Origin: Branchinecta lynchi
Lineage: Eukaryota > Arthropoda > Branchiopoda > Anostraca > Branchinectidae
Length of the DNA stretch: 64,000 bases
NCBI GenBank assembly: GCA_023053575.1
Contig: JAKZAP010000017.1
Span: forward strand, 5,029,501-5,093,500
Direction: 5' to 3'
Both the position numbers and the translations under genes were made by a program. This document shows positions 1 to 64,000 of the stretch, one piece after another (position 1 is the stretch's first letter; each line of letters opens with the position of its first letter). The notes beneath the pieces were generated by a model. It had not been told where the DNA came from and ran no database searches. It saw only the letters and a program-made list of their open reading frames with translations.

Positions 1-1320
1 TCACCCGCAAATCACATTTTTTAGTCGTACGAAGAAATTTCTATTCGTGTGTTTTCAGATTCACAGTTGTTGAGTTTTCTAGAATGAAAGTCGTATGGTT
101 GAGCTAGGCATAATGACAGCAACCGCGAATTTCGCCTGAAAAGACCCGTTTCTTGTAGAACTTTAAGAACGGATTTTCTGGTCGTATATTAGAAACAGTC
201 GAAAGTTTTGAGCTTGCCATATGAGGCAGCAAGGTGAATTTCGACAGCAGATGACCTATTTCTGGTCGTATAGTTGAATGGAGATTTTCTATAAGTCAGA
301 GTTGTATGTTTCGAACTTGTCAGAGTGACGTAAATGCCATTACCAAATCGTGATTTTCACTCTGTGGCGCTGAAAACTGGCGGATTTTCAAAAAATTCGC
401 CGGCGGCGCGACGTTTCAACATTATCCTATCTGGTTTTGTGCAAAATCTCATTATCTTAAAAAGAAACAGGTTTATTTTTTTTAAATGGCTTGCGGAGTA
501 AGGTTTACATAAAAAGTTTTTGTAAGCACTGTATGACGGGTCTGATGATTGCACCATTTTTTTTCATTTTTTTTTTTTAATCCAAAGTTGAAGGCTGGTC
601 GAAAGGCCCGTAATTGAGGTGAGGTGTTAGGCCTAAGATTTCATCAACCTTAAAAGCTAGAAATTCCAGAAAAAGGTCGGATTACAAAAAAAAACGCCAA
701 AATCGGCACTGAGTTTGCAGTCGTCTTGGGTACATACGGTAAAAACTGCTGCTTGGGATCTGAGCCACGTTAAAAGGAATAGTTTGGGTGGGAAGTAGTC
801 GAATATTGCCGAATAAAGGCCGGTTTAACAAATTTTGCCGCGGCTCTTTCGTAGTCCTATCTTATTTCTATTTACTTGAAGTGTGCATCATTTATGTGCG
901 GTTTTAAGCTTGAGATTTGGGGTCTAAGCTACATTAAAAGGTATAAGTTGTAAAGGAGTAGCTAAATTTTACTCTGATTGAACAAATTTCGCCTGCAGCG
1001 CTCACTTTAGTTTGTCTTGAGTATATATGTCAGAAGCTGGTAGCGAGGCTTGTCTTCTATCCAGCTAAATTTGATGTGAACGGCATCGTCTAATTCCTGT
1101 TACTTTGTTTATTACTTTATTACTACAATGGCATTTTCCGTCACGTTTTAGAACTTATAACGTTAGTATTTCTTGAGCCTGCCGATGCTGTGTTTTTAGC
1201 CAGTGGTATTTATGAAGTCCTCCCCCCTCCCCCCATGCTCAAGCCCTTGGAACCACCCCTGATCCTACGGTCGTACCAAGCCCTGGTTTGAAACTAGCGG
1301 CTTAGTTGGGGGCCATCTAG
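1..1320. repeat. Degenerate repeats, no gene recognised
   Basis: No convincing coding sequence is visible. Degenerate repetition can be seen: about 1-360 has variants of a block ending in TTTCTGGTCGTAT, and 740-1,020 has two diverged units of about 185 bp (a GGGATCTGAGCCACGTTAAAAG-like block followed by a TTGCCGCGGC/TTCGCCTGCAGC-like block). A related stretch lies at 57,135-57,240. The short leftward ORF at 357-557 looks like chance. Confidence 0.4.
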
Positions 1321-1427
1321 AACTTGCAAATGCTGGATTTTAAGATTTAAACCAGTAGTCCTTAAATGTAACGGTCGACGTATTTAGTGCCATGTCGGCG
1401 CTACGAGTTAGATCAATAAAAAATATC

Positions 1428-1457
1428 TATCGATCTATCTATATCTATCTATCTATA
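1428..1457. repeat. ATCT microsatellite
   Basis: Imperfect (ATCT)n run, seen directly. A similar short ATCT/ATCC run is at 45,352-45,376. Confidence 0.85.
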
Positions 1458-1794
1458 ACCGGAAGGTAAGACCATTCTCTCTTTAGAAATGTAGCAGTAA
1501 CTCGCCTGGATTTGAAAGAGCTTCATCGACCACGCCCGTAACTAACGACAAAGAGCTGGTCCCCTAGAAAAGAAAGAGATAACAACGTGTTTATTCACTA
1601 TTGTTGAAACTTCTATCTCGAACATCGAAAAGTAAGCTTAGTAAACAAAGATCATGAGTAAATAACATGGACAAATGAAACTGGTAGTAACTATAGTAAA
1701 ATATATTATGAGTAACTATAATGAGTACGGTCAAATTTTAGTGTTTGGGAAAAAGGATTTGTTTTTACACTTGGCTGTGATGATGTGCACTTTG

Positions 1795-2830
1795 AGAGTG
1801 CTAGAAATTCATCTGTAGTCAAAACCCTTGAGGCACAAATGATCTGGATATTTGTTTGTACTTTCGGTGAATATGAGTACTTTAAGGGATGGTCGGAACT
1901 GGGAAGTGAGAATTTCTAGTCAATCTTGTCAAGTGTCTAATATTCAAGCCAATTTTCTTCGTCCTAGTGCATCTGGAAGTACTTTAAATCAAGATCGCCG
2001 GAATTCCGGACCACCCCCCAACCTTTTCTCAGAGTGCCCGAATCCGGTCCGGTTCTCTCACTGATGTATCTAGGGCTTACGTTTTTTCGTCCTACTAAGT
2101 GTCATTCCAATCGCTAGACTCCAAGCTTGTCACAAAATTTCAGATTCCACCCCCCCAGACTCCCCCACATTGCTCGGATCCTGTCCGCTCTTGAAAAGGT
2201 ACATCTGAGACATAAGTTCTTTCCGAACATCAAGTTTCACTAAGATCCGACCACCCCTTCAAAAGTTGGACATTTATCAACATTCCGAATTCCCCCTCGC
2301 TCCACTCCTGCCACGATGGTCAACTTAGAGAAACGACTGTTCTCACGTTAAAATCGTCGAGTCCCTGACATGCCTTCCAAGTTTCATCGTTCTAACACAT
2401 GTGTAAGCATCTTAACTCGGGATCACCGGAATTCCGGAACCCTCCCTCGAACTCTCCCGGTGAAAAGTCCGGATCCATTCCGGACTTGAAGTGTAAAATC
2501 TGAGACAGGAGGTCTTTCCAAATGGCGACAAGCTAAAAGCTTAACGCTAAATGTAATAATAAATAAATAAATTAAGATCCGATTTCCCCTTTCAAAAGTT
2601 AAAAGTACGTCAATATTCCGGATTAACCCTCCCTCCACTCCTCCCACGGTGGTCGAATCGGGGAAGTGACTTAGTTGGGTCGGGTCCCTATAGTGCCTGC
2701 CAAGTTTCATCGTCCTAGCACTTCGGGAAGTACCCTAACTCGAGATAATTGGCCTGACAGACTGACCGACCGACGAAAAAGTGATCGTTATATGACACTT
2801 GGGCGAAGATGCAATTGCCTTAAAAATGAG
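1795..2830 (+). repeat. Dispersed composite repeat, family D, with tandem units
   Basis: Starts with a unit (GTGCTAGAAATTCATCTGTAG, then CCCTTGAGGCACAAATGATC) that recurs in tandem at 54,495-55,020 and singly or doubly at 44,150, 46,290 and 47,580. It continues into blocks with CGGAATTCCGG plus a phrase like AAGTTTCATCGTCCTAGCAC, seen near 1,945, 2,370 and 2,700. The same blocks follow the D units at 55,020-55,270. No coding capacity is seen; short ORFs here are accidental. Confidence 0.6.
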
Positions 2831-3009
2831 TAGTTTCCATGTCTTTAGAGCAGTCAGCGTACAGAGTGATTAGCAGTCAGTCAGTTCGATTAACGATATA
2901 TTCATTGTATGCGGAACTTCACTATTAAACGTAAATATGTTTTATAAAACGCTGGTATGGAATGTAGTACCTAGGATCCACAGTCCGATCTCCCCCCCCC
3001 CCCCCCCGT

Positions 3010-4630
3010 AGGTTTTAACTTCTAAACCTCAACTACAGTTGAGTGGAAAGTGTACCGCAGTTTAAAAATCGGTTAAAGAAACATCTCCTTCAGGGTAGTT
3101 GGTTAGTGGAGGGTTATGAAGACGAGAGAGGACAAATTGACAAATTAATTAATAAATTTTTAGTTTATTTTAGTGAATGTTTGGTTAGAATATGATCGTA
3201 AATGTGTACTGGCTGCGTTTTTCAAGCGCGTATGTGCTTTGTGTGTAACCGGTCGTCAAGCCGGAATGATTTTTTTTTAGTAAAGCTGTTGAATCCTGAA
3301 TCCTGAAACCCATATCGGATCCGGCCACTTCGGCGGGGTAGGAGGGGCTCGCGGAAAAGCCATCCAACCTTGACAACACGGACTTTAATCGATACCCGTG
3401 CTAACTAGCTTTGGTTTGCGATTTAACCTTTCAGCTCCTGTTTATTATCTGAACTATGCACATCCCCTTATACCCACCCTTAACACATGTACTATCTGTC
3501 TATGGACACACAGCGCCCGAAGGAGTAGGTACAACCGTTACTGTGTATATGTATGCCTCGGACGCTTAAGTTGCGTTTTTTTGGATGTAGTTTCGGCGTA
3601 GTGTCGCTTAAAAGCCGTTTTATTTGTCCATTCCATTTGGTGTAGTTTCGAGCCTGAAACTACGGAGCTCAAACTACAAACTACCTCGCCGACGTGACAA
3701 GAACTCAATAAAACGCAAGGAAGACAAACAAGAGCCAAACTACGAACTTTGATGAAACAAAAGTGAATCCAATAAAACGCAGCTTAGTCGGTTATGCGTG
3801 AAAACGAGGAACTAAATTGCCTCACCAGTGAGCATATTGCAATAATGTAGACACCTCTCTCCAGTGTAAAACAACAACATCGCCTCAGTAAACACATTTT
3901 AGATTCTAACTCTTCCCGTACGGATTAATAACTACGCTTGGGCACAGGATTTTCACGTATACCTCACCACTGCCTGTCTTTGAATTCCAATGAATTGGCG
4001 ACATTTCTTTTGCGGTTTTACTTTTCCCAGAAGGAAAACTGACCACATGTTAAGAGGTCACCGATAATAAAACGCTCCGAAATGGATGGACTCCTTACAA
4101 AGAGCGGATAATTAAATATATTCTATACTTTAATGATATTAGTATGTAATTAGACTCATTTTACTAGATTGTTTCAATTTGAATGATATCTTTCTTCTGT
4201 GGTGATACTTCGGACGGTCGTGAAATTAGTGCAAACCTTTCGGACGCCAGGACGCTGCTGTTGTAGGGTTGAAAAGCAGGGCCAAACAGAGAAAAATATG
4301 GATACAGTGTCTTTAGTTTTGTAACAATAGTTACAGACACTTCGTATTTGTGAGAGTAATTCATTCCAATTCAGTGGTCATTCCATCCATTCTCGTTACC
4401 GAGATTCTTCACTTCAGAAATGTTTCCTAACTCTTCTGTTAGCAATACACTGATCTTTCCATGACATATCATGAGCCCGATAAGGGTTTCCGATAGCTTT
4501 TTCGTCCGTAGACCGGCTCTACAAATTCTGCGAAGATCGTCATCCCAGGCAAGGGACTCGGAAAGGGGATCGCCTAAGAAGAGGAAGGGCAAGACATAGC
4601 GTAGGAGGCACGACTTCTAAACGATGAACA
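3010..4630. other. No gene recognised
   Basis: Follows a poly-C run at about 2,990-3,007. Only short ORFs without family resemblance are present, on both strands. No splice-supported exon, RNA gene or clear repeat was recognised. Confidence 0.4.
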
Positions 4631-4737
4631 AAAACTAAAAGGGTGAGAGGAAGAAACAATGTTTTAGCGTGCCTTCTTCTTACTTCTTACCCTTCTTCTT
4701 ACTCTCACTTACGTGTCTACCTCTATTACTTGCTAAT

Positions 4738-4814
4738 CCCTTTTCATTACTCGTGCCTCCTGCGGCGTGCTGTGCTGTGCCGTGGCTTGCCTCTTTTTAG
4801 TTGATACCCTCGGA
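4738..4814 (+). repeat. Half-copy of foldback element terminus
   Basis: Contains GTGCCTCCTGC, CGTGCTGTGCTGTGCCGTG and GCCTCTTTTTAGTTGAT in the same order as the right terminus of the foldback at 58,637-59,532 (about 59,484-59,530). Only one arm is seen, so it is a solo end or a decayed copy. Confidence 0.6.
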
Positions 4815-5029
4815 AAAAGGCTTAAAAACAGCCACTACCTCAGTCTATAATTTGATGTAAGCATAGTTGTATCGTGGTCAACCCCTACCTCACATGCAGT
4901 GCGAGGTTTCGTTTAAGGAATTCCGTCGATCGCATTAGGATAGTTCCAGATATGCTAAGGACAACAAAACTTTGCACGCTTACCACTGACCGACCAAAGT
5001 GACTTGAAAATCGTCACTACCACGATAGT

Positions 5030-5700
5030 GAAAATTATTTTCTTGCCGGACAAGTAGTTTGTCTGGAATCCGGCAAAGCCCGGAAAGTTGGTGAGAAGTA
5101 AAAATGTCGTTTGAAGTTGATTAAATGTTTTGTTCAGGAGTAAGTAGACTTGCTGAACACGATGGTGAAAACCATTTTCTCGACGGACAACTCGTTCGCC
5201 TGGAATCCGGCCAACACCGGAAAATTTATTATAAGCAAAAGTTTTATCTGAAGTTGTTTAGATGATAGATTTAGGGGTAAGAGGAGACGCTGAGTCTGTA
5301 TATGAAATCGTTCTTACCCGGCATATAATTAGTCCGGAATCCGGTTGTACCAGCTTTTTTTTAAGTCAAAGTTTTATTTAAAGTTCATTAGATGTTGTTT
5401 ATAGGGGTAAGGAGATACGCTGGATTCTTTTTTTGCTCGACTAGTAGTTCGCTTGGAATCCGAGCAAAACCGCAAATTTGGCAGAAGTAAAGCAGGAAGT
5501 TTCGGTCAGTATCGTCAAAATAGATATGGTTTATAGAGGTAGAGATACATAGATAGACAGAATATCTGAACTCAGTTTTCTCTGATGATTTGCCTAGCGA
5601 AGACTGGATCTGGCGAAGACAAGACCCAATTGTCTGGATCAAATCTTAGTTTTTTGGGATCCCATCAAAACCTTTGGTCTTGTTAACAACGGTAATAGGG
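5030..5700 (+). repeat. Family F repeat: about 4 internal units of ~140 bp plus conserved tail
   Basis: Units begin near 5,034, 5,166, 5,309 and 5,427. Each has an ATTTTCT..CCGGACAA..AGTTCG..TGGAATCCGG core, then ACCGGAAAATTTG and a TTTGAAGTTGATTAGATG-like segment. The tail at 5,590-5,690 reads GGCGAAGACAAGACCCAATT, then TTTTGGGATCCCATC and CCTTTGGTCTTGTT, so it ends with a sequence complementary to ACAAGACC in the same tail. Equivalent copies are at 46.6-47.5, 53.3-54.2, 55.6-56.2 and 58.4-60.4 kb, with a leftward copy at 60.7-61.0 kb. Non-coding. Confidence 0.7.
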
Positions 5701-5819
5701 AAGTATATATTTTGTTAATTTTACACAATGAAAATAGTTCAAGTGAAACTGTGAATCTGAAATCCTAATCGTAAACGATTGGAAACAGTTGTTTTCAAAT
5801 CATAAAACAGAGACCTGAA

Positions 5820-5892
5820 TTTTGGGATCCCAAACTTGATTGGAGGGATACCTATTACATCGCAAAAGTTGTCCGGACATATGTGAGCAATG
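5820..5892 (+). repeat. Family F head fragment
   Basis: TTTTGGGATCCCA followed by TTGGAGGGATACCTATTACATC and a GTTGTCCGGACA-like segment, the same order as the heads at 44,455, 46,590, 53,305 and 58,430. The body is missing here. Confidence 0.55.
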
Positions 5893-6382
5893 GCTACACC
5901 CCTCCCTGCCCTCATCAACGACCAGCAACCAGCACACCAACTGACCCAGTGTTTCCCTTTCTCCAAAATAGATTTAGTGATGTTAGGTTCCCTAAGCCCT
6001 GAGTTTGAACAAAGGCACGCGAAAACTACCCCCAGTCGGCAGGGGCGTCGCAAGTGCATTTTTGGTGGGGGGTGCAGAGCCAAAAGTTTAACGAATCTTT
6101 AAAAATTTTTACCGAATCCTACAACTAAGAATTCGAGCTTTTAATTATGGAACAGGAACGATTACGTAGGAAGATACCCTTTCATGCCGCCGACTTCAAC
6201 TTTGTATGAAGTTCGGTACATCTATAGTACAAAACCCACTTCACCGGGATATACTCCCTCCTGATTTTCTCCCCTTCCGAATTCGTCTTCCTCGTCAAGC
6301 TGCCGATCCTGTGCCTCGTTTAGAGCCGGTGGTAGCTTTGCGAACTAGGTATGCTCAGAGTTTCGTCCCCTCGTTTGTTCGT

Positions 6383-6491
6383 GTATATAACCAAGAACAA
6401 ATAAGAGCAAGAACTGCTGTCTCCCTATACCTGTCACACAACCAAGCTGAGACGAGTCGACTCTCGACGCAAACGAGCGGAGGTGGATCTT
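6383..6491 (+). repeat. Direct repeat, copy 1 (pairs with 8,464-8,568)
   Basis: About 105 bp starting TATAACCAAGAACAAATAAG and ending GCGGAGGTGGATC. It recurs nearly identically 2.1 kb downstream. No coding meaning is recognised. Confidence 0.8.
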
Positions 6492-6492
6492 A

Positions 6493-7050
6493 AGCATTGT
6501 CCTAATTGGTGTAATAAGGTGTATTACCGCGTATAAGACTTATTACAGATTCCTCTTTTCCTCGGAGCGCGCTGTAATAAGGTGAATAACGAGAATAGAC
6601 TAGCGTTCTATTCTGGCTTATGCAGGGCCAATCAGATCGCTTGGTTGGTTCGCCAGCGGGCCGAGGAGAAGCGCAGCGTCGTCAGGGGTTGCCAAGGAAA
6701 GCACAACAGTTCTACTTTGTTGGAAGCTAAAGAAACAACTTTTCTTAACAAAAACACCTTTTTGTTCTATTACGACGGCTTTTCGTCAGTTCGAGGACCA
6801 ATGCTGTCCATCCGTTATTTTAATATTTTTTTTACAGTATAATTTGCTTTATATTGTACTCGTGTACTTCAAGTAGTACCAAGAACCTTTTCGGATATTT
6901 TTAGAGCTCGAAAAATTGTATTACCTTGGCAACACCGGAAGCCGCATTGATAAGAACCTCTTGGGTTGTATTTGAACAGGCGTGTGTGTTAAGACGTAGA
7001 CATCGCGTATAGCGCTATTCACCTTATTACACCTATTAGGACAATGCTAC
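6493..7050. mobile_element. TIR element (MITE-like), about 560 bp
   Basis: The ends are inverted: AGCATTGTCCTAATTGGTG at the left and CACCTATTAGGACAATGCT at the right, followed inwards by TAATAAGGTG on both sides. There is no transposase ORF, so it would be non-autonomous. A clear target duplication is not seen. An internal stretch (6,625-6,800, CAATCAGATCGCTTGGTTGG) is also found at 56,168-56,330. Confidence 0.7.
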
Positions 7051-8463
7051 CCGGGACATCAAAAGTCGTTACCTCTACAGAGAAGGTGTAACGCAGTAAA
7101 CCACTGAGGAAGAAAAATCGAATGGAGGCAGCAGTGATAAGCCTGTTCACACTGGGCTGGGCGGGCGCTGAAACAGCGGTTGCCGGCTCATTGATTCAGA
7201 CAAGCTTTCGGGGGTTGACAAGAAAATTCCTAAGAATATCAAAATATACAGAAACTGCCATTTGGTGCAAAGCAGATTTTACAAATGCGTCAAATTTAGT
7301 TAAAAGTACGACAAACTGTATATATATCTTATTGAAAAACCCAAAGGCCGGATACAGGTAACGTAAGATATATGGTAACGTAAATTGTATCTTTTCGGGG
7401 TCAATTCAATTAAGGGGTGTCAATATCCAGAACAACAAGAGATAAATTTCATTCCAGGTATTTGCTCTCATATGAGAATATCAGACGAAAACAGGCAGAT
7501 TCTTTAAAAAAAAAGGCCGTGTTTCAGGTTTAATAGGCTAAGTGGAAATGAACAAATATTACGCAGATGGAATAGGCTTCTACTCTGACAAACTAACCAG
7601 AAACAATTTTGAATTGAAAAAAAAAAAAAAACTAGGACTTCTATGTGGGTCCTAGACAAACTAGAACCCATGTGGCAAGGCCTAAGTACGAAAACCAAAG
7701 ACTTTCGTTAATGGGAAAATACACCGTTGACATCGAATTATTTGTAAGTAGTGAACTAAAAGACAAACGAGATAGACCAAGTTGAGGTGAACTTTCGTCT
7801 TTCAATTAACTACTGAATCGAAATCTAACTCACTAAATCGAAATGTATACAATTATACATTTCGGAAAAAAAGAAGAAAAAACACAAAATATACACTCAC
7901 CTACTGGTATTATTTTGACTATTCCATGCTATTCTACCATTTCGGTAATTTCAGTAATCCTTGAAAGCCTTAATTACGTTACTCTTAGTTTACACTCGTC
8001 TGACAAAGTTAATACTACAGATGTTGACACTCAATGGGTCATGACTTCAGTGAGTGTGCTTCAAATCTCGGTTTGCATTGTATGGTTCTCCCGAGAGACA
8101 CAAAAAGGAATGTCACAAGGGATTTCAATCTTCATACGTATGGTCATGGTGTAACAAAGCGATTATGAATGACCATCGTCAAGTTCGCTTTTTGTTTTTC
8201 GCTTCACTAATATTCACTAATCCGACGCCAGCGTCTACTCAAACAAAATCAACGCTGTTTCCTTCCCGTGTGAACAGGCCAGAACATCCGCCTCGCTAGT
8301 GGCTACGTTGTTTTCTTCGTAAATGACTTAACGGCGGAGAGTCGGAGACCAACGAGTATACACGGGCGACCAAGAAATGGGTCCACCTCCGCTCATTGAT
8401 GTCGGAACATTTTTAGTCGGTGGATGTACGAGAGACCATTGTTCTTACTCGTTATTTTTTCTT

Positions 8464-8568
8464 GATATAACCAAGAACAAATAAGAGGAAGAACTGCTGT
8501 CTCCCTATATCTGTCACAGCAAGCTGAGACGAGTCGACTCCCGACGCAAACGAGCGGAGGTGGATCCA
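8464..8568 (+). repeat. Direct repeat, copy 2
   Basis: Near-identical to 6,383-6,491 apart from a few substitutions and small indels; it ends at the same GGTGGATC. Confidence 0.8.
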
Positions 8569-8689
8569 ATTATGTAGTCTCTCTGTCCAAGACGGCGAGC
8601 GTGAACCTTGCGACAAGCCGACTTTTTCCCTATCTCAGTATTACCGCCAAATACAGTCACTGTGAAAAGATCTGTTGTTAAAGAGTTTA

Positions 8690-9545
8690 GTGATACACCG
8701 TACAGTTTCCCTAGTTTCCTCCTTACTAATGCAGAAAGTTAAAGTTTGGAAAAACTACTTGAATTGGAATCTACTGCAAATATAAACAGCGTTGAAATTG
8801 TAGCAGTTACTGAAGTCAAGTCTAAAAACCAAGATCTCCTTAAATGAATGGTTTTCAACAGTTAATTAAACTTCGCCCGGCGGACCATCCCCTAGGTAAG
8901 AAAAGAGGTGGAGTAATGATTTTTGCAAGAGAATCGCTGTCCCCTGCCCCCTTCTTCTGCCCGGAATTGATGTGTATGATGAAATAATCTGGATTAAAAC
9001 TAAACCCAAATGCCAACCTCGCCCCTACACTAACATAATTAGTTGTTCTTTTTATTATTCTCCAGGACAGAATGCTTGCTCTCACCGAGAGTTCCAGGAC
9101 AAGCCCAAGCAAGCCTTGACTTGGTTACTACTAAATACCCAAATGCAGGAATTATTATGGCAGGCGATACAAATGAACTTCGCCTAAATTAATATGTGTA
9201 AGGACCAAAAACTTCAGCAAATTGTAGATTTCCCAACTACAAAAGGTGGAACTAGTTTAGATGTCATTTGTACCTTAAACATTTTTATAAGTCCCCCACC
9301 CCGCTTCCTCCCCTTGGCGGAAGTTACCATTTTATTTTACACTTAATTCTTGTACAAAAATTTAAAACACATGGAACGGTTTCTGAATATTCCTACCGCC
9401 CAATAACAAATCAAGGGCTTCTAGACTTTGGTACTTGGATTTCTTCTGAGACTTGGGAAGATGTTACAGCTTGTGAGTCCCTTGATGCTAAGGTTTCTCT
9501 GTTTCAATCAAAATTTCCGATCGTAGTTTTACGATCATATATTTC
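8690..9545 (+). pseudogene. Non-LTR retrotransposon endonuclease (EEP/AP-endonuclease-like) relic
   Basis: Reading through frameshifts and stops gives the landmarks of the apurinic-endonuclease-like domain of CR1/jockey-type LINEs. These are an opening FLLTNAES block near 8,710, VEIVAVTEVK at about 8,790 (the usual ..ITET segment), IDVYDEIIWIK at about 8,970, AGIIMAGDTNELR at about 9,155 (family motif GDFN, here GDTN), and TTKGGTSLDVICT near 9,240. The last segment (9,300-9,520) includes a downstream LLDFGTWI..ETWEDV block. In the intact enzyme this domain nicks target DNA for target-primed reverse transcription. At least three breaks are present and no RT follows: at about 9,545 the sequence passes into the iterated domain at 9,550. 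It may be the same broad family as the RT relics at 25.7 and 61.5 kb, but linkage cannot be shown. Confidence 0.75.
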
Positions 9546-9549
9546 GTCC

Positions 9550-11345
9550 CGATTCAAAACGACCGTTTTCAATGGTTTCCAAACGTTTTCAGTTGTTTCA
9601 ATTGGAAACACTTGATTTTGTTTTCAAATCATGAAATACAGACCCTTATTTTTGACAATAGTATTAGGGAAGCTTATTTTTTTTAGTTTTACACAATGAA
9701 AATAGTTCAAGTGAAACTGTGAATCTGAAATCCCAATCGTAAACGCTTGGAAACAGTTGTTTCCGATCGTAATTTTACGAGCATTTTTTCGTACCGATTC
9801 AAAACGATCGTTTACAGTTGTTTCCAATCTTTTTTAGTAGTGTTCAATCGTTTTCAGTTGTTTCGATCGGAAACACTTGGTTTTGTTTTGAAATCATGAA
9901 ATACAGACCTGATTTTTAACAACGGTAATACGGAAGTTTATCTAAGCCGTGAACTTGAAATCCTAATCGTAAACGATTGGAAACAACCGTTTCCAATCGT
10001 AATTTTACAAGAGTTTAGGATCGTTTTTTTTTTCAAGTGTCATTTAACAACTGTTTACGATCGTTTTCAGTTGTATTCGATCGGGAACATTTGATTTCGT
10101 TAGTTTTCGTTCTGTTCGGTCTGAAACAGTTTTTTCAGTTCGAAGCTTGAAACTAGACCTGAGTTTTAACAACGGTAGTACGGCAGGTGAATGTTTTTAG
10201 TTGTAAACGTTAAAAATATTGTAACTGAAACGGTGAATCTCAATCCCAATCGCAAACCATTGGAAACAACTGTTGATTTTTAGCAGTTGGATTTTTTTTT
10301 TTTTTAAACGATCAACATATTTTAGCTCTCGTACGGAAATAATGATGTCGTAAACAACCGTTATTAATTATTTACGATCTTTAACAACTGAAACCAATTG
10401 TTAACAACGGTAAACAATTGTTAACAACTGTAAACAATTGTTAACGATTGGAAACAGTTGTTTCCGATCGTAATTTTCCGATCTTTTTTTTTCGTACCGA
10501 TTCAAAACGATCGTTTTCAACTGTTTCCAATCATTTTCAATTGTTTCCAATCGTTTTCAATTGTATTTGATCGGAAACGGTTCGTTTTATTTTCAAGTCG
10601 TGAAATACAGACCTGAATTTTAGCAGCTGTAATAGCGAAGTTGATGTGTTTTGTTGTTGTAAACTATCAAAAGAGTTTAACTGAAACGGTGAATCTGAAA
10701 TCCCAATCGTAAACGATTGCAAACAACTGTTTCCGATCGTAATTTTTACAACTGTTTATGATTTTTTTTTTTTCAACTTTCATTTAACAACTGTTTACGA
10801 TCGTTTTCAGTTCTTCCAATCGTTTTCAGTTGTTTTCGATCTGAAACAGTTGGTCGTAATTTTACAACGGTTTACGATTGTTTTTTTTTCGAAAAGCTTA
10901 AAACAAGACACGGAAATGCTTGAAAGTAGGAAAGTTGGAGAGAAGTAGAAGACCTTCCAGTTATTTACGATCTATAATTTAGGACATAGGGGTGGGATGG
11001 AGGGTGTGTTGAAAAGAATCTGCAGTTGGAAATCCCGATCTTAAAAATATGATCCGAAACAATTGTTTTCGATTGTCAAAATACAACTGGAAACAGTTGT
11101 TTTCAATCGTGAAATAACGATTGGAAACAATCGGTTTTGATCGTAAAAATATTACCGTTTTCAACTGTTTACAATCGAAAACGATTCGATTGGATCGAAA
11201 ACGATTGGAAACAACCGTTTACAATCGTAATCAATTGTTTTCAATCGTAAAAAAACAATTGTTTACGATCGTTTCCAATTGTTTCCAATTGTGTTCGATT
11301 GGAAATATTTCCCATAATCCAATCGAAAAAAAAAGATAGTAAACG
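9550..11345. repeat. Mosaic of ~10-bp self-complementary units (GTTTCCAATC type)
   Basis: Dense runs of units such as GTTTCCAATC, GTTTTCAATT and CGATTGGAAAC occur in both orientations, often exactly 10 bp apart (for example 10,500-10,580 and 11,090-11,300). Long inverted matches are therefore everywhere. Between the blocks a larger period is visible: GTGAATCTGAAATCCCAATC recurs at about 9,720, 9,950, 10,225 and 10,690, together with AAATACAGACCTGA. No coding capacity. Confidence 0.75.
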
Positions 11346-11379
11346 ATCGTTTACGACTTGAATTATTTCCTGACGGGCT

Positions 11380-11925
11380 CTTCCAAGTTTCGTGGTAATT
11401 CCCGATTGGCAATTATAACGATTAATTACCGAATCTCAGTTATTATACCGAATAAGTTTAGACCAATTAATAGTATGTTTGGGATTATTTATAACTACGG
11501 TATCCCGGTTATTGTACCGAATTGTTTTGGTATCAAAAACCTATAGGCTACCGAACAATATTCATAGTCGGTATACTTTCGTCGAAACTGGAACACAGGT
11601 CGGGATTCGTGGTTTAACTACCTAATCCTAAAAATTATACGGAATAAACTACCGAATCGCAAAAACGATAACGAATAATTTTTAACCGATAATAGTTCTG
11701 GCATCGAAAAATTACCAAATGATTTCAGTACATTCTCTCACCAAATTTGTGATAGCTATAACCGAATACTGGCAATTATTCCGAAATCAAATCATTATAC
11801 CGAAGTACCGATAGCCTATTTAAGATACTGTATAACTACTGAATCCCCCTAAATATATCGAATAGTTTTTCTATCGAAAACATACCGAACAGTTTCAGTC
11901 AAATTTTGGGACTCCGGGCCGAAAT
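11380..11925. repeat. Degenerate TACCGAAT-rich tandem domain
   Basis: Around twenty variants of TACCGAAT/TACCGAATAA spaced roughly 20-45 bp apart, with connecting ATTAT and GTATCG-like segments. It adjoins the decamer mosaic but has a different core motif. Confidence 0.6.
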
Positions 11926-11934
11926 TTTACAGAA

Positions 11935-12610
11935 TCTTAAAAATGTGGAGGGGGGGGGTTGCTCCCCCACCCCCTTGTGACGCCCTGAGCGTCAGTGTCT
12001 TTGGGGGCGGCTCAAGCTCATTTTCTATAAGGTTTGAAGCCAAGCTGACGAATGACAAAATAGAAAACCGTGATTTTCGGGTTTTTTTATTCACATTTTT
12101 ATCCACAGTAATTTCACCGGTTCCGTGAAATTATTTGTAGTGATGGGAAAAGCGAAGGATTATATAATTGCTGGGTGAAAGCTTTTGCACTTTCCCGGGG
12201 AATTGGTAAATTATAAATAAACACAGAATTCAGAAGCATAAAATAGTCACAGATTTGTACATATACACTTTTAACACGCACATTAATATTCGTTATTTTA
12301 TTCATATTTGTTCGTCGTTTCAATCCTCACAATTCTTCTGGTTTTTAGTTACATATCGTTGTATGTTTTGTTGGTTCCGCATCACTTTTCTGTTGGTATT
12401 GTGTTGGATTTGATGATTTAGTTGTTTGTTTTTTTTTGCTGAGGACGGTTTGCAGGAAGTGCAACCAAAATATCCGAATTTATATTTACCCCCCGCACAT
12501 CAGCCTAGAGGAATAATTAGCTGATAAAAAAAAGCGAAAATCACGGTTTTCAGTTTCTTAAACTCATTTTCGTTGGGGGGGGGGGGGGGAGAGCCAAACA
12601 AATTTCAGAA
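11935..12610. repeat. Poly-G-bounded repeat with inverted AAAACCGTGATTTTCG
   Basis: AAAACCGTGATTTTCG at about 12,064 reappears inverted at about 12,532. Both sides carry G runs (about 11,949 and 12,576) and an ACAGAATCT/CAGAATCTAT block outside. This suggests a decayed inverted-repeat element. No gene is seen inside. Confidence 0.4.
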
Positions 12611-14570
12611 TCTATCAGAAACTCTACTGAAGCTCTACTGAAGAGCTTTGATTTATTTAAAAATTTTAAATGTATAAATGAAACGTATTAGGTACATTAG
12701 CAATACTAACGGTCAGCACGAAAACGGATGAGACAGCTACTAGGCATCGTTTCTGTTAAGACTACATGGAGTGTATTACTGGACACCATTCCAGCAACAG
12801 TTTATAACCTCTGTACCCAAGACGAGATTAAACTGAGAGCCCCATGCACAAAACTTTAAGTTCGCATTTCGCACAACTGTCTCCCATGCAAATCCTTGCT
12901 TTTAACCTTCGTCAAACCCTAAGATCCCAAGGATTTCCAGAACATTTCAAACCGGAGAGAGCAAGGCTCTGGCAGCAGCTTCCAAGACCATATTAAAACG
13001 AGCGTCTTCGGCGAAATTTTTCAATTCGGCTTTTTTTCTGTCAAAATTCATCTATTTCTCACACTAATTCTAGTTTGTTTCTCAAATCCTAAGCCTAAGA
13101 CTCAAGAAAACCCTAACTAAATGATATGCCCTTCTAAAAAACGGAGAAAACTACCAAAGGCGCCTCGGGCGAGTTTTTGGAAACATTTATGATCGATCAT
13201 CTTTTTGGGATCCCAAATGAAATGGCAGTGACCAGAGTCTTACTCGACCATCTTCTCTCAATGCTTACACAGAAGATATATGTTCAAATGTTTCCATGCA
13301 GGATCAAAGAAAACAAAATCAAATTACTTTCCTGAAAAAAATTAACTAATTTTTGTACAAACCAGGCCAAAACTCGGCCATTTCTCCGCTAATTTTGATT
13401 TTGAAGAGATTTTGGTATAAAACCTAGTCGTGAAATTGGAGCATTGTAACCTTATTATAATTTTGGCAAGATTAGGAAAATCGTGAGAAAATTTTGGTCG
13501 GGAGATTTCCAAAAAAGCCGGGAGATCTCGCGAGAAATCGGGAGGAGTGGATGCACTGCCCCAAGGGCCCTGGTCACTTTTGTCTCAAGGGATTTGCTTA
13601 CAATTTACTTTCTAACAGCCTTAAAGTGGGCACTAGAAACACGAAGTGCCATAAAAACTTTGACAAAACGATACATGATCACGTCCCCCAAGGGCCCATG
13701 GTCACCGTGACTCAATAGAGTTCCTTACAAATTCTTAAAATAAACCTACAACTTCCAAATTCCCACTATCATCGTCTGATCGAGATCGTTTTGGTACCCA
13801 GGTTTTTCACCATGGGGCGGGGATATACCGGGGTATTGGTACTGAGTAGGGGATTTTGCCGGGGGGGGGGGGGGGCTCACCAGGGATTTCGCCTAGACTC
13901 TATAAAATGTGTCTTCAGGGTATGGAATCTGTAACAACCTTATTATTTATTCAAAAATTCAAGCATAGTCACATAAAAGTAGAAGCTCGATGAAAGCGGA
14001 TAGGTTACACTATATGGTCACAAAAAAGCACCTTATATGGACCAACAAAACATTCTCATTGAACTAACCACCTCACTTTATTATGACTGTTCTCAACCCA
14101 GGAAAAAATTGGTATAGTTCCTAGATTAAAGAGAAAAGCATACACCACATGGGTAAGAAAATACGATTCCGAGAAAAAATAATGGTAATATGGTATAATC
14201 TGGTTTCAAATTCAGCGTACGAGCCCAATCTACTTGACCATTTGACATGAGTTGAAAAACTAGTGTTCACTTTGACCTCAGTGGTTTTGACTGTTCTGAA
14301 CCCGGGCCAAAAAAGCTCGTTCACTTCGCCTTTGTATTTGTATCTTCTTTGTATGGCTGCATATTCTTTGTTGAATGGCTAAACAAACTAGTTATGATTC
14401 TTTAATTTTTCTCTGCTGCTGATTCTAACATTTAACATCTGAAAACGAAGTAAAAATTGGACGAGATTCCGCCTTTTGTCTCTTTGATCCGTTCGGTTTA
14501 TGTGAAGTGAGCTATTTATGCATTAATATCCCTTCGCTGAGTCGATATTTTAAACAGAACTATGCTTGTC
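12610..14570. other. No gene recognised
   Basis: Only short overlapping ORFs. CAAGGGCCCTGGTCAC at about 13,562 and CAAGGGCCCATGGTCACC at about 13,690 form a short direct repeat. A poly-G run lies near 13,860-13,876. Nothing matches a known exon or RNA gene. Confidence 0.35.
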
Positions 14571-15194
14571 GACGAACCGCCCGTAGGGAAAAAAACGGCC
14601 TGGAATCCAGACAAAGCCTGGATTCCGGGCATTTTGCCTGGAGATCCAGGCATTTTGTCTGGATTTCCGGGCTGTAGCCCGGAATTAAAACACTTAACTG
14701 GATTTCCGGACAAGTTTTCTCTGGAAATCCAGGTAATGATGTTTCTTTCCTGGAATTCCAGACACTTTGTTGAAATTCCAGACAGGCCCGAATTTAAATT
14801 TGGTAAGAGCCTGGAATTCCGGGCAGTTTGGTTGTAATTCCAGACAAATCTGGATTTCTGCGACGCCTCTTCTGGAATTCCAGGGTAGCAGTCATATTTT
14901 CCAGGAACTTGACCTACTTGAAATTCTAGAAAGTCCTGACTTTGTGCGCTTCCTCGTCTGTAAATCTAGGGAATACATGCAGAAAGTCTGGTTTGACGAC
15001 AAGAAAGCCTGGATTTCAGTATTAGTTGGTTGATATACTTGAAATTCTAGACAGTCCTGGCTTTGTGCGCTTCCTCGTCTGTAAATCTAGGGATTACATG
15101 CAGAAAGTCTGGTTTGACAACAAGAAAGCCTGGATTTCAGTATTAGTTGGTTGATGCTCCATCAGCCCAAACTGACTGCGAATCATATTTGACG

Positions 15195-15300
15195 GTGCAA
15201 ACCGATAAGTCAGCTACATATCATAAGTCGGCTCCATTTCTACATATAAAAAATGTAGCTGACTTATCCTTTTTGTACCGACACACATTATTAGTTGGAC
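15195..15300. repeat. Small palindromic MITE, TTTGACGGTGCAAA family
   Basis: TTTGACGGTGCAAACCGATAAGTCAGCTACAT, then its inverse ATGTAGCTGACTTATCC with TTTTTGTACCG. Related palindromes are at 18,545-18,662, 36,248-36,368 (both inside copies of the 7-kb element) and 50,936-51,153 (independent location). Confidence 0.75.
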
Positions 15301-16261
15301 TTTAAAGTGTAGCGGAAAAATTATACTGTTCAAAGATTTCGACATTTTCGTGAAGAAAATACCCTCACCAGCATTTTCAAAAATGTCTGAGGAAAATCAT
15401 CCGAAGAAACTGTATGCCGAAAAATATTTTATTAAAATGTCTCGCTTTCAATACTTCTCTTATGAAAGTGTTCAGGCCTGAACAAAAACTTTGAAAGTAA
15501 GAAAACCTCGCGGTAAATTAATAACAGAAAGAGGAGTCGAATCTTTTTTAGTACCTAATTTTTTAACAGTAAGACAGTGTTGAATAATTTATACATCTAC
15601 ATCGGGTCAACATGAGTAAAACACTAAGAAAATACTGTGACAGTAAATTTGCCAACATAAGATCTTATAAGAATTAGACCGTTGTCTTCCGATGAAAGTC
15701 TGCCAAACCCCATGATGAGCTGGCTTTTTCTTAGAAAAAAAAAATAATAAGTAATCGTAGGGTAGGTGAAAATGAGAATTTGAGCGACACGGCCTAGTTA
15801 TGATATCAATGACGCACGGTAGTGATAGTTAAATTACTGTGCACTGCTACAAACAAGAAATCCAATGGATTCCAAGAGAGCATTTGCATTGTCTCAGAAA
15901 ATTTTACTATATTTATACATACTATATAACGGGGTGAAGATGCAAGTTTGCACAGGAATTGCACAACAAATTTGGAGTCAAATTGGACTTCCGGAACCTT
16001 GCTACAATGTTTATCGCAAAAAAAGCAATAAAAATTATGTGTAATATAGAATGAAGAAATTAGTATTTGTCGAAATCTGAACTTCAGAATTATCTTTGAA
16101 TTTCTTCTGACTTCACATGAATATTCGAAAGGTTTGTTACCGGAACAATTTAGCTTTGTTTTCATGTTCAGGGTCAGCTTTGAATCATATATAATTTAGA
16201 AACATAGATCAAGGAAACTGAAAAGGAGGGAAAGGCCGCATCTTTTTTATTCAATGCTGAC

Positions 16262-17060
16262 CTTAGGCGTATTCTCGCCGTTCCCAGAGGACTCCAAATC
16301 AGGAGTCCTCGCGCTTTTGTTTGTCCCGGGGAATGACTCCCCGTATTCTCGCGAGTCCCAGCGGACGGGTAATCCTCCGATTATCATCACCATCATCAAA
16401 AATGACTCCCTTTCAGATTTGGAGGGGTATCAATTTTTGCTGGTTTTGGTGCAGTGTAAATTAATTAAAAATAATCAGAATAAACAAACTAAACAGAATC
16501 TATTGTCGAACCATTCCCAGTATTCTCGCTGTTTATGTACACCGATTCCGCGTGGAGCGACTCCCTTTACACTCTATATGACTGAGTCCAAAACACGCCA
16601 GTGATTCTCAGTAAGAAGGAGTAAACATGTCCGTAACGACTCAAACTCAACGACTCAAATCCTGACACAGCGCAGCTTTGACAATGTTACTACCTTTCTT
16701 CCACAGGTACCTGGAGATTCTGCATCGGTAGGGAGATATAGTCATCAAGAGTATTCTTACCGTTCCCTTCGATTCCCCGAGGAGTCCTCGGGGAACGGCG
16801 AGAATACGCCTCTAGTGTTTTATTTGTCCGACATTTTGTGTGTAGGTCTATTTGTACATTGTGTAACCAAAAATGATTTTTCTGTTAATACTCTTGATGA
16901 CTATCTCTCCTTGCCGATTCAAAATCTCCAGCCTCTCCGGGTACCTGGCGGAAGAAAGGCAGAAGTGGTCTCACAGCTGCTCTCAAAGATCGCCGCCGTG
17001 ACTGTTTGACACAGGATTTGAGTCGTTGGTTTTGAGTCGTTATGGACACGCTTAGTCATG
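16262..17060. repeat. Foldback insert with TATTCTCGCCGTTCCC ends
   Basis: AGGCGTATTCTCGCCGTTCCC at 16,265 is answered by GGGAACGGCGAGAATACGCCT at 16,791-16,811. A second, larger pairing joins about 16,620-16,755 (GTCCGTAACGACTCAAACTC, then GGTACCTGGAGATTCTGCATC) with its inverse at about 16,895-17,045. It is present in both tandem units of the 7-kb element but absent from the inverse copy at 29.9-36.9 kb, which has only a short remnant at 35,205-35,245. Non-coding. Confidence 0.65.
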
Positions 17061-19678
17061 CAGAGTATACAACGAGGTTATCAAGGATTTTAGAGATCCC
17101 ATGTGAGGTTTCCAAGAAAGCCGGGTCGCAACACTCCCGATATATTCAAATAAGCTAGGCAAAAAGCCAGTGTTGCCAAATTTGCGGATTTTACGCCAAA
17201 CTGGCAGATTTTTTCGACCGACTTGCTGATCTTTTTTTGCTGGCTCGGAGATTTATGTATAAAAAGAAACTTTGGCGTATTTTTCAAAAACAGCTGCGTC
17301 AATCCTGGATCACGATCCGGCAACATTGGCCAAGGCTGAAGGAAGGATCTGGAAGTTCAAGAATGAAATGTTCTGTGGATTGTTTGCATTGTCTGTCATG
17401 GATCTTCTTGTGATAGATATGAAGATATGGCTGCTGCATGCAGGATGAATGACATTCTGATATGTAAGTATAAAATGTACTAGTTAGGCCTATGTTCTTG
17501 TTTATGAAAGGTATGAAAGGAGAGGTATCCAACTTCAAATTCATATCAACTCAAACTTGGCTTGAAAACCTTACACGGCTTGAAAAACCTTACAAATTTC
17601 TGTGCAGTCCTTAAACAGGTCCTGCACTGGTCTTGCATTACTCAGAACTGAGGGTTTCCTTCTTGACAGTTAGGACTTTTATAGGACTAGGCTGAAATTT
17701 CCTTCCAACCTTTTTAGGCCAAGTTCGAGCAAACAAACACTAATTTGTTTGTTTCAAGTAAAATAGATAGAGATATAACAAAGATTATATCAGCTAGCAG
17801 CTGTTGATAATCATATACTTTGCTAACGTTGATAATCCTATACTTATTTTTCCATTGGTGATCTCTTTAATTGTTTACATTGAATGACATCTACTTGCAA
17901 CTGCTTCGCAAAACTGCAGGTAACAAGTCTACCACATACAATAGCTGCATTCTTAGCAGTCATCCAGTTAATCTGCCTAAAAGATTTCCCACCATAAACT
18001 GTTTTCTTCCTTCGGTTAATCAACCAAAGTTTTTATAAGCAATTTTTTTACTCCATTTGCTGGTCGGTTAACAAACCTCCCGTAGGGAAAAAAATGACCT
18101 GGAATCCAGACAAAGCCTGGATTCCGGGCATTTTGCCCGGATTTCCGGGCTGTAGCCCGGGATTAAAAAACTTAACTGGATTTCCGGACAAGTTTTCTCT
18201 GGAAATCCAGGTAATGATGTTTCTCTCCTGGAATTCCAGACACTTTGTTGAAATTCCAGACATTCCCGAATTTACATTTGGTAAGAGCTTGGAATTCCGG
18301 GCAGTTGGTTGAAATTCCAGACAAACCTGGATTTCTACGCCACCTCTTCTGGAATTCCAGGGTAACAGTCATATTTTCCAGGAACTTGACCTACTTGAAA
18401 TTCCAGACAGTCCTGGATTTTTGCGCTTCCTCGTCTGTAAATCTAGGGAATACATGCAGAAAGTCTGGTTTGACGACAAGAAAGCCTGGATTTCAGTATT
18501 AGTTGGTAGATGCTCCTTCAGCCCAAGCTGACTGTGAATCTTATTTGACGGTGCAAAACGGATAATCAGCTACATTTTGAATAAGTCAGCTACATTTCTT
18601 AAGTCAGCTCCATTTCTACATCAAAAATGTAGCTGACTTATCCGTTTTGCACCGTCAAATAGGATTAGTTGGATTATAAGGTGTAGCGGAAAAATATACA
18701 CTGTTCAAAGATTCCGACATTTTCGTGAAGAAAATACCCTGATCAGCATTTTCAAAAATGTCTGAGGAAAATCATCCGAAGAAACTGTCTGCCGAACAAC
18801 ATTTTTATTAAAATCTCTCGCTTTCAGTACTTCTCTTATGAAAGTGTTCGGGTCTGAACAAAAACTTTGAAAATAAGAAAACATCGCGGTAAATTAATTA
18901 CAGAAAGAGGAGTCGAATCTTGTTTACTACCTAATTTTTTAACAGTAAGACAGTGTTGCATAATTTATATATCTACATCGGGTCAACATGAGTAAAACAC
19001 TAAGAAAATATTGTGACAGTAAATTTGCCAACGTGAGATCTTGTTAGAAAGTGGTGACAGTTCAGAATTACACTGTTGTCTTCCGATAAAAGAGTGACGA
19101 ACCCCATGATGAGCTGTCTTTTTCTTAGACAAATAAAGTAATAGGTAATCGTATTGTAGTTGAACATGAGAATTTGAGCGGCACGGCCTAGTTATGATAT
19201 CACTGACGCACGGCTGTAATAGTTAAATTATTGTGCACTGCTACAAACAAGAAATCCAATGGATTCCAAGAGAGCATTTGTATTGTCTCGGGAAAATTTT
19301 CCTATATTTAATTGACGATATTGAACTGGGTGAAAATGCGAGTTTGCACAGAAATTTCTCAAAAAATCTGGAGTCAAGTTGGACTTGCGGAACCTTGATA
19401 CGATGTTTATCGCAAAAAAGCTATAAAGATCATGTGTAATATAGAATGCAGAAATGATCCGGCATTATTTGTCGAAATCTGAATTTCCGAATTATCTTTG
19501 ACTTTCTTCTGCAAGGCTCCGAGTTCACATGAACATTCGAAAGGTTTGTTACCGGAATAATTTAGCTTTGGTTTCATGTTCAAGGTCCGCTTTGAATCAT
19601 ATATAATTTAGAAGCATAGATTAAGGAAACTACAAAGGAGGGAAATGCCGCAGCTTTTTTAGTCAATGCTGGCCTTAG

Positions 19679-20510
19679 GCGTATTCTCGCCGTTCCCCGA
19701 GGACCCCAAATGGGGAGTCATCATCACCATCAGCAAAAAGGACTCCCTTTCAGATTTGGAGGGGAATCAATTTTTGCTGGTTTTGGTACAATATAAAATT
19801 AATTAAAAACAATCAGAATAAACAAATTGAACAGAATCTATTTTGGAAGCATTCCCCCTATTCTCGCTGTTTCTGTACACCGAGTCCGCGTGGAGTGACT
19901 CCCTCTATACTCTGTATGACTAAGTCCAAAACACGACTGTGATTCTCAGGAAGAAATAGTAAACGTGTCCGTAACGACTTAAACTCAACGAATCAAATCA
20001 TGACTCAGCGCAGCTTTGACAACGTTTCTTCCTTTCTTCCGTAGGTACGGCAGAGATTCTGCATCGGCAGGGAGCGATACAATTAAGAGTATTCTCACCG
20101 TTCCCTTCGATTCCCCGAGGAGTCCTCCGGGAACAGCTAGAATACGCCTCTGGTGTTTTATTTGTTCAACATTTGTGTGTAGGCCTATTCGTACATTCTG
20201 TAACCAAAAATGATACGAATTATCAAAGAAAAACAGATTTTCTCGTTTGTCCCAAAATAATTTCCGTTTTAGAACATGGGTCTTAGGATTGTTCTGTTAA
20301 TACTCTTGATGACTATTTCTCCCTTGCCGATGCAAAATCTCCGGCCTCTCCGGGTACCTGGCGGAAGAAAGGCAGCTGCTCCCAAAGATCGCCGTGATTG
20401 TTTGACATAGGATTTGAGTCATTGATTTTGAGTCGTTACGGACACGCTTACTCCTTCTTCCTGAGGATCACTGTCGTGTTTTGGACTTCGTCATGCAGAC
20501 TGGCAGAGCA
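19679..20510. repeat. Foldback insert, second copy
   Basis: AGGCGTATTCTCGCCGTTCCC at 19,680 is answered by TAGAATACGCCT near 20,150. Outer arms near 19,916-20,090 (TAAGTCCAAAACACGACTGTG) pair with about 20,290-20,505 (CACTGTCGTGTTTTGGACTT). Same insert as at 16,262-17,060, so it predates the tandem duplication. Confidence 0.65.
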
Positions 20511-22601
20511 TAGAACGAGGTTATCAAGGATTTTAGAGATTCGATGTGAGGTTTTCACGAAAGCCGGGTCGCAACACTCATGATAAATTCAAATGCACTA
20601 GTCAAAAGGTCAGTGTTGCCACATTGACGGATTTTACGCCAAACTGGCAGATTTTTTCGACCGACTTGCTGATTTTTTTTGCTGGCGTGGGAGATTTCTT
20701 GGGATTTATGGTTAAAAAGAAACTTTGGCGCATTTTCAAAGACAGCTGCGTCAATCCTGGATCACGATCTGGCAACGCTGGTCAAGGCTACAGGCAGAGT
20801 TCAAGAATTAAATATTCTGTGGAGTGTTTACATCATCTGTCATGGATCTTCTTGTGATAGATATGAAGATATTGCTGCAGCATGCAGGATGAATGACGTT
20901 CTTATATGTAAGTATAAAATGTACTGCTTAGGTCTATGTACTTGTTTATGACAGGAGGGGTATCCAACCTTGAATTCATATCAACTCAAACTTGGCTTGA
21001 AAACCTTACAAGGAAATTTCTGTGCAGTCCTAAACATGTCCTGCACTGGTCTTGCATTACTCAGAACTCAGGATTTCCTTCTTGACAGTTGGGACTTTTA
21101 TAGGACTGGACTGAAATTTCCTCCCAACCTTTTTAGGCCAAGTTAGAGGTTGTGTAAATTCGAGGTTGGATACCTCACCTGTTTTATGCTTATTTAATAA
21201 TTAGTAACTTTCTACAATCTGAATATTTCACTAATTTGTTTGTTTCAAATCAAATGGAAAGAGGTATAACAAAGATGATATCAGCTAGCAGCCGACTGTT
21301 TCAGTTTACATTTGGCAAAGACATTTTTTTTTCCTTTTTCTAGATTTTTGCTTACGTTGATAATCCTATGCTTCTTTTTCCATTGGTGATCTCTTTAATT
21401 GTTTACATTGAATGACATCTACTTGCAACTACTTCGCAAAACTGCAGGTAACAAGTCTACCAGAAACAATAGCCACATTTTTTGCAGTCATCCAGTTAAT
21501 CGGCCTAAAAGATTTCCCACTATTAGTCATTTTCTTCCTTCGGTTAATCAACCTAAGTTCTTATAAGCTATTTTTTATTCCATTTGCTGGTCGGTAAACC
21601 AACCTGTGGACTGAGGTGGGAGCTCCATCCAGCCGACCTACGCTCTTGGCATGGTGCGAAATTCAAAATTCTCATTGGAGAGATAGGTGCCGGCCATGGG
21701 AAGATGCCATTTGTTCTTATAAGCCGTTTTTTAGAGCTCAGTTGAAAAGACCGGCAAGACAAAAAAACTGTCAATTGTGGCAAATAGGTAGGTTAACAGA
21801 CCTATGGAGAAAAGGCAAATAATGCAGCCAATTGTTTTCATACATTAAAGCCAAATATGTAGGTTCCGACTCGAGCTGCAACCTACTCAACTACAACCTA
21901 CTCAAACTCAACTGTAAAGTAGCAGCAGTAGAGGTATGCTTATTTTTTAGCATCTCTAGAAACCTTTCCAGACCTCTGTTTTGTTTGTTGTCCTTACAGA
22001 ACAGTCCAGTTCCAGGACTGTTCCAACAGTTCCAACAGTTCTTTTCCATTTGATGGGTTGGAAAAGCTAGCAGCAAGGTAATGAAATTGGGATAATCAAC
22101 TTGTTTCAGCGCTTGCTTATCTATCAGGGACGGCAAATATGCCAACCAGTTTTCTGCATTGCATCAGCGACAGTAGTATTTTCTTATTTTATATGGGTAG
22201 GTGTAGCTGATAGAACGTTTGTAACCTCACAAGAAGAAACTGCAGAGACAATGGAAATTGTTCTATAATTGTTGACATACAGGAAATCACTATATGAATT
22301 AAACATTTTCAGCAAATATTTTGCAGTTCAAGTTGCCTGGCATGGGATTTAATTTTTCAGTGGTAATAACATTAAATAAGCATAGGTTGTATGTGCTAAC
22401 GAGTTCTGAATTGGTGGTGTTCGAGCTTGTCTTTATATTGCCAGCTGAGCTCAAATGGTCAATATTTTATTTGGTCATAGTACCATACTCAGCGTTTAGC
22501 ATAGGGTTTCTGGCATTAGGCATAATGTATTCGAGATCCAAACATACCCAGGAGTTATCATAGGTTGTCCAAGAATCAGGGGTTTGTGGTAGACTAAGTC
22601 A

Positions 22602-22800
22602 GGGGCGTCACGACTTGGGGGGGGGGGGGGGACGCCCCCAGTCAACTGACCAAACAGTCAGTTTTTCTGAAAACCAGTTGATTTTTTGTCAAAACTGTTG
22701 TTTTTTTGTTGAAAACAGTCAGTAAAAAATACCAGCCGGTCGGTAAATGCCTCGTCCCCCACACCAAACATTTTGGCTAGTAACGCCTTTGGACTAAGTG
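22602..22800. repeat. G-run repeat (CAGTCAACTGACC family)
   Basis: GGGGCGTCACGACTT, a G15-16 run, ACGCCCCCAGTCAACTGACC, an AAACAGTCAGTTTTTCTGAA block, and finally TTTTGGCTAGTAACGCC. Related copies are at 32,610-32,790, 32,800-32,950, 33,475-33,665, 41,650-41,860 and 42,510-42,695. A non-coding dispersed repeat; the G run is at the same place in each copy. Confidence 0.7.
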
Positions 22801-23879
22801 ACACTGAGTAAAATCTGCAAAACTTGACACAAGAAACAGAAGGAAATTAAGAGAAAACATTCCAAAATAAGGCTGAGCGTAGGCTACTATATACGGTAAA
22901 CTAGAAATAGAACAAAAGGTTTTAGAACGAGTCTTGCAGAGAAGTCGCCTGCCTGGTATGTGCCTTAGTGTTTCTTTGATGACAAAATAAGCATGCCTCT
23001 ACTTATTTCTGGATGTGATTCAAAACCTGCAGACTCATATTCTGGATAACTACTTAAGCGTGGTCACACAGTCGACAGACAAGTTGGTTACTGCAAGTAG
23101 GCTTTAGCCTACTATATCAATATTAATACGAAGTATAGGTTAAAAGATTAAGTTTAGGCTGGAATGAAATGGAGTATATTTAAGCCTTTAGACCAAAGGC
23201 TCCAATCTGCTGAACTGAATTCAGAGTCTGTGAAGCCTCTAGAGACGAGGAGGGTCAGAAAAAAGATCAATCCTAGAGATTTTAGTAAATATGTAAGAGT
23301 TTTTGTTCAGCAAAATGATGGTTATTTTAGGTACGGTAAACAGTTCTAGAATATAGGGTCTTGTTATGCATATTTGGGTTTCACCATTATAACACGAGTG
23401 AGAAATTATATTTGTCTCTGCTTTCTGATAAACTCTCCCATTGTAGAGATCCTTAACCAACTGCTATAGCACCCTCTTAACATTGAGGGAGGAGGGGGGG
23501 GCTGCCCCATTTCCTTGAAATTTCATATTTTGCCAGTGTGTTGAATTTTGGGTAAAATTTATTGTAGTTTCAAGAAAATTTGAACATTTTTTTACATTAA
23601 TATTTGACTTCTAATTTGCCACATGCCAGCAAATCTGTCAGTAGCACCATACGCGAGAGTACCAATTTTAACAATGCATAAGCCAAAAGTCGCACATATG
23701 AAATAGTGAATACATTTTTAGTCGAGTGTTCCTCGAACAATCCACTATTGCGAGCGCCGAAACAGATTTCGGTTTTCACTGTTTTTTTAGAGCTCACTGG
23801 TGAACCAGTGCAGTTAGGCTATCAAGAACAAACTTGATAAACTTGTTGGTGTTGGGGTCCAGTTGTGCCTTTTGATGGT

Positions 23880-24385
23880 CCCACCCCCCACACTTACCCG
23901 GTTCAGGGGCAAATGGGCCCAGATTGCTCAATGAATAATGTTCATAACTTGACCAGAGCTGGACATACGATGATGCAATTCCTCGTATTTGTAGATCCTG
24001 TGGCTGGGAATTACTTTCAAAGTTTCACCTCCCCCACCCATCCCGTTCATGGGCAACTTTGCCCAGATTGACCAAGAGTAAAGTTCATGACCAGTGACAG
24101 GAACCAACAGGTATCAAGTTTACACTTGGTAGGCTTGTGAGCATCGGGGTCCATTTTGCTTTTTGGGGAGCCCCAAACCCCACTCTCACTTGGTTCATAG
24201 GCAGTTGGGCCCATTTTTTAACTTCATGTTTCTAACTTGACAATAACTGGAGATAGGGCGATGAAATTCCTTGTGCTTTTAGATCTTAGGGTTGGGAATA
24301 TACCCTTCATGTGATGTTCAACCACCCTCAACGCTCATGGGCAAGCTGTCCCAAATTGCGCATGAGATACTTGTGGAAATATAGG
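23880..24385 (+). repeat. ~147-bp tandem units inside 7-kb element
   Basis: About four diverged units with TGGGCCCAGATTG-type cores near 23,905, 24,056, 24,203 and 24,345, each followed by a TAACTTGACCAGAGCTGGA-like and an ATGCAATTCCTCGTATTTGTA-like block. The same array is present inverted at 31,470-31,960. Confidence 0.65.
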
Positions 24386-25029
24386 CCTAGACACTCTAGT
24401 TTTGTTTGTATATAGTCACTGCTTGGGAAAAAGGAATCTTGGGTCGATCACTGAAATGGGTGTTTTATTTAGGTAATCCAGCTCAGTGCGAAGGCATCTT
24501 TGGTGTAAGGGATCCAGCGTTTTGCAGATACTTCCATGCAGCATGTGAAGAGAACACAATTTCAGGATTTATGACCGACTGAGATTCAAGTCCCCCCCCC
24601 CCCCCGACTGAGGCATTATATGTTTGGTATCTATTGTTTTACCCTGTAAATAAATCAATTCAAGATGCAACGTTTTCTGCGGACTGCCTTTTTACTGTTG
24701 GTTGTTTGATCTAACTCAGTAAATCAACATTAAGTATCCCATGTGTGTACAAGGATTGATTCGTGCTTGGTTGAATACGAAGAAAGTGGCTTCTAAGGAA
24801 AAAATGGTTTTCTTAGAAATTATAAACAGTTGAAACCTAGGAATGCGGAAACGTATGTTACGGAAGTAAATTGTTTGTTGTGACTTTCAAAAGTCGTACG
24901 ATCAGAAAACGTCGGGGAACAAATTAGTTATGTTTATATTATTTTCATCAGAGCAAAATCCTAGATATATATCCGTCTAGTCAAAGCAAGGTATCAACAT
25001 ATCAGTTAAGTTTCTGGACAGTTGTGGAA

Positions 25030-25600
25030 AAAACGAAGTCTGGAATCCAGAACAGACGAGCCGTCTGGAATCCAGAACAGACTAGCCGTCTGGAATCCAG
25101 GATATACAGGTAGTCTGAATCCCGGAACTGGAAATTTGGAACCTGGAATCCAGACGAAGCCTGGAATTCAGCCCGGACTCCTAATCTGGAAATTTGTAAC
25201 CTGGAATACGGACAAAGCCTGGAATCCAGCCCAGAATTCTAGTCTGGAAATTTGGAACCTGGAATCCGGACAAAGCCTGGAATCCAGCCCAGAATTCTAG
25301 TCTGGAAATTTGGAACCTGGAATCCGGACGAAGCTTGGAGTCCAGCCCAGAATTCTAGTCTGGAAATTTTGAACCTGGAATCCGGACAGAGCCTGGAATT
25401 CAGCCCAGAATTCTAGTCTGGAAATTTGGAACCTGGAATCCGGACAAAGCCTGGAATTCAGCCCGGAATCCTAGTCTGGAAATTTGGAACCTGGAATCCG
25501 GATGAAGTCTGGAATTCCAGAATCAGCCCGGAATTCCAGAATCAGCCCGGAATCCAGGTTCCAAATTTCCAGATGCCTGGATTCTAGGCCGATTTTTACC
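25030..25600. repeat. Subterminal repeat array of the 7-kb element
   Basis: Well over a dozen copies of GGAATCCAG/GGAATCCGG, organised as about 60-bp units (TCTGGAAATTTGGAACCTGG, then AATCCGGACAAAGCCTGG). The array lies directly inside the CCCTACGGG terminus. The mirror array in the other copy is at 29,925-30,300. Such arrays are typical transposase-binding subterminal regions in some DNA transposon superfamilies; that role is inferred here. Confidence 0.75.
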
Positions 25601-25634
25601 CTACGGGGGCTAGCGTCAAGAGAACGAATAAAAA

Positions 25635-25745
25635 CCTGCAATTCGCACAGATATTGCAATAAACGGATCGGTGACATTATACTTTGCCAACAATCTAGAA
25701 TTACGGGCCCACGGAGGTAGTCCTAGGAGATAAGTAGTATATAAA
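25635..25745 (-). pseudogene. Non-LTR reverse transcriptase C-terminal relic
   Basis: On the minus strand the peptide contains YLLGLPPWARNSRLLAKYNV followed by TDPF. This closely resembles the block just after the RT core in the relic at 61.2-61.9 kb (YLLRLPPWTRNTYMTNKYGI, VDPI). Only about 35 codons survive; the downstream end is cut by the terminus of the 7-kb element at 25,607. A short decayed LINE fragment, probably of the same clade as the 61.5-kb copy. Confidence 0.6.
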
Positions 25746-25956
25746 AGCCGCTCCCACTCCACCCTCCCCCCAATTTCAAAACCCCATTTTAACATCAATT
25801 TCTTAAATTTTAACATCCTTTTTACCAAATTATCCCCCTTTTTAAGAACATTTTTATTTTCTTACTTCCAAAAGAAAGGATACAAGAAATGAGAAATATT
25901 ACCCTTTACTACATATAAAATACTACAATATACACTACTTCTTTTTTATTCAAATA

Positions 25957-26265
25957 TTACTGAGTAAACAGTTCTAAATCCACATATGTTTCTTTGTTCT
26001 TGTTTTCGCGTACAATAGGCTGCAAAACTAGATTTTTCTTTAAGAGTAATTCGTTAGCAATGGAATTGTATTTCTGTGTTATAAACAAATCACATGGTTT
26101 GTCATTATGATTAATGACTACAACCAACTTATCACCATATTTTGTCTTAGCAATTCTCATTTTAACGATAGTATATTTCAGTCCTAGAACTAGTTCTTCT
26201 TTCCTGATTGTCTCATTGTATTTATTCATTCTGATTGTATTCAAGACTTCCTTTGTGGACTCCAT
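25957..26265 (-). CDS. Polinton-associated small protein, possibly OB-fold-like
   Basis: Intact 102-codon ORF starting at an ATG (MESTKEVLN) on the minus strand. The central part, LVLGLKYTIVKMRIAKTKYG, followed by a short beta-rich stretch, fits a small beta-barrel nucleic-acid-binding protein, and similar small proteins occur in animal Polintons. The function is not established; ssDNA binding is only a guess from the pattern. It is co-oriented with the gene at 26,756-27,178, 490 bp away with a SINE inserted between, and divergent from the polymerase gene. Codon use is AT-rich like the other Polinton genes. No break is seen. Confidence 0.55.
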   Translation of the reverse strand: MESTKEVLNTIRMNKYNETIRKEELVLGLKYTIVKMRIAKTKYGDKLVVVINHNDKPCDLFITQKYNSIANELLLKKNLVLQPIVRENKNKETYVDLELFTQ

Positions 26266-26513
26266 TTCTTAGTGGATGATTTTATTAAATAAAAATCCAG
26301 GCTCACAACCTCACATACATATTTTTATTGATAATATCTAATGTAAAAAAAAAATCCAAATCGATATTCATCAAATCATCAAATTAAAATCTCCTCGACG
26401 TACCCACAATTCTGCCTCTAGTACTGATAAAACTCTTAGGGCAACAAAAAACAGAAAATCTCATTGCGCATTAGTATTCACATCACAAAACATTTCGTTG
26501 CGGAGATTTTGCA

Positions 26514-26705
26514 GGCCCCGTTGGTGTAGTGGTCTAAGATTTTGCAACGTCTTAGATCAACCACTTCATCAATGACAATGATGTCGTGAGATCGAATCCC
26601 GCCATCAACTTGAGGTTAATGGTGAGGATGGCGAACAAAAAACTCAGAGGGTTTCCTCCCCTCACGGGGCACCCCAGACACACCATAAAAAATAATAAGA
26701 CGACA
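26514..26705 (+). repeat. tRNA-derived SINE
   Basis: A tRNA-like head: GCCCCGTTGGTGTAGTGGTC (A-box-like) at 26,516, an arm pair TGGTCTAAGA/TCTTAGATCAACCA, then GTGAGATCGAATCCCGCC (B-box-like) at about 26,586-26,603. The body continues through CCTCCCCTCACGGGGCACC to an AT-rich end near 26,700. The long stretch between the arms recalls a Ser/Leu-type tRNA origin. A split internal Pol III promoter plus an unrelated body indicates a SINE rather than a functional tRNA. It lies between two leftward Polinton genes, so it inserted after the Polinton did. Confidence 0.65.
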
Positions 26706-26755
26706 AATTAACATCTTCAATCTTCAAAGTCTGGGGTGGGAGGTTTGCAAAAATT

Positions 26756-27178
26756 TTATATTTTCGGTAAATTTTCTTGTATTTTGATAGTTTCGTTCTT
26801 ACAATATTTATAACCGTTCAAGCGAACCTGTTTCATGTATTTTTCGCGAGGAAAAAATCGAAAGGTTTTACGCATCTCTGTTTCTCTCTGAATTACCTCC
26901 TCAATTGTTAATTGTCCGCATTTTAGCATTGACAACAACTCAGTATAAAAATTGTAATTTGTCCTAAATTCTGCTTTTCTATCAGCAATGCTTAACTGCT
27001 TTTCAATTATTTCGATGATAACAGCACCCAAACTTAAAGAAGCTAAAGGTAGCACTAGAAACGCAGACATTCCTGCTGCCGAAAAGAGGAATTTGGATAC
27101 AAGTAAGCTATTACTTATACGATTGTAGTACTTGTAACTGCGACGGTAAACATACATTTTCTTTTCTAATTCTTCCAT
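26756..27178 (-). CDS. Polinton-associated two-TM membrane protein (SLATT-like layout)
   Basis: Intact 140-codon ORF with an ATG start. The N-terminal 20 residues are Lys/Arg/Tyr rich (YVYRRSYKYYNRISNSLL). They are followed by two adjacent hydrophobic segments at about residues 24-42 and 44-58, then a charged helix-prone stretch (IIEKQLSIADRKAEFRTNYN, about 56-75), and a basic C-terminus. Basic amphipathic helix, TM hairpin and cytosolic coiled coil is the layout of SLATT-type proteins. The role in the element is unknown; a membrane-active or accessory protein is possible. It faces away from the polymerase gene across the 86-bp repeat array. Confidence 0.55.
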   Translation of the reverse strand: MEELEKKMYVYRRSYKYYNRISNSLLVSKFLFSAAGMSAFLVLPLASLSLGAVIIEIIEKQLSIADRKAEFRTNYNFYTELLSMLKCGQLTIEEVIQRETEMRKTFRFFPREKYMKQVRLNGYKYCKNETIKIQENLPKI

Positions 27179-27269
27179 TTATTATGTAATAAAATTGTTT
27201 CAGAAATTATTTGATTGAATGAAAGGTTCGCGATTCGGAACACATCCGCCACCTGCTAAACTGTATGGA

Positions 27270-27595
27270 ATCTTTCTTGACTGATCGGAGAGAATCTAGA
27301 TAGCGCTTGCTCCGTGAAACGCAAAACACATCTGCTATCTACGGAACTGTACTGAAACTTTCTTGACTGATCGGAGAGAATCTAGATAGCGCTTGCTCCG
27401 TGAAACGCAAAACACATCTGCTATCTACGGAACTGTACTGAATCTTTCTTGACTGGTCGGAGAGAATCTAGATAGCGCTTGCTCCGTGAAACGCAAAACA
27501 CATCTGCTATCTACGAAACTGTACTGAAACTTTCTTGACTGATTGGAGAGAATCTAGACAGCGCTTGCTCTGTGAAACGCATACTGAAACCAGTG
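27270..27595. repeat. 86-bp tandem repeat, about 4 units, in divergent gap
   Basis: TTTCTTGACTG recurs at 27,273, 27,359, 27,445 and 27,531, exactly 86 bp apart. Units are nearly identical and contain TCTAGATAGCG and its partial inverse TGCTATCTACG, so each can form a short hairpin. The array lies between the leftward gene pair and the rightward SAP/polymerase gene. A promoter, enhancer or replication-origin role is inferred from position only. Confidence 0.85.
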
Positions 27596-27660
27596 CTTTT
27601 CTTTAAGGCTGAGAAAATTCAGACGGGAGAAATTCATTAATAAAAATGTTCCCCTATTAA

Positions 27661-29923
27661 ATGATGAATACTGCAGTGGTTATTCAGCTTTGTAAAAAGG
27701 TTATATCAAACAACAAAGCGGTTATACAAAGATTATCGCTATACACATATAATGAACTGCGGACTAATGCGAAAATTATTAAAATCAAAACAAATGGAGC
27801 TAAGAAACATGAAATAACAAATAATATAATAAACCATCTTAATAAGTATATTTTGATAGCTGAAGATAAAATTAAAATTGAACGCAGAAACGAAAGAACT
27901 CATAATAAGAACAGACCATCCGACTACAAACCAGAACCGAGATTACGAACCATTCTGGAAGATGAAATAAACTAAATAATATCACCATTACAAAACTAAA
28001 ACAAGAATACAATGATAACAAAGAAAAAGAGACAAGCGAATTAAAGAAATTTCTGAAAAACAAGAACCTATCAACTCGCGGGAACCGAGAAGAAGTACTA
28101 AAAAGAGTTGGAGAATACTATAATAATATTATTACCAAACATAAAGATTCCGTACAGAGAAATAGAGATATCATAAGAGATCAAACAGAAAGACGTGATA
28201 ACAGTAGACAGAAACCAATTGGTTTATCAACTCTCTTCATAAATAAGAAAAAAAATCAAAGAAGAAAAATTAATTCCTGATCATTTATTTAGAACTGAAG
28301 AAGAACAACAACCTACTATCTCTAGGGAAAATGAGAATTTGTACACTGTAAACGTATCAGTTGAAAGCAATGGAAGAGATGAACATACTCTTATTGCTTT
28401 TGTTTTCGCAGATTTGAGACGAAGAATGAATGAACTTTATCAGTATAGAGTTCAGTTTGTAACTCGTGTTATTTTCCATCGACAGGAGAATGATGAAGAA
28501 GTAGTAGTATATTACAACAGTACTTCTTGGATTTTAAATAAAAATAGTATTCTTACTCATAATCATTTGGATGATAATAACAAGAGACTTAGTTCTTTAA
28601 GTAATACCCCTCGATCTGGGCTACAATTTAGTCGGTATGCAGGAATTGATTATAGGATGACACGAATAGAATCTTACATGGGAGGAACGTTTAAAATACT
28701 GCCAGATTTCGTAAAAAATAAAAGAGCTTGCTTGAATATTGAAAATAACGACCAGAAATGTTTCCTTTGGTCTATCTTAGCAAATCTACATCCAGCTAAG
28801 GATCATCCGGAAAGAATTTCGAAACATAAACAATATGAGAACGAATTTGATTTCGAAGGAGTTGCCAACTTCCCAATGGATACTAAAGATATACACAAAT
28901 TTGAAAATAGATACAACATTAAGATTTGTTTATTTCAAATTGAAAAAGAGAAAATTATCAGAAGTCATATACTAAAAAGAACAATCAATGGCAAAACAGC
29001 TAAACATGTTATTAATTTATTATATTTCGATAATCATTATGTACTGGTAAAGGATCTGAGCAGATTAGTTGTTCCTCAAATATCTACAAGACAAAAAAAG
29101 ACATACCTCTGCACTTTTTGCGGAAGGCATTTTACAAAAGAAGAACAATATGAAAAACATGAGAGTAAAAATAATTACGAAGATCCTGATATTATAATGC
29201 CTCCTGAAGGTTCAAGTATACAATATATAAATATTGCAAAACAAATGAAAGTACCTTATTGCATAATAGCAGACTTTGAGTCTTATAACGAAGAATACAA
29301 TCAGGTAGACGGAAAGAAAACAATAAAAGTGGCCAAACAGAAAACATTTGCTTACGGATTTCAGGTATGCTGTTCCTTTGATACAAACCAGAACAAATAC
29401 TATGACTATTTTGGTGAAGACGCTGCAGAACATTTTGTTAAAACCGTTACAAAGGTATCCACAGAAATTGCAAACAAATATGAAAGCAGACAAAGAAACC
29501 ATACTTATACCAATGGAGAAATTACCGAAATATGGAATAAACTAATTAAAAGACTTGTCACATCTGTACAACTGAAATTACTGAAAATCCTCCTTTGATC
29601 ACGACCACATGACAGGAGAAGATAGGGGATTTGCTCATGCTGAATGTAATATGAAATACAGGATTCCTAGGCATATCCCGGTAGTAATGCATAATTTATC
29701 AAAATATGACTCTCATTTATTTGTTAGAGATTTGATACCTGATAACGGAATTTTTGAAAGTGCAGAAAGTTTCATCTCATTCTCAAAATCAATAAGTATT
29801 ACAAATGCGGATACGAAAATAAAATATGAGACGCGGTTTATAGATTCAATTAGATTTATGGCTTCATCTTTAGACAAACTATCAGCAAATTTAGCAAAAT
29901 GTGATTGCAAACCCGTAGGGTAA
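27661..29923 (+). pseudogene. Polinton SAP-domain / protein-primed DNA polymerase B, N-terminal part (broken)
   Basis: The first half of the replicative polymerase of a Polinton. Segments in order: an N-terminal SAP-like helical block (27,740-27,850); a frameshift near 27,970; a second SAP-like block (SELKKFLKNKNLSTRGNREE, about 28,035-28,095); a shift in an A8 run at about 28,250; and a long open frame to 29,598. That frame holds a CLNIENNDQKCFLWSILANL block, a C2H2-like finger (CTFCGRHF..KHE) and exonuclease motif I (IADFESY) at about 29,265. Two more shifts at 29,550-29,600 flank a treble-clef-like DHDHMTGEDRGFAHAECN. Exo II (HNLSKYDSHLF) is near 29,690. It ends where the 7-kb element enters after FMASSLDKLSANL. 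The enzyme family replicates linear DNA from a terminal protein. The gene is dead, with at least four frameshifts plus the insertion. The rest is at 36,856-38,603. Confidence 0.85.
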
Positions 29924-32548
29924 AAATCAGCCTGGAATCCAGGCATCTGGAAATTTGGAACCTGGATTCCAGGCTGATTCTAGAATTCCAGACTTCATCC
30001 CGGATTCCAGGTTCCAAATTTCCAGACTACAATTCTGGGCTGGATTCCAGGCTTTGTCCGGATTCCAGGTTCCAAATTTCCAGACTAGAATTCTTGACTG
30101 GATTCCAGGCTTTGTCCGGATTCCAGGTTCCAAATTTCCAGATTAGGACTCTGTGCTGAATTCCACGCTTCGTCTGGATTCCAGGTTCCTAATTTCCAGT
30201 TCCGGGATTCCAGACTACCTGTATATTCTGGATTCCAGACGGCTAGTCTGTTCTGGATTCCAGACGGCTCGTCTGTTCTGGATTCCAGACTTCATTTGTT
30301 CCTCAACTGTCCAGAAACATTACTGATATGTTGATACCTTGCTTTGACTGGAAGGATATATATCTAGGATTTCGCTCTGATAAAAATAATATAAACATAA
30401 CTAATTTTTTCCCAGACGTTTTCTCATCTTACGACTTTCGAAAGTCACAACAAACAATTTACTTCCGTGGCATAAATTTCCGCATTCCTTGGTTTCAACT
30501 CTTTCTAATATCTAAGAAAACCTTTATTTTTCTGAGAAACTACTTTCTTCGTATTCAACCAAGCACGAATGAATCCTTGTACAAATGTGATAATTAATGT
30601 TGATTTAATGATTTAGATCAAACAAACAACAATAAAAAGGCAGTCGGCAGAAAACGTTGCATCTTGAATAGATTTATTTACAAGGTAAAACGATAGATAC
30701 CAAACAATGGTGATAAAGCCTTTGGTCTTGAATCTCAGTCGGTCATAAAGCCTGAAATTGTGTTCTCTTCACGTGCTGCATGGAAGTATCTGCAAAACGC
30801 TGGATCCCTTACACCAAAGCTGCCTTCGTATTGAGCTGGGTTACCTAAATAAAACACCCATATTTCAGTGATCGACCAAAGATTCCTTGTTCCCAAGCGG
30901 TGACTAGTGAGCAAGTGCTCAAACGTAGAGTGTGAAAGTAAAATGTTTACAAACAGCGTTAGAACCAAGACATTTCATATCCCCAATAATTAAACAAGTA
31001 TTTTAACAGCCAAATTTGAAACCATCCCACTTTCAAAGCTTTTAGTCGAAACAAACGGTATGCAGAATTCGAGATCCTGAAAATCTTTCTTTCAATTTCA
31101 ATACTGATTGTATTTCTAGCCAGTCTGAGCCTTTAAGCCTCTTTTCCATTAGCATGGTTTTAATAAGTGCAATACCAAATCGTAGCAGCCTAATACCCCC
31201 TTCGTTAAAACTGCATGAAGGACGGCAATTCCTAGATCATATGACAAAGCCGTTCAATTTCCAACTTTTCATGAAGGATTGAAGCACGTCGCGCAGTGGT
31301 ATTTGTTACTGTTAGACTAAAATCCACATCTATAGGCTACATATATTTCGCCAAATACACAAGAGTTGAACTTGAGACCTACCACAGACAGGAAATCTAG
31401 GCCCAGCTGCCCATTAACGGGAGGATGGGGGGGGGGGTCGTGACCCATCAAAATGTGTGTCTAGACCTATATTTCCACTAGTATCTCATGCGCAATTTGG
31501 GACAACTTTCCCATGAGCGTTGAGGGTGGTTGAACTCACATGTATATTCCCAACCAAAAGATCTAAAAGCACAAGAAATTTCATCGCCCTATCTCCAGTT
31601 ATTGTCAAGTTAAAAACATTAAAAGTTAAACAATGGGCGCAACTGCCTATGAACCAAGTGGGGGTGGGGTTTGGGGGTTCCCAAAAAGCAAAATTAGACC
31701 CCGATGCTCAAAAGCCTACCAAGTGTAAACTTGATACCTGTTGGTTCCTGTCACTGGTCATGAACTTTACTCTTGGTCAATATGGGCAAAGTTGCCCATG
31801 AACGGGATGGGTGGGGGAGGTGAAACTTTGAAAGTAATTCCCAGCCACAGGATCTACAAATACGAGGAATTGCATCGTCGTATGTCCAGCTCTGGTCAAG
31901 TTATGAACATTATTCACTGAGCAATCTGGGCCCATTTGTCCCTAAACCGGGTAGGTTTGGGTGTTCACCAGTTATGAGCTCTAAAAAAACAGTGAAAACC
32001 GAAATCTGTTTTGGCGCTCGCAATAGTGGATTGTTCGAGGAACACTCGACTAAAAATGTATTCACTATTTCATATGTGCGACTTTGGCTTATGCATTGCT
32101 AAAATTGGTACTCTCGCGTGGTGCTACTGACAGATTTGCTGGCATGTGGCAAATAAGAAGTCAAATATTAATGTAAAAAAAAAATCAAATTTTGTTGAAA
32201 CTACAATAAATTTTACCCAAAATTCGACACACTGGCAAAATATGAAATTTCAAGGAAATTGGGCAGCCCCCCCCCCCCTCCTCCCCCAACGTTAAGAGGG
32301 TGCTATAGCAGTTGGTTAAGGATCTCTACAATGGGAGAGTTTATCAGAAAGCAGAGACAAATATAATTTCTCATTCGTGTTAGAATGGTGAAACCCAAAT
32401 CTGCACAACAAGACCCTATATTCTAGAACTGTTTACCGTACCTAAAATAACCATCATTTTGCTGAGCAAAATCATTACAGATTTACTAAAATCTCTAGGA
32501 TTGATCTTTTTTCCGACCCTCCTCTTCTCTAGAGGCTTCACGGACTAT

Positions 32549-33640
32549 TTTGGAATGTTTTCTCTTAATTTCCTTCTGTTTCTTGTGTCAAGTTTTGCAG
32601 ATTTTACTCAGTGTCACTTAGTCCAAAGGCATTACTAGCCAAAATGTTTGGTGTGGGGGATGAGGCATTTACTGACCGGATGGTAATTTTTACTGACTGT
32701 TTTCAACAAAAAAACAACAGTTTTGAAAAAAATCAACTGGTTTTCAGAAAACTGACTGTTTGGTCAGTTGACTGGGGGCGTCCACCCCCCCCCCCCAGTC
32801 AACTGACCAAACAGTCAGTTTTTCTGAAAACCAGTTGATTTTTTTTCAAAACTGTTGTTTTTTTGTTGAAAACAGTCAGTAAAAATTACCATCCGGTCAG
32901 TAAATGCCTCATCCCCCACACCAAACATTTTGGCTAGTAATGCCTTTGGACTAAGTGACACTGAGTAAAATCTGCAAAACTTGACACAAGAAACAGAAGG
33001 AAATTAAGAGAAAACATTCCAAAATAAGGCTGAGCGTAGGCTACTTCTGAATTCAGTTCAGCAGATTGGAGCATTTGGTCTAAAGGCTTAAATACACTCC
33101 AATTCATTCCAGCCCAAACTTAATCTTTTAACCTATACTTCGTATTAATACTGATATAGTAGGCTAAAGCCTACTTGCAGTAACCAACTTGTCTGTCGAC
33201 TGTGTGACCACGCTTAAGTAGTTATCCAGAATATGCAGGTTTTGAATCACATCCAGAAATAAGTAGAGGCATGCTTATTTATTCATCAAAGAAACACTAA
33301 GACACATACCAGGCAGGCGACTTCTCTGCAAGACTCGTTCTAAAACCTTTTGTTCTATTTCTAGTTTACCCTGTATAGTAGCCTACGCTCAGCCTTATTT
33401 TGGAATGTTTTCTCTTAATTTCCTTCTGTTTCTTGTGTCAAGTTTTGCAGATTTTACTCAGTGTCACTTAGTCCAAAGGCATTACTAGCCAAAATGTTTG
33501 GTGTGGGGGATGAGGCATTTACTGACCGGATGGTAATTTTTACTGACTGTTTTCAACAAAAAAACAACAGTTTTGAAAAAAAATCAACTGGTTTTCAGAA
33601 AAACTGACTGTTTGGTCAGTTGACTGGGGGCGTCCCCCCC
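32549..33640. repeat. Inverted triplication in copy 2 of the 7-kb element
   Basis: The block TTTTGGAATGTTTTCTCTTA...CAGTTGACTGGGGGCG occurs at 32,549-32,785 (+), inverted at about 32,799-33,030, and again (+) at about 33,393-33,635. The first two form an almost perfect hairpin around CCACCCCCCC. Copy 1 has a single copy (22,620-22,880, opposite strand). Confidence 0.8.
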
Positions 33641-36247
33641 CCCCCCCAGTCGTGACGCCCCTGACTTAGCCTACCACAAATCCCTGATTTTTGGACAACC
33701 TATGATAACTCCTGGGTATGTTTGGATCTCGAATACATTATGCTAAACGCTGAGTATGGTACTATAACCAAATAAAATATTGACCATTTGAGCTCAGCTG
33801 ACAATACAAAGACAAGCTCGAACACCACCAATTCAGAACTCGTTAGCACATAAAACCTATCCTTATTTTATCTTATTACCACTGAAAAATTAAATACCAT
33901 GCCAGGCAACTTGAACTGCAAAATATTTGCTGAAAATGTTTAATTCATATAGTGATTTCCTGTATGTCAACAATTATAGAACAATTTCCATTGTCTCTGC
34001 AGTTTCTTCTTTTGAGGTTACAAACGTTCTATCAGCCACACCTACCCATATAAAATAAGAAAATCCTACTGTCGCTGATGCAATGCAGAAAACTGGTTGG
34101 CATATTTGCCATCCCTGATAGATAAGCAAGCGCTGAAACAAGTTGATTATCCCAATTTCATTACCTTGCTGCTAGCTTTTCCAACCCATCAAATAGAAAA
34201 GAAGGAAGTTCAAATTTGAGAAGTTTATGTTAATCCAACATTAAATTGGTGCAGAAAAATTGCTTAAATATATAGCTCTTAACTGGTATCAGTTTTGTTA
34301 TTTTATTCTTTTGACTGTTCTATAAGGACAACAAACAAAACAGAGGTCTGGAAAAGTTTCTAGAGATGCTAAAAAATAAGCATACCTCTACTGCTGCTAC
34401 TTTACAATTGAGTTTGAGTAGGTTGTAGTTGAGTAGGTTGCAGCTTGAGTCGGAGCCTACATATTTGGCTTTAATGTATGAAAACAATTGGCTGCATTTT
34501 TGCCTTCTCTCCATAGGTCTGTTAATCTACCTATTTGCCACAATTGACAGTTTTTTCGTCTTGCCGGTCTTTTCAACTGAGCTCTAAAAAACAGCTTATA
34601 AGAACAAATGGCATCTTCCCATGGCCAGCACCTATCTCTCCAATGCGAATTTTGAATTTCGCGCCATGCCAAGAGCGTAGGTCGGCTGGATGGAGCTCCC
34701 ACCTCAGTCCACAGGTCGGTTAACCGACCAGCAAATGGAATAAAAAATAGCTTATAAAAACTTAGGTTGATTAACCGAAGGAAGAAAATGACTAATAGTG
34801 GGAAATCTTTTAGGCCGATTAACTGGATGACTGCAAAAAATGTGGCTATTGTTTCTGGTAGACTTGTTACCTGCAGTTTTGCGGAGTAGTTGCAAGTAGA
34901 TGTCATTCAATGTAAACAATTAAAGAGATCACCAATGGAAAAAGAAGCATAGGATTATTAACGTCAGCAAAAATCTAGAACAAGGAAAAAAAATGTCTAT
35001 GCCAAATGTAAACTGAAACAGTCGGCTGCTAGCTGATATCATCTTTGTTATACCTCTTTCCATTTGACCTGAAACAAACAAATTAGTGAAATATTCAGAT
35101 TGTAGAAAGTTACTAATTATTAAGTAAGCATACAACAGGAGAGGTATCCAACCTCGAATTTACACAACATCGAACTTGGCCTAAAAAGGATGGGAGGAAA
35201 TTTCAGTCCTCAGGGAACGGCGAGCGTACGCCTAAGGTCAGCATTGACTAAAAAAGTTGCAGCATTTCCCTCCTTTGTAGTTTCCTTAATCTATGCTTCT
35301 AAATTATATATAATTCAAAGCGGACCTTGAACATGAAACCAAAGCTAAATTATTCCGGTAATAAACCTTTCGAATGTTCATGTGAAATCGGAGCCTTGCA
35401 GAAGCAAGTCAAAGATAATACGGAAATTCGGATTTTGACAAATAATGACGGATCATTTCTGCATTCTATATTACACATGATCTTTATAGCTTTTTTGCGA
35501 AAAACATCGTATCGAGGTTCCGGAAGTCCAACTTGACTCCAGATTTTTTGAGAAATTTCTGTGCAAACTCGCATTTTCACCCCGTTCAATATCGTCAATT
35601 AAATATAGTAAAATTTTCCCGAGACAATGCAAATGCTCTCTTGGAATCAATTGGATTTCTTGTTTGTAGCAGTGCACAATAATTTAACTATCACAGCCGT
35701 GTGTCAGTGATATCATAACTAGGCCGTGCCGCTCAAATTCTCATTTTCAACTACCCTACGATTACCTATTACTTTATTTGTCTAAGAAAAAGACAGCTCA
35801 TCATGGGGTTTATCACACTTTCATCGGAAGACAACAGTGTAATTCTGAACTGTCACCACTTTCTAACAAGATCTCACGTTGGCAAATTTATTGTCACAAT
35901 ATTTTCTTAGTGTTTTATTCATGTTGACCCGATGTAGATATATAAATTATGCAACACTGTCTTACTGTTAAAAAATTAGGTAGTAAACAAGATTCGACTC
36001 CTCTTTCTGTAATTAATTTACCGCGATGTTTTCTTATTTTCAAAGTTTTTGTTCAGACCCGAACACTTTCATAAGAGAAGTACTGAAAGCGAGAGATTTT
36101 AATAAAAATGTTGTTCGGCAGACAGTTTCTTCGGATGATTTTCCTCAGACATTTTTGAAAATGTTGATCAGGGTATTTTCTTCACGAAAATGTCGGAATC
36201 TTTGAACAGTGTATATTTTTCCGCTACACCTTATAATCCAACTAATC

Positions 36248-36370
36248 CTATTTGACGGTGCAAAACGGATAAGTCAGCTACATTTTTGATGTAGAAATGG
36301 AGCTGACTTATGAAATGTAGCTGACTTATTCAAAATGTAGCTGATTTATCCGTTTTGCACTGTCAAATAA
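36248..36370. repeat. Small palindromic MITE inside copy 2
   Basis: TTTGACGGTGCAAAACGGAT at 36,250 and ATCCGTTTTGCACTGTCAAA near 36,366, with three internal GTAGCTGACTTAT-type blocks. Counterpart of 18,545-18,662. Confidence 0.75.
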
Positions 36371-36855
36371 GATTCACAGTCAGCTTGGGCTGAAGGAATA
36401 TTACCAACTAATACTGAAATCCAGGCTTTCTTGTCGTCAAACCAGACTTTCTGCATGTATTCCCTAGATTTACAGACGAATAAGCGCAAAAATCCAGGAC
36501 AGTCTGGAATTTCAAGTAGGTCAAGTTCCTGGAAAATATGATTGTTACCCTGGAATTCCAGAAGAGGTGGCGTGGAAATCCAGGTTTGTCTGGAATTTCA
36601 ACCAACTTCCCGGAATTCCAGGCTCTTACCAAATGTAAATTTGGGCCTGTCTGGAATTTCGACAAAGTGTCTGGAATTCCAGGAAAGAAACATCATTACC
36701 TGGATTTCCAGAGAAAACTTGTCCGGAAATCCAGTTAAGTTTTTTAATCCCGGGTTACAGCCCAGAAATCCGGGCAAAATGCCTGGATCTCCAGGCAAAA
36801 TGCCCGGAATCCAGGCTTTGTCTGGATTCCAGGCCGTTTTTTTCCCTACGGGAAG

Positions 36856-38603
36856 TACCTTGTAATCATCTAAGACAGAATTTCAAATTCACATCGTAGA
36901 CATTCGTAGACAGTTTCGATAAAATGAAATGTACAAAGTTACCACCAATAGAAAGCTTTTATTCTAGGTTGACGGGGAAAGGTTTTGACAAAAGTGATTA
37001 TAAAAGAGCGGTATCTATATGGAAGCAATTTAACTGTGAAACATTACTTGGTTATACCAAATTATATCTAAAAAGTGATGTTTTAATATTGTCGGATGTT
37101 GTAGAGAATTTCAGGAACGTTTGTATACATAATTATGATGTGGATCCACTTCATTCCTTCTCAGCTCCAGGACTAACATGGGATGCTTTCCTAAAGCATT
37201 CGAAAGTAGACTCGCCGTTATTCTCAAAGGAAGACATGAATACCTTTATAGAAAAAGGAATAAGGGGTGGTGCATCCCAATGTATAAAAAGATACGCAAA
37301 AGCAAATAATAAATATACAAGTGATTATAATAAGCATAAACCATCTAATTATTTAATGTATTTAGACGCTAATAATTTATATGGGTGGGTGATGTCGCAG
37401 AATTTACCAGCGAATGATTTCCAATTCCTTTTAATACCGGATGATTTGAAAGAAAGGAATGAATACGAATCATTCGAGTATTACAACCATCTAAAAACTC
37501 ATATCAATTCGATAATGAAATTACAGAATGTAGGTGCTATATATGAAGTAGATTTAGAATATCCAAAAGAACTACATGAATTACACAAGGATTTACCATT
37601 AGCACCCGAACACTTTAACGGTAAGCTATGTACCACAGTATTAGATAAAACCAACTATATAGTTCACCACTGGAATCTAGAATTCTATTTACAAAAAGGT
37701 TTGATATTGAAAAGAGTACACAGAATACTAGGATTCACTGAAAGTGCTTACTTAAAAGGATATATAGACCACAACACAGCACTTAGAACTAAAGTTACAA
37801 ATGATTTTGAAAAGGATTTCTTTAAGCTTATGAATAATGCTTGCTTTGGAAAAACTATGGAAAACGTAAGGAAGCGAGCGGATATGGAAATAATAACGGA
37901 TGATACAACAAGAGAAAAAATAATAAAGAAACCCAACTTTAATTCTGAAATAATATTCAGTGAAAACTTTTCAGTAGCAAGAATGTCAAAGGAAAAGATA
38001 AAATTAGACGAACCAATGTATATCGGCTTTGCTGTATTGGAACTATCCAAGTTATTGATGTATGAATTCCATTATGATTATATGAAGCCTAAATATGAAT
38101 ATAAAATTGATTTGTGTATATGGGCACTGATTCTTTCATCTATGATATTAGAACTGAAGATTTTTATCAAGATATCAAACAGGATTTGAATGAGAGGTTC
38201 GATACATCTGATTATGCGAAAGAAAATCCATATGGGTTTCCTAGTGTAAATAAGAAAGTGATAGGAATGATGAAAGATGAATTAGGTGGACAGGTTATGA
38301 CAGAGTTTGTTGGATTACGATCAAAAGTATATACTTATTTAAAGGACAACCAAGACCCTTCAAAAGCTAGCACTGAAAGGAATAAAAACCAATATAGTTA
38401 AAGATAAAATTACGATTCAAAACTATAAGGATGTACTGTTTGGTAAAACGGAAAACCTTTCTATAACCCAGTATAACTTAAGATCATACAAGCACAATAT
38501 GTTTCTAGAACAACAGAATAAAAAAGCGTTAGATTCAAAGGATGATAAAAGGATAGTAACAAGCGATAAAATACACACTTTACCTTTAGGTTATAAACAT
38601 TAA
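36856..38603 (+). pseudogene. Polinton DNA polymerase B, C-terminal part (broken)
   Basis: Continuation of the gene cut at 29,911. The open frame 36,924-38,100 carries exo III (YLKSDVLILSDV, near 37,060), the TPR-region YAKANNKY.. stretch, motif A (YLMYLDANNLYGWVM, near 37,350) and motif B (KLMNNACFGKTMENV, near 37,830). A frameshift near 38,100 moves motif C to another frame, where it reads YMGTDSF (about 38,114-38,137). The family has DTDS, so the first catalytic aspartate is replaced by glycine. A VNKKVIGMMKDELGG block follows, then a second shift near 38,370, and the final block KTNIVKDKITIQNYKDV..DKIHTLPLGYKH ends at a stop at 38,601-38,603. An in-frame stop also lies between the insertion site and 36,924. 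Too damaged to be active. Confidence 0.85.
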
Positions 38604-38872
38604 ATTCAAGTACCTACTTAAAAAATTCAAGTACCTACTTAAAAAATTCAAGTACCTACAAAAAGAATCAAGTACCTACTTAAAAAAAATCAAGTACCTA
38701 CTTAAAAACTTCAAATACCTACTTCAAAAATTCAAGTACCTACTTAAAAAAAATCAAGTACCTTCTTAAAAACTTCAAGTACCTACTTCAAAAATTCAAG
38801 TACCTACTTAAAAAAATCAAGTCCCTACTTCAAAACTTCAAGGATATACTTAAAATACTCAAGTAAATCTTA
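38604..38872 (+). repeat. 20-22-bp minisatellite TTCAAGTACCTACTTAAAAA
   Basis: About a dozen imperfect copies of TTCAAGTACCTACTTAAAAA fill the whole gap between the polymerase stop and the ATPase start. The last units are diverged (CAAGGATATACTTAAAATAC). It might sit in the 3' UTR or upstream region; no coding potential. Confidence 0.9.
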
Positions 38873-38896
38873 TAATGAAAAATTCTTCCTAAATAA

Positions 38897-39565
38897 ATGA
38901 ATGAAAAGGCGCCAATCAAAGTGTACGATTTTAGCGAAAAGAATAACTATCAGAACAAACACGAACTTGCACCTCAGTGGCCATTTAGATTATTTATTTG
39001 TGGAAGTTCTGGAACAGGAAAAAACAATTTACTCTTGAATTTAATTTATGAATATATTTGTTTCAACCGAATATACTTGTATGCAAAAGATCTTGAAGAA
39101 GATAAATATAAAGATCTCATAACCAAGTTAACCACCTTGGAATCAAAATGTAAAACGAATATTTTAACCGTAAGTAATGACCTTAATGATATTATTGATG
39201 TTGACGATCTAGACCCTAAATACCAAAACTTGAATATCTTTGATGATGTTGTTCCTGAAAAAGACCAGAAGAAAATAGAAGACTTATTCATAAGAGGAAG
39301 AAAGAAAAATGCCTCGATTGTTTATTTATCACAGAGCTATCATAAAACCTCAAATGTGGTAAGACTTCAATGTAATTACTTCGCATTCTTTCAGTGCTCT
39401 AATCCAAAAGAAATAAAATTAATCAGACAAAATCATGTAGACAATGAGAACTTTATCAAACAATTCGAGGTTGCAACCAAAGGCTACGGATTCTTCTTTG
39501 TTGATTTAAAAACAAGAGATAAAGATATGATTTATAGGAAAAACTTTGAAAAGTTTACTAGATAA
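38897..39565 (+). CDS. FtsK/HerA-like packaging ATPase (A32-like) of Polinton
   Basis: Intact 222-codon ORF. The Walker A region is ICGSSGTGKNNLLLNL (about residues 32-47), Walker B is LNIFDDVV (about 112-119), and the ASIVYLSQSYHKTSNVVRLQ block (about 137-156) matches the sensor/arginine-finger neighbourhood of Polinton and adintovirus genome-packaging ATPases. In relatives this enzyme pumps DNA into the capsid. Oddly, the residue after the invariant Lys of Walker A is Asn, where the family has Thr or Ser for Mg coordination, so activity may be impaired even though the frame is open. It follows the polymerase after the minisatellite and precedes the fibre-like gene by 16 bp. The start is the first ATG after the repeats. 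Confidence 0.85.
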   Translation: MNEKAPIKVYDFSEKNNYQNKHELAPQWPFRLFICGSSGTGKNNLLLNLIYEYICFNRIYLYAKDLEEDKYKDLITKLTTLESKCKTNILTVSNDLNDIIDVDDLDPKYQNLNIFDDVVPEKDQKKIEDLFIRGRKKNASIVYLSQSYHKTSNVVRLQCNYFAFFQCSNPKEIKLIRQNHVDNENFIKQFEVATKGYGFFFVDLKTRDKDMIYRKNFEKFTR

Positions 39566-39581
39566 TTTCGTTCCGTTATAA

Positions 39582-40175
39582 ATGAATAAATTCGGTAGTG
39601 TTGGGAAAAAGGTTAGTAACGAATCGAATGAAAAGAGATTTACTGATGAAAACGGTAATATTAACCTACAAGATAAGAGAATTATTATGTTAGGGGATGC
39701 GAAACCTGACCAGGACGCTATTAGTTTCAGATCTATGACTATTATTCTGAATCAATTTAAAGAAGAAATTACCGCACAACAAGTGGGGACAAATCAGTAT
39801 TTTAGCGAAGATATCAACAGATTAACTGCGGTACATGATTCTCCTGAAAATTTATAGGTAAGGATTAATGATAAAGGGTTATTTGTAAAAGAAATAATTC
39901 GAGTTAATGATAAAGAGATTAACGCTGAAATCAAGTTGATAACAAATGTTCAAAACCCTAGAAATAAAAATGATGCTGTTAATTTAGCTACGTTAACTAC
40001 GAATCTTTTAGATTATGACAAAAAGCTTCTTGGGCAACACACCCATAATACTATAATCGAAGCAAAGATTGCTGACCAAAAAACCCGTATCGATAATATT
40101 GAAAGAGCAGTCGTAAATATTTTAAAAAGGCTTCTAGAGCTAAAACATGTTGACAAAAATTCGTTTCCAAAATAG
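39582..40175 (+). pseudogene. Fibre-like / structural protein candidate, with internal amber stop
   Basis: One frame runs from ATG at 39,582 to the stop at 40,173-40,175, broken by a single TAG at 39,855-39,857. The two parts show parallel motifs, NLQDKRIIMLGDAKPDQDAI (N-terminal part) and ITNVQNPRNKNDAVNLATLT (C-terminal part). This is a repeat style seen in viral and phage fibre shafts (...NP.N..DAVN..Y/T). The C-terminus (residues about 150-190) is heptad-like (IADQKTRIDNIERAVVNILK), consistent with trimerisation. Position between the ATPase and protease suits a virion protein. Assignment is by pattern only. The amber stop is most simply a decay mutation. Confidence 0.5.
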
Positions 40176-40237
40176 AACAAATTATGGCTGGTAAAAAAAC
40201 AAAAATAACTTTATAAGATAAATTAATTCCCTAATAA

Positions 40238-40888
40238 ATGGTTGAAACAATGGAGTATACAGTTTATTTGTCAAAGCTTCAGAAAGGAAAGCTAAAGAAA
40301 TGTTTTGGTGCTAAACAAAAATGTCAGATACGTGTTAGTCATAGTAGACAAAATGAACGAGAACCAGTTAAGTTACTTTTAAGTAAACGACAAATTGATA
40401 AAATTGAAACATATAAAATGAATAATAAGGGCTGTGAAATTGATGTATCATACAAACAGATGAAAGAAGCGATTCAAAAGGGTTGATTACTTCCATTTTT
40501 AATACCGCTAGCAATTACCCTTGGTAAGGCAGCTTTAACAAGTGGTGCTGCTGCTTTGGGTACATTCGCTGGTAAGAAAATTATGGATAAAATGACCAGC
40601 ACAGGTGGATCGCTTAAACTTCCTGGAACACAACAAGTTGTGGGTAATGGGGTACGTGGGAAGGAAACCGATGATGTCAACATAGGTGGAGCGCTTACAC
40701 TTCCTGGAACACAAAAAGTTGTGGGTAATGGGGTACGTGGAAGGCCTAGAAAGGAAAAAAACGATGATGTCAACACAGGTGGAGCGCTTACACTCCCTGG
40801 AACACAAAAAGTTGTCGGTCATGGGGTACGTGGAAGGCCTAGGAAGTCAAAAAACGGGGACATCAAAAAAGAAGCAAAAGTAAAGTAG
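40238..40888 (+). pseudogene. pX-like small virion protein candidate, with internal opal stop and C-terminal repeats
   Basis: ATG at 40,238; the frame is open to a stop at 40,886-40,888 except for TGA at 40,484-40,486. The N-terminal part is basic (KGKLKKCFGAKQKCQIRV.., then LLLSKRQIDKIETYK). Directly after the TGA comes a hydrophobic run, LLPFLIPLAITLGKAALTSG. A basic domain followed by an FLP-type hydrophobic run is the layout of pX-like proteins described from adintoviruses and Polintons. The C-terminus carries three tandem repeats of about 29 residues (GGALTLPGTQKVVGNGVRG, then RPRKEKNDDVN). The stop falls exactly between the basic and hydrophobic parts. The role is inferred from layout and neighbourhood. 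Confidence 0.6.
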
Positions 40889-41256
40889 GACCTCTAACCA
40901 ATTTTGATATTATGGATGCATTAGGGGATATACCACATTTTAGAGGTGTTTTCTCTATGGAAATGCTACCCAAACAGATAAATAACCTAGAATGCGGTGT
41001 CATTAATTATGATAAACTCGGAATGCCTGGAACTCACTGGGTTGCCTATTGTAATCTACCTGAATACCCCCATGTAGAATTTTTCGATTCTTTCGGCATT
41101 CCCCCAGGAAAAGAAATAATTAAATATGTACAAACTTCAAAGAAAAAAATAGCTTATGAAAATCTTGCTGTTCAAAATATAGATGAAGTAAACTGTGGAC
41201 TTCACTGTATTTCCTACATTAAGCGTAAAATGAAGTTGGTAGCTTTTCGTTTATAA
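40888..41256 (+). CDS. Adenain-like cysteine protease (PRO), truncated
   Basis: Maturation protease of the Polinton/adenovirus type (C5 family). The first ATG is at 40,912, but a conserved-looking GPLTNFDI precedes it in frame (from 40,888, overlapping the last base of the upstream stop), so the true start may lie upstream. Seen: PHFRGVFSMEMLP near the N-terminus, catalytic His in GTHWVAY (about residues 40-46 of the ATG form), acidic residue in EFFDSFG (about 58-64), the Gln of AVQNIDEV, and nucleophile Cys in NCGLHC (about 94-99). It ends 15 residues after the Cys; relatives extend much further, so the C-terminus is probably lost to a frameshift near 41,235. It sits in the expected place after the pX-like gene. 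Confidence 0.8.
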   Translation, partial: GPLTNFDIMDALGDIPHFRGVFSMEMLPKQINNLECGVINYDKLGMPGTHWVAYCNLPEYPHVEFFDSFGIPPGKEIIKYVQTSKKKIAYENLAVQNIDEVNCGLHCISYIKRKMKLVAFRL

Positions 41257-41273
41257 AAATTGTTTTCTAATAA

Positions 41274-41441
41274 ATGGAGATTTATTGTATGAAATGTAAA
41301 AAGAAAACTGATACTGAATCAATGTTTAATGCAGTGTCACAGAAAAATAATGTTCCAATGCTGAAAGGTAATTGTGTTATTTGCGGATCGAGGAAAAATC
41401 TGTTTTTAAAAAAAAACTTGACGCAGAAAAAGATATATTAA
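41274..41441 (+). CDS. Small zinc-ribbon protein (DUF5679-like)
   Basis: A 55-codon ORF starting 17 bp after the protease stop. It begins MEIYCMKCKKKTDTES and continues with NVPMLKGNCVICGSRKN. Two CxxC knuckles (residues 5-8 and about 34-37) flank a short basic stretch with a LKGxC phrase, the layout of DUF5679-type zinc ribbons found in Polintons and large DNA viruses. It probably binds zinc; its role is unknown. The C-terminus after CG is Lys-rich over an A-run and may be frameshifted. It is the last recognisable Polinton gene. Confidence 0.6.
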   Translation: MEIYCMKCKKKTDTESMFNAVSQKNNVPMLKGNCVICGSRKNLFLKKNLTQKKIY

Positions 41442-41504
41442 AGACGTATTATTCTAATTATTCAGGTGTTGATGATATTGTTTGATTGCTTGGGTGTGAC
41501 ATTT

Positions 41505-42872
41505 GTTACTCATCACTATGGAGGAGTCACTTCCTATAAAAAGGATAAAGAAAGTAATTAAATAATTTAATCTCTGTTTTTGTTTTCTTGGTTTGCCTGT
41601 CTCAGACCAACTGATATATCTGTCTCAGACCACTCAAGCCCACTGACCAAATGCTATGACCAGAGGCGTTACTAGCCTAGCCAAAATATTGGGGGGGGGG
41701 GGGGGGGTTACGAGACATTTACTAACTGGCTGGTAATTTTTACCGACTTTTTTTGCAGAAAAACTACTGTCCTACAAAAAACCGACCGTTTTGACGAAAA
41801 GTCAACTAGTTTTCAGAAAAACCGACTGTTTTCATGAAAAAATCAACAAGGCTTCTGATCAAATTATTGCTGGGATTCCGAAACTTCAACCTTCATATAA
41901 GATTCAGGCACTTTTTTCTGTTCCATTTCAGAGACTGCACTCAAAGGATAAGAAAGTTTTTTTTTTATTATTTTTATTTTTATTATTTTTTATTATACCT
42001 TCAAGATCAGACTTCATAGTATGTCTATAAACATACAAAAGTGTTGATTGAGCTAATGGGGACCAACAGAATCTAGTACACTTGAAACGATGAGCTGGAG
42101 TAATTTGAACTGATAACCCAAGACTTATCAACAACAAATTATAGAGCACAACTTAGCAGTACAAAAATAATCTTTGTAGAAGGAACCATCAGTATAACTG
42201 ACAGTATTCTCGAGCTTCTTTCCTCGAAAATACCATGAAAGCACTTAAGGATCTCCCATCATAGCATTCAGATTTCCAAGTAATGATACTCCATACCCAC
42301 AGCATTTCTTACAACAATTCTTTCTTTCTGCTTGACAATCCCCTTTCGTAATAATAATAAAAAAAACTTTCTTATCCTTTGAGTGCAGTCTCTGAAATGG
42401 AACAGAAACAGGAACTTGTGGGTCAGAACCAGAACAAAGTGCCTGAATCTTATATGAAGGTTGAAGTTTCGGAATCCCAGCAATAATTTGATCAGAAGCA
42501 TTGTTGATTTTTTCATGAAAACAGTCGGTTTTTCTGAAAACTAGTTGACTTTTCGTCAAAACGGTCGGTTTTTTTGTTGGACAGTAGTTTTTCTGCAAAA
42601 ACAGTCGGTAAAAACTACCAGCCAGTTAGTAAATGCCTCGTAACCCCCCCCCCCCCCCAATATTTTGGCTAGGCTAGTAACGCCTCTGGTCATAGCATTT
42701 TGTCAGTGGGCTTGAGTGGTCTGAGACAGATATATCAGTTGGTCTGAGACAGGCAAACCAAGAAAACAAAAACAGAGATTAAATTATTTAATTACTTTGG
42801 CAGAACTCCACAACTTCTTTATCCTTTTTATAGGAAGTGACTCCTCCATAGTGATGAGTAACAAATGTCACA
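41505..42872. repeat. 1.37-kb imperfect palindrome (foldback)
   Basis: The arms start TGTGACATTTGTTACTCATC (41,505) and end GATGAGTAACAAATGTCACA (42,872). They stay complementary inwards to about 41,985 and 42,345: CCTATAAAAAGGATAAAGAA, TCTGTCTCAGACCACTC, GACCAGAGGCGTTACTAGCC, a G/C run, and the CAACTAGTTTTCAGAAAAACCG block. The right arm has small extra segments (near 42,405-42,425 and 42,801-42,817). The loop of about 360 bp is unrelated. Both arms include the G-run repeat. No ORF is credible. Confidence 0.85.
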
Positions 42873-43034
42873 TCCCGCGCGCTTTTCAGTTTGAAAGATG
42901 GCGCGTAATACACGACGAAAACGGAATTTCGTTTATGGAAGTGAGCTAACAAAATAAATTTGATAACCAATTAAGATTGATAATAAGTTTGATAATTATT
43001 AGCCTGTTATTGGTAGAAAACGTTGCCAACTAGT

Positions 43035-44035
43035 TCAGTCAAACTTTTCTAACAGAGCTACGATAGACGAAATGATAGCCGAAGTTGGGAACGCCAAAGT
43101 TATAAGCCTCTTAGACCTTACTAAAGGGTACTTTCAGATGCCTCTTGATGAGGAAAGTATCCCTTTAACCGCATTCGTAGCGCCGAGCGGCCATTGGGAC
43201 TACACAAGCCTCCCGTTTGGCGTCCGCGACGCGTGCGCTACTTTTGCTAGGCTAATGGAAAAGGTACTAGATGGCTCTGAGCATGCTGATGCTTCATTTG
43301 ATGATGCAGCCGTGTCTAGTTTTTGTTGGAAAAGTCATATGTGCGACTTGGAAGATGCGCTTCTTCGACTTAGCAAAGCTAAATTAGCGGCGAAGTCAAA
43401 GAGATGTCATTTCGGCTATCCTGAGGTAAATTATCTTGGTTTTGTAGTTGGTAGCGGCAATATCAAGATAGATGTGAATAAAGCTCAGGCTATCTTGGAT
43501 TTTCCACGTCCCGCTACCAAGAAAGACGTTCATGCATTTTTAGGGCTTATAGACTATTTTCAGTCATTTATAGAAGATAGGGCCAAGCTGATCCGTCCTC
43601 TATGTGTATTGACCCTGAAGAACAAGGCTCAGCTCGTGGAATGGTCAGATGAGTGCGAACAAGCTTCTGAGTCTGAAACAGCAGCTCTCTGGCTCCAAAG
43701 TCTTGCGATGTCCTGATTTCAGTCGAGAAATAATTCTCCATGTCGATGCTAGCAATTTTGGAATTCGTGTAGTAGCAGTTCAGGAATATGAGGATGGTGA
43801 ACACCCATTCATGTTTCTGAGCTGGGGATTGTCTAGTTCTGAACAAAAGTTTTTGGCTACCGAACGCGAGCTATTAGCGATCAAATGGGCCGTGGAATAG
43901 CTTTATTACTACGTGGAAGGCCGCTCGCTCACTGTAGTTACAGACCACGCCCCTTTACGCTACCTAGATAGGATGTAAAAAGAAAATCCCCGCCTCGCAA
44001 GGTTTGCCATGATCCTTCAAGGCTTTAACAGTTCT
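43035..44035 (+). pseudogene. Ty3/gypsy pol relic: reverse transcriptase and RNase H
   Basis: RT motifs: SLLDLTKGYFQMPLDEES (first catalytic Asp, near 43,100), LPFGVRDACATFARLMEKVL (near 43,215), ADASFDDAAVSSF where the family has YxDD (about 43,290), and KRCHFGYPEVNYLGFVVG. The connection domain (DFPRPATKKDVHAFLGLIDY) follows. After a frameshift near 43,680 comes RNase H: ILHVDASNFGIRVVAVQ, SSEQKFLATERELLAIKWAV, a stop at 43,897, then VVTDHAPLRYLDRM and another stop. No gag, protease, integrase or LTR is seen. The 3' end overlaps the first bases of the 0.77-kb direct repeat (44,008). Clearly inactive. Confidence 0.85.
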
Positions 44036-44782
44036 TAAACCGGGATGTTACTTGTTTAAATTATTGCATGCGCTTCTTATTACCGTGTCAACTTATAACC
44101 CGAACAAAAGCTAGAAGTTGACATGGCACCTGCAAGGCTGCGCGAGAGGATGAAAACCCCTGAGGCAAAAATGATGATGGACTCACGAGGAGCATGAAAA
44201 TGTCTATTTTGCCGAAGAGTATTTTTTACTTTAAGAAATTCCCTTGTAAGCAAAATCTTTGAGACAAAATAACCATGGGCCATTGGGGATCATGAATATT
44301 TATAGCTTGGTCAAAAGTTTTTTTTTTTTTTACGTTTAGGTTAAAATACGCACTTTAAGTTTGCCAAAAATCCATTTGTAAGAAAAACCATAGTGTCACA
44401 AAATATCACCGACCTCGGAGATCCTACAAATGTATTGTTTGGTCAAAAGTATTTTTTGGGATCCCATAACGTAAGTGGAGGAATACTTTTGACATCCGTC
44501 CTTCCGTCTGTTAGCACGATAACTTTCGAAGGGGTCTGATTAAACTTGGGATGAAGACTCTTTAGGTCAAGGTACAGCTCAAGTTCGAAGATAGGGTACG
44601 TAGCTCTATATTTAGGGGTGGGGGAGGGGTTTGAAATTAGGGAGAAAAAAAATATTTATTAAGGTTAATGAAATTGTGGAGTTACGGGTAAGTAGACAAT
44701 CATGCTGAATTCGAATATGAAATTTATTTTCTCGCTGGACAAAAGTTCACCCGAATTCTGGCGAAAGCCGGAAAATTTGTGA
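44008..44782 (+). repeat. Segmental direct repeat, copy 1
   Basis: Starts CATGATCCTTCAAGGCTTTA, inside the end of the gypsy relic, and ends GCCGGAAAATTTGTGA. It recurs at 46,146-46,915 with only a few differences. It includes two D-family units and a family F head (TTTTTTGGGATCCCATAACG at 44,455; TCCGTCCTTCCGTCTGTTAG at 44,495). Confidence 0.9.
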
Positions 44783-46131
44783 CGTCATGCGTGGTAACTA
44801 CGGTAAGTAGGATGGAACACGCTCAGGATAATCTATTTACCTATCAGTTATTCACCTTGAGGGTGAGGCTTGAAGACCCGATGAAAATGCGTTACTTCTT
44901 TGCTCCGCTCTATATTTTAAATTTAATTTACCTTCAAGAGTTTTGTGTTCATGGATTCAGCTGCGAGCAAATTGTCTCCCAGTTTTGGGGAATATTTGGG
45001 ATATTAAAAGGCCGGGGACAAGGGATAATCGGATTTGTAAATTTTGTAAAGTTGAGGTAGGGGAGCTGGACCGCATTCTTTACAAGTACCAGGTGTTATC
45101 TATCACACGTGAGAGGTTTTGAATGGCATAATTATGTCAGTAAAGGAGCTACTCAATAGTACAAACCCTTGAAGTATATGCAGGATTGGTGCATTTATGG
45201 ACCATTTAAGTAAGACAATTAAAATTGGGGGTAGTTGGAGATTGAAGGGAGTTGTTTTTTATGTTGATTAAAAGTTCGCGCGTATAATGAATGTAAATGT
45301 ACTGTTGTACTATTTTGTGTTTTTTTGTTCATGGCCCAAGGGCTTCATTAAACATCTATCTATCCATCTATCTATAGTGAAACTTTCCTGTCAGATTCTA
45401 TGCGCTTGTACTGAGTTGTATGCATGACGAACACGATTTAATAAAGAAGATTTGTTCACATAGTTAGCTACCTTCCGCGAGATGATCACTGGCTACTGAA
45501 AAGCCGCGTTTGTATGGAGATTCAAATTTCCTACGTCATAGAAGAATTTTGCTTGTGAGGACGGCAGTTGATATTCTGAACGTCATACTAGAACAAATAC
45601 ACTCTAAAGTAAAACGAAACGTGTTTTATATATGCAACGCTGTCGGCCCTATGAACCAGTTTTCAGAATTTGCCAGTTTTCTAGTAAAGCGTATCACCTA
45701 TGAACCGTTTCAGCAAATCCGTTTGAAGAGAAAGCGCACCACAGAAAAATACGTTTCAGGAGAAAGCGTTACCATTTCAAAAGCGTTTCTTAGAAAACTG
45801 GTTCAAAGGGCCGGTAGCGTTGCATGCTGACGGGTTGCAGTTACATAACCCTTCATCGGAAACCCAAGCATCCGTCTTCTGGTTTGGATAGTCTTCTGCT
45901 CGACACATAATATAGTTAAGAGAAGATAAAATCATTGATCTATGCAGACGGATGACCTCCAGTCCTTAAGTGTTTGATAAAACGTGAATTTTCTGAAAAG
46001 GCTTCTTATTGCAGCAATCTCACAGGAATTCCTCTCCTATCCCTATGATCATTTATATATATCTATAGACAAATATTATAACTTTATTAGTTAATATTTT
46101 ATTCGTTAAGAGTTTATAAAACAAGAGCAAT
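44783..46131. other. No gene recognised, spacer between direct repeats
   Basis: Has an ATCT/ATCC microsatellite (45,352-45,376) and an open stretch of 106 codons at 45,510-45,830 without recognisable motifs. Nothing else is supported. Confidence 0.35.
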
Positions 46132-46145
46132 CATGATCCTTCAAT

Positions 46146-46915
46146 CATGATCCTTCAAGGCTTTAACAGTTCTTAAACCGGGATGTTACTTGTTTAAATT
46201 ATTGCATGCGCTTCTTATTACCGTGTCAACTTATAACCCGAACAAAAGCTAGAAGTTGACATGGCACCTGCAAGGCTGCGCGAGAGGATGAAAACCCCTG
46301 AGGCAAAAATGATGATGGACTCACGAGGAGCATGAAAATGTCTATTTTGCCGAAGAGTATTTTTTACTTTAAGAAATTCCCTTGTAAGCAAAATCTTTGA
46401 GACAAAATAACCATGGGCCATTGGGGATCATGAATATTTATAGCTTGGTCAAAAGTTTTTTTTTTACGTTTAGGTTAAAATACGCACTTTAAGTTTGCCA
46501 AAAACCCATTTGTAAGAAAAACCATAGTGTCACAAAATATCACCGACCTCGGAGATCCTACAAATGTATTGTTTGGTCAAAAGTATTTTTTGGGATCCCA
46601 TAACGTAAGTGGAGGAATACTTTTGACATCCGTCCGTCCGTCTGTTAGCACGATAACTTTCGAAGGGGTCTGATTAAACTTGGGTTGAAGACTCTTTAGG
46701 TCAAAGTACAGCTCAAGTTCGAAGATAGGGTACGTAGCTCTATATTTAGGGGTGGGGGAGGGGTTTGAAATTAGGGGGAAAAAAATATTTATTAAGGCTA
46801 ATGAAATTGTGGAGTTACGGGTAAGTAGACAATCTTGCTGAATTCGAATACGAAATTTATTTTCTCGCTGGACAAAAGTTCACCCGAATTCTGGCGAAAG
46901 CCGGAAAATTTGTGA
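46146..46915 (+). repeat. Segmental direct repeat, copy 2
   Basis: Near-identical to 44,008-44,782. Preceded by an extra 14-bp CATGATCCTTCAAT (46,132-46,145), a partial duplication of its own first bases. Unlike copy 1, it continues seamlessly into a full family F body. Confidence 0.9.
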
Positions 46916-47525
46916 AAAGCAAAAGTTAATTGGAGCCTGGAAGTTCGATTTAGGGGCTAGGAAACGTGCTGAGTCCGAATATGAAATTAATTTCTCGCCG
47001 GACAATTAGTTCGGCCGGAATCCGGCCAAAACCGGAGAATTTGCTTAAATAAAAGCTTTATTTAAATTTAATAAGATGTTCGATATACGGGTAAAAAGAC
47101 ATGCTGCGTTCGCATATGGCAATCATTTTCTCACATGACGTCTATAGATCACTCGGAATCCTGCTGAAACCGGAAAATTTGCTAAAAGTAAAAGTTGAAT
47201 CTGAAGTTGATTAGAGGTTGGATGTACTAGTAAGGAGACATGCTGAATTTTTTTTTAGCTTTACTTTTTCGCGGGGCAAGTAGTTCCGGAATTCCGCCGA
47301 AACCGGAAAATTGGCAGAAGTACGGTAGGAAGTTTCGATCTGCTTCGTCAAATAGATATGACTGAAAGGGATTAGCTATGTGGCCTTAATCTGTTCCTAA
47401 ATTTTAATAATAAAAGTGTTCAAGGAGTCTGGCGAGGACTGGATCCGGCGAAGACAAGACCCAAGTGTCTGGATCAAATTTGATCTTTTGAGATCCGTTC
47501 GAAACCTTTGGTCTTGTTTCACTTT
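46585..47525 (+). repeat. Family F repeat, most complete copy
   Basis: Head TTTTTTGGGATCCCATAACG (46,588) and GTCCGTCCGTCTGTTAGCACG, then about four units around 46,860, 46,985, 47,120 and 47,265 with the CCGGACAA..GGAATCCGG..ACCGGAAAATTTG core. The tail GGATCCGGCGAAGACAAGAC, GAGATCCGTTCGAAACC and TTTGGTCTTGTT ends near 47,520. Only short chance ORFs. Confidence 0.75.
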
Positions 47526-48509
47526 GCGACTGAGATGTGCTCAACCAAATTTGGCAGACAGCCCGAAGATCATTTCCAAGCAAAACTCTTTAGTCGAAAA
47601 TGATCATGGAATGATCGGGATCATGATAATGTGTATTTGCTTTAAAAGTATTGTTTATACTTGTCGTTAAGATGGGTAATTTAAGGGATAGTGTGATCTG
47701 GGAAGGGACAATTTGTAAGCCAATCTTGTCGAGTCTCTACGTTCCAGACAAGTTATATCGTCCTAGCTCAGCTTGGGATATTCATAGAATGTTACAGTCA
47801 TTCATAATATGTTACGAAAATTTTAACAGACATTGTCGATGCAACAATGATTCTTCGACTCTAGAAAACGCAGGAATGGTTTCCAGCGGTCCTCGGGATC
47901 GCTGTTGCTACCAAAGGGGAACAAAAACAATACCATGTTGCTTCCCTCAACGACGAAACTTCATATTCATTCCAAAGCTACAGAAATCGTCATCAGCTCG
48001 TGGTGATCATGTACACAGAAACAATGCTGGTGGTATAATGCGAAGCGGTCAAACTATCGTGTTCTACATGGTGTATACACATTTTTTCGGTCTGCTACTG
48101 AAGTGTTGGATTTCGAAGCTCATCGTCTAGATGAGTCAGTATCTAATTAATTTATTTATGACCAGCTATTTTGAAAAGGCGGAGTAAATGAAGAAAATAA
48201 ACAAAACACATAATCACACAGAAAAAGACACTTAATTTTCAATCTTTGGTCAGGAAGCAGTGGACGACGTCGTGCGCTGGTTGGGCCCTGTTGTCCATGA
48301 TTTTTGAAAGCGATGAGGAAACATCCAAAAGGGTCACAATTGCATCTTGAATTTTGAATTTCTCCGTCAATGAGTGGGTATGACATAATTTCGAGTGTGA
48401 GTTACGCCATTCAGCAAAGTCGACTAGATCTTTTTGTATTACTGTAATGGAGATACAGCAGCGTCAAATAGCTTAGTATGTGTATTTTGAGAGGATTTTC
48501 GATGTGAAA

Positions 48510-49795
48510 TCTAACCAGACTTACGTTGCCTGGGCAACGAGAAGTATTGCAGCAACCCTTTGTTCGGCTTCACCGACTAAAGTGTTCCCAGTATAACACT
48601 GTTTGTTCGTTAACTGTTGAATGCTAAAGTTGCCAACCCATCAAGGTTTTCAAAACGATATGTTCCAATCTGACAAGACATTTTTTCTGAATTCACAACA
48701 CAGTTTGTGACGATATCCCTCAGTATTCAAAAAACAACAGAATACCGGAAATAGGGACTAAATTGATTGTGCAGTCAATTCAACGTTATCCCTATCAATG
48801 GTAGACATCGCGACTGGTGAAAACTTGGAACTTTATCTTATATAACCTAGTTGGTATTACAAAGGTATTCGTAACTTTTCAGGATCAAAATACCATAGAT
48901 TCCACTACTAATTATTGCGAAACTATATCATTGTTTTACATAAACATTTATATACGTTGCGTTTATACTTAATCCGAAATAACAGTGATAGACCATCACC
49001 ATAGACTATAGCATCTCACGAGGATCCCAATGTTTTGGCAACCCATTCTTGGACGATGACATAAACCAAACTTTTCTTAAAATCAATCGCCGGAAATAAA
49101 ATAGGGAAAGTCTGACAGCTCTCACCGTCGTAGATGATTATAATGTGTCATCCTATTTTTACTTACAAGTCCCTGACTTGTATCACAACTGGGTTCCGCC
49201 TGTTCTTTGTTTGAGTGTGTACCGTACAACTAAAGTTGTCAACCCCTAAAAGACTTAATTCTGAGTTATAGTGACAGACCATGGAGACTAATTTTCAAAC
49301 CTGCAGATCTATGGAATCACGAATCTGCACCAGTTTCTAGCCCTCCATGAATCACTTCTAGTAACCGATTCTTACTTTCAAGTCCGTCTCCCCATGATAG
49401 ACATGGTACCGAATTCTTCTCACGATCAAATACACCAGAAACAAAAAAATACGATTAACAATTATAGCAAGAGTTGCTAGCTCCTCATCGCCAAAGAGAA
49501 TTATGGTCTATGATTCTTGCTTACAAATCACCTAGATTTCTCACAATTGGGTGATCGGCCTATTTCTGGTTTTAGTGTGTGCTGTGTACCTTAATTCTAA
49601 AGTTTTCAGCCTCTCTAAACTTTCGAACTGTTGTATCTCACGAAGGAATTTATATAAGAAAACGGATGACATTTACTTTGATAAGCTAATCAAGGCTTAT
49701 CGATTGACGTTTCAAACAAATATTGACTATGATGAGCTTATGAAGGCTTATCGATTGACATTCTTTTGCTGTGGGCCAACTTCCTAATATCAACA
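48510..49795 (+). repeat. Diverged copy of the ~750-bp repeat, family E
   Basis: CTTACGTTGCCTGGGCAACG (48,520), GTAGACATCGCGACTGG (48,800), ATAACCTAGTTGGTATTACA and AATACCATAGATTCCAC, then GTGTGTACCGTAC and GTTGTCAACCCCT blocks (49,215), appear in the same order as in the array at 61.9-64.0 kb. It contains more than one diverged unit (a second CCTATTTCTGGTTTTAGTGTG at 49,557). No coding function is recognised. Confidence 0.6.
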
Positions 49796-49799
49796 TTTA

Positions 49800-50920
49800 G
49801 GAAGGAGCAATGGATAATCTCTAATTTCTTCATCAGTGAGAGAACAAAGTTCAAGAGCATTATCTGATACCATTTCTCCACCGCAATTCCAAGTGCAAAT
49901 AATGGAATGATGAACTAATCTGAAATCACGAATAGAAATGGGTAGAAGCAAAAGATGGCACCACTTTAGGACCCGTGGGAAAAGGAAACTTTTTGTTTCT
50001 CCAAATAAACAGTGACATTCAACTTCTTCTAACTAACATAATAAGGATTCCTCGGAGGGAAAAGAACAAGGTTTCATTCGCTCCCCCTGCTAGAGAGTGA
50101 CAGCGGCTTTTGACGACTGTATACAGAGCAAAATGAAACTGGGCGCCGCAGGGAAATTTTTTTGAAATCTGCCAATTTTTCTGATACAACTTTCTACAAA
50201 ATAAAAATAAAGTTCATGTTTCGGCAGTGTTTTGGGGAAGGTAAGCCGTCAGTTTAGTAAAGTAAATGAAAAAATGCTTTTCTGACCTAAAAAGTGTCAG
50301 TTTCAGAGAAAAAGTGTCACGGTATCACTCAGATTATTAGATGCAAAGAGTGTCAAAAAGCGCCAAAAGTGTCACGGTTGGCAACCCTGGTCGTTATATT
50401 ATAGTTATAATTTCAATTTGTTTGTAATTGTAATTCTCATCTGTAATTGTAACTATACTTGTAATTCTTAAAGCAATTCTTATTGTAATAATTCATTGAC
50501 GCGATTTCGCCATTCATAAAATTATACTCAATAAAGAAGACAAAACTACGTTTCCCCAAATTATCGATTTAGGACTAGTAACCCTCAAAATTTGTCGGGT
50601 GATGCTTTTGCACCATCAAACAAGATTCAAACTCGGAAGCTACTTTTGCAATTTTTTTAGCCACAGTATAGCAATATTTCAAAACTATAGATGGAAGGGC
50701 TTAAATTAAAGCATTTCCGTGGCTCTTACAATTAATAGTTCGTTTTCCTGTCTCGAAACAAGCAATTAGGGAATAAGGCACCAGATACTGCGTAGATTTG
50801 ATTTGATTAATGCAGTGATCCATAAAATCTGACTGTACTGCTCTTTGCTCCTAGGTTTCTTAAAAACTTAATGCTCAAAAGTAGTTTCTCTCCCATTTTA
50901 GATATTCCTTCATTCCGAGC
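49800..50920. other. No gene recognised
   Basis: Two short AAAAGTGTCA-type repeats near 50,290-50,375 and a TAATTGTAATT-rich stretch near 50,400-50,490. No exon, RNA gene or element boundary was recognised. Confidence 0.35.
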
Positions 50921-50935
50921 TGACTGCGAATCATA

Positions 50936-51153
50936 TTTGACGGTGCAAAACGGATAAGTCAGCAACATATTATTAGAGCTATATTTTGGCCCTTCTTGGC
51001 AAGGGTCCTCTTCAGGCTCAAGCTGGAAAATGAATTTCCTGGAAAATGGAAAATCCTGAAAAATGAGCTGGAAAATGGATATTTATTTTCCAGCTTGAGT
51101 GACTTGAGCCTGTAATAAAATGTGACTGACTTATCCGTTTTTCACCGTTAAAT
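50936..51153. mobile_element. MITE of the TTTGACGGTGCAAAACGG family
   Basis: TIRs TATTTGACGGTGCAAAACGG..ATAAGTCAG and the inverse CTGACTTATCC..GTTTTTCACCGTTAAATA. The loop differs from the other copies and contains its own inverted TTTTCCAG/CTGGAAAA repeats (51,025-51,090). The left flank CTGACTGCGAATCA also matches the flank of the copy at 15,195, suggesting the mobile unit is slightly larger on that side. Confidence 0.7.
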
Positions 51154-51189
51154 ATTCTTTCTCATTGCTCACCAATGCAACTGCCTCTG

Positions 51190-51600
51190 AATCTTGTCAA
51201 TTACCTTGCCAGTGGAAGAAAAGTCGAAGTTTTATAGGAAAAGTCTTTCACAATCACCTGATGGCAACTTCGCAGTGAAAGTATAGGTCGCCTTCGCACT
51301 ACACCAAAAACGAGGCGGAGATGAAATCTCCCTGATATTTCGCTACCATCTTCGCAGCGAAAACAAAGCCGAAGTTGAATACACCCTTGCCCTCGCCAAA
51401 TGTGAGGCGGAGTATCGCCCTCTCTTTCGACATCTTTTTCGAAGCGAAAACGAAGGTCGAAGGAAAATCTGACGATAGTGAACGCGAGACCTCCCTCTCC
51501 ATCTTTGCAGCGAAAATGTGGGTCGAAGTATAATTCGCCATCAATATTCGTTCTCGCTATGCTTTCGCCCGCATTTCGCTACCAAAAATTCCGATCGTCC
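51190..51600. repeat. Degenerate TTCGCAGCGAAAACGAAG tandem repeat
   Basis: At least six variants of a CATCTTCGCAGCGAAAACGAAG-like motif about 45-60 bp apart. The leftward ORF of 81 codons here only translates the repeat (FAAKM/FASKKM recurring). Confidence 0.65.
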
Positions 51601-51829
51601 TCGATTCGAGGTGTAAAATGGCATTCGACGTGGATATTACAATCGTAGTGAGCGTGTATTGCAGCAAAGAATCACATTTGTTCCGGATTTACAACTTGAA
51701 CAACAAGGATATGTAACCTTACCAACTACCAAGTCGGCTACTTTTGTTCCTATCTCAAAACTGAGAGTTTTCGTTCTAAGCTGAATTTTTTGTTAAATTT
51801 TCGGCGCCACTTTTTTCATTTGTACGTTA

Positions 51830-52085
51830 TTTTCAAAAACATCTCGTTGACATTTCATGCATTCTCGGCGATATTACGTGAAATCTCGGCGACATTTGAG
51901 CGATCTCGGCGACACTATGTTTCATCTCGGGAACTAGATTTTTGGTTTCTAACACATATCTGTATTTCTCGGCGACACACTTTTCAGTGGTAATCTCGGC
52001 TATAAAATTGTCATTCTCGGCAACAAACGGATACAAACACAAAATCTTGGCAAAAAAAAACAGCATTCTCGGCTACATGTCATGT
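51830..52085. repeat. Degenerate TCTCGGCGACA minisatellite
   Basis: About ten TTCTCGGCGACA-like motifs at 20-35-bp spacing from 51,840 to 52,075. Confidence 0.65.
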
Positions 52086-52444
52086 ACATTGACTCTTCAG
52101 AGAACGTCTTAAATTGGAAAGTATATATAATAGATGAATGTTGAGTGTATTGAATCCGTTGTATATCTTCGTGGTAAATTGCATTTTGTTGTTTTTTCTT
52201 CTTTCTTTCTTTTTTTCTCTCATACTCTGCCCCCCTATTGTACTTGTACAGTTTTTGCAGGTAATAAATCTATATCATATCATGTCATATCATATGTCAT
52301 TCTCGCCAACATTTTACCAATTTTGACTCAAAATACATGCCATAATTCTAATGCTATTTTTATGACCGGCAATAGTCCGTGTTTCCAAAAAACTATTTCC
52401 TAGTCCGACCGCCAGGTCCTGAAAATGTGACACCCCCCTAACCC

Positions 52445-52935
52445 AAAAGGTACAGTAGGTTTAACAGCGGATTCCGACCAAATCGAACACGCTGATTCCG
52501 AATATGCCGGGAACTGGTTCCGGAAACGACGGCTTAAAGTAGAAATGAAGCCCGATGCTGTTCCATCATTTCCTCTCAATAAGAAGTATCGCTCTCAAAG
52601 ACAGTAGGTTGAAAGATAGATTCCGACAAAATCAAACCCGCTAATTCCGAATATCCCAGGAATAAATACCGGAAAGGGTGGCTTAAAGTAGAAATGAAGC
52701 CCGATGCTATTCCACTATTTCTTCTCGACAATGCAATGAGTATAGCTATCAAACACAGTAGGTTGAAAAGTGAATTCCGACCAAATCGAACCCGTTGATT
52801 ATGATATATACCGTTAATAAATAAAGTAGACCTGAAACCTGATAAGTTATTCTTGTCCTCAGTAACTAGTCCCATCTGGTATAGTGGGTTACTGTCGGCA
52901 GAAAAATTTATTCTAACCAAATTGGACCCGCTGCT
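52445..52935 (+). repeat. ~155-bp satellite, three to four units
   Basis: ACAGTAGGTTGAAA followed by ATTCCGACCAAATCGAACCCG recurs near 52,450, 52,601, 52,758 and, diverged, 52,880. Between them lies GGCTTAAAGTAGAAATGAAG. The leftward 114-codon ORF runs across the array and is not taken as real. Confidence 0.75.
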
Positions 52936-53299
52936 TACGTGTGATAGGGACTGGTTGTGTAAGGATGTGATAAGAGTCTGTTGCTTAATAACCTAAGTTT
53001 GCTGGAATGAATCGATGACTATAGGGATTACGATTGGATCAAATAATATGCTCGTGTATTGAAACGTCACAAGAAATATCTAAAGCACAAAAAGACGAGT
53101 TAAATGGGACACAGAAATCTCAAACAGAGCACCTGCCCCCACACGAACATTTTCGCGGCAACAATCGAGGTAGTGCAAAAACGAGGTCAGGTACCCCTCC
53201 TGTACGTAAGAAATTAAATTGTGCAAACTTTGTCGGGTGCACCCGAGAAGTCCAAGTCTTGTCGGTACAACAGGTTATTTTTATACTTTTGCACAGTCC

Positions 53300-54215
53300 A
53301 GTCGGGCGTCCAGTGGAGGGATACCTATGACTTCGTAAAAAGTTGTCCGTCTGACCGTCTGTCCGTCCGTCTGTCAGCACGATAACTCTCGAAGGGAATG
53401 AGACATTTTGATAAAACTTGGTGTGAACATTATTTGGGTCCCTGGTAAGGTCAAGTTAGTAGATGGGCTATATAGCCCTACAATTTAGGGGCGGGGTTCA
53501 AATTAAGGGGCAAACAAAATATTTTTAAACAGCTAATGTGATAGTCGACTATGAAGTAAGAAGACATGCTGAACACGATGACGAAAACCATTTTCTTGCC
53601 GGACAAGTAGTTCGTCTGGAATCCGGTTTGTAAAAGTTTGATTGGAAGTTGATTAGATGTTCGGCACAGGGGTAAGAAGACATGCTGAAAACTTATGTGA
53701 AAAATATTTTCTACCCGGACAACTAGTTCGCCCGGAATCCGACTAAACCGGAAATACTGTTAAATGCGAAAATTTTGTTTTGAAGTTGATTAAATGACAG
53801 ATTTAGGGCCAAGAAGAGACGACGAGTAATGACAATCATTTTTTACCCGGACATATAATTCGTCCGGAATCCGGTTCAAACCGGAAATTTTGCATAAGTT
53901 AAAGTTTTATTTGAAGTTGATTAGATGTTCTTTATCGGGATAATTAGATACGCTGAATTCGTTTCTGAATTGTTTTTTTTTGGCTGGACAAATACTTCGC
54001 ACATGCCGAAACCGGGAATTTGTCAGAAGTAAAGCAGGAAGTTTCGGTCAGTATCGTCAAAACAGATATGGCTTATAGAGGTGTATCCGAACTTGGTTTT
54101 CTCAGATGATTAGCCTGGTGAAGACTGGATCTGGCGAAGACAGACCCAATTGTCTGGATCAAATATTAAATTTTTGGGATCCAATCGAAACTTAGGACTT
54201 GTTGCACTTGTATAC
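53300..54215 (+). repeat. Family F repeat
   Basis: Head GGAGGGATACCTATGACTTC and GTCTGTCCGTCCGTCTGTC (53,313-53,372), four units near 53,575, 53,700, 53,840 and 53,970, tail CTGGCGAAGACAGACCCAAT and TTTTTGGGATCCAATCG near 54,180. Non-coding. Confidence 0.75.
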
Positions 54216-54299
54216 ACAGCTCTTAAACTTTAAAAGTTCTGCTAAAGAATTTAGAGATATACTAGAGATACTCTATAAATGTTAAGGTAAGAAAATTAG

Positions 54300-54435
54300 T
54301 CTCCACGGTCTATCACAGTAACTTAGGATTAAGTCTTTGAGGGGTTGACAACTTTAGTGGTAGGGTAAACACCCAAACAAAGAACAGGCGAAACCAAGTT
54401 GTGAGAAAAGTCAGGAACCTGTAAGTAACAAGAGC
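54300..54435 (-). repeat. Family E fragment, reverse orientation
   Basis: GAGGGGTTGACAACTTTAGTGG, GGTAAACACCCAAACAAAGAACAGGCG and TTGTGAGAAA-like blocks are the inverse of 49,190-49,260 (ACAACTGGGTTCCGCCTGTT, GTTGTCAACCCC). Confidence 0.6.
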
Positions 54436-54494
54436 TAGAAGCTCATGTGGCACTTGCAAGGCTGGGACAGGGGATGAAACTAGGAGTTTGCCAA

Positions 54495-55280
54495 TTCGTG
54501 GGTTTGTAGTGATCATTTGTAAGCAGGACCCTTGAAATAAGAATGATTATGTGTCCTTGGAAATCATGAGAATGTATAGTTTGGTAAAAAGTGTTAATAT
54601 TTTTGCACTTGGCGGTTATAATAGACACTTTCACTAGAAATTGATCTGTAATCAAATCTTTGAGTCAAAAATGATCTTGGGCCTTTTAGGATCATGAATA
54701 TTTGTCGTTCGGTAGAAAGACAAAATTAGTATGTTTGGTATGTTTTCAACTTTTCGGTTGAGAGGCGCACTTTAAGGGTGTGAAGTTCATTTTTAAGCAA
54801 ACCCCTGGAACAAAGACCACGAGCCCTCGGGGATCATGAAATGCGTCGTTTGATCAAATTTTTGTGTCACCTTGCTGTTAAGATGCGCACTTCTAGGGAG
54901 CTAGAAATCCATCTTTAAGCAAACCCTTGAGACAAAAGTGATCATGGGCTCGTGGGGACCATGAAAATGGATATTTTGCTTAATAGTATTTTTTCTACAT
55001 TGCGTGAGCACTTGAAGGGATGGTCCCCAATGTTCAAGTCGGTGAAACATCTGGAATTACCTTAACTCGCGATCAGATTCGGACCTCCCCCTACCAATCC
55101 TACCATTTAGCCCGAATCCGGTCCCGTTCTTTCACAGATGTATTTACGGCTTGTTCTTCCCACCAAGTTTCATTCCGATCGTTCCAATCGAAGCCTTTCA
55201 CAAGATTTCGGCACTCCTCGCCCACCCACACCCATTCATCAGATCCGGTCCGGACTTGAAATGGGAAATGTGAGGCACGA
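54495..55280 (+). repeat. Family D tandem units and downstream block
   Basis: Four units of about 125 bp (CCTTGAAATAAGAATGATTA-type, 54,525; 54,655; 54,805; 54,920). Then a GGATGGTCCCCAATGTTCAA block and a CCCGAATCCGGTCCCGTTCT block matching 1,890-2,060. Non-coding. Confidence 0.65.
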
Positions 55281-55599
55281 TGCTTTTTAAAATTTTAAGT
55301 TTAATCTGATTAGAGCCGTGCTTTAGTTCAAGAATAACGAACGATCACGGAAATTCTATTTTCTTTTTTGGAAAAACAGAAAAAGGCACTAAAAGCGAAA
55401 AACACTTATTTTGTGTCTAGCCAGAATATGCAACTTTGGATATGTTGTTCAGTTTTTTTTTTCTCTACAAGATGGTGCTCGGGTCGCCCCCCTTTTTGGA
55501 GCTCATTTTCCTGTACTAATGGGGAAGATGGGAGCTTGCTTAACTGCCTAGGTTGATAAGCTGTGACCCATACCCTGTTTGTGGGAGCACGGAAAACCG

Positions 55600-56170
55600 C
55601 CGCTAGGGGTAATTAGACATGCTGAAAAATTATATTAAAATCATTTTCTACCCGGACAAGTTGTTCGCCTGGAATCCGGATAAATCGAAAAGCTTTATAA
55701 AAGCAAATGTTAAATTTGAAGTTGATTTAGATGTCCCGTTTAGGGGTAAGAAGCGATGCTGAATCAGTATATGACAATCAAACCGAAAATTTGTTATAAG
55801 TTCAAATTCTGTTTGAAGCTGGTTTGATTTTGGATTTAGAAATAAAGAGATACCCTGAGTTCAATTCTGGGCTATATTTTTTTTTGTCAAACCAGTAGTG
55901 CACCGGAATTCGACAAAAAAACGGAAATTTGTCAGAAGTTAAGCTGGAAGTTTCGAGTATTTTCGTCAAAATAGATATGACTTAGAGAGGTAAACACACA
56001 TGCCGAACTCATATCCGAACTCAAAGGATTAGCTATTTGGCTTTAATATGTTTCTAAATTTTAAAATAAAAATGTTCTAGGAATCTGGCGAAGACAAGAC
56101 CCAAATTTCAGGATTAAATATTAAAATTTTGGGATCCTATCGAAACCTTTGGTCTTGTTTCTTTGCAGTG
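55600..56170 (+). repeat. Family F repeat, headless copy
   Basis: Three units near 55,645, 55,770 and 55,880. The tail AATCTGGCGAAGACAAGACC, TTTTGGGATCCTATCGAAAC and CTTTGGTCTTGTT ends near 56,162. It is followed by a stretch (56,168-56,330) shared with the interior of the TIR element at 6.49-7.05 kb. Confidence 0.7.
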
Positions 56171-56479
56171 TCAATCAGATCGCTTGGTTGGCTTCTGCCA
56201 GCGAGCTTGAGAAAACAAAGAGAACGTCAGCAGGTTTGCCATTGGGAGTACTAATTTTAAAGGTCTACTTTGTTGGAAGCTGAAACTTTCAAACAAACAC
56301 ATTTTGTTTATGTTACGACTTTTTATTGTTAGTCTGGCGAACAGTGCTCTCCATATGTTAATTTACTAGTAGGCCTATATTTTTGCATATTTTCTACCCA
56401 TCAATCTATGGATCTATTTTACTTTGTCTGTCAAGTATTCTATCTTTTAATTTTGGGATGAGAAATCCGCTTTCCAGGA

Positions 56480-56760
56480 TTTATCCTGAAATTCAGGATT
56501 TTTGGAAGCCAGCGTGTTTTTTTTTCAGGATCTTCTAGAATCCAAGATTTGCGGACTTTTCAGGATTTCCCAGGAATTTTCTGATATAATTTTACCGTGC
56601 TTCCACATTCCAGGATTTATCCAGCAATTCATGGTTTTTGGATCCGCTGGACTTTTCTCAATATTTTCGAGAATCAGGATTTTCAGACTTTTGCAGGGTT
56701 TTTCTGAAATTGTATTACCGACTGCAATGTCTGCAGTATGAATTAGGATTTCCGAGGAAC
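56480..56760 (+). repeat. Degenerate CAGGATTT repeats
   Basis: Repeated TCCAGGATTTATCC, TTCAGGATTTTTGG and CCAGGAATTTTCTGA motifs every 25-60 bp. No gene. Confidence 0.45.
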
Positions 56761-56971
56761 CGCAACTATTATAGAAGCTCCGTGGTAAATTGTAGCTATA
56801 GGGCTACGTTCGTCGTTCTGTTATACGTTAGTCCGACTCTTACAGTCTAATCCCTTTATGAAAAAAAATGTGGTTAGTTTCTTTGAAAGCTCTAGTCTTA
56901 TTATGTCTTCATTTGGTATCGCAAATAAGACAATTTGATCATCAGTTTTTTCACAAAATTTTGCCTGGGTC

Positions 56972-57150
56972 GGATTTCGTAGAATATATATAGGAGAAAG
57001 GTGCGTCATTTAGTTGCGTTTACTGCTTGGAAAGGGGGGGGGGTGAACCACACTAAAAGGATTTCGTAGAATATATATAGGAGAAAGGCGCGTCATTTAG
57101 TTGCGTTTACTGCTTGGAAATGGGGGGGGGGGTGAACCACACTAAAAGCT
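56972..57150 (+). repeat. 87-bp tandem duplication with G run
   Basis: GGATTTCGTAGAATATATAT starts at 56,972 and again at 57,059. Both copies end with a G run and GTGAACCACACTAAAAG. Nearly identical apart from G-run length and one or two substitutions. Confidence 0.9.
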
Positions 57151-57843
57151 AGAGTTTATATGGTGTATAGTTAACCTTGCCAGAAAAAAAACGATTATTT
57201 AAATAATTTCACCTGCGGCACTAAATTTAGTGAACTCAGCTTACGCTACAGCCTTAAGTTAAATTGCCGCAGCACTTTTTGTCCATGCAATTTTCAAGTC
57301 CCGTCGACCTAACTGCCGCACCAAAATAAAGAGCAAAAGGCTATTGCACTTCTACTGAAGCCACTGTTTACTGGCAGTCCTGCTGTTTACGATATGTAGT
57401 CGTTTTATTATTCATTTAGTGAATCAGTAAGACTGAAACAGATACTACTACCCAAGAACGGACTTTTGTTTTTTTAAGCCGGTATTTTTCCTTACTTTCC
57501 GAGCAGGATTTTTCAGAGTTTTTGGGGTCCCAGGCAGGATTATCGAAGAGGACAAGTGAAAGCACTGATGCGTTTCTTAGCCCCATCCCAAAACTAATAA
57601 ACATGAGAATTATGAAAATAAACGAGAAAATAAACTTCAGATATGAGATAAGCACGTATTTATGCTCGTATCCCTTATCGTCTTCCATTAGGTAAATACT
57701 TCTCAATAAAAGAACAGAAGAGCGACGAGAAATCATTGACAACGATTAGTAGATTTGGAGGGAAGTCACAGTCATTTATTGTACACAAATTTGCTGCGCA
57801 CTACCTTGATTATCAAAGTTTTGCTCAAAAGAGACATCTGGCA

Positions 57844-57915
57844 ATGTGTTTACCGAGACAATGTTGTTGTTGTAAGCTGGAGACAGGTGTATATATCCTT
57901 GCGATATTATTATTG
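57844..57915 (+). CDS. Possible first coding exon of a four-TM membrane protein
   Basis: ATG at 57,844 begins MCLPRQCCCCKLETGVYI, followed by a hydrophobic LAILLL, and is met by a consensus 5' splice donor (TATTG|GTAAGT) at 57,916. A Cys cluster, then xLxTGxxI and a hydrophobic helix, is the start of small four-TM proteins common in arthropods (DUF4728-like). The exon would encode 24 residues in phase 0. No matching second exon was recognised; the ORFs at 57,960-58,208 are unassigned. It could be chance, but it is the best host-gene candidate in the window. Confidence 0.3.
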
Positions 57916-58429
57916 GTAAGTCAATTTATTTCTGTATTTCTAGACTATGTTTGTCCTGAGCGGTTAAGATGCACAATCACGGCTGTGCTCGTTTGGATGT
58001 TACGGTACCAACATCAGATGATGAATATCAAGGAGATGTACACAGGTACTTTCTGGTGTACACAGTAAGCTACCTTCCACGACACAATTGGCCTTTGGTC
58101 TACCCATATGCCAAGTCTAAATACATCATCTCCTCTTTGCAGCTTCAAACAGTTATACTGTTGACACATAGAGATCTTCTAAAGGCGAAAGCGTTTTTGA
58201 TGCAGTAATATAATTATTGTTATCACTGACGACTAGAGAGAATGCGGAAAGTGAGTTTCGGAGACTAAGGAAAACGCGGGGAACTCCCGGAGAACGGCGT
58301 GATTACCATATGGCAAAACTACCCAAGGAGCTAATCTTAAATTGTGAAGTGTTAAAGCTTAAGTGAAAAGCCAGCTTATTTTTATGTCTCCGAATAAAAT
58401 ATAATGAATTATAAAAAAAAAAACGTAAG

Positions 58430-58636
58430 TGACATCGCAAAAGAAGTCCGTCTGTCCGTCTGTCTGTGAGCAAGATAACTCTCGGAGGGAATTAGATATT
58501 CTGAACTGAAACTTGGTCTGAGGATCCATTGGGTCAAGAGAAAGGTCAATTTCGTAGATGGGCTCCGTAGGCCTAGGCCTACATTTAGGGGTGCGGGGAG
58601 AGGGTTCAAACAGCTAATGAGATAGTCGATTAGGTG
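58430..58636 (+). repeat. Family F repeat, 5' part (split by foldback)
   Basis: Head GTCCGTCTGTCCGTCTGTC (58,449), GATAACTCTCGGAGGGAATTAG, and AGATAGTCGATTAGGTGG directly before the foldback. It continues after the foldback at 59,533. Confidence 0.75.
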
Positions 58637-59532
58637 GGGATCGACTAAAACGAGGCACGGCACGGCACGGCATGGTGCAGGAGGCATGCTACTAAAAAGA
58701 GGCACACGTACTAAAAAGAGGCACGGCATACTAAAAGAAGGCATGCCTGCACCAGGAGGCATGCACCGTCTGTGCCTTTTTTTAGGACCCGTTTTCTGGC
58801 GTGCCTCTTTTTAGTACTCCAGCTTCTTTGCATAAAAATCGATTTTTTTGGCGTGCCTTTTTTGTGCTCGACTTCTTTGGGTTAAAAAAGGTGATTCTAT
58901 AACGTGCCTTTTTAGGACCCTTTCTGGTGTGCCTAAAAAGGGTCTTAAAAAGGCAAGTTATAGAATCACCTTTTTTAACCCAAAGAAGTCGAGTAGTCTA
59001 CTAGAAAAATGCACGCCAGAAAAGGGTCATAAAAACGCACGCCAGAAAAGGGTCCTAAACGAGCACTAAAAAAGGCGCGTCAGAAAAATCCATTTTTATG
59101 CAAAGAAGCTCGAGTACTAAAAAGAGGCACGCCAGAAAAAGGGTCCTAAAAGGCACGTTATAGAATCACCTTTTAACCCAAAGAAGTCGAGTAGCCTACT
59201 AGAAAAAGGCACGCCAGAAAAGGGTCCTAAAAAGGCACGCCAGAAAGGGTCCTAAAAAGGCACGTTATAGAATCATCTTTTTTAACCCAAAGAAGTCGAG
59301 CACAAAAAAGGCACGCCAAAAAAATCGATTTTTATGCAAAGAAGCTGGAGTATACTAAAAAGAGGCACGCCAGAAAACGGGTCCTAAAAAAAGGCACAGA
59401 CGGTGCATGCCTCCTGGTGCAGGCATGCCTTCTTTTAGTATGCCATGCCTCTTTTTAGTACGTTTGCCTCTTTTTAGTAGCATGCCTCCTGCACCATGCC
59501 GTGCCGTGCCGTGCCTCTTTTTAGTCGATCCC
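58637..59532. mobile_element. Foldback element, ~0.9 kb, with 11-bp target duplication
   Basis: Termini GGGATCGACTAAAACGAGGC (left) and GCCTCTTTTTAGTCGATCCC (right). The arms are almost perfectly complementary for about 280 bp, including CGGCACGGCACGGCATGGTGC and ATGCAAAGAAGCTGGAGTA. The centre (about 58,930-59,240) has tandem GGCACGCCAGAAAAGGGTCC units. The flanks CGATTAGGTGG (58,628-58,638) and CGATTAAGTGG (59,532-59,542) look like a target duplication within family F. No ORF. Confidence 0.85.
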
Positions 59533-60415
59533 GATTAAGTGGCAAGAAGACAAGCTGAACACGATTATGAAAACCATTTTCTCGCCGGCCAAGTAGTTCG
59601 CCCAGAATCAGGACGAAACTGGAAAAGTTTGTTAAAAGTAAAAGTCTTATTTGAAGTTGAGTCAATTTTCGTTTTAGGGTAATAAGACATGCTGAACACT
59701 GATGTGAAAATAATTTTCTATCCGGACATGTAGTTCACTCGGAATCCGGCAAAAACCGGAAAAATTTTAAAAAAACAAAAGTTGTATTTGAAGTTGATTA
59801 GATGTCCGAATTAGGGGTAAGAAGAGATGCTGAATCCTTATATGACAATCAATTTTTACCCGGACATATAGTTCGCCCGGAATCCGGCAGAAGCCGGAAG
59901 ATTTATTATATGTTAAATTGCACTTGAATTTCTTTAGTTGTTGGATATAGGGAGATACGCTTAATTCGTTTTTGAGCTTTATTTTTTCGCCGGACAAGTA
60001 GTTCCGAAATTCTGCTGAAACCGAAAAATTGGCAGAAGTAAGGCAGGAAGTTTCGATCTGTTTCATCAAAATAGATATGAATTATAGGGGCAGGCCCGTG
60101 TCCAGGAATTTATTGCGGGGGGGTTACGTTTGGGGGGGGGGGGGGCTTGTTTGCTGGTCGGACAAAAAAGCACAAAAAAAACATAGATCAGAGAGAAAAG
60201 CCTATACAGATCGTTATTTTTGCATGTTTCGGGGGGGGGGAGGTCACCCCCCTACCCCCCCCCCATTTGGCATTAATCTGTGTCTAAGTTTTAAGAGTAA
60301 AAAAGTTGAAGGAGTCTGGCGAACACTGGATCTTGCAAAGACAAGACCCAATTGTCTGGATCAAATACTGGTTTTTTGGGATCCCATCGAAACATTTGGT
60401 CTTTTTTTCTCTAAG
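59533..60415 (+). repeat. Family F repeat, 3' part, with a G-run-rich insertion
   Basis: Units near 59,570, 59,715, 59,850 and 59,985; tail GGAGTCTGGCGAACACTGGA, CTTGCAAAGACAAGACCC, TTTTGGGATCCCATCG to 60,405. Between unit 4 and the tail, about 60,095-60,275 holds several long G runs and a C run absent from other copies, probably a separate insertion. Confidence 0.7.
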
Positions 60416-60724
60416 GCTCCACATTGTAAAAAGTTTCTCCGTACAAAGATTAAAGTTAACTGCAGTATTTGATACTCAGATTCATCTTATCTCTATTTGA
60501 TATTAATCTTATAAGAATAATCCGAGTAGCAAATCCTGCAGTTACCTTTAATCTTCATACGAGAAAACTTTTCACAGTGCATAGTGCCGTTCGGTATATG
60601 CACTGCTGACATGACAAGTCAAATTCCTCTAGATGAAAAGAATTTGAATTTAAAAAAAAGTATTCATTTCAATGGCTATTAAAGCGAAGCTCAGTAAATG
60701 GTCAGTTCCGGATTGTACAGTCAC

Positions 60725-61010
60725 TTCTGTAACAAGACCAAAGGTTTTGATGGGATCCCAAAATTTAATCTTTGATCCAGAGAATCGGGTTTTGTCTTCG
60801 CCACATCCAGTCATCGTCAGGCCAATCATCTGAGAAAACCAAGTTCAGCTATTTCTCTATAAGCCACATCTATTTTGACGATGATGACCGAAAGTTCCTG
60901 CTTGAACTACTTCTTAAGCAAAAAAAGGAAATTCAGAAAAGAATTCAGCGTATCTCCTTATCCCTGTAAAGAACATCTAATCAACTTCAAATAAAACTTT
61001 AACTTATGTA
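60725..61010 (-). repeat. Family F repeat 3' part, reverse orientation
   Basis: AACAAGACCAAAGGTTTTGA and TGGGATCCCAAAA, then TTTGTCTTCGCCA, are the inverse of the F tail. ACATCTAATCAACTTCAAATA near 60,972 is the inverse of a unit end. Confidence 0.75.
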
Positions 61011-61170
61011 ATATAATGTAATGTTTATTTTTCACCCATCGTACATGAAAGAGAAAATGATGGAGTATAAAAAGAAAGAAAGTAGAAAAACACAGAAAAA
61101 AGATCACACAACAAAGAAAAAACAAAAGGCAAATCACAGAGGGAAAATCACACTTATGAATCGCAAAATG

Positions 61171-61905
61171 TCAAAAAACAATCCCTTGCCACTCATGGCC
61201 GCTCTTACTGCATTTTACTCGTTGACATAGCTCATCGAGCTTTTGAATCGGGTCAACGATACCGTATTTATTGGTCATGTAGGTATTGCGTGTCCAAGGA
61301 GGAAGACGAAGAAGGTATTTTGCGAATTTAAAGTAAATTCGTTTAATTTTTAGTCGGTCCGTCGCATTTAAAGTTTCAGAAAATGGAGCTATATATAAAA
61401 TATGGGGTAGCGCAACACTATTATATAATTTTGCTAATAGAGTTCGGTTTAGATGAAACTGGGTTGAGACAGTTTGACCATAAGAACGACGAATTTTGCT
61501 TTCCATATTCTCAACAATCAATGCCTTCGTTTGTTTCAGCGTCTTACCAATCGGAAAACCAAGGTACATCAATTTGTCACACGGCTTAACTGTAATACCA
61601 TCTAAAGCTACATTAACAACAGATAAATCACTACTATTATTAAAAAGCAGCACTTCACATTTTGCTGTATTCATAGACAATCCTATTCCCCGATAATTTT
61701 GCGAAATATCCTGGAAACAATTTTCAAGGCTAGATATAGTTCTACTTATGTTTAAAACATCGTGTGCATAACACAGGATAGATAGGTCTAGTCCTTTATG
61801 AATACAACACAATGGAAGGTTTGATTGGGCAGATTTCGTAGCGTTGTTATATATAACAGGTGAAGTGATGGCACCCTGCTTAACCCCAATCCAAATTGTT
61901 AACTA
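61171..61905 (-). pseudogene. Non-LTR reverse transcriptase fragment (LINE)
   Basis: On the minus strand an RT palm block starts near 61,900 with WIGVKQGAITSPVIYNN (family GVRQGDxxSP). The 213-codon open frame follows: LDLSILCYAHDVLNIS, where the family has YADD, so a catalytic Asp is His. Next come SMNTAKCEVLLFNN, GITVKPCDKLMYLGFPIG (the YLG block) and thumb-like helices, then FAKYLLRLPPWTRNTYMTNK. No endonuclease or 5' part is present; the upstream boundary meets the family E array at 61,905. The open frame is long for a relic, but the active-site change and truncation make it inactive. Its last block matches the relic at 25,635-25,745. Confidence 0.85.
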
Positions 61906-64000
61906 GACCTACGTTGCCCGGGCAACGTGAAGTGTTGCGGCAACCTTTTGTTTTGTTTCTTCGCTGTCGGTTAAATGCTAAAATTGTCAACTTATCGAAG
62001 CTTTTAAAACGGTATGTTCTAAAGAGAATAATCACATAATCAAAAGCTGTTCTTTAGCGTTGTAAAACCTACAACAAAACAATATCGGAAGAAGGCTATC
62101 CGTAACGTTTCAGGATTAAAATACCATAGATGACACTATTAATTATTACAAAACTACCTTATTGTTTTACATTACCGTATCGTTTGTACCCGTTGCGTAA
62201 ACAGTTAATCCTAGGTTATAGCGATAGACCATCGATACAAACTTTCTTACTGTCATATTTACAGAAATCGAATACAATGTGCACCAATTTTCAAAAATTT
62301 ATAGCCCCTCGTGAACCGATCTTACTTACAAGTCCGTCTCCCGTGATTGACATCAAATTCACCGGAAACAAATAACGGATACACCAGCTATAAAAAGTTG
62401 CAAACCCCTCATTGCTGAAGATGATTATAGCATAAAAGCCGATTATTACTTACAAGTCCCATGCATGTCGTACAATTGGGAACAAAATTGTTCTTACCAT
62501 CGAATACACCTGAGACAAATAACAGGTATACCAACTAGCAAAAGCTGCAAACTCCTCGTTGCCGAAGATGATTATGAGCTAACACTCGACTGTTGCTTAC
62601 AGTCGACTGTTGCTTACAAGTTCCTTACATGTCTCACAACTGGTATCGCCTATTTTTGGTTTCAGTGTGTACCTTACTCCTGAAGTTGTCAACCCCTTGA
62701 AACTTGCAAACTGGTTTATCTCATGAAGGATTCATGAGGAAAAGCTTTATAAAAGGATCATGAAGGAAAAGGGACTAAATTGACTTTGCAGTCAGTTGAA
62801 GTTTATCCTTTTCAATCGTAGACATCGTGACGGATGAAAACTTGGAATAATATCCTGTATAATCTAGTTGGTATTATAAAGCTATCCGTAACTTTTTAGG
62901 ATTAAAATACCATAGATTACACTATTAATTACTACGAAACTACCTTGTTTTACATTACAGTATCGTTTGTACCCGTTGCGTTAACAGTAAATCCTAGGTT
63001 ACAGCGATAGACCAACGATACAAACTTTCTTACCGTCAGATTTATATAAATCGAATACAATGTGCAACAATTTGCACAAATTTCTAGCCCCTCGTGCACC
63101 GATTCTATTGACTAGTCCCTTTCCCGTGATAGACATCAAGTTCACCGGATAAAAATAATGGGTACACCGACTAGCAAAAGTTGCAAACCCCTCATCGCTG
63201 AAGATTCGCTGCCGATTATTACTTACAAGTCCCTTGCATGTTTTACATTTGGGAACCAAATTGTTCATCAAATGACAGGTACGCCAACTAGCGAGAGCTG
63301 CAAACCCTTCATTGCCGAAGATGATTATGAGCTAACAGTCGCCTGTCGCGTACAAGTCCCCTAAATGTCTCACAACTGGCATCGCCTATTTTTGGTTTCT
63401 GTGTGTGCCTTACTACTGAAGTTGTCAACCCCTTGAAACTTTCAAACTGGTGTATCTCATAAAGGAATTTTTTTTACCAAAAAATGGATATCATATACTT
63501 TGATCAGCTCATCAGCGGCTATCGATTGCCGTCGAAGTTGAACTTTATCCTTTTCAATCGTAGATATCGTGACGGATTAAAACTTGGAACAATATCTTAT
63601 ATAATCTAGTTGATATTATAAAGCTATCCGTAACTTTTCAGGGTTAAAATACCATAGATGACACTATTAATTATTAAAAAATTACCTTATTGTTTTACAT
63701 TACCGTATCGTTTGTACCCGTTGCGTAAACAGTTAATCCTAGGTTATAGCGATAGACCATCGATACAAACTTTCTTACTGTCATATTTACAGAAATCGAA
63801 TACAATGTGCACCAATATTCAAAAATTTCTAGCCCTCGTGAACCGATTCTTACTTACATGTCCGTCTCCCATGATTGACATCAAATTCACCGGAAACAAA
63901 TAATGGATATACCAGCTATCAAAAGTTGCAAGCCCCTCATCGCTGAAGATGATTATAGCATAAGCTTTTTAAACGGGATGTTCTAAAAAAATTAATCATA
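61905..64000 (+). repeat. Family E tandem array, units ~740-790 bp, runs off window
   Basis: CTATCCGTAAC..TTTCAGG(G/A)TTAAAATACCATAGAT recurs near 62,097, 62,884 and 63,627. Each unit also holds ATTACCGTATCGTTTGTACC, GTTATAGCGATAGACCATCG and AGCTGCAAACCCTTCATTGC-type blocks. The first unit begins CCTACGTTGCCCGGGCAACG (61,908). Short ORFs recur between units only because the units repeat. A diverged copy is at 48.5-49.8 kb. Confidence 0.75.

Follow-up and report, generated by a model that had tools for sequence, protein, structure and literature searches.

Plant En/Spm (CACTA) transposons combine CACTA termini and a 3-bp target-site duplication with subterminal binding sites that are clustered close to each end. 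According to the accessible part of a 2025 paper (PMC12730594), duplications in the CMCT clade range from 2 to 5 bp and CMC-type termini are mostly 5'-CA..TG-3'. The TRC elements of animals deviate from these termini: in the available sections of their 2006 description (PMC1636069), SmTRC1 and the TRC elements of Tribolium and Aedes are printed with CCC termini, terminal inverted repeats (TIRs) of 10–54 bp and 2-bp direct repeats, the latter flanking 7 of 14 SmTRC1 copies. SmTRC1 itself measures about 4.5 kb, encodes a Transposase_21 protein, contains a tandem-repeat region and occurs also as shortened derivatives. Another animal CACTA element, Spongebob_HMa of Hydra (described with EnSpm-4N1_HM), is 5.8 kb long, has shorter relatives in insects and starts with CCC (TIR CCCAGCCAACATTGAC), with a 2-bp duplication; its transposase is not exactly readable in that source, and the available portion of the description makes no mention of subterminal palindromes (PMC4298943). 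In the part of the source at hand (PMC4482050), ISL2EU and NuwaII of the PHIS group likewise combine a palindromic target, AT or TNA, with short duplications of 2 and 3 bp.

The window, that is the whole 64-kb stretch of DNA analysed, contains three copies (copies 0, 1 and 2) of a transposon family that shares several of these features (Table 1). Copy 2 is a genuine element with exact ends: as the earlier note had read them, CCCGTAGGG stands at 29912, its reverse complement closes at 36852, and AA lies on both sides. This 9-mer occurs five times in the window compared to a mean of 0.14 in shuffled sequence. Across the family, left ends are typically CCCGTAGGGAAAAAAACGGCCTGGAATCCAG and right ends typically CCCGTAGGGAAAAAATCGGCCTGGAATCCAG, giving a near-perfect 31-bp TIR. 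No match was obtained for the whole window in Rfam at gathering thresholds, or for the element in a megablast against phage records.

Table 1. Coordinates of the family copies and their parts, numbered from the first base of the window.
Feature	Position	Strand	Description
Copy 0	14580..18078	+	Older left half; stops at element position ~3527, where copy 1 starts
Left TIR of copy 0	14580..14610	+	TIR pattern match
Copy 1	18079..25607	+	7,529 bp; opposite orientation to copy 2; left end directly next to copy 0
Right TIR of copy 1	25577..25607	-	TIR pattern match
Copy 2	29912..36852	-	Complete non-autonomous element, 6,941 bp; left end 36852, right end 29912
Left TIR of copy 2	36822..36852	-	31 bp, CCCGTAGGGAAAAAAACGGCCTGGAATCCAG; TIR pattern match
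Right TIR of copy 2	29912..29942	+	31 bp, CCCGTAGGGTAAAAATCAGCCTGGAATCCAG; TIR pattern match
Target duplication of copy 2, one side	29910..29911	.	AA
Target duplication of copy 2, other side	36853..36854	.	AA
Left subterminal region of copy 2	36503..36852	-	7 palindromic YYGGA(W1-3)TCCRR motifs
Right subterminal region of copy 2	29912..30301	+	11 palindromic YYGGA(W1-3)TCCRR motifs
58-bp tandem array, right end of copy 2	29985-30199		
25-bp tandem array, right end of copy 2	30205-30290		

The family is more general than the view from the window and is spread over the genome, which was searched as a 575.7-Mb assembly of 216 contigs. A similarity search with the 300-bp left end returned 41 rows, corresponding to one weak internal match and at least 40 left ends, of which three lie within the window; these counts are lower bounds, since 40 of 75 candidates were scored. 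Among the 40, 28 are 94–100% identical over at least 299 of the 300 bases, the query itself included, and the family has probably been mobile recently. With up to two mismatches allowed, the 31-bp TIR pattern matched 75 times in the genome (37 forward, 38 reverse), whereas a reversed control pattern gave no match. The ends are near-identical between copies, which upholds their constancy. Right ends matching the TIR pattern but lacking a mate lie at C1:17300521, C6:8066008, C10:21676931, C11:30374486, C17:7475454, C17:12022140 and C154:68272; these may be parts of a related element whose left end differs.

Both ends carry the repeat arrays that had been described as GGAATCCAG-type. More specifically, copy 2 has 7 instances of the palindromic motif YYGGA(W1-3)TCCRR in its left 350 bp and 11 in its right 390 bp, compared to a maximum of one in 200 shuffles, and none in the 6,201-bp interior, where shuffles average 0.1. 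Copy 1 shows the same distribution, with 8 and 14 motifs in its two ends, again against at most one in shuffled end segments, and none in its interior, where about 0.1 is expected by chance. At the right end, part of the motifs sits in the 58-bp and 25-bp tandem arrays.

Left and right ends were paired by orientation and distance, and in 20 copies the 60 bases around the right end were compared with the left flank. An exact 2-bp duplication was present in 20 of these 20 copies and, together with seven others (copy 2, L082, L084, L089, L095, the 1,477-bp copy in L071 and C6:18325352-18315252), in 27 of 27 end-paired copies, 26 of which lie outside the window. L095 has the duplication even though its first element base is A instead of C. 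The outer C6 copy has two left ends for one right end and the matching pairing was chosen; without it, the count is 26 of 26. Shuffling the pairing yielded a mean of 4.1 matches of 27 and a maximum of 13 in 20,000 shuffles. The duplication is no longer than 2 bp, a 3-bp match being found once in 27 (in a run of C) and a 4-bp match never. An exact 2-bp duplication at copy 2 therefore extends to the family as a whole.

The dinucleotide itself varies. Read in element orientation, the duplications are TA (7), TT (5), AC, GA and CA (3 each), CG and AT (2 each), CC and AA (1 each), copy 2 contributing one TT. Because the duplication differs among the 27 copies, AA is merely the site at which copy 2 lies, and the suggestion of an AA target does not carry over to the family, in which AA or TT accounts for only 6 of 27. 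A C immediately precedes the duplication in 13 of 27 copies and a G immediately follows it in 12, which amounts to a weak target preference for C|TA|G. The dinucleotides also show an orientation bias: the complements of CA, GA and AC are never seen, and there are five TT for one AA (p ~0.008, in a single post-hoc test on the 27 sites). In a wider set of 33 left flanks, which includes many of these copies, TC appears once and AA twice.

Four pairings, kept outside the 27, gave no duplication: copy 1 (CT/GG), the left end of copy 0 with the right end of copy 1 (CG/GG), the inner C6 left end 18323353 with 18315252 (CA/TT), and the outer C6 left end 18296541 with 18312548 (CA/TA). All four fall in three self-nested loci, in each of which one left end directly succeeds another. 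At one of these, 18297053 was paired with the nearer right end 18305056 (CA/CA), while 18312548 gave no match. Self-nesting can thus make single copies seem to lack a duplication. In the window, copies 1 and 2 are 91–99% identical per aligned 250-bp stretch, with a single stretch at 89%, and copies 0 and 1 are 86–95% identical, with a single stretch at 82%; a homologous deletion in this self-nested locus could have removed one end of each of copies 0 and 1.

These data bear on several alternative readings. Copies cluster on C6 and within the window, in part inverted or self-nested, a pattern that a segmental or satellite duplication without any transposon might produce, but that reading deserves next to no credence: it is contradicted by copies that lie on many contigs and have near-identical ends, differing immediate flanks and a 2-bp duplication each. 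A relative of Tc1/mariner or piggyBac is very improbable. TA, the Tc1/mariner dinucleotide, is the commonest duplication, yet 20 of 27 copies carry a different one, which contradicts that origin. piggyBac elements duplicate 4 bp, TTAA, and the lack of any 4-bp duplication among the 27 copies contradicts a piggyBac origin in the same way. The CC..GG termini here do agree with those that piggyBac shares with IS1380 in the accessible text of PMC10045372.

A mobilising transposase from the PHIS group (relatives of Harbinger, ISL2EU and Nuwa) rather than from CACTA elements appears unlikely, though less so. As far as the available parts of these papers go, PHIS elements make no duplication or one of 1–4 bp (PMC10045372) and NuwaII prefers C|TNA|G (PMC4482050), which resembles the weak preference seen here. 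The same sources, however, give PHIS targets that are fixed or nearly so (AT, TWA, ANT, CWG or TNA; PMC4482050), against nine dinucleotides in 27 copies of our family, and TIRs that usually start with A or G in PIF/Harbinger and with AG or GG in Pangu. The AT duplication of ISL2EU is present in only 2 of 27 copies, and the family does not show the Spy pattern of insertion between AAA and TTT without duplication.

By comparison, a TIR starting with CCC and a 2-bp target duplication, found here in 27 copies with nine dinucleotides, are both features of TRC-type elements. Because CCC-starting TIRs and 2-bp duplications have been published for TRC elements, we favour a provisional placement in animal CACTA/EnSpm on the basis of element anatomy. 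Taken together, the results describe what we consider fairly probably a recently mobile, large, non-coding cut-and-paste family of the animal CACTA/EnSpm superfamily, TRC type. The likeness to the printed elements has limits. The family ends in CCC..GGG and not in the CA..TG of most CMCT members; its ends read CCCGT, of which only CCC is common to the TRC TIRs in the consulted sections of PMC1636069; and, compared with the coding SmTRC1, it has no coding capacity detected and is mostly about 8 kb long. The opinion that the element fits no superfamily is nevertheless not supported, since the available parts of PMC1636069 and PMC4298943 report this combination of CCC TIRs and 2-bp duplications in animal CACTA/EnSpm (TRC) elements.

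The span is 7.7–8.7 kb in 19 of the 27 copies, and the other eight measure 1.5, 6.9, 9.2, 10.1, 12.2, 12.6, 21.4 and 23.0 kb. Copy 2 has no open reading frame (ORF) longer than 149 aa, in line with the absence of a recognised ORF noted before, and the only ORF of the element submitted to Pfam (34457-34906) found no match. None of seven full copies (1, 2, L082, L084, L089, L094 and L095, the last with 100 bases unread) has a stop-to-stop frame longer than 150 aa; the description of a large non-coding TIR transposon holds for these copies of a family found genome-wide.

In the parts that were read, the 12.6-, 21.4- and 23.0-kb copies are collinear with copy 1 except for unaligned stretches. In the first 10 kb of the 23.0-kb copy (L080), a reverse-transcriptase ORF lies inside an insertion. 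In the first 10 kb of the 12.6-kb copy (L081), the last 4 kb cannot be aligned to copy 1 and hold two ORFs without a Pfam match; in the 4 kb read of the 21.4-kb copy (C2:8580291-8601708), an insertion starts at element position ~2919 and contains repeats that recur in the window. Two further copies, of 9.2 and 12.2 kb, are located on C19. At L083, a fragment of element interior lies 9 kb beyond a left end, with one scanned ORF without match. In total, 10 of 30 ORFs from the fetched loci were scanned, yielding three RVT_1 domains, one integrase (outside the element), one weak match below cut-off and five ORFs without match. No transposase was found between these ends in the seven full copies or in the parts read of three of the five copies above 9 kb outside the C6 cluster, so the longer, transposase-bearing relative that the earlier note suggested looking for was not recovered there.

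An alternative that we regard as unlikely is a new DNA transposon superfamily, whose transposase would be unlike any described. Genome profile searches with PF02992 (Transposase_21) and PF18759 (Plavaka) gave no match, but the 14 control genomes yielded none either, so these searches weigh neither for nor against such a transposase. Among the papers listed and the sections consulted, we found no published match to this TIR together with the arrays; the 9-mer CCCGTAGGG occurs in the text of 71 papers, and none of the 15 listed deals with transposons, judged by title. Against this reading, the combination of CCC ends and a 2-bp duplication is already on record for animal CACTA/EnSpm elements, and a transposase may sit elsewhere in the genome. 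We therefore hold it to be a doubtful prospect that the family represents an undescribed transposase lineage, with CCCGTAGGG termini, CTGGAWTCCAG palindromes arrayed at each end, a 2-bp duplication that is free in sequence apart from a weak C|TA|G preference, and biased dinucleotide orientation as its signature.

Under the favoured CACTA/EnSpm placement, a transposase supplied in trans would recognise the 31-bp TIR and the subterminal clusters of CTGGAWTCCAG-like palindromes, which we regard as putative transposase binding sites. It would then excise the element in a cut-and-paste manner, and insertion at a 2-bp staggered cut would leave two duplicated bases whose sequence varies, C|TA|G being weakly preferred. 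In L071, the 1,477-bp copy retains about 870 bp of the left end and about 600 bp of the right end between TA on both sides, and is best read as an internally deleted copy that moved. As this copy carries a TA duplication of its own, the two ends are apparently enough in cis, and this natural 1.5-kb derivative suggests which DNA is needed there. With 27 end-paired copies whose insertion sites are located to the base, the family adds a well-delimited set to the animal CACTA/EnSpm elements, a sparsely described group; such known sites allow both the duplication and the target preference to be measured.

Copy 2 had also been said to interrupt a recognisable gene. The 109-aa piece before the junction resembles DNA polymerase B (PF03175) at E 4e-4, which is below the Pfam cut-off, while the 429-aa piece after it matched no Pfam family; the split gene shows a weak resemblance to a Polinton-type DNA polymerase B. 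In a comparison with viral contigs, the polymerase piece had no confirmed relative. In these contigs, 45 stretches carry the 15-base end pattern; they look like chance matches because none has an array or a blastn match to copy 1. A Pox_A32-type ATPase comes next, and together with the polymerase-like piece it forms what we take to be a Polinton-type element beside copy 2. A protein search with this flanking ATPase returned 2,407 relatives, and all 120 listed carry PF04665 (Pox_A32).

Copy 2, the family member that interrupts a PolB-like gene, lies within a stretch (~25700–41300, approximate limits) that we read as a degraded Polinton/Maverick-type element. This stretch holds three PolB-like pieces, of which only the second gives a Pfam PolB match (score below cut-off), together with a Pox_A32-type ATPase and, near 40911–41200, what we take by eye to be a protease-like reading. 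It also contains an 86-bp tandem array (27239–27581; 3.8 copies, 95% matches).

Coding features in the window
Feature	Position	Strand	Domain or location
PolB-like piece 1	28243–29598		Polinton-type stretch
PolB-like piece 2	29585–29911		Polinton-type stretch
PolB-like piece 3	36900–38189		Polinton-type stretch
Pox_A32-type ATPase	38897–39565		Polinton-type stretch
Reverse-transcriptase fragment	43003–43716	+	RVT_1
Reverse-transcriptase fragment	61171–61902	-	RVT_1

Within copy 2, segments are repeated in inverted orientation (32792–33045/33377–33630 and 32546–32732/32840–33026, both 100%). Diverged relatives (70–73%) of this repeated segment (32546–33045, 33377–33630) are found at 41660–41831 and 42519–42689, and the segment and these relatives are perhaps another small transposon.

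Elsewhere in the window, a direct repeat of ~775 bp (44008–44782/46146–46915; 98% identity) has starts ~2.1 kb apart. A dispersed family of ~137-bp tandem units occupies five places (5021–5684, 46852–47518, 53574–54203, 55605–56159 and 59544–60093) with a mutual likeness of ~65–74%; relatives (71–78%) are contained in the insertion carried by the 21.4-kb family copy on contig C2 of the same assembly.

On contig C6 of this assembly (G000), at least four copies of the transposon family, in both orientations, are clustered at 18286138–18325402, with five left and four right ends. One complete copy (18297053–18305056; flanks CA/CA) is nested 512 bp inside another.
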